In this document: positions 1 through 26,501 of the stretch, piece after piece | How the letters are laid out: each line of letters begins with the position of its first letter | How positions within the stretch are numbered: the stretch's first letter is position 1 | From: a virus | DNA length: 26,501 nt | Reading direction: 5' to 3' (one strand) | Virus record (IMG/VR): IMGVR_UViG_3300048018_000068 | Coordinates: 1 to 26,501 of that record | Made by a program: the position numbers and the translations under genes | The notes under the pieces: generated by a model | The model's database searches: none | The model's input: the letters and a program-made list of their open reading frames with translations, nothing else | What the model was told of the DNA's origin: nothing

Positions 1-324
1 GTTATATGTAGCTAAAACACCATCAGGTATAGAAGAACCCATATAAAAATATAAAACTACTGCTCCAGTATCACTTGCTAAGTCAACATCTGCACTAAAG
101 AATCCATTGCTACTAAAAGAAGCATTAATACCTGATCCACAAGGAACTAAGCATTCTCCACAAGGTTGTGCATTTAACAGCACACCATTTAATTGTTGTC
201 TTATAATATTTCCCTGAGAATACCATCCGTCAGGAGATAGGGTTGTTAATGTTGAATCTGTATACAAAGCCGTAGCTTGCGAAAAATTTAATCCATCAAA
301 ACAATATGTTCCTAATGCTGCCAT
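1..324 (-). CDS. Partial virion-associated protein with cysteine cluster (C-terminus beyond window)
   Basis: An open frame starts with ATG at 324 and runs without a stop to the left edge, giving 108 visible residues beginning MAALGTYCFDGLNF. It starts 12 bases after the stop of the large stabilization-like gene, so it belongs to the same transcript. Residues 19-50 (ATALYTDSTLTTLSPDGWYS and onward) have the Y-T-D / DG-Y-S / C pattern of small modules found in structural proteins of Bacteroidota phages. A cysteine cluster follows (CGECLVPC, about residues 56-63). The pattern resembles the C-terminal cysteine module of three other proteins in this window. Position and composition suggest a secreted or virion-surface protein. 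I cannot name a function, and the end of the protein is not visible. Confidence 0.75.
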   Translation of the reverse strand, partial: MAALGTYCFDGLNFSQATALYTDSTLTTLSPDGWYSQGNIIRQQLNGVLLNAQPCGECLVPCGSGINASFSSNGFFSADVDLASDTGAVVLYFYMGSSIPDGVLATYN

Positions 325-336
325 TTATTATTTTAT

Positions 337-3300
337 TTATGGGCATGTAGTTACCGCAGTAACTAAGCCAAATTGATTTACTGTTATATAATCTGTTGCG
401 CTTACCTTATATAGTCCTACTCCTAAATTACTACCAACTGCACCATCTGATGCATAATATACAAAATCTCCATATGCTGGCAAAGTTCCGCTACCTGAAT
501 GATAGTATGTAGCATTTAAAGGTTGATTACAAACGTTTGCTTCTACGGTAAATACAGTACTACTTGGATAAGCAGTGTATGTAAATGCACATTCACAGCA
601 TGCTGATGCCGCTGAACTTGCGTCATAACAAAACTCTTGACAGCTAACTAATCTGTAATCATATATTAAATACAAATATTGATTTGCAGTAGGTAATGAC
701 AAACTACTAATAGTTGTTTCATACAGACCTGCAGATGGATTGGTTACCGAACTGTCTGGCACTGTAGTTGCAGCTGCTAACAACGAAGCTATATCAGCTT
801 GATTATTAGAGTATAAAGTATTGCTTGATAAATATTTAAAATTATCGTTAGGATAGTTCCAGTCATATGTATCAAAATTAATCTTATTAGACCTGATCGT
901 TAAATCTATACCATCATATGGAAAAACTCCCAATGATCTTACCCCAACTTGACTGTCATAGTATGATGCTGTTAAATTATTATTGCCAAACTCTGCTAAA
1001 TCTGAATCTACTGGACTAATATTTATACTGTCCTCCCAAAAGTATTCAGCATGAATAAATTCTCCACTTTCATTTGGAGAGTTCATAACTACTTTTACTA
1101 CCGTTATAGACTCTGATTCAACACAGTTAGCTGTTACAACAAATGATGCTGTTGATACAGCTGTAATTGTTACTTCTGCATTAGCAGGACTGTTTAAAGT
1201 TTTGTCAAATGTAAATGTTCCAGAACCTGTTAGTGTTGAACTTGTTGTTGTTGTTCCATTCCATAGTACAGAAATAATTATTGAACCAGCAGTAACGTTA
1301 TAACTAAATCCTGCTGTGCCAATTAATGAACCATAACTTATCTCGCTAACAATTGCATTAGACGCCCCAACAGCTAAATTATTTCTTTGTAATTTATATC
1401 CACATTGAAAAATTTCTGGTGGCAAAGGAACTTCATTACAATTCATTCCTAAAACATATTCATCCATGTAAGGATCATATCCTCCTAATTTTTGAGTTTG
1501 TATTGATTTATGAAACTCATCTCTAAACCACGATCTCATTCCCATATCAGAGATTACTTCCAAAGAATCATTGTTTCTGCTTGTTCCTCTTAATTTTATT
1601 ACGGCACTTCTTTTTACATCAGTAAAAAACATATCATAACCATGAGAAACAAAACTTTCTGGATTATAACTAATACCATATTCTTCAATACGTGCAATTT
1701 GAGTTCCTAATATTTCAGGAATAGATGCTATAACACCTCCGCCTGTACTGTCGCTTATTAAATTTTTACTTGATAAAACATAAGTGATTCTATCTTCTTG
1801 TAAAACTAATATATCAGTCTCTCTTGGATGCATTTTTTGTATTGGACCAAAAGATGTTTCACAATCTTTAAAGTTTACTAAACCTAAATTAAATTCATTT
1901 AAGTTGTTAACACCACTATTACTACTAAAGATTCCACTGTATGTTATACCTTCAAATCTATCAGCTTCTTTATAGTCTTGATTAGATACAGCTAATGTTC
2001 TTTGACCTAATTGAAAAGGTCTTCCAGCTAACTGATCTTTTATTTTAAAACTTTCAACACCATTTCCAAAAGTGTAACAATCTATAAAATTTAAATTTAT
2101 TACAGCGTCTTGTGAAGCAGTTTGATTTTGGTCTCCTAAATCTGAGTTAACTCCCGACATATGAAATCCATCAGGCTGAGATATAGGAAAAGACTGAGAT
2201 GCGTCATAATATAATTCAGCATTTGCATCATTTGGTTCTGTCTCAAATACCATTAATGTGTTTGCTCTAAAAACTATAAGCTCAACTTCTAAATCAGAAG
2301 TTCTGTCGGTTTGAGGCCAAGGTCTATTACATCCTTTAACTCCAGATGAAACGCCTAAATATAAAGGGTCATTAACACCTTGACTACTATCTTGTATCCA
2401 TTGAAATGTTACAGCCCAAGTTGTACACGCCATATTATTTGCAACACCATTACCAGTTCCATTAGGCGTTGCTAAAGTAGTATCATTTATTATATCTGTT
2501 TCTTGCGAGATATTTCCAGGTAGACCAAGAGCTGGGTTTATGTTATCTCCAATCCACCATCTTCTCATATCAATATAATCTCTACTTGCAACATATTCTT
2601 GCTCCCATAACCACTCTCTTTCTTCACAGCTATTTCCATTAAATGTATCATTACGAAACATTCTTACTTCTATTTTAATAACTGAACCTCCTGGAACTTC
2701 ATAGTTTGTAGTAACACCTGTGTCAGAATCTGTAGTAAAACATTTATACCCAATTTTTCTGGCGTTTGTACATCCTCTTGCAGCACTCTTTTTTTTCTCC
2801 ATTCCAAACTCAATAATAGAATCATCTGGAATAACAATGTCAAAATTTTGATTTTTGATTAACATGTAAAGACCTTTAAGTTGAAAAGAGTCTTCACCAT
2901 ATTCATTTACGTCATTTAAAAAATTAGTAGGCTCTGCACTTATTTCTAAAATCTCACATTTTTCTACTCTTGTAAGAGGTCCACTAACGTCAGCTTTAAC
3001 CACAAGAGTTTGTCCTTTTTGAACTTTGTTTGCATTGTCACCTTCAAGCCTAAAAAACACCATGTTATCACTTGGCCTAACATAATAAAAGTTAGAAAAA
3101 ATAGTTTCATAACCTCCCTTACTTGGCTTTACAACAAACTTATATCGTTCTGCCCAATAAGGCGCTCTTGACGATACCGCTACTTGTATACTATTTGCTG
3201 TAACACTATTGCCAGGTTCTACATATACAGTGTTATATTCAGAAACTAAAACTGTAGATGATCTTCCATACTCATCGCTATAAACAATACCTGTTTCAAA

Positions 3301-5127
3301 GTCACGATCACTATGTAAGCTACCTGTATCTAAATCTGTATTAAATGATCCTTGAACGCTAACAAACCTAAAGTATTCATATAGTGTAGTTATTACTGGA
3401 GTAGAGGGATTAGTTAAATCCGTACTCTGAAAAGCCATAGCAATTACTTGAATGTCACACGTATTTGATCCTGGAGCAAAATTAGAAAGTGTAAAACCTT
3501 GCTGATTAGTCGCGTCTGTAATACTACTATTGTGTTTAACAAAAGGATATGTTCCTATGGCTGGAGAAGAAAGTTCATTATTAAAAAAATCTGTCAATGA
3601 GTTTCCTTGATCTGCTGTAGCAAGAGGTTGAAAGTTTGTATTAAGAATAGTTCCAATACGTTCTGCAAACAAAGGACTGTTAAAGAAGTCATATGGAGTT
3701 GCATAATCTTGATCTAAAGTTATATTTACATTAAGAGTAAATGGTTGGTTTTCAAAATCAACATTTTCTGTAGCCGCAGTAGTGTTAGACGGAAAGAAAA
3801 CTCTTTTGTCACTATGAAAATCAAATGTCAATCCTATCAAAGCATTAGCATTTAATTTATCAGCTATTGCTGTTAAGTCTATTGTAACCTTAGAGTTCTC
3901 TATGTTTTCGCTCTGTCCTGGATTAGGATCTATTGTATATGTTTCACCAGTATTTAGTAAGCCAAAAGGTAATTCAGAAAAACCTAAAAGCGTATTAACC
4001 AAACTTGTATTATAGTTAATAGCAATGTTATTTCCATCTGCATCTGGTCTTGTTATATTGTATCCGTCTACATAATTACCATACATTAATCTGTTTCCCT
4101 GTATGGTTTGAGCTTTTGCTAACCTTGGAACATTGTCATACTGTCTTAGTAATTCATCATTACCTAATACTGTATATATTTTGTTATTAGTAAATGTGTA
4201 GCTTTTATTTGTATTATTTGACCAACCATAATCTTCTTTTTTAAATCTTTCAATTACATTTAAAGTAGTAGAGTTTGTATCTTTAAATAATAAATCTACT
4301 TCTTTTACTCTTGAGCTTCCTGTAGAAAATTTAATCTCTACACCATTGTAAAGATTTAGCATCCCATCATTACAATAATTTTTTGTACTAAAAGCAAAAG
4401 GCTTAGGTACAAATGCTGGATTGGTAAATAAAGATGTTGCACTGTATTGACCATCATCATATCTATATCTATAAGCAAAACATAAAAATCTGTTTTCAAT
4501 ATAGTTTTGATTTCCTGCAATATTTAAAAAACTTATTGTTGGTGCTGGTAATGGAACATGTGTCCCTACAGCACTTTCAAAACCAGGAGGTTTTACAACC
4601 ACTGATATATCTTCTTCTACAATTTGATCTACGTTTGAAATAGGCTCTGGATAACTCCTATTTATATTTATTGTTCTTGGAGGATTTTTATCGTCAGTCC
4701 AAAACAAAAGGTCTTCAATTAAATCAACACCTGTAATTAAAAATTTAGGATCAAAATTTAATAAATCTACTGTTACTACGTGGTAATTAACTATCTCATT
4801 TGTAGTGTTATAAGAAACTACTAAATCAACTACCCCTTTAGGATTTTGAGTGTTTGAACCATCATGAATAAACCAATAAATATTTTCTCTAACACCATCT
4901 TCATATGCTCCTATACAGACAGCAGAAGAGCTTAGAGGAACTCCATTGTACTGTATTGTAGTTAGTTGCTCATTTCCTTTTGAGTTCTCTACAGCTCCTA
5001 TTTCAGTAGATTCAGTAGAACCTAAACGAACATTCATAGCGTCAATGTATTCACCTGGCGGAAGAAGTCTTTCATCCACAGATTTATTCATTCTACCTGC
5101 AATAAAATTTGTTGTAACTATTGGCAT
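337..5127 (-). CDS. Large tail stabilization / muzzle-like protein (1596 aa)
   Basis: This is the largest protein in the window. Its N-terminus (residues 1-50: TTNFIAGRMNKSVDERLLPPGEYIDAMNV split around GRMNKS and LLPPGEY, then GAVEN) matches what I recall of the stabilization proteins of podoviruses and the muzzle proteins of crAss-like phages, which form the distal end of the short tail, probably as a beta-propeller. The body is beta-rich with many aromatic and Gly residues. Residues from about 1496 form a cysteine-rich end (C1496, C1500, C1510, C1511, C1513, C1533, C1595) finishing in TTCP, and residues 1540-1596 match a module in two smaller proteins here. It starts one base after the upstream ring protein, and the three left-hand tail genes form a tight operon. 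The family is recognised from memory of conserved motifs, so the exact virion position is inferred. Confidence 0.75.
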   Translation of the reverse strand: MPIVTTNFIAGRMNKSVDERLLPPGEYIDAMNVRLGSTESTEIGAVENSKGNEQLTTIQYNGVPLSSSAVCIGAYEDGVRENIYWFIHDGSNTQNPKGVVDLVVSYNTTNEIVNYHVVTVDLLNFDPKFLITGVDLIEDLLFWTDDKNPPRTININRSYPEPISNVDQIVEEDISVVVKPPGFESAVGTHVPLPAPTISFLNIAGNQNYIENRFLCFAYRYRYDDGQYSATSLFTNPAFVPKPFAFSTKNYCNDGMLNLYNGVEIKFSTGSSRVKEVDLLFKDTNSTTLNVIERFKKEDYGWSNNTNKSYTFTNNKIYTVLGNDELLRQYDNVPRLAKAQTIQGNRLMYGNYVDGYNITRPDADGNNIAINYNTSLVNTLLGFSELPFGLLNTGETYTIDPNPGQSENIENSKVTIDLTAIADKLNANALIGLTFDFHSDKRVFFPSNTTAATENVDFENQPFTLNVNITLDQDYATPYDFFNSPLFAERIGTILNTNFQPLATADQGNSLTDFFNNELSSPAIGTYPFVKHNSSITDATNQQGFTLSNFAPGSNTCDIQVIAMAFQSTDLTNPSTPVITTLYEYFRFVSVQGSFNTDLDTGSLHSDRDFETGIVYSDEYGRSSTVLVSEYNTVYVEPGNSVTANSIQVAVSSRAPYWAERYKFVVKPSKGGYETIFSNFYYVRPSDNMVFFRLEGDNANKVQKGQTLVVKADVSGPLTRVEKCEILEISAEPTNFLNDVNEYGEDSFQLKGLYMLIKNQNFDIVIPDDSIIEFGMEKKKSAARGCTNARKIGYKCFTTDSDTGVTTNYEVPGGSVIKIEVRMFRNDTFNGNSCEEREWLWEQEYVASRDYIDMRRWWIGDNINPALGLPGNISQETDIINDTTLATPNGTGNGVANNMACTTWAVTFQWIQDSSQGVNDPLYLGVSSGVKGCNRPWPQTDRTSDLEVELIVFRANTLMVFETEPNDANAELYYDASQSFPISQPDGFHMSGVNSDLGDQNQTASQDAVINLNFIDCYTFGNGVESFKIKDQLAGRPFQLGQRTLAVSNQDYKEADRFEGITYSGIFSSNSGVNNLNEFNLGLVNFKDCETSFGPIQKMHPRETDILVLQEDRITYVLSSKNLISDSTGGGVIASIPEILGTQIARIEEYGISYNPESFVSHGYDMFFTDVKRSAVIKLRGTSRNNDSLEVISDMGMRSWFRDEFHKSIQTQKLGGYDPYMDEYVLGMNCNEVPLPPEIFQCGYKLQRNNLAVGASNAIVSEISYGSLIGTAGFSYNVTAGSIIISVLWNGTTTTSSTLTGSGTFTFDKTLNSPANAEVTITAVSTASFVVTANCVESESITVVKVVMNSPNESGEFIHAEYFWEDSINISPVDSDLAEFGNNNLTASYYDSQVGVRSLGVFPYDGIDLTIRSNKINFDTYDWNYPNDNFKYLSSNTLYSNNQADIASLLAAATTVPDSSVTNPSAGLYETTISSLSLPTANQYLYLIYDYRLVSCQEFCYDASSAASACCECAFTYTAYPSSTVFTVEANVCNQPLNATYYHSGSGTLPAYGDFVYYASDGAVGSNLGVGLYKVSATDYITVNQFGLVTAVTTCP

Positions 5128-5128
5128 A

Positions 5129-6052
5129 TTATTTTATAATTTTATTTTGACCTCTTAAATTCATTAAAAGTCTTCCAGGATGTATATTACTTAATCGTAT
5201 TTTTGCATTTCTTAATAAAGAAGATTTGTCTTTTCTCGCTCTATTAACAACATACTCCTGAACTCCTAATCTACCATTTAAAATAGAATATCTAATATAA
5301 GCATATATATATTCTTCAAATAACTTATTTAATTGTACTTCGCTATCTACTCCATTCTTCATTCCGTCAGAAACATACTCTAAAACAACCGATGCAGCTC
5401 CTGATATATTACTAAAATTAATTACACCAGATTGTTTGTCAATAGTGAATGTAGGATTTGCATTTGCAGTCTCAGTATTTAAACCAAATCGTGACCCTAT
5501 AGGATAGTCAAAATACCAATCGCCTTCATAGTTATACCCTTCAGCTCCATTGTATTGACTGTTTTGATTTAAGTAAATACTTTTGTTTCCTCTTAAAATA
5601 GTAGATAAATCAAGTTGTGAATCTTGTGGTCTTAAAACGTTTCCATTTTGATCAAACAAAACATTAGACTGATTATCTTGTAAATAAGAAGAAGACCAGT
5701 TTGTTTGTATATTTTCTGATAAAGGATATAAACCACCATTTTTAAATTGAGATATTCTAACCCAATTAACATAATCTTGTGGTAATACAAATCTTAATTG
5801 TTGTGTGATGTCTAATTGAAGAATTTTAATCTCCTTCATTGCATCATAATTTAATTCCTGTATCCCTCTTTTGGCGTGAAATAATATCTGATATCTTTCA
5901 ATATTATTTATTAATTCATGATTACCTTGATACATTAACATAAAGTTGTTAACTATATCCGCTAATGAAACATACTGATATGATCCCCAGTTTGAATTAG
6001 TTGGAGTTGCTCCTGAGTTCGTGTAATACGCGTAGTCGTTTATATATGCCAT
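5129..6052 (-). CDS. Ring/tail adaptor-type protein (307 aa)
   Basis: The protein is 307 residues. Its N-terminal half carries a motif set I recognise from short-tailed marine and crAss-like phages: LADIVNNFM (about 30-38), then FHAKRGIQELNYDAMKEI (58-75), then VLPQDYVNWVRIS (93-105). These are typical of helical adaptor proteins that stack under the portal, comparable in place to T7 gp11 or P22 gp4 and to crAss-like ring proteins. The C-terminus is basic (RARKDKSSLLRNAKIRLSNI). Its ATG abuts the stop codon of the preceding gene (TAGATG), and the next gene starts one base after its stop, so expression is probably coupled. The assignment to a particular ring is not possible from sequence reading alone. 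Confidence 0.65.
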   Translation of the reverse strand: MAYINDYAYYTNSGATPTNSNWGSYQYVSLADIVNNFMLMYQGNHELINNIERYQILFHAKRGIQELNYDAMKEIKILQLDITQQLRFVLPQDYVNWVRISQFKNGGLYPLSENIQTNWSSSYLQDNQSNVLFDQNGNVLRPQDSQLDLSTILRGNKSIYLNQNSQYNGAEGYNYEGDWYFDYPIGSRFGLNTETANANPTFTIDKQSGVINFSNISGAASVVLEYVSDGMKNGVDSEVQLNKLFEEYIYAYIRYSILNGRLGVQEYVVNRARKDKSSLLRNAKIRLSNIHPGRLLMNLRGQNKIIK

Positions 6053-7030
6053 CTATCCTTGTGTTATTTGTTCTTGTTGTAATTCTTGAGTGCCAAAATT
6101 ATAAACATCAGCCTCTCTTATTTCTATACCTACATACTGACATATTTTTGCAATCAATGCAGGTTCATCCGATAAAGGTAATTCAAAGTCTTGATAATCT
6201 GCTGCGGTTGGGTCAAACAAAGGTTCACCAGCCAATAATGTAGCATAAGTCCAGTTTGGTGTAAATGGATATCTAACATACTGCGATGTAAGCTGTCCTA
6301 TTTTATTTATTGTAATAGGAAAAGCCTGAGCAACTAAAGCATCCTGAGTATAAGCAGGATACCCTAAAGTTGGTTTTGTTAAAATAGAATTATTTAGCAT
6401 AGTTATTTTAGCTTGTGAAACACGTTCAGCATCCATAACATTATTAGCTGAATATATGTTGTATGTTTTTCCTACAGCATTCCAGACTTGTACGCCTGTT
6501 GTTGCAAAAACTAAAAGATTAGTTGCACTAACTACTTGTGAAATTACAGTATTATAAACCACTCCTCCTGTAATAGTAGATACTATATCTCCTACCGATA
6601 CTCCTGCTGCAATAAAGTCCGCAGAAGTGTCGTTCACCGCTATAGAACCGCCGTTGGTCGAAGTGGTAACCCCTGAAGCTAATTCTTTTGTGTATACCAT
6701 CATCTTATTAATTAAATAATAATCAGAAGGCAGTGTGTATAAATTAGTCTGTATATCTCCCAACTGCGTTGTTGCAGAGTTTAATAAAGGAGTGTCTACG
6801 TAAAAAGTATCAATAACTTCCACTAAACCTTTTGTTATATCTGCGTATCCAGTCCCTGAAGTTCTTTGGTTTTCTTTTACTAACTGATTGTTGTATTGAT
6901 AAAAGTAATCTTCAAACATATCCATTTGTGCTTGAGAAGCATAAAGATTAAAATCTTGTGGAGATATGTATCCGTAATTATTTTTATTAGCTATTGCTAA
7001 TACGGTATTTCTTACTTCATTTATTGGCAT
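6053..7030 (-). CDS. Ring/tail adaptor-type protein with inserted beta module (325 aa)
   Basis: The first 115 residues (MPINEVRNTVLAIANKNNYG, then SQAQMDMFEDYF at 32-43, then LPSDYYLINKMMVYT at 100-114) resemble an adaptor/ring-type protein family seen next to the preceding ring gene in crAss-like and flavobacterial phages. Residues about 121-194 look like an inserted beta-sandwich module (DTSADFIAAGVSVGDIV, then LLVFATTGVQVWNAVGKTYN), after which the helical and beta core resumes to EIREADVYNFGTQEL. The gene follows two hairpin terminators and a promoter-like site and is the first of three tail genes read together. Position between capsid and stabilization genes supports a connector role. 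The exact role is inferred. Confidence 0.55.
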   Translation of the reverse strand: MPINEVRNTVLAIANKNNYGYISPQDFNLYASQAQMDMFEDYFYQYNNQLVKENQRTSGTGYADITKGLVEVIDTFYVDTPLLNSATTQLGDIQTNLYTLPSDYYLINKMMVYTKELASGVTTSTNGGSIAVNDTSADFIAAGVSVGDIVSTITGGVVYNTVISQVVSATNLLVFATTGVQVWNAVGKTYNIYSANNVMDAERVSQAKITMLNNSILTKPTLGYPAYTQDALVAQAFPITINKIGQLTSQYVRYPFTPNWTYATLLAGEPLFDPTAADYQDFELPLSDEPALIAKICQYVGIEIREADVYNFGTQELQQEQITQG

Positions 7031-7045
7031 AATTAATTCTTTTTA

Positions 7046-7053
7046 CAAAGATA
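7046..7053 (-). promoter_or_regulatory. Candidate Bacteroidota -7 promoter element (TATCTTTG)
   Basis: On the minus strand this reads TATCTTTG, an exact match to the Bacteroidota -7 consensus TAnnTTTG, ending 15 bases before the ATG of the ring/adaptor gene at 7030. It lies directly downstream of a hairpin terminator, where a new transcript would be expected to start. No convincing -33 TTG box is visible, so this is a candidate only. Confidence 0.4.
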
Positions 7054-7065
7054 GCAAAAAAAAAG
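7047..7065. repeat. 19-base direct repeat, copy A
   Basis: Plus-strand AAAGATAGC followed by nine A and a G. It is identical to positions 7121-7139. Each copy forms the T tract and downstream flank of one of two tandem terminators read on the minus strand. Confidence 0.8.
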
Positions 7066-7093
7066 AGGCCCTATTTTTTTAGAGCTTCTCTTT
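7056..7093 (-). terminator. Intrinsic terminator, second of a tandem pair
   Basis: On the minus strand AAAGAG, two unpaired A, GCTCTA, an A-rich loop, TAGGGC and CTCTTT can fold into a 12 bp hairpin with a two-base bulge and one G-U pair, followed by a run of T. It lies downstream of the first terminator and just before the promoter-like site at 7046-7053. Confidence 0.65.
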
Positions 7094-7120
7094 AATTATT
7101 CAATCAAAACAGTCAGGCTT

Positions 7121-7139
7121 AAAGATAGCAAAAAAAAAG
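7121..7139. repeat. 19-base direct repeat, copy B
   Basis: Identical to 7047-7065. On the minus strand the flank here reads TATCTTTA, one base away from the TAnnTTTG promoter element present after the other copy. Confidence 0.8.
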
Positions 7140-7158
7140 CTACCCTTTTGAGGTAGCT
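7130..7158 (-). terminator. Intrinsic terminator, first of a tandem pair
   Basis: On the minus strand AGCTACC, a seven-base loop and GGTAGCT form a perfect 7 bp stem followed by nine T. It sits 25 bases downstream of the stop of the 251-residue gene, where transcript ends are expected. Confidence 0.85.
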
Positions 7159-7182
7159 AATTTCCAGTTAGTTGTACTTGTA

Positions 7183-7938
7183 TTACTTTATTTTGTTTTT
7201 TAAAAGCTTATATACTTCTAAACCATCGTCACTTCTCATAAATGAAGCTACAATAAAATTAGGGTCTTCCCCAAATGGAATAGTAAGCATTTTCTTTTTA
7301 TTATTAGATAAATTGTAATAAACATCTTTACCATTGTTTCTTATTGTTAATAACGATAAATTAAAAAACTGATAAACATCGTCCATTAACTCTAACATTG
7401 GATCATTAATAGTGTCTAAAAAATCATCTGGATAATTTTTAGCATAAACTAATATGTCTCTTTTTAGCTCTGCTGTTGTCATATTTTCTACAGCATTACC
7501 CATTAACACTCTACATACTTGTGTTAACTTAGAAAGATCTGTAGTTACTTTTTTAGCTTCTAATTGAGCTTCTAATTCAAACTCTACTTGCTCTAATTCT
7601 GAAGCAGCATCACGCTCTTTGTTTATCTCTTCAAATACATATCCATTACTTGGATGTATTGATAAAAACTTCTGTAATACTTGATTTTCTTTTGAAACTG
7701 ATAGCATACCATCTTCAAACACAATAGGTTCTAAAATAGCATTTCCGTCTTGTTCGTTTTCAAAAGGTGACTTTTGATTACGCGCGTAACGTAATGGTTC
7801 ATTGACACCTGTTTTTTCGTCAAAATATAATAAGGGTGATCTTTGTGAATGTCGTGAAGATAACATGTATGATAGAGGCGCTTTGTCTCCTTTTAGTCTA
7901 TACGACTTTGCTTTGTACTGTTCTTTTTTTGCTTTCAT
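7183..7938 (-). CDS. Conserved phage protein of unknown function (251 aa)
   Basis: A soluble 251-residue protein with a strongly basic N-terminus (MKAKKEQYKAKSYRLKGDKA). A segment at about 20-75 (APLSYMLSSRHSQRSPLLYF, LRYARNQKSPFENEQDGN, ILEPIVFEDGML) has the look of a conserved signature that I associate with hypothetical proteins of marine phages. The middle (residues 103-130) is a Glu-rich predicted helix, possibly coiled coil, and the C-terminus is mixed alpha/beta ending in LLKNKIK. No catalytic motif or signal peptide is visible. It lies alone between the capsid terminator (7962-7999) and the tandem terminators (7056-7158). The location between capsid and ring genes suggests a virion, cargo or head-completion protein, but this is only a positional inference. 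Confidence 0.8.
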   Translation of the reverse strand: MKAKKEQYKAKSYRLKGDKAPLSYMLSSRHSQRSPLLYFDEKTGVNEPLRYARNQKSPFENEQDGNAILEPIVFEDGMLSVSKENQVLQKFLSIHPSNGYVFEEINKERDAASELEQVEFELEAQLEAKKVTTDLSKLTQVCRVLMGNAVENMTTAELKRDILVYAKNYPDDFLDTINDPMLELMDDVYQFFNLSLLTIRNNGKDVYYNLSNNKKKMLTIPFGEDPNFIVASFMRSDDGLEVYKLLKNKIK

Positions 7939-7961
7939 TATAATATAATTTAATTTGATTT

Positions 7962-7999
7962 AAAAAAAATAATTACCCCCGTCTTTATAACGAGGGTAA
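7962..7999 (-). terminator. Intrinsic terminator after the major capsid gene
   Basis: On the minus strand TTACCCTCG, a nine-base loop and CGGGGGTAA form a 9 bp stem with one G-U pair, followed by TTA and a run of eight T within a few bases. It starts 17 bases past the major capsid stop codon, so it should end or attenuate the packaging/capsid transcript. Confidence 0.85.
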
Positions 8000-8015
8000 A
8001 TATTACTACTATCTA

Positions 8016-9476
8016 CTATGCATCTTGGAATAAGAAGAAGTTGTTTGCACCTAAAGTACATACAGCTCTCTCACTCAAGAAGTTTACTTCCATAGCATCT
8101 AAGTCACTTGTTCTTGCTCCACCAGCTGAACCAGTGATCCAAGACTTGTAACGTCTGTCTTCAGTTTCTGAAGCTCTATATCTAACGTGTAAGAATGGTC
8201 TCTTAGCGTTTTTACCTAATACTTGATCGTACACAGTTGTAGATCCTGCTGGTACTAAAAGTCCATTGACTTTACCTGCATTGATACCACCTCTCATTGT
8301 AGGATCGTTTAAGTATTTCCAGTCAGACTTGTAGAAGTCATATCCTCTTCGGAATCCTGTAAACCCTAAATTCAATGCCATGTCTTTGTCATTGTCAAAT
8401 AATCCGTAAGACGTACCACCTGCTCCATAAGAGTTTTGTTCTGCTAACATGTCATCAATGTCAAATGAGAACTGACGATCTACAAAAATAACATTCTCTT
8501 CAATAGATCCTTGCTTGTCAAGTCTTTGAATAATGCTATCAAACTGAGCTAAACTCGTTGGGTTTCCTCCACCGAATACGTTACCTCTGTTTCCTACTAC
8601 ATAGAAAATCCCTTCAGATCCAGACTCATTAGCTACAGAAGCTCCTACCGCTGTACCTTGTAAGTAATCTCCTGCACCAGAACCTGCTGCTGCTGGTACT
8701 GCTTCAATCATTGCTGTTTCTAAGTAATCTTCAAAACGCAATCTTGTGTCGTGTTCAGATTTTAAATACCATAAGTATCCGTTTGCTCCGCCTTCACTTG
8801 TTACTTCTACCCATCCAATTTGAGCCATGTCAGAACCAGAAACAGAATACTTGTCTTTGATAATGATTGGTTTGTTTTGGAAAAAGAAATCATCAGATTC
8901 TAAAGAACCTTGCATTCCGCTTACTCCTTTTGCAAATTCAGAACCATATACAAATATATCACATGAAGTTCCAAGAGCCATTGTTTGTCCACCATTTTCG
9001 TAGTAAGCAATAGTTACCTTGTTTGGATTAGCAGCTGTTGGAGCTACAGATATAATACCTTTGTTTTGTAAAGTTGAACCTGCTGTGTTATCAGAGATCA
9101 TTACAGTTTGCCCAGCTCTTAAAGCTGCTTGACTTGCTGTTCCACCTAAAGCTGGATTGAAGTTAGTAATGTTATTTGGAATAGTCCAAACACCATCATC
9201 AGCTCCAACAGCCGCAGCTGATGTACAAGCTTGATATTTAGTGTGTAATCTTCCTTGTTCTGCCCATTTAATAAGGTCAGAATTAGAAGGCATTTCAGCA
9301 CCTACCATTCTTAAGAATGATGCTACTGATCTGTTTCCATAACGCTCAAATTCCTTTTCATGAACATCTGGAAGATATTGGTTCAAGAAATCAAAGTTAG
9401 TTATGTAGTTTGTTGATAAAGGAGTTTGCTGCGCACTTGGCTGCAAGTCAAATCCTGGTGTTACATTTACTGCCAT
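8016..9476 (-). CDS. Major capsid protein (crAss-like, HK97-type fold expected)
   Basis: The 486-residue product begins with a Gln/Pro/Thr segment, then NYITNFDFLNQYLPDVHEKE (23-42), ERYGNRSVASFLRMVGAEMP (43-62) and WAEQGRLHTKYQ (71-82). These match my memory of major capsid proteins of crAss-like phages. The rest is rich in Gly, Asp and aromatics, as expected of a shell subunit, and ends in a short hydrophobic tail (NFFLFQDA). It is preceded by a scaffold-like gene and followed by a strong terminator, the usual capsid arrangement. The leader directly before the ATG is nearly all A, typical of highly translated Bacteroidota genes. The HK97 fold is expected from the family, not read directly. 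Confidence 0.85.
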   Translation of the reverse strand: MAVNVTPGFDLQPSAQQTPLSTNYITNFDFLNQYLPDVHEKEFERYGNRSVASFLRMVGAEMPSNSDLIKWAEQGRLHTKYQACTSAAAVGADDGVWTIPNNITNFNPALGGTASQAALRAGQTVMISDNTAGSTLQNKGIISVAPTAANPNKVTIAYYENGGQTMALGTSCDIFVYGSEFAKGVSGMQGSLESDDFFFQNKPIIIKDKYSVSGSDMAQIGWVEVTSEGGANGYLWYLKSEHDTRLRFEDYLETAMIEAVPAAAGSGAGDYLQGTAVGASVANESGSEGIFYVVGNRGNVFGGGNPTSLAQFDSIIQRLDKQGSIEENVIFVDRQFSFDIDDMLAEQNSYGAGGTSYGLFDNDKDMALNLGFTGFRRGYDFYKSDWKYLNDPTMRGGINAGKVNGLLVPAGSTTVYDQVLGKNAKRPFLHVRYRASETEDRRYKSWITGSAGGARTSDLDAMEVNFLSERAVCTLGANNFFLFQDA

Positions 9477-9494
9477 AATTTTGTTTTTTTTTAA

Positions 9495-10643
9495 TTATTT
9501 TTTTCTACTTTTAATTTTGAGTCCTCTTCCACTATCGTTGCTTACACTCATAGGTCTAATCGTAATTCCATTTTTGGAAACCGATTGAGATTGTTGTCTG
9601 ACATCCATATTAATGTTTTTTGATTTTCTTGAAACATTATCAACAGTTGCCGCAACTCCCTGTTCGTAAAAGTGCTTTGCAAATTTATCAGGATTCATAG
9701 CTACCGAAATGGCCTTATGATATCCAACAGGATCCGCAATTAAACCATCTTTGTCCATAAATTTGTTAATAAAATTATTAACATCGGATTGGACATTTTT
9801 TAGTTCTTGTGCATCTCCTGGTTTAAAAGAAATATTTTTTTCACCAACTGAAAACTCAAAACCTTTGAACTCGTTGTTAAAAACCGACTCGGTTTTATCT
9901 AAGAAATAACTGTACCTCTTTTTGTTTAAATCTTCAATACTTTTAGATTCCTCCATATACTTTTTATAAGCATTGATTTTTTCTTCTTGATCATTTGACA
10001 ATCCACCCCCGCTTGACTCAAGAGGAATTTTATATTTGTCTTTCTGTTCATTAAGAAACTTCTTTGCCTTAGAAAGTTCTCTTTTTTTCGCTAATTTTAT
10101 TTTTCTAATATCTTTCTCATCATCTAAGTCTTCATCATATGAAAACTTATCACTAATGATGTCTTGAATATCATCAGAATCTAACCCTTCTTCAGTTGAT
10201 TCATAATAATTAGCAAGTACAGCATTGTCATCCATAGCATCAATGTCTTTTTGTAATTTATAAAAGTCATTAATTCCACGACCAGTTTCCTGCTTGTACT
10301 TCAAATACGCAGACACATCTTCTGGTAACTCATCGTTTGAATTTTTTTCCTCAAACAAATCATCAATAGAATTTATATCCTTATTGTATCTTTTCTTTAT
10401 ATACGAAAGAACATCATCATCGCCTAACTCTGGTAACGATGCTTCTTCGTTTTTAGTTTCATCAACCGATATTTCTTCGGTAGTTGAATTTTGATTTTCA
10501 CTTAAATCTACTTTTTCTGCTTGCTGAGAATTATCTTGTTGGTTTTCAAATTGTTCTGCATGTTCTTTTAATAATGCTTCTTCAACTTGCGCCCTTGATT
10601 TTTCTTCAACGTTTGCGTCTACTGCTTTTACTTTAAATTCCAT
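9495..10643 (-). CDS. Probable capsid scaffolding protein (382 aa)
   Basis: This protein is very rich in Glu, Asp, Asn, Gln and Lys and almost lacks Cys and Trp. It starts with a charged region (residues 1-130, with ELGDDDVLSYIKKRYNKD at about 72-89), has long predicted helices and coiled coil at about 155-250, and ends with a basic tail (GLKIKSRKK, 374-382). Scaffolding proteins are typically acidic, helical, soluble and have a basic C-terminus that contacts the shell protein. Its place directly before the capsid gene (18 bases) and after the portal fits. I see no protease motif, so an internal maturation protease is not supported. Function is inferred from composition and order. Confidence 0.65.
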   Translation of the reverse strand: MEFKVKAVDANVEEKSRAQVEEALLKEHAEQFENQQDNSQQAEKVDLSENQNSTTEEISVDETKNEEASLPELGDDDVLSYIKKRYNKDINSIDDLFEEKNSNDELPEDVSAYLKYKQETGRGINDFYKLQKDIDAMDDNAVLANYYESTEEGLDSDDIQDIISDKFSYDEDLDDEKDIRKIKLAKKRELSKAKKFLNEQKDKYKIPLESSGGGLSNDQEEKINAYKKYMEESKSIEDLNKKRYSYFLDKTESVFNNEFKGFEFSVGEKNISFKPGDAQELKNVQSDVNNFINKFMDKDGLIADPVGYHKAISVAMNPDKFAKHFYEQGVAATVDNVSRKSKNINMDVRQQSQSVSKNGITIRPMSVSNDSGRGLKIKSRKK

Positions 10644-10659
10644 TTGATTATATTTTTAA

Positions 10660-10667
10660 CAAAGTTA
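10660..10667 (-). promoter_or_regulatory. Candidate Bacteroidota -7 promoter element (TAACTTTG)
   Basis: Minus strand TAACTTTG fits TAnnTTTG and ends 16 bases before the scaffold ATG at 10643, within a 54-base AT-rich gap. It could give an extra promoter for scaffold and capsid genes. No clear -33 box was found. Confidence 0.35.
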
Positions 10668-10697
10668 ATATTTATTTTAATTAAATTTTAGGGTATT

Positions 10698-10832
10698 TTA
10701 AATGTTTGAAAAACGCCTCCTTGCTTCCCATTGTACTTTCTTGGTTCTACCAAGCATACTTTTTTTACCCACTCTTTTATTAAAATCATCTCTTGTTTGA
10801 TTTAATTGTGGGCCTGCTGCCTTTTCTATCAT
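10698..10832 (-). CDS. Small basic protein (44 aa) between portal and scaffold genes
   Basis: A short frame starts at ATG 10832, nine bases after the portal stop, and ends in TAA at 10698. The product starts MIEKAAGPQLNQTRDDFNKR and continues VGKKSMLGRTKKVQWEARRR, ending FSNI. It carries many Lys and Arg and is predicted helical. It fills a gap that would otherwise be the longest empty one in the packaging block, and its spacing fits the operon. It could be a small DNA-binding or head-associated protein, but no family is recognised. The short length means chance cannot be excluded. Confidence 0.55.
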   Translation of the reverse strand: MIEKAAGPQLNQTRDDFNKRVGKKSMLGRTKKVQWEARRRFSNI

Positions 10833-10841
10833 TACTTATAT

Positions 10842-13277
10842 TTATCTTGGGTTAAATTCTGCTAAGTCAAAACCATCTAAACTATCTTCGTTAGACTCAA
10901 AGTTTATTGCTGGAAGGTCTCTCTTTTTTTGCTCTATCATTTTTGACGTCTGAGTAGACTGTTGACTTATTCTGTTGTCTTTTGCTTTTTCTCTTTCAGT
11001 TTCTCTGGACTGTAAATTAGAAGCTTCCAGGCCTTTTAATTGCATCTGCATTTGGAATTCCACTTGCATTAACTGCTGTTTTAGTTCTGCTTCTTTTTGT
11101 AATTTTTGTATATCAAAACTAACCTCTGCTTCTTTTAAAGCCATCTTAGATTGTGTTTCAGCTTGCTGTGTCTGCATTGCTAACTGAGCTTGAGCTTGTT
11201 GCGCTTGCATTTGCATTTGTGCCTGCATTTGCTGTTCTTGCATTTGCTGCTGCTGTTCCCTATCTTGTTTAGCTTTTCTTTTTACTTTAAGTAATTGATT
11301 AGCCATTTTTATATTAGAAATCTCTCTAATATCTATAGCATCTTCTAAACTTATATTTTCTTTAGATAAAGCCATTTGTATATTTTGTTCTAACATAGCC
11401 TTCTGTTCTTCATCAGGCATCAACTCTATAAATATTCCAAAGTCATGTAGATACAAATTTTTAATATCTTCTAATATTGATAAATTATATTTACCAATTT
11501 GCATAGCAAACTCATCCTTAAAATCTGCATACTCTAAAACATCTGCTGTTCTTATAGATAAACACTCAGCTAAAGTTTTTGTTATATATAAACTTGCATT
11601 TAAAATATGTCTTGTTGCTACATTTGAATTTAATGCAGCTAATTTTTGAACACCAACTAAAGAGTTAGGATCTGGACTTGATCCGTCACGAGCTTCATTT
11701 AAACCTGTTACAGACCTAATCATATCTAAGTAATGATTATAGTTACCAATAAGCATTTGCATCTTACTCGCACCACTATTAGCTGTCAATTGAGTGATTG
11801 GAACTCGCGCGTTATTATATTCTCCATCCTGAGTATAACTTCTACCAATAACACTACCTGTTTGGAAGTAAAGTCTTAACGCATCTTCTGGATTGTATGC
11901 GTTTCCTGTTCCTAAATCAACTTCATTTAAACCATCGGCATCTATAAAAACACCGTCTGGAACTACTCTTGAAACTACTTGTTGTATTTTTAAATGACTA
12001 ATCTGAATTAAATCAGCAAAAGGTATCATTCTTTTAACTAAAGACTCTAACTGACCCTTGTACATTTTTGGTGCGCATGCAACATAATTAGGCATTGCAT
12101 ACTGACTTGATGATTTTGGTCTTACCATATTTTCTCCAAGTTTCCACTGGAGCATTATATTAGTTCCCATAACCATAACACCATCATACCATACGTCAAT
12201 AGTTTTAGTTACTTTTTCAAAACCTCCTTCATCCATCATTTCTTGTGGAGGATTGAATTGATCATCCTTCTCAACAGTTTTGAACGTACCATCAGCCATA
12301 CTTTTCTTTTTGTAAACAAAAGTGTGTGTGGTCTTGTAATTAAAGTATAATAAGGTAGCTGTGTCTCTATGAAACATACTGTTTTCATAAAACTGCTGTG
12401 AATTATAATAGTCATACCAAGACTGACTGTACTTGGAAATTTCTTTTAAATCCTCGTTAGTCAAAGAAGGATCTATTTTTATTAATTCAGTTATTGGAAC
12501 TGTTTTTATTTCTCCCCAATAAAATGTGTCTTTAAAATAAGGATCTTCAGTATAGCTGTAAACAACATTAGCAGGATCAACATATTCAACTCTAACACCT
12601 TCACCTGGCATAAAAAGATGCTTTGCCATACCAATACCTAAAGTAGTAATATCCATATCAACTCTCTTTCGAGTGTCACTATAATGGCTCTCTTGGAATA
12701 AAGTATCTATAGCTTCTTCTGTTGCAATCTCAATAGCAGGCTTGTAATTCATTTGCATGAAAAGTTCTAACTCTGCATCATTTTCTGGTAAATCTTCTTC
12801 TTTTGTTTGAAAGGCATCAATACCAAAATCAGATTCTATTTGTTGTAGTAATGGTTTAGCGAGCATATCTCCTTCAACCATTTCTTGATATTGATTTCTT
12901 TTTTCTGCTGACAATGCATCTTGAGCAACAGCTTTTACTTTAAAAAGCCTGTCGTTCATTCCATTAACTACAATGTCTACAAATTTTGGTATTATAGGTA
13001 CTGGTGTCCAATCTAAATTTAAATAACTTAAATCACCATCTACTGCTAATTCATTTTTATATTTAGAAACTGATTGTTCTCCACGAGCATAAAGTCTTAG
13101 TTTGTTGAAATCACTCCATTGTGAATAAAACCTACAAGAACCACTATCTCTCCTAAACCATTCGTATTGTATTGCTTGCCCAACCTGTAGTCCAAACTCC
13201 ATTGTGTCTTTAACAGAATCTGAAACAAATTGGTCTGGAAAGGCAGAGGCATTTACTTGTATCTTTACGTCTTTCAT
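10842..13277 (-). CDS. Portal protein with long Gln-rich C-terminal tail
   Basis: The 811-residue protein follows the terminase with an ATGA overlap. Its length, position and mixed alpha/beta core (residues 60-640) fit crAss-like and P22-type portals, which form the dodecameric DNA gate and bind the terminase. The segment ITQLTANSGASKMQMLIGNY, then YLDMIRSVTGLNEARDGSSP (about 490-540), resembles the conserved helical stem/wing region with the TGxN(E/D)xRdGs motif common in portals. Residues 667-785 are dominated by Gln, Met, Lys and Glu and should form a long coiled coil, as in other portals with a barrel helix. The last 19 residues are acidic (SNEDSLDGFDLAEFNPR). Confidence 0.85.
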   Translation of the reverse strand: MKDVKIQVNASAFPDQFVSDSVKDTMEFGLQVGQAIQYEWFRRDSGSCRFYSQWSDFNKLRLYARGEQSVSKYKNELAVDGDLSYLNLDWTPVPIIPKFVDIVVNGMNDRLFKVKAVAQDALSAEKRNQYQEMVEGDMLAKPLLQQIESDFGIDAFQTKEEDLPENDAELELFMQMNYKPAIEIATEEAIDTLFQESHYSDTRKRVDMDITTLGIGMAKHLFMPGEGVRVEYVDPANVVYSYTEDPYFKDTFYWGEIKTVPITELIKIDPSLTNEDLKEISKYSQSWYDYYNSQQFYENSMFHRDTATLLYFNYKTTHTFVYKKKSMADGTFKTVEKDDQFNPPQEMMDEGGFEKVTKTIDVWYDGVMVMGTNIMLQWKLGENMVRPKSSSQYAMPNYVACAPKMYKGQLESLVKRMIPFADLIQISHLKIQQVVSRVVPDGVFIDADGLNEVDLGTGNAYNPEDALRLYFQTGSVIGRSYTQDGEYNNARVPITQLTANSGASKMQMLIGNYNHYLDMIRSVTGLNEARDGSSPDPNSLVGVQKLAALNSNVATRHILNASLYITKTLAECLSIRTADVLEYADFKDEFAMQIGKYNLSILEDIKNLYLHDFGIFIELMPDEEQKAMLEQNIQMALSKENISLEDAIDIREISNIKMANQLLKVKRKAKQDREQQQQMQEQQMQAQMQMQAQQAQAQLAMQTQQAETQSKMALKEAEVSFDIQKLQKEAELKQQLMQVEFQMQMQLKGLEASNLQSRETEREKAKDNRISQQSTQTSKMIEQKKRDLPAINFESNEDSLDGFDLAEFNPR

Positions 13278-15523
13278 TTATTAAGTAATTGACTAACTGA
13301 ATTCTTATTATTATATCTTGCAAAGTTAATGCTTATTTTCGATTTTTCTTTAGCTGGGGTATACAAGTGTTTTTGATTAGCCATGATTGCTAACCCTGAA
13401 CTTATAGAAGCATCAAACTTAGTTCTGTTGTTAATATCAAACTTTGCCCAATCCTCTAATGTTCTTTGAAAATACATTACACCCATCTCATCACTATCTC
13501 TATAATTTTGAACTAAATCTAAACCTACATGCTTTTCTATGTAAGACTCTATTGCAGAAGCGTGAGACTGTTTTACATCCTCACTTGAATTTGGTATCCC
13601 TCCTAATTCCTTTTCTGTTTTAGATAATTTATTAAATGTTTTGTCAGGCCTATTTGTACTAAACCCTCTATAGCCTCTATTTTTAAAATGATAGAGTAAT
13701 CGAGGTTTATTGTTTTCACACAATATTGGCATCCCATAAAACACACAAGCCATTAATACTTCTTCAAAAAATATTTCAGCAGTCTGAGGACGTGCTATAT
13801 ATTCTAAAAAAAACTCATTACTTGGAGCATTATCCATATTAAACTTTGTCATACCATGCAAAGAACCATTAGATCCCTTACCTACTACAACTCCAGAAAT
13901 ATCATAAGAGTCACAACCGAACGATCCAATATGCTCGTTCCCTGGATATTTTCTCCCATTTTTTATTGTTACTTTATTTTGTAACGACATTTCTGGTAAC
14001 CAAGATACAAAAAATCTTCCTCTTTTATCTGGAGTCCAAATTACCTTGGTATCTTTGATTCCGTTATGCCAAGAAAACGATCCTTGAGTTATATTTTGAC
14101 CCATAATTAATGAGTCATTATAATCAATCTGTTGATATATTTTAGTTAAATTAAATAAAGATTGTTTACTCTCATCTCTAAATGCGTGAGACTCAGTTCT
14201 TGGAAACTGTCTATAGAATTCATTTAAAGCATCAGGATCATTGGATAATGAGTCAACTTCGTTCTGCCAATAATCTATAGCACCTTGATGTATCATCTCA
14301 CCGTCAATCCCTAATACTGGACTTGATGGATTATTAAATACGGGCATTCCATACCTATCTATAAAACCTTCCATATTCCATTCCATTGGGATAAAAAGTG
14401 AATATAACCCACTTTTAGTTTGACCATTAGAGTTTCGTGATCCTACATTAGAATCGTTATATAATTTTTTAAAATTACCACCACCTTTTTCTAATGCATT
14501 AGATGTAGAACCCATCATACACTTACCAACTATTTTACTACCTAAACGTAAACAAGTTTTTGTAACCCTCCAGTTATTTAAAATATTATCAGGTCGCTCC
14601 CATTTACCACTTTCATCATGTATAAGTAATCGAAGCTTCTCACCATCATAACTATTGTCTCCAGTATTTTTCCAGTCAATAGTAGTATCTAATCCTTCAA
14701 GCTCTTGCTCTTCGTTTAAATACATATTTTTTTTAGTAATCTTTGCAGCAGGAACTCTATAAGCTAATTCTGTTTTTGGTTTATCCATACCATCTTGTAT
14801 AGGTTTAAAAAAGAATGGATAATTATTAGATATAGGAACAATTTTATCTGTAAACATTTTTTTTGCATCAGAACCTGTTTTAGAGAGTATACCTATACGA
14901 GCATCTTTAGTTATTGTACCCATATTAACTCCCTCGCATGAGGCCATAAATGAAAATCCAGAACGTCTTATTTTTAAATAGTCCATTCCGAAACTTCTTT
15001 TATCTGCTTTGCAGGCTTCCCAAAAAATATAAAATATTCTGTTAGCTTCTCTAAAGTCTGGAAATCCAACATCAATCTTAGTCCACTGTAAATACATGTA
15101 ATGCGTTCCAGTGATATAAGTAGGAACTCCTTTATTTACAAACCAAAAACCTTCTTCTCTATAATTAAATTCATTTTCAATATAATCTACCCACTCGTTT
15201 TTAAAACTCGAAGGAGTATCATGCCATTGAAATATAGATTTAATTCTTGTTAATTGTTTTGGTAGTATTTTAGGCTCCCAGTATTGTTCTTCTTTTTTTT
15301 TAGATCTTTTGTAAATGTCTTTAGGAGCTTTGGGAAGCGCAACATTTAATCCACTAATATTTATTATCTGATCAATTTGACCTGTTTTAGATACTACAAC
15401 AAAATTGTATTTTTCATTATAACCGTAGGTCCAGGTTCTTGCTTTGTTTTTTGTAGTCAAAACATTTTTAGGAACTATATTTTTTAGTTCTACATATAAT
15501 CTATTTTGATCTTGATTCTGCAA
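13274..15523 (-). CDS. terL: Terminase large subunit (packaging ATPase and nuclease)
   Basis: This 749-residue protein powers DNA translocation into the procapsid and cuts concatemers. Visible elements are a Walker A-like KIRRSGFS (184-191), of the Lys/Arg-rich deviant form known in large terminases; Walker B LRLLIHDE (297-304); and a coupling motif MGSTSN (337-342). The C-terminal RNase H-like nuclease has acidic residues at FGCDSYD (D538), PILCENNKP (E603) and TKFDASISSGLA (D704). Length is in the range for crAss-like terminases. The start overlaps the end of the 91-residue gene by 23 bases, and the stop overlaps the portal start (ATGA). All key residues are present, so the protein is probably active. 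Confidence 0.92.
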   Translation of the reverse strand: MQNQDQNRLYVELKNIVPKNVLTTKNKARTWTYGYNEKYNFVVVSKTGQIDQIINISGLNVALPKAPKDIYKRSKKKEEQYWEPKILPKQLTRIKSIFQWHDTPSSFKNEWVDYIENEFNYREEGFWFVNKGVPTYITGTHYMYLQWTKIDVGFPDFREANRIFYIFWEACKADKRSFGMDYLKIRRSGFSFMASCEGVNMGTITKDARIGILSKTGSDAKKMFTDKIVPISNNYPFFFKPIQDGMDKPKTELAYRVPAAKITKKNMYLNEEQELEGLDTTIDWKNTGDNSYDGEKLRLLIHDESGKWERPDNILNNWRVTKTCLRLGSKIVGKCMMGSTSNALEKGGGNFKKLYNDSNVGSRNSNGQTKSGLYSLFIPMEWNMEGFIDRYGMPVFNNPSSPVLGIDGEMIHQGAIDYWQNEVDSLSNDPDALNEFYRQFPRTESHAFRDESKQSLFNLTKIYQQIDYNDSLIMGQNITQGSFSWHNGIKDTKVIWTPDKRGRFFVSWLPEMSLQNKVTIKNGRKYPGNEHIGSFGCDSYDISGVVVGKGSNGSLHGMTKFNMDNAPSNEFFLEYIARPQTAEIFFEEVLMACVFYGMPILCENNKPRLLYHFKNRGYRGFSTNRPDKTFNKLSKTEKELGGIPNSSEDVKQSHASAIESYIEKHVGLDLVQNYRDSDEMGVMYFQRTLEDWAKFDINNRTKFDASISSGLAIMANQKHLYTPAKEKSKISINFARYNNKNSVSQLLNK

Positions 15524-15776
15524 ATCCTTTTGGTGTGTTATTTACTTTAGTGTCAACTCCTTCTAATAAATCTTTTTCTTCTTGTATTTTTTTTAAAATT
15601 TCAAAAGCATCCATGATACATAGCTTTTTTGTAGCAGCTGCATTTTTTAATCTATCTGCAGCTAACTCATCATCTGTACCATATTTAATAATGTCTTCCT
15701 TCGCTACTTTGATCAGTTGCCTGACCGCCTCGTGACCCGCTTCTATTATTTTTAATTTTGTTTCTTTTGTATTCAT
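15501..15776 (-). CDS. Small helical protein before the terminase; possible small subunit
   Basis: A 91-residue charged, helical protein (ADRLKNAAATKKLCIMDAFE at about 40-59, ILKKIQEEKDLLEG at 60-73). The pattern of Leu, Ala and Lys is one I remember from a conserved hypothetical placed directly before terminase genes in marine phages. Small terminase subunits are usually helical oligomers that select phage DNA, and the location fits, but no helix-turn-helix is obvious. Its end overlaps the terminase start by 23 bases, and its start overlaps the 55-residue gene by about 92 bases. The role is a guess from order. Confidence 0.65.
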   Translation of the reverse strand: MNTKETKLKIIEAGHEAVRQLIKVAKEDIIKYGTDDELAADRLKNAAATKKLCIMDAFEILKKIQEEKDLLEGVDTKVNNTPKGFAESRSK

Positions 15777-15852
15777 TTTTAATACGCTTTACTTTTTTTA
15801 TTGGATAAATTTCTTCACTTAAATCATCCATCCAATCCCATTCTCTACTCAT
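15685..15852 (-). CDS. Small overlapping gene (55 aa) with ATGA coupling
   Basis: A frame starts at ATG 15852, whose ATGA overlaps the TGA stop of the upstream GroES-like gene, and ends at TAA 15685. The product starts MSREWDWMDDLSEEIYPIKK, followed by VKRIKNEYKRNKIKNNRSGS, and ends SSEGRHY. The first 20 residues are acidic and aromatic and the rest strongly basic. It fills the only gap between the GroES-like gene and the 91-residue gene, and about 92 bases at its 3' end overlap that gene in another frame. The exact start/stop overlap matches the coupling used across this operon. Only the N-terminal half lies outside another gene, so part of its composition follows the overlapping frame. Confidence 0.6.
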   Translation of the reverse strand: MSREWDWMDDLSEEIYPIKKVKRIKNEYKRNKIKNNRSGSRGGQATDQSSEGRHY

Positions 15853-16418
15853 AACACCACTGTTATATTTCTTGTAAACATCCTATATAATTTTTCATCA
15901 TCTACTACAAACTCGTATTCAGAGTCAGGTTCATATAAAACCTCATCACCTACTTTAACTCCCTTTTCAATTAACTCATTGTTAATGTATTTTACAATAC
16001 CTCTTAATGGTTCATTTTTAGAATTTTTATCAAGATAAGATTTTTTTGCTTTCAATGGTTTTATAAAACAATATTTGCTATAGCCCATCCAATTAGATTC
16101 TTCTTTACTTTTATAAAGATAAAACTGATCTGGGTCTACAAAAAACAAATTGTCTTTGAAAAAACTTTTACCACTTTTTCTGCGACCATACATGTCATTA
16201 TAAAATTTAAACACGTTATGATGTACTAAAAGTATATCGCCCTCTTTTATAGGACCTTTATAATTTATAGGAGTAGAGACTACAGTAGCAAAGCGATTAG
16301 AGGCTTTGTGATCTTCTTCCGAAGTACTTGTGATAAACTCTACATCACCGTAGTTTTTGATGTTGTCATACCTTCTATTGTTATAAGGTTTAACAATAAA
16401 TGAGTAAGGTGATTTCAT
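15849..16418 (-). CDS. Protein with two GroES-like (Cpn10) domains in tandem, tentative
   Basis: A 189-residue protein that reads as two similar halves. Residues 5-104 run SFIVKPY, a loop-like stretch ITSTSEEDHKAS (29-40), RFATVVSTP (42-50), then IKEGDILLVHHNVFKF (57-72). Residues 114-189 run YCFIKPL (116-122), RGIVKYI (139-145), then GVKVGDEVLYEPD (153-165) and ITVVL at the end. The order of an IVKP-type first strand, a mobile-loop-like stretch, a V-rich strand, and GDxVLxxxx followed by a terminal beta strand is the GroES layout. GroES rings cap chaperonins; phage T4 gp31 is a known phage example, and plant Cpn20 is a known tandem form. A capsid-folding role would suit the location before terminase, portal and capsid genes. 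Fold is inferred, not computed. Confidence 0.45.
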   Translation of the reverse strand: MKSPYSFIVKPYNNRRYDNIKNYGDVEFITSTSEEDHKASNRFATVVSTPINYKGPIKEGDILLVHHNVFKFYNDMYGRRKSGKSFFKDNLFFVDPDQFYLYKSKEESNWMGYSKYCFIKPLKAKKSYLDKNSKNEPLRGIVKYINNELIEKGVKVGDEVLYEPDSEYEFVVDDEKLYRMFTRNITVVL

Positions 16419-16642
16419 TAAAAGTTTATATTATATTCTAAAGATATAGGTAGAGTGCATTTGAATTCCTTCCAAAGTAAAACTTCATCTTTTTTCATAA
16501 TCCATATCTTATATGAATCTGCTGAAACATCATGCTGTATAAGATGTATTCCATAACTGCCGCCTAAAACATCCTGGCCTACTATGTAATGCATAGCACC
16601 AGACTTATAGTCTGCTCCAATTGAAATTTTTCTTATGTCCAT
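16418..16642 (-). CDS. Short conserved phage protein, unknown function (74 aa)
   Basis: A 74-residue, mostly beta protein starting MDIRKISIGADYKSGAMHYI and continuing VGQDVLGGSYGIHLIQHD. I associate this signature with a conserved hypothetical of crAss-like and marine flavobacterial phages. There is no signal peptide, membrane segment or catalytic motif. Its stop overlaps the GroES-like start as TAATG, so the two are probably coupled, and they may be produced in similar amounts. Function unknown. Confidence 0.75.
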   Translation of the reverse strand: MDIRKISIGADYKSGAMHYIVGQDVLGGSYGIHLIQHDVSADSYKIWIMKKDEVLLWKEFKCTLPISLEYNINF

Positions 16643-16653
16643 TTTTAATTTGG

Positions 16654-16884
16654 CTAAACAGCCTCAGTTGAAAGAACTCCTGTATTACTAACTAAAAGTC
16701 TCCAAACACTATTATCTGGCGCAATTAATTTTACAACACCACCATCTATTATAAAATTAGAAAGCGTTGAAATTTTACAAGACTTAGTCATTAGATTATT
16801 TTCTGCATCAGTAAGAATTAAATAATCGTCTGAGTCAATAACTGTAATATTTGGGTACGCTGATGTGTTGCTAATTTTTGCCAT
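16654..16884 (-). CDS. Small virion-type protein, possible head fiber or decoration (76 aa)
   Basis: A 76-residue protein. The segment YPNITVIDSDDYLILTDAEN (12-31), then LMTKSCKISTLSNFI, has the D-x-L-x-x-D ... T-K-x-x-x-I-S pattern seen at the N-terminus of small phage head-fiber and decoration proteins. The C-terminus (VVKLIAPDNSVWRLLVSNTG) is beta-like. It lies in a row of similar small genes between the fiber block and the packaging genes. A surface role on the capsid is plausible but rests only on this loose resemblance. Confidence 0.65.
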   Translation of the reverse strand: MAKISNTSAYPNITVIDSDDYLILTDAENNLMTKSCKISTLSNFIIDGGVVKLIAPDNSVWRLLVSNTGVLSTEAV

Positions 16885-16890
16885 GTTTTT

Positions 16891-17148
16891 TTATTCTATA
16901 ACCTCTGCTGTTTCAGCTGGTTGATTTTCTTTTACTTCTCCAGTTGCTAAATCAATAACAGAATTAGCTCCGTACTTTTCTGACAACTCTTTTTCAACAG
17001 CTGAAAACTTTCCTCTTATTGTATCCAAGTCTTTTGTATATAAAACTTGTTGATAAACTGAATCAGCTAATTTTAGTTTTACTTGAGTGAATTCTTGATT
17101 AAGAGCTTGTAAATTCTGTAACTCCTCTGGTGTTAAATTTTTTGACAT
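16891..17148 (-). CDS. Small coiled-coil protein, conserved in related phages (85 aa)
   Basis: An 85-residue protein starting MSKNLTPEELQNLQALNQEF. Residues 5-60 are predicted as one or two long helices with heptad-like Leu, Val and charged residues. The end (KYGANSVIDLATGEVKENQP) has the KYG ... DLxTGE signature I recall in small hypothetical proteins of flavobacterial and crAss-like phages. A promoter-like TATATTTG lies 29 bases upstream of its ATG. No enzyme motif or membrane segment is present. Function unknown; the helix could mediate oligomer assembly. Confidence 0.7.
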   Translation of the reverse strand: MSKNLTPEELQNLQALNQEFTQVKLKLADSVYQQVLYTKDLDTIRGKFSAVEKELSEKYGANSVIDLATGEVKENQPAETAEVIE

Positions 17149-17177
17149 TTTAGATTATTTTAGATTAAATTTATATA

Positions 17178-17185
17178 CAAATATA
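17178..17185 (-). promoter_or_regulatory. Candidate Bacteroidota -7 promoter element (TATATTTG)
   Basis: Minus-strand TATATTTG matches TAnnTTTG and lies exactly 29 bases before the ATG at 17148, in a 48-base AT-rich gap. The same element at the same distance precedes the neighbouring gene. No -33 TTG box is evident. Confidence 0.4.
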
Positions 17186-17196
17186 ATAAATATTAT

Positions 17197-17598
17197 TTAC
17201 TCATCATCAACAACTTCCTCTTCTTCTTCCGTTTCTGGCTCTGGTGGAGTAGGTGGTTGTGGATTCATCCAAGTAAAATACAAGTCCTCATTTACAGGTG
17301 TAATTTGAGACTGTATGTTTGCAGCTATACTTGCCTGCATCGAAGGAACATCTAATGATCCCTCTAACCATCCAATCACTACATTTTCAAAAGCTTCAGT
17401 ATCTTCATAAGGTACAAAAGGTTCTCCTGCTACATACGTGTAACTTTGAGTTCCTATATTAGTTGATGAATACGTTTTACCTTCAGACTCTTCAGAGCCT
17501 GTGTATCTGTAATGTACTGTATAAATTACATTATCTTGTCCGTCTGACTGAATATGAGCGTTCATTGCTGGGATATCCCACTTGTAAATAATTGCCAT
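17197..17598 (-). CDS. DUF7936-like protein with acidic tail (133 aa)
   Basis: A 133-residue protein. The first 105 residues (MAIIYKWDIPAMNAHIQSDG, then VIYTVHYRYTGSEE at 24-37, FVPYEDTEAFENVVIGWLEG at 61-80) follow the pattern of a small family I recall from T4-like cyanophages and other marine phages, labelled DUF7936. There the sequence runs YKW ... VxxxxxxxTG ... (F/I)xxYEx(L/T) ... VxGWxxG. The last 22 residues are Pro then Glu/Asp-rich (PPTPPEPETEEEEEVVDDE). Function of the family is not known to me. The gene stands in its own gap with a promoter-like element 29 bases upstream. Confidence 0.65.
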   Translation of the reverse strand: MAIIYKWDIPAMNAHIQSDGQDNVIYTVHYRYTGSEESEGKTYSSTNIGTQSYTYVAGEPFVPYEDTEAFENVVIGWLEGSLDVPSMQASIAANIQSQITPVNEDLYFTWMNPQPPTPPEPETEEEEEVVDDE

Positions 17599-17627
17599 TG
17601 ATTTTTTTTTAAATTAATTCACTTGTA

Positions 17628-17635
17628 CAAATATA
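17628..17635 (-). promoter_or_regulatory. Candidate Bacteroidota -7 promoter element (TATATTTG)
   Basis: Minus-strand TATATTTG, 29 bases upstream of the ATG at 17598, in a 54-base AT-rich gap after the 108-residue gene. Twin of the element at 17178-17185. The A-rich stretch just before the ATG is typical of Bacteroidota leaders. Confidence 0.4.
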
Positions 17636-17652
17636 CAAATTTTAATTATACA

Positions 17653-17979
17653 TTATGGAAAGCATAATCCCAATGAGGCTACTACTCCACTTCCACCTGT
17701 TATTCTATAATAACCAATTGTTGCAGGAGGTGATGCTCCGTTTTGGATTGTGTAAAAACCGTTTGCAGTTGTTGTTGTTCCTGCGGCATTCTCATAAACA
17801 GTATCTCCTGTGGTTGGGTTGTTCCCACTACCATCGTGATACTTTGTTGTATTCACAGATTGAGTACATATAAATTTAGTATCTGCCTGTCCTGAGCCAG
17901 AACTAAACGATGTATTCGTTGCACAATCTTTATCGTAACCGTACCAATCTGAAAATCTATATGGATAAGCTATAGGCAT
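17653..17979 (-). CDS. Small secreted-like module protein with three cysteines (108 aa)
   Basis: A 108-residue Gly/Thr/Ser/Asn-rich protein starting MPIAYPYRFSDWYGYDKDCA. Cysteines lie at 19, 38 and 106. Residues 47-108 form a module: YHDGSGNNPTTGDTVYEN, a Thr-rich turn, NGFYTIQNG, IGYYRITGG, then LGLCFP at the end. The same order (GSG, NP, GD-VY, G-Y, C-P end) recurs at the C-terminus of the 1596-residue and 155-residue proteins. It follows the 155-residue gene with a 10-base gap. No signal peptide. A virion surface or fiber-associated role is likely from its neighbours, but unproven. Confidence 0.7.
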   Translation of the reverse strand: MPIAYPYRFSDWYGYDKDCATNTSFSSGSGQADTKFICTQSVNTTKYHDGSGNNPTTGDTVYENAAGTTTTANGFYTIQNGASPPATIGYYRITGGSGVVASLGLCFP

Positions 17980-17989
17980 AATTTAATTT

Positions 17990-18457
17990 TTAAGGGCATT
18001 GACACCCATTAGTAGTTACTACTCCAGACGAATTAACAGAAATATTTGGACAACTACTTGATGTACAACCAAAAAATGTTCCTTGACCAAATATCCAATA
18101 TGAATTAGTTTGTGAAGCACCTGTCCAAGCGGTGTATGATCCATTTACATAATCATATAAAACATCATTTGTCACTAAACCAGTTATAGGGTTTCTTGTT
18201 GTAAAGACAGTAACAGGCGGAGGAGCAGGGTAATCAGCTTCATATAAAGTAATTTGATAATAACTTCTATCAACTGGATTAGGTGTACAGCCATCGTTTA
18301 CTGTAGGATAAGAATTACCAGAACCGTGAGAGTTTCCACCATTTATCATATCATACATAGATATTGGTCCAGTTATAGTTCCTGAACCCCAGGTTCCGTA
18401 TAAAGCTTCTTGCGCTATATCTAACATTGATAACGCTCCTGATGTTGGTACAGCCAT
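17990..18457 (-). CDS. Small fiber-associated protein with cysteine-ended module (155 aa)
   Basis: The N-terminal 42 residues (MAVPTSGALSMLDIAQEALY, then GTITGPISMYDMINGGN) are a type I recall at the start of short phage virion proteins, with MAVPTSG-like openings often seen in tail and neck proteins. A Gly/Ser linker leads to a C-terminal part with cysteines at 57, 131, 136, 152 and 154 and the module NPITGLVTNDVLYDYVNG, YWIFGQGTF, then VTTNGCQCP at the end. That module matches two other proteins here. The start overlaps the stop of the S74 fiber as TAATG. The placement suggests an accessory to the fiber or its attachment. Confidence 0.7.
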   Translation of the reverse strand: MAVPTSGALSMLDIAQEALYGTWGSGTITGPISMYDMINGGNSHGSGNSYPTVNDGCTPNPVDRSYYQITLYEADYPAPPPVTVFTTRNPITGLVTNDVLYDYVNGSYTAWTGASQTNSYWIFGQGTFFGCTSSSCPNISVNSSGVVTTNGCQCP

Positions 18458-18744
18458 TATTTAATCTGCTTTTTTAATTCTTCTATTTCCTCTTTTAATT
18501 CTTTTATAGCTTCTAAAAGTATAGGTGTTATTCCTTGATACCTTAAAGATAAGTTTCCTTTACCATTATCTCTAACGAGTTCTGGTAAAACTTTTTCAAC
18601 ATCTTGAGCTATAAAACCTATATCTTCTTTTATATCTAATATACCATCAGTTTCTTTCCAATCAAACGTAACCCCTTGAAGTTGCATTGCTTTATCTAAA
18701 GCACTTTCAATTGGCTTAATATTTTCTTTATACTTTCTATCAGA
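18457..18744 (-). other. Peptidase S74 intramolecular chaperone domain within the fiber
   Basis: Residues 1226-1320 of the fiber. The codon for Ser1226 is at 18742-18744. Key parts are SDRKYKENI, GVTFDWK, IGFIAQDVE, LRYQGITPILLEAI and a terminal coiled coil, in the expected order. Cleavage is expected just before Ser1226. Confidence 0.85.
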
Positions 18745-21700
18745 AGGCGCACCATAAGCTATTATATCTCCTTTCACCGTCAAGTCTCCACCTCCTGTGG
18801 TACTTGTATCTAAGACCATATAGGTAGTTTCCCCTGTACCAGCAGCATCATTACTCCATCTAAAATTATAACCATTTCCAGCTGTTACCTTAAATTGACC
18901 AGATTTATTACCTGTTTGATTTGGTTTTAAATGTAAAACAGCAGGTCCTGCTGTACTTGATTCAATTATAACGTGAGGATTAATAGCAGAAAACCTTGCA
19001 ATTGCACCACTCGAAGTTCCGTCTCTAACATCTAATAAATATGATGGAGCATTTCCCCCAATCCCGACGTTACCAACACCATCAATAACCATTCGTTGAG
19101 TTAAATTAGCCACCGTGTCTGCAGTCTTAAATATTAAATTTGCAGCATTTGTATTGTTAGGATATGGAGATGCTAATATTTCTCCGCCAGCTTGTACAGC
19201 AGAACTTGAATTTGTTTTTCTAAGTCTTAAGCCATAACTAGTTTGAGAAGCGCCTGCTGGAGAATTTATAGTTACGTGACCAGTAACTTCTAATTTTGTG
19301 CTTGGCGAAGTCGTCCCGATACCTACGTTTCCGCCTGTAAAATAAAATTTACCAGATGAATGTGCTGCAAACTGTATTCCTGTAGATTCTATAATTGTAC
19401 TACTATAAGCACTTGTGTCTCTATTGTATGTAAGAACATATCCATTCCCTCCAGATACCCCTGTTTCAAGTGCTAACCCGCTGCCTGAAGTGTACCATCC
19501 TTTAAACCTACCTTGGGCGTTTGCTTGTATGCTACCTTCAACTTGTAACTTAACCCCAGGGCTAGTCGTCCCGATTCCGACGTTGCCGTTTGACCCTAAA
19601 ATAGTCATCCTTGTATTTAAAGTTCCGTTAGTTTTAAATGATAAATTATTTGCGCTTTCTATTATTAAGTCGTTGGTTGACCCTTCTGTCTTAAGAGTAC
19701 AAGCAGCGCCGTTTTTCTTAAAAGCAATAGCAGTATTATTTGCTCTTACATAGCTTGTTCCAGCTTCGTTACCTACATAAAATGGATATACTAAACTATT
19801 TGTTACTGGGTAGTTTAATCGTATACCAAGTGAATTGCTAGTTGAAGTAACTGTTAACGGATCGGTTGGACTAGCTGTTCCTATTCCTACATCACCATCA
19901 AAATACGAAGTACCATCAGAATTAACATTCATTATAGGTACACCAGATATATCAGCAACTGAAAAAATATCCCCAGATAAATCATCTGTAACTGAGAATA
20001 ACTGACCTTGTGTTCCTTGCACGTCAAGTTTAGCGTTAGGTGTGTAAGTTCCAATTCCGACGTTGCCATTAGGCCCGTCTACAGTAAATATTTTTGAACC
20101 TGCGCTTAGTGGATTTGTTGCTCTTGTTCCTAAGTAATTTACAACAAATTTTCCATAAGCATTCCCAATAGCAAATGTTTTATCTGATGTATTTTGCGAA
20201 GCAAACATTTTAATCCAAGAGTCTCTTGTGTTTGGAGCCACTATAGCGTTACCTATATTCAATATAGTGTTATCAACATTTAAATCTTCATTTGCTATTT
20301 CTAATGCTGCTCCAGGATTAGTAGTTCCTATACCTACTTTACCTGCTGGAAAAATTACTTCAGTACCGCCTCTACTCATTGAAATACGTTTTGAAAATGC
20401 CCCAGTTGGGTCTACATTGTCGTTCATTCCTATGTAACCCACGTTAGCTGATCCATCATACTCAAAAGTCATCCCATATGTATCAGCCTCTCCAATAAAC
20501 AAGCGTGCGTCTATTTCAGTGTTATAGTTTCCTGCAATTATACGAACTAATGTATCGCCACCAGCTGAGTTCCTAAATCTTGCCGAGCTGTTTACAATGC
20601 TTGACATTACATCAAGCGCGTAATCAGGATTAGTAGTTCCTATACCTACTTTACCACCGTTAAGCCAAGAATTACCTTCTGTAAATATTCTTACTTTTTC
20701 AACCCCTTCATTGATTAGCTGAAGAATAGTGTCATCAGCGCCTGTTGCTGAAGACCCTGTACCTATCGAAACTATTTTATCACCACCTTTGTCTAATTGA
20801 ATAATTGCTCTACCTTGGTCTGCATCTAAATGTAAAATTCTTTCAGGATTAGTCGTTCCTATTCCTACGTTGCCAGCTGCTGGATTTAAAACTAAATCTA
20901 TATCTTCATTAGTAAAAGTATCAGTAGATACTTGGTAAGAGGCACCTTCAATAGATATATATCTGTCAGCAGACGCTGCTCCACCTTTTATAGCTGTAGC
21001 TAATCCAACCCTGTAGTCATCAGTGTCATTAGTATGAACAAATGTTGAATATGTTTTAGCAGTGCTTGTTCTTACAATTCCATTGTTTACAACAAACTGA
21101 ACAGGAGGGCTTGTATTTCCAACGCCTAACGTACCCGCTACATAAGTATTACCATTAACTGATAACTTTGTGCTTGCTAAAGGAGCTGCTTCAGGACTTG
21201 TAAACCCAATACCCACATTTCCTCCTGAGCCAACAGTTACGTGTTCATTAAACACAGTTCGAGCATCGTTAACTTCATAGATTTTTAATCTACCGCTATT
21301 AACCTGTATATCCCAATTTTTATCTGTTGTATCTGTTTCTTTTAACATAATACCAGGGTTTGCTGATGTTAGCTTTATAAATTCCAAATCAGCACTTGGT
21401 CCTGTTAATACTCCTGTAAAAGTTGGATTAGCAACTGGTAAATAAGGTCCACCAGCTCCACCGCCACTTGAAACTGTAATATTACCAGAAGCATCTGACA
21501 CTAAAGTACCTGCAGTATATGTGTTTAACTTAAGAGATCCCGCTGAGCTAAGAGTCAAAGCAACCGTACCAGCTGTGCCATTACCGCCAGTTTCTATAAT
21601 TATGCCCCTGCCCTCTGTTCCATAAATAGCACCTAATAGACTTTGGGTAACATTTTTAAAAGTTATAGCTGGTCTTGAAGCACCTACTCCTTTTAATGTT

Positions 21701-22419
21701 AACCCTGTATAATTAGAAAGATTACCGATTTCAAGTTCATCGATTGGAGTTGTTGTAATTCCAATACCTACTTTACCTGCAAAAGTTGCGTTTGGTGTGC
21801 TTGAAGCATCTATTCTTATTGCTTCAGTATTGTCTGTTCCAATAGATAACTCCTCAGAGCCGCCAGCAGTACCTATGAAAGTAGTTGGATCTACTCCAGT
21901 ACCATTTCTTATAATAAAAGAACCTCTTGCTCCTGTATTAGACCAAAACCTACCTAATACAGCGTCATCAGTGTCAGGTCCTTTAACGTCTAACATAGCG
22001 TTAGTTGATGCTGTTACCCCTACTCCTACTCTGGTTGCAAAAGTTGCAAACTGTTGTGCGTCTAGTCCAAGTGCTTCAGTACCAACTGTAAAAAACTTCA
22101 TTGTTGAACCAAGTGATTCAGCTCTTAATTCTACGTTATCTCTATCTGAGGAGTTTAATAATAATTTAGCTCTTACAGTTCCAGCGTCTGTTAAATACAA
22201 GTTGTCTTCAACTAAAACATCTCCAGAGAAATTTGAATCACCACTTGAGTTAATATCCAGTATCGGTACACCAGATATATCTGATACAGCGAATATAGAT
22301 CCGCTTAGATCGTCTGTTACTGAGAAAAGTTGACCTTGTGATCCTTGAACGTCTACTACAGTACCACCCGAAGCACCTTCTACAATTAGTCCTTTTTTTA
22401 TTTTAAATTCGTTTGCCAT
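18457..22419 (-). CDS. Long tail fiber with C-terminal S74 intramolecular chaperone
   Basis: A 1320-residue fiber. About a dozen repeats of the type NVGIGTTSPSTKLEV, in variants such as KVGIGTTNPDYALDV and NVGIGTYTPNAKLDV, run through residues 130-1200. These repeats are common in phage fibers and Bacteroidota surface proteins and often form elongated beta structures. A 44-residue module at 25-68 is repeated at 801-844. Residue 1226 begins SDRKYKENI, the S74 signature: Ser1226 and Lys1231 match the Ser-Lys pair that cuts off the chaperone after folding, as in endosialidase fibers. The last 20 residues are a Glu/Lys coiled coil (EAIKELKEEIEELKKQIK). The product probably trimerises and releases its C-terminal domain. 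Receptor specificity is not readable. Confidence 0.88.
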   Translation of the reverse strand: MANEFKIKKGLIVEGASGGTVVDVQGSQGQLFSVTDDLSGSIFAVSDISGVPILDINSSGDSNFSGDVLVEDNLYLTDAGTVRAKLLLNSSDRDNVELRAESLGSTMKFFTVGTEALGLDAQQFATFATRVGVGVTASTNAMLDVKGPDTDDAVLGRFWSNTGARGSFIIRNGTGVDPTTFIGTAGGSEELSIGTDNTEAIRIDASSTPNATFAGKVGIGITTTPIDELEIGNLSNYTGLTLKGVGASRPAITFKNVTQSLLGAIYGTEGRGIIIETGGNGTAGTVALTLSSAGSLKLNTYTAGTLVSDASGNITVSSGGGAGGPYLPVANPTFTGVLTGPSADLEFIKLTSANPGIMLKETDTTDKNWDIQVNSGRLKIYEVNDARTVFNEHVTVGSGGNVGIGFTSPEAAPLASTKLSVNGNTYVAGTLGVGNTSPPVQFVVNNGIVRTSTAKTYSTFVHTNDTDDYRVGLATAIKGGAASADRYISIEGASYQVSTDTFTNEDIDLVLNPAAGNVGIGTTNPERILHLDADQGRAIIQLDKGGDKIVSIGTGSSATGADDTILQLINEGVEKVRIFTEGNSWLNGGKVGIGTTNPDYALDVMSSIVNSSARFRNSAGGDTLVRIIAGNYNTEIDARLFIGEADTYGMTFEYDGSANVGYIGMNDNVDPTGAFSKRISMSRGGTEVIFPAGKVGIGTTNPGAALEIANEDLNVDNTILNIGNAIVAPNTRDSWIKMFASQNTSDKTFAIGNAYGKFVVNYLGTRATNPLSAGSKIFTVDGPNGNVGIGTYTPNAKLDVQGTQGQLFSVTDDLSGDIFSVADISGVPIMNVNSDGTSYFDGDVGIGTASPTDPLTVTSTSNSLGIRLNYPVTNSLVYPFYVGNEAGTSYVRANNTAIAFKKNGAACTLKTEGSTNDLIIESANNLSFKTNGTLNTRMTILGSNGNVGIGTTSPGVKLQVEGSIQANAQGRFKGWYTSGSGLALETGVSGGNGYVLTYNRDTSAYSSTIIESTGIQFAAHSSGKFYFTGGNVGIGTTSPSTKLEVTGHVTINSPAGASQTSYGLRLRKTNSSSAVQAGGEILASPYPNNTNAANLIFKTADTVANLTQRMVIDGVGNVGIGGNAPSYLLDVRDGTSSGAIARFSAINPHVIIESSTAGPAVLHLKPNQTGNKSGQFKVTAGNGYNFRWSNDAAGTGETTYMVLDTSTTGGGDLTVKGDIIAYGAPSDRKYKENIKPIESALDKAMQLQGVTFDWKETDGILDIKEDIGFIAQDVEKVLPELVRDNGKGNLSLRYQGITPILLEAIKELKEEIEELKKQIK
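19888..20019 (-). repeat. Internal fiber module repeat, second copy
   Basis: Encodes fiber residues 801-844 (from QGTQGQLFSVTDDLSGD). By my reading, 33 of 44 residues are identical to residues 25-68. Confidence 0.8.
22216..22347 (-). repeat. Internal fiber module repeat, first copy
   Basis: Encodes fiber residues 25-68 (from QGSQGQLFSVTDDLSGS). This copy lies at the N-terminus, where it may belong to the virion-proximal part; the other copy is mid-fiber. Confidence 0.8.
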
Positions 22420-22454
22420 ATTATCTTTTTTTCACTGTCCAAAAAGTTATTATT

Positions 22455-23141
22455 TTATAATCCAAATCTTGATTTTTGTGCGTTATAGTTTTGTAATACT
22501 TGTGCTGCTGTTAAAGCTGTACTGTAAACTCTGACCGTAGGTATATCACCTAAAATACCTTCTCCATTTAAATCATATCTATGTCCTATCATAATATTAG
22601 AAACAGAAGGAAAAGTACAATTACTATGCGTGGCTGTATACTCTTGAGTACCATTTATATAAATTTTAACAACTCCAGTGTTAGTAAACGTATAAACTAA
22701 ATGACTAAATTTAGTTGTATCTATTGTAAGTCCACTTGGCTCCACCCAACTACCAATTCCGCTATTAGCAAATATATATCTTAATTGACCATTTGTACTA
22801 ATAGCTAAATCAGGATTATGAAATGCAGATGCAGCACCAGATGTTCCACTAAACCATCTATCGTGAGATGATACACCAGCAGCTTTAACCCATCCTTCAT
22901 ATGTAACTGACGAAGAACTACTTAAATTAATCTCACTAATAAATTTAATACCGTCATCTACCCCGTCAAATTGCCAAACACCTCCATTACCTGATCCAAA
23001 ACTAACACCATTAGTTAAGGTCCCTGTGTCTGATCCTGCTAAATTTGTAGCAGTTGTTCCACTTCCTGGATAACTTCTTGTGCTACCTGCATCTACTGCA
23101 AATACCAATCCGTCTTCTATTATATTTGGTCCTGTATACAT
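22455..23141 (-). CDS. LamG/concanavalin-like protein, third of three paralogs (228 aa)
   Basis: A 228-residue protein with one LamG-like jellyroll. It begins MYTGPNIIEDGLVFAVDAGS, then STRSYPGSGT, NGGVWQFDGVDDGIKF (about 52-67) and a closing DIPTVRVYSTALTAAQVLQ, NYNAQKSRFGL. This is the FDGxDD ... VxIYxxALTxxEVxxxYN pattern of LamG/concanavalin A-like domains that bind carbohydrates or protect surfaces. The sequence has no signal peptide, so it acts as a virion protein. The start overlaps the stop of the second paralog as TAATG. It shares both ends with its two neighbours but differs in the middle, as expected where the binding face varies. Confidence 0.8.
   Translation of the reverse strand: MYTGPNIIEDGLVFAVDAGSTRSYPGSGTTATNLAGSDTGTLTNGVSFGSGNGGVWQFDGVDDGIKFISEINLSSSSSVTYEGWVKAAGVSSHDRWFSGTSGAASAFHNPDLAISTNGQLRYIFANSGIGSWVEPSGLTIDTTKFSHLVYTFTNTGVVKIYINGTQEYTATHSNCTFPSVSNIMIGHRYDLNGEGILGDIPTVRVYSTALTAAQVLQNYNAQKSRFGL
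22471..22501. repeat. LamG-gene 3' conserved direct repeat, copy 1
   Basis: A 31-base plus-strand stretch encoding the shared ending VLQNYNAQKS of the LamG paralogs. It differs at only a few positions from 23154-23184 and 24102-24132. Confidence 0.75.
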
Positions 23142-23848
23142 TATATAAATCTGGTTTTTTGTGCGTTATAATTTTGTAATACTTCTGCAGCGGTGAAGCC
23201 TTTTTTATATATTTTAACGTTTGCTATATTGCCGTTAAAATATTCACCTGAACCACCACCTCCATTGTAAGTGTAACCTCCAATTGTTAAAGGTGTATTT
23301 AAAACTTGAGCATTTGTGGTTTGAGTTCCAGTAGCCGTAGCAACACCATTGTTATATATAGTTAGATTTGATCCGTTCCATGTACCTACTAAATTATACC
23401 AAACATTAGCTACCGTAGGGAGTGCTGCATATATTTGATTATAAGCGCCACTACCATTACAAAATGAAAGAAAAATCTTACTACTTGCTTGTCTCCAACT
23501 AAAAACATATGCTTGTTGATTGGTGGCACCGCCAGCAGACTTTGACACAAATCCAGCGTAACTACTTTGAGTTAAAGTATGTGGTTTAATCCAAACAGAT
23601 ATAGTACCTACATTGGTTAAATCTACATCTGTAGAGTTTGGCGCAGTAGCGTAATCATCTACGCCATCAAAATCAAAAGACCCACCGTTTGCTGCGCTAA
23701 AAGTAGGGCTGTTAGTTAAAACGCTGTTATTATTACCTACTAAATCTTTCCAAGCAGTTCCACTACCTGGGTACGATCTTTCACTTCCTGCATCTAAAGC
23801 AAACGTTAAATTTTCTGTTATTATATCTGGTCCACCGTATGCTCCCAT
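23141..23848 (-). CDS. LamG/concanavalin-like protein, second of three paralogs (235 aa)
   Basis: A 235-residue LamG-like protein starting MGAYGGPDIITENLTFALDA, then GSERSYPGSGTAW and NGGSFDFDGVDDYATAPNST (about 55-74). Residues near 79-91 read GTISVWIKPHTLT, the typical second LamG strand, and the end is IANVKIYKKGFTAAEVLQNY, NAQKTRFI. It begins one base after the small 80-residue gene and overlaps the third paralog by TAATG. The core around 95-180 (NQQAYVFSWRQASSKIFLSF, WYNLVGTWNGSNLTIYNNG) has the expected alternation of aromatic and Gly-rich turns. Probable role: glycan binding on the virion surface. Confidence 0.8.
   Translation of the reverse strand: MGAYGGPDIITENLTFALDAGSERSYPGSGTAWKDLVGNNNSVLTNSPTFSAANGGSFDFDGVDDYATAPNSTDVDLTNVGTISVWIKPHTLTQSSYAGFVSKSAGGATNQQAYVFSWRQASSKIFLSFCNGSGAYNQIYAALPTVANVWYNLVGTWNGSNLTIYNNGVATATGTQTTNAQVLNTPLTIGGYTYNGGGGSGEYFNGNIANVKIYKKGFTAAEVLQNYNAQKTRFI
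23154..23184. repeat. LamG-gene 3' conserved direct repeat, copy 2
   Basis: Same repeat as 22471-22501, with a shared 15-base core TTTTTGTGCGTTATA on the plus strand. It encodes the closing QNYNAQK segment. Confidence 0.75.
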
Positions 23849-23849
23849 A

Positions 23850-24092
23850 TTATTCTTCTTCTATTGGTTCACTCCATTCTGGAGTAGCCATTATTGCTAA
23901 TATCTCTTCGTGAGTGTAAGGTCCTTCGTATGAACTCAATGTTGATACAAATGCAGGTTCATCACCCTTCCATTTTAATACTGTTTGTAAACCATCAACT
24001 GATAGCCTAACTGTATCTGTTGATGTTTCCATAACTTCGTTGAAATCAACTAAAGATAATTCGTCTGTGTTTATTGTAATGTATGTTATCAT
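23850..24092 (-). CDS. Small conserved protein inserted between LamG genes (80 aa)
   Basis: An 80-residue acidic protein starting MITYITINTDELSLVDFNEV, then TVRLSVDGLQTVLKWKGDEP (27-46) and YEGPYTHEEILAIMATPEWS (55-74), ending PIEEE. I recall this pattern of SVDG-x-x-T-V-KW-x-G and EGPYTHxEIL from short hypothetical proteins near fiber genes of marine phages. No known fold name applies. The start forms an ATGA overlap with the first LamG gene and the stop is one base before the second. A role as a fiber or LamG chaperone or accessory is possible, inferred from this tight coupling only. Confidence 0.65.
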   Translation of the reverse strand: MITYITINTDELSLVDFNEVMETSTDTVRLSVDGLQTVLKWKGDEPAFVSTLSSYEGPYTHEEILAIMATPEWSEPIEEE

Positions 24093-24757
24093 AAGAATCT
24101 TGATTTTTGTGCGTTATAATTTTGTAGTATTTCAGTTGCTGTTAATGCTTGGTAGTAAACACGGCAAGCAGCTATTCCTCCGTTCCAAGGGTAACCAGAA
24201 TTATATGGTTGACCAGAACCTATGCCTAAGTTATTACCAAAAACAAAACTGGAAATAGTATCTGTAGCTTTAAGAACTCCATTAGCATAAAGCTTTGCTG
24301 TTGTTCCACTAAAAACAATGTTTATATAATACCATTCTCCATTTGTAAACGTTAAATCTGTATCACCAGAACCCCAACCTCTATCTTGTATACCCCAGCC
24401 TAATTTTTGGCTTATAGATCCTACATAAAATCTAACACTACCACCCCAGTTTGATTGCATTATAAACATAGAAGTCTGCCCAACATCTGGTTTCACCCAT
24501 ATACCGTAACTAAGATCTTGTGTTGTTGGGTTTAAGCCATTACCAAAATTAGTAAGAATATAGTCATCAGTTCCATCAAAGTCCCAAAAACCTCCATTAT
24601 TACTACTATAAGCAACGCCATTGTATAAAGTAGCTGTATTAGTACCTACTATACTATTAACTGAAGTTCCTGAACCTGAGTAGCTTCTTTCGCTTCCCGC
24701 GTCTAAGGCTAGCTTTAAATCGTCTGTTATTATATTTGGTCCTCTATAAAATCCCAT
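24089..24757 (-). CDS. LamG/concanavalin-like protein, first of three paralogs (222 aa)
   Basis: A 222-residue LamG-like protein starting MGFYRGPNIITDDLKLALDA, then GSERSYSGSGTSV and NGGFWDFDGTDDYILTNFG (about 54-72). Strand-like segments follow (LSYGIWVKPDVGQTSMFIM, WYYINIVFSGTTAKLYANG), and it ends with CRVYYQALTATEILQNYNAQ then KSRFL. It shares both termini and the FDGxDDY core with the other two LamG proteins and is the most divergent of them in the middle. It starts one base after the preceding fiber gene and is followed by the 80-residue gene with an ATGA overlap. Probable surface-binding virion protein, receptor unknown. Confidence 0.8.
   Translation of the reverse strand: MGFYRGPNIITDDLKLALDAGSERSYSGSGTSVNSIVGTNTATLYNGVAYSSNNGGFWDFDGTDDYILTNFGNGLNPTTQDLSYGIWVKPDVGQTSMFIMQSNWGGSVRFYVGSISQKLGWGIQDRGWGSGDTDLTFTNGEWYYINIVFSGTTAKLYANGVLKATDTISSFVFGNNLGIGSGQPYNSGYPWNGGIAACRVYYQALTATEILQNYNAQKSRFL
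24102..24132. repeat. LamG-gene 3' conserved direct repeat, copy 3
   Basis: Same repeat as 22471-22501 and 23154-23184, with a few substitutions near its right end on the plus strand. It encodes the shared NYNAQK segment. Confidence 0.7.
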
Positions 24758-24758
24758 A

Positions 24759-26501
24759 TTATATTGCTCTTATTAATGATTTAACACTCCAGTCATCTGA
24801 AGCAACTGTTGCTAATAATCTCATTTGTGTTCCTGATATATCCACGCTTAAAACCACGTCTGATGTATCACCTAAGTCTTGTGTTGATGTTTCCGTAAAC
24901 TCTACTAAAGGAGTTGTATCTCCATCGTGACAAGCGTATACTGTACCTGATCTTACATTTGTACCTTTCTTAACCACAAAGTCAAAAAAAGCTGCTGTAT
25001 ACGTAGCGTGTGCTACTTGAGCAACTACTTCAGCCGCTGCAGAGTCTATATCTGTATTTTCTTGGTTTGAGAGTAAAGCTGAGTCTACAGTTATATTGCC
25101 TACTACAGCAACACCTGTGCTTTCTGTTGTTAGTTTTGTTACATTATTATGTCTTAATCCTACACCTGCATTTTCTACATATTGAATTCCTACTTCACCG
25201 TTTGTCCCCCCAATAATAACCTGCGTGCTTCCTCTTAAATTAAAAGTTCCTGTACCCGTGTCAACTATATAACTATTACTACCATCGTGATATATTTGAA
25301 GATCTGGCGTTGTAGCATCTCCAAAACCTAATTTTGAATTATCAGGAAAAACAGTCATTGGATTATTAGTACCAGTGCTACTACCATCTAAATAAAAGTA
25401 TGTTTCAAAACCTCCAGCACCATCGTCTGATCTAAATACAATATCTTTATTGTCTGCTTTATTGGTAAAATATAAATCACCGACGTGATTTTGAATCACT
25501 GAGTCTCCACTGCTATTATGATATATTTCTAAATCATCCCCATCTCCCCAATAACTTGTAACATTATCTCCGTGTCGAGTAGTTCCAGTCATTGTTCCAC
25601 CAGCAAGCGGTAAGTAAGCTCCTACAGGTGTTGGTCCAAATGCACCAGTACCTAATTGTCTTGTTTGTATTTGATCACTTGCAGATGTTACTAATTTTAA
25701 TGAAATACTATTAAATACACTACCAGATCCATTGTTAATTCCAAAAAGACTATTAGCGCCTCCTGCAACAAGATATAACTCATTTAAACCTACAGATAAA
25801 CCACCACTTTGTAATCCTGTGGCATAAACTAAAGGTGTACCTGATATACTAGCAACATCTACCGTTATAAAATAAGTAGCGCCACTTGTAAGTGAAATTG
25901 ATTGATAAGCTAATCCATTTCCTGTTTTTGTTAATTGACCATTTGTTATTGATTCACTACCGCCCCATAAATCTGGATTACCAGTAAAATCTCCATTATT
26001 TAATAACTCAGGTCCTATTGTTTCATTTCTAACTAAAACAGATGTGGAAGTTGCATTACCTGGTAGGTCAGAAACACCAACTGTTCCGTCTACGTCTAAT
26101 TTGTAATCAGGTGAGGTGGTGTTAATACCTACGTCGCCGCTTGAAGAAATACGAAAGAATTCAGAAGCACCATCATTACCAGTAATTTTAAACGTACCTG
26201 CTCCTGTACTATACTGAGTGTCTAAATTTAAAGACCTTGCTGAACTGTCCCACATAATTGTAGAGCCTGCATTATGCCAATCTCCAATTGTAATTCTTGG
26301 ATCAGCTCCTTCTCCTAAAGCAGGTATATATACACCGTAATACTGACTTGTTGAGGCATTAACAGCAAAACCATTCCCCCCTGCTACGTGAAGTCTCCTT
26401 AGAGGATCAGTTGCCCCTATACCTACGTTGCCGCCGTTAAATAAAACATAATTATTAGCACCATTAAAACTAACTAGTGACGTTCCGTCGTAATCTTTTA
26501 T
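24759..26501 (-). CDS. Partial tail fiber with carbohydrate-binding-like insert (5' end beyond window)
   Basis: The frame is open from the right edge to TAA at 24759, giving 580 visible residues; the true start is outside the window. Translating past the first visible ATG (26255) continues the fiber sequence, with NVGIGATDPLRRLHV at the very right and DVGINTTSPDYKLDV later, the repeat type also found in the S74 fiber. About 25689-26015 encodes a CBM-like insert (LLNNGDFTGNPDLWGGS, then GATYFITVDVASISG, then FNSISLKLV). It is followed by YLPLAGGTMTGTT, a common fiber motif, and cyanophage-like EIYHNSSGDSVI and LQIYHDGSNSYI repeats. The C-terminal 110 residues (VVAQVAHATYTAAFFDFVVK and later SVKSLIRAI) look like a compact terminal domain found in marine phage fibers. 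Confidence 0.85.
   Translation of the reverse strand: MKDYDGTSLVSFNGANNYVLFNGGNVGIGATDPLRRLHVAGGNGFAVNASTSQYYGVYIPALGEGADPRITIGDWHNAGSTIMWDSSARSLNLDTQYSTGAGTFKITGNDGASEFFRISSSGDVGINTTSPDYKLDVDGTVGVSDLPGNATSTSVLVRNETIGPELLNNGDFTGNPDLWGGSESITNGQLTKTGNGLAYQSISLTSGATYFITVDVASISGTPLVYATGLQSGGLSVGLNELYLVAGGANSLFGINNGSGSVFNSISLKLVTSASDQIQTRQLGTGAFGPTPVGAYLPLAGGTMTGTTRHGDNVTSYWGDGDDLEIYHNSSGDSVIQNHVGDLYFTNKADNKDIVFRSDDGAGGFETYFYLDGSSTGTNNPMTVFPDNSKLGFGDATTPDLQIYHDGSNSYIVDTGTGTFNLRGSTQVIIGGTNGEVGIQYVENAGVGLRHNNVTKLTTESTGVAVVGNITVDSALLSNQENTDIDSAAAEVVAQVAHATYTAAFFDFVVKKGTNVRSGTVYACHDGDTTPLVEFTETSTQDLGDTSDVVLSVDISGTQMRLLATVASDDWSVKSLIRAI

Follow-up and report, generated by a model that had tools for sequence, protein, structure and literature searches.

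A cysteine-bounded C-terminal module that moves between virion-type phage proteins

Tail-borne add-on domains, BACON and Ig-like domains among them, are a recurring means by which phages adjust their attachment. The BACON domains of crAss-like phages are tandem, tail-linked domains that have spread by duplication and horizontal transfer (PMC6949934), and the Ig-like accessory or adhesin domains of tailed phages are add-on domains able to mediate adhesion (PMC13370021). Tail proteins can also be held together covalently, as in phi-crAss001, where they are stabilised by inter-subunit disulfides (PMC10172136). Among library families, the only one that matches the module described here well (14 of 15 modules, best E 2.1e-9) is PHROG 21885, a family without functional description that includes gp086 of Cellulophaga phage phi38:1 and gp62 of phi18:1 and lies downstream of a tail gene; gp086, from a cultured phage, directly follows the endosialidase-chaperone gene.

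The stretch of DNA that we analysed, hereafter the window, is a linear virus record of 26.5 kb (26,501 nt) with all of its long genes on the minus strand (Table 1). Among annotated phages it is closest to a Manatee Spring podovirus and to Cellulophaga phages of the Pachyviridae and Pervagoviridae, which have the same gene order; in phi18:3 the homologue of the giant 1596-aa protein, gp114, is detected by MS/MS, which makes the giant-protein family one of virion proteins. The giant protein is muzzle- or tail-tip-like only in its gene position, and neither its sequence (E up to 0.1) nor an 11-member profile (E up to 10) gave any PDB match, the solved crassvirus muzzle, phi-crAss001 gp44, included. 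At the other end of the window, three laminin-G/concanavalin-like genes lie upstream of an S74 fibre gene, and the genes for a 108-aa and a 155-aa protein directly downstream of it, sharing a cassette with a DUF7936 gene near a Cpn10-like gene. Compared with two loci (L051 and L004) whose terminase is 100% identical to that of the window, the S74 fibre protein shows only 60% identity in its C-terminal part, a likely fibre swap.

Table 1. Position and basis of assignment of the features of the window, with unit B from a related locus.
Feature	Position	Strand	Basis
Terminase			PHROG 6681
Portal			PHROG 6547
Coat-type protein			PHROG 13704
Two virion proteins			PHROG 14543, PHROG 13977
Partial gene (P0001), first 108 aa, cut by window edge	1-324	-	coordinates confirmed
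Short module form (residues 4-55), start of gene after giant protein	160..315	-	short-unit profile 3e-31; hhalign 84-93%
1596-aa giant protein gene	337-5127	-	coordinates confirmed
Module at extreme C-terminus of giant protein (residues 1514-1595)	343..588	-	108-aa family profile, iE 6.8e-12
Giant protein body, structural	589..5127	-	PHROG 14478, E 6.4e-230
108-aa protein gene	17653-17979	-	coordinates confirmed
Module of 108-aa protein (residues 19-106, Cys19 to Cys106)	17662..17925	-	BLASTP, profiles, confident AlphaFold model
Leader MPIAYPYRFSDWYGYDKDC of 108-aa protein, reused before other C-terminal domains	17923..17979	-	same leader in L048, L015/L023
Junction of the two extra modules of L015	17923..17933	-	L015 comparison
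155-aa protein gene (P0004)	17990-18457	-	coordinates confirmed
Probable divergent module of 155-aa protein (residues 57-154)	17996..18289	-	hhalign 67-92%; L131 bridge, iE 5e-5
Leader of 155-aa protein (MAVPTSGALSMLDIAQEALYGTWGSGTITGPISMYDMINGG...)	18290..18457	-	homologous leaders in L146, L125, L183
1320-aa tail-fibre-type protein with S74 chaperone, directly upstream of module genes	18457..22419	-	Peptidase_S74, 2.5e-20
Three concanavalin/laminin-G-like paralogues (228, 235, 222 aa) and 80-aa ORF	22455..24757	-	Laminin_G_3, 7e-19, 1e-24, 2e-20
Unit B	L069:11042-11254 (residues 348-418 of P0001-type protein)		

An initial annotation of the window had the 1596-, 108- and 155-residue proteins share a C-terminal module, and for the first two this holds. 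Residues 37-62 of the 108-aa protein align with residues 1532-1557 of the giant protein (BLASTP E 7e-6), the two ends give a Smith-Waterman score of 90, where 1000 shuffles reach at most 59, and a profile of the 108-aa family from whose seed the giant protein was absent matches giant residues 1514-1595 (iE 6.8e-12). The module makes up nearly all of the 108-aa protein. It is C-terminal in every close relative of the giant protein (~1589-1608 aa, iE about 1e-24); the homologues in phi18:3 and the Manatee Spring podovirus end without it. For the 155-residue protein the relationship appears only when profiles are compared with profiles, as described below. The motif put forward for all three, NP-x-TGDxVY or a variant, proved loose, since NP.TGDTVY is found only in the 108-aa protein, with LPAYGDFVY in the giant protein and NPITGLVTNDVLY in the 155-aa protein; likewise the ends, given as C-x-P, are actually CP, CFP and CQCP.

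A search at iE 1e-4 or better, for which reversed ORFs reached a best iE of 0.36 and shuffled ones 4.8, found 226 modules in 176 distinct proteins from 187 loci, and with controls this clean the homology of the module is real. It measures about 85 residues, with the consensus C.TlTSFsSS.gq.....aC.qt.nqTYYHdGSGtlPvvGDtVYsdS.GtT.L..GyYki....t.yi.v.g.GvV.sv..C, and both boundary cysteines are present in 174 of 222 unique modules, a count that local alignment can lower by trimming the ends. The module is the last feature in 155 of the 175 complete proteins, and every one of these 155 has a cysteine within its last 8 residues, as compared with 83 of 992 other ORFs. Its carriers include the C-termini of giant proteins, the gene after the giant protein (1-4 copies) and small proteins with at least three types of leader, and tandem copies number one to four per protein. 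It is fused to the chaperone end of an S74 protein in L172, to a VWA-like stretch in L043 and to FN3-like stretches in L184 and L116, some of these assignments lying below Pfam cut-offs. The module was found in viral records only: two scans of bacterial and archaeal genomes, sensitive to closely matching patterns only, returned none, and at that sensitivity a bacterial origin or spread with prophages is unsupported.

In the genes after the giant protein, short units and modules are arrayed together with a second Cys-rich unit, here called B (...GDVvqyqiGtPGsGavYCGTV...ADATL...YgCgDtvHC), which alternates with the module in varying order in L069, L096, L103 and L105. Other arrangements were seen as well. 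The gene at L043:2438-3934 encodes 498 aa, comprising a P0004-type leader, the VWA-like segment, an internal SDWYGYDKDC leader motif and two modules, and L047:2521-3268 holds two adjoining genes with different leaders and one module each.

Within the window, pairwise BLASTP gave no signal for the 155-aa and partial proteins, and shuffled sequences scored as well as the end of the 155-aa protein in 16, 122 or 808 of 1000 cases and as well as the partial protein in 53 or 320 of 1000. When profiles were compared, the tail of the 155-aa family matched the module with an hhalign probability of 67-92% (best of 100 column shuffles, 1.3%), and N-terminal short units like residues 4-55 of the partial gene matched it at 84-93% (2.7% or 23% at best in 100 column shuffles, depending on the master alignment). 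One locus, L131, bridges the 155-aa-type and canonical forms (iE 5e-5), and in L146, L125 and L183 canonical modules come after 155-aa-type leaders (iE 5e-20 to 1e-11). By these comparisons, both the 155-aa tail and the N-terminal unit of the partial gene are probable divergent members of the family. A related pattern had been noticed in the partial gene from the outset; what is encoded there is a unit of ~50 residues that does end in Cys and that lies N-terminally, not at the end of the protein. Full-length relatives of this gene carry 1-4 full modules further on, and in several giant proteins the short form lies ahead of the module (in L133, for instance, at 1461-1509, with the module at 1532-1611). 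A domain of ~190 residues (CG.G...G.. VvlYF...iPDg...y...CP) is found in the middle of the P0001-type protein (1-159 of the window) and at the end of the giant protein in L113, L116 and L107; by eye it looks common to other leader proteins and to the C-terminal end of the giant protein in phi18:3, as if swapped.

The AlphaFold model of the 108-aa protein (86 sequences) has a pLDDT of about 90 through most of the module, with strands at 23-27, 44-48, 60-62, 74-80, 87-93 and 99-105, and the module is thus confidently predicted to be a small beta domain. The model of the 155-aa protein is of low confidence (pLDDT 64) and without a fold match, with an order of strands similar to that of the module. 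With the 108-aa model, Foldseek returned nothing from the PDB better than E 3.6 and a probability of 0.08; in BFVD seven matches passed 0.001, headed by S0A289 of phi17:1, and those with names are all uncharacterised. Searches of Pfam, NCBIfam and PDB sequences with the modules gave nothing convincing, and the matches to NCBIfam CrgA (0.007) and Pfam ATAD3_N (0.3), far below cut-offs, were discarded. Cultured relatives were reached by profile only; a tblastn search of 50,697 phage records with the window modules gave no match. A literature search, incomplete in its coverage, found no description of such a module, which is apparently undescribed so far.

The proposal that the module moves between virion-type proteins is well supported by its presence behind several unrelated leaders and at the end of the giant protein, in one to four tandem copies, and by its gain or loss in frame. 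In L015, which shares ~96% DNA identity with the window over 8527-15854 (7.3 kb of core genes), the counterpart of the 108-aa protein has 284 aa, with the same leader, two extra modules and the same last module. The difference between the two genes is 528 bp, or 176 codons in frame, and the break falls on the codon of Cys19; two modules were therefore gained or lost in frame, at a cysteine codon, between near-identical phages. The same leader (MPIAYPYRFSDWYGYDKDC) precedes an FN3-like stretch in L048 and three modules in L015/L023. In a tree of the modules, built on 87 columns and with few forks resolved, 34 changes in the type of carrying protein are needed, against a minimum of 5 and a mean of 69.5 on shuffling, and the modules thus cluster by carrier yet cross between carriers.

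Exchange is also visible at the level of genes. Where terminase identity is 65-77%, identities are 44-94% for the 108-aa protein and 38-90% for the 155-aa protein; in L012 the terminase is 77% and the 108-aa protein 94% identical, and in L007 the terminase is 67%, the 155-aa protein 90% and the 108-aa protein 94% identical. Judged by these identities, the small genes vary independently of the terminase, in the manner of exchanged cassettes. The genes at 15849-17979 of the window, encoding the 108-aa protein, the DUF7936 protein (133 aa) and an 85-aa protein, are often far more alike between divergent phages than the terminase or the Cpn10-like gene, and their sequences suggest a transferred cassette. 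The copy of the module on the giant protein is vertically inherited, with identities of mostly about 71-80% as compared with 82-86% for the body among closer relatives.

We favour, with moderate confidence, the reading that the module is an exchangeable, cysteine-held surface domain through which the tail would contact the host, because its genomic company is that of tail adhesion proteins (S74, laminin-G, VWA-like, FN3-like, BACON). Marine flavobacterial phages would attach the module to tail-associated proteins as a terminal bead, each bead being a self-contained small beta domain bounded by conserved cysteines and held by a disulfide between the two. Short leaders, or the giant tail-tip body, would anchor the product on the tail, and single or tandem modules would point outward and bind host-surface material, probably glycans. 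In this scheme we infer the virion location of the small proteins, the formation of the disulfide and adhesion. The attachment role offered in the initial annotation draws its support from context, namely the lectin-like and S74 fibre neighbours, the fusions to S74, VWA-like and FN3-like stretches and the exchange of cassettes, and the module may possibly serve it. Phage proteins are made in a reducing cytoplasm, and disulfides are therefore not assured. Strong conservation of both boundary cysteines makes one within the module plausible, as does the precedent of documented disulfides in a crassvirus tail (PMC10172136). As a tentative extension, the module might be a new fold and a universal clip-on adhesin of flavobacterial phages, whose cysteine-joined beads, gained and lost at the Cys codon on tail-tip and fibre-associated proteins, tune host range in short-tailed and other phages.

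Several findings count against adhesion. In its copy on the giant protein the module varies only a little more than the body does, unlike a hypervariable receptor-binding tip, and a Foldseek search of the PDB shows no likeness to a known carbohydrate-binding fold. The main rival, which we judge rather unlikely, is that the module is a structural cement or assembly cap that packs against tail subunits, or cross-links them through its cysteines, and so stabilises the tail tip. Its constant presence and vertical conservation at the end of the giant protein in close relatives would fit this role, as would the inter-subunit disulfides of the phi-crAss001 tail (PMC10172136) and the odd number of cysteines in the 108-aa protein, three, which leaves one free for a partner; a host-facing part agrees better with the variable copy number, the many leaders and an exchange of the small genes uncoupled from the terminase.

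The small stand-alone proteins might instead be secreted or intracellular accessory proteins, for example in superinfection or defence, that reuse the module and are not parts of the virion. Such a role would agree with the annotation of phi38:1 gp086 and phi18:1 gp62, in MS/MS-annotated genomes, as hypothetical and not structural, which also counts against adhesion, and with the cassette shared with the DUF7936 gene near the Cpn10-like gene. However, the leaders of these proteins elsewhere precede adhesion-type domains (S74 in L172, VWA-like in L043, BACON in Maribacter phages) and the genes adjoin fibre genes, and we regard an accessory role as improbable. That Gly- and Tyr-rich beta proteins merely happen to end in Cys survives mainly for the tail of the 155-aa protein, where P0004, like P0001, is hardly distinguishable pairwise from shuffled sequence and the model is of low confidence with no fold match; set against the 1596/108 pair and the 176 proteins with their clean reversed and shuffled controls, chance is a most improbable explanation of the module.

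The module has no solved structural relative. Across a large group of marine flavophages it shows where tail-associated proteins are anchored, built into arrays and swapped. Hundreds of proteins now called hypothetical could be named by means of it, and it allows cultured Cellulophaga phages to be asked whether modules affect which cells a phage sticks to.

Several known systems can be compared with the module. Residues 69-149 of phi38:1 gp086 are a divergent module (iE 7e-8), and S0A289 of phi17:1 appears to be of the same PHROG 21885 type. Proteins of that type have one module and a VPNTTTF...FRNY leader, from which the leaders of the 108-aa and 155-aa proteins differ; gp086 and gp62 match the family end to end, whereas the 108-aa and 155-aa proteins do not, the 108-aa protein on its own reaching E 0.02-0.03 over profile positions 67-126. 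The giant protein belongs to PHROG 14478, which may be compared with the muzzle (tail stabilisation) protein, and carries the terminal module in addition. With the Ig-like domains of tailed phages the module shares its nature as an add-on to a phage protein, and differs in having no Ig match in Foldseek or Pfam. BACON domains resemble it in being tandem on tail-associated proteins and horizontally mobile, and a phi38:1-type leader precedes a BACON-annotated protein in Maribacter phages (e.g. Colly_1); the module differs in being cysteine-bounded and without a PDB fold match. An hmmscan of 15 modules against Pfam gave no BACON, only Choline_bind_1 (0.047) in one of them. While membership of the BACON family thus failed the profile test, BACON arrays are a fair comparison for the way in which the module may work.
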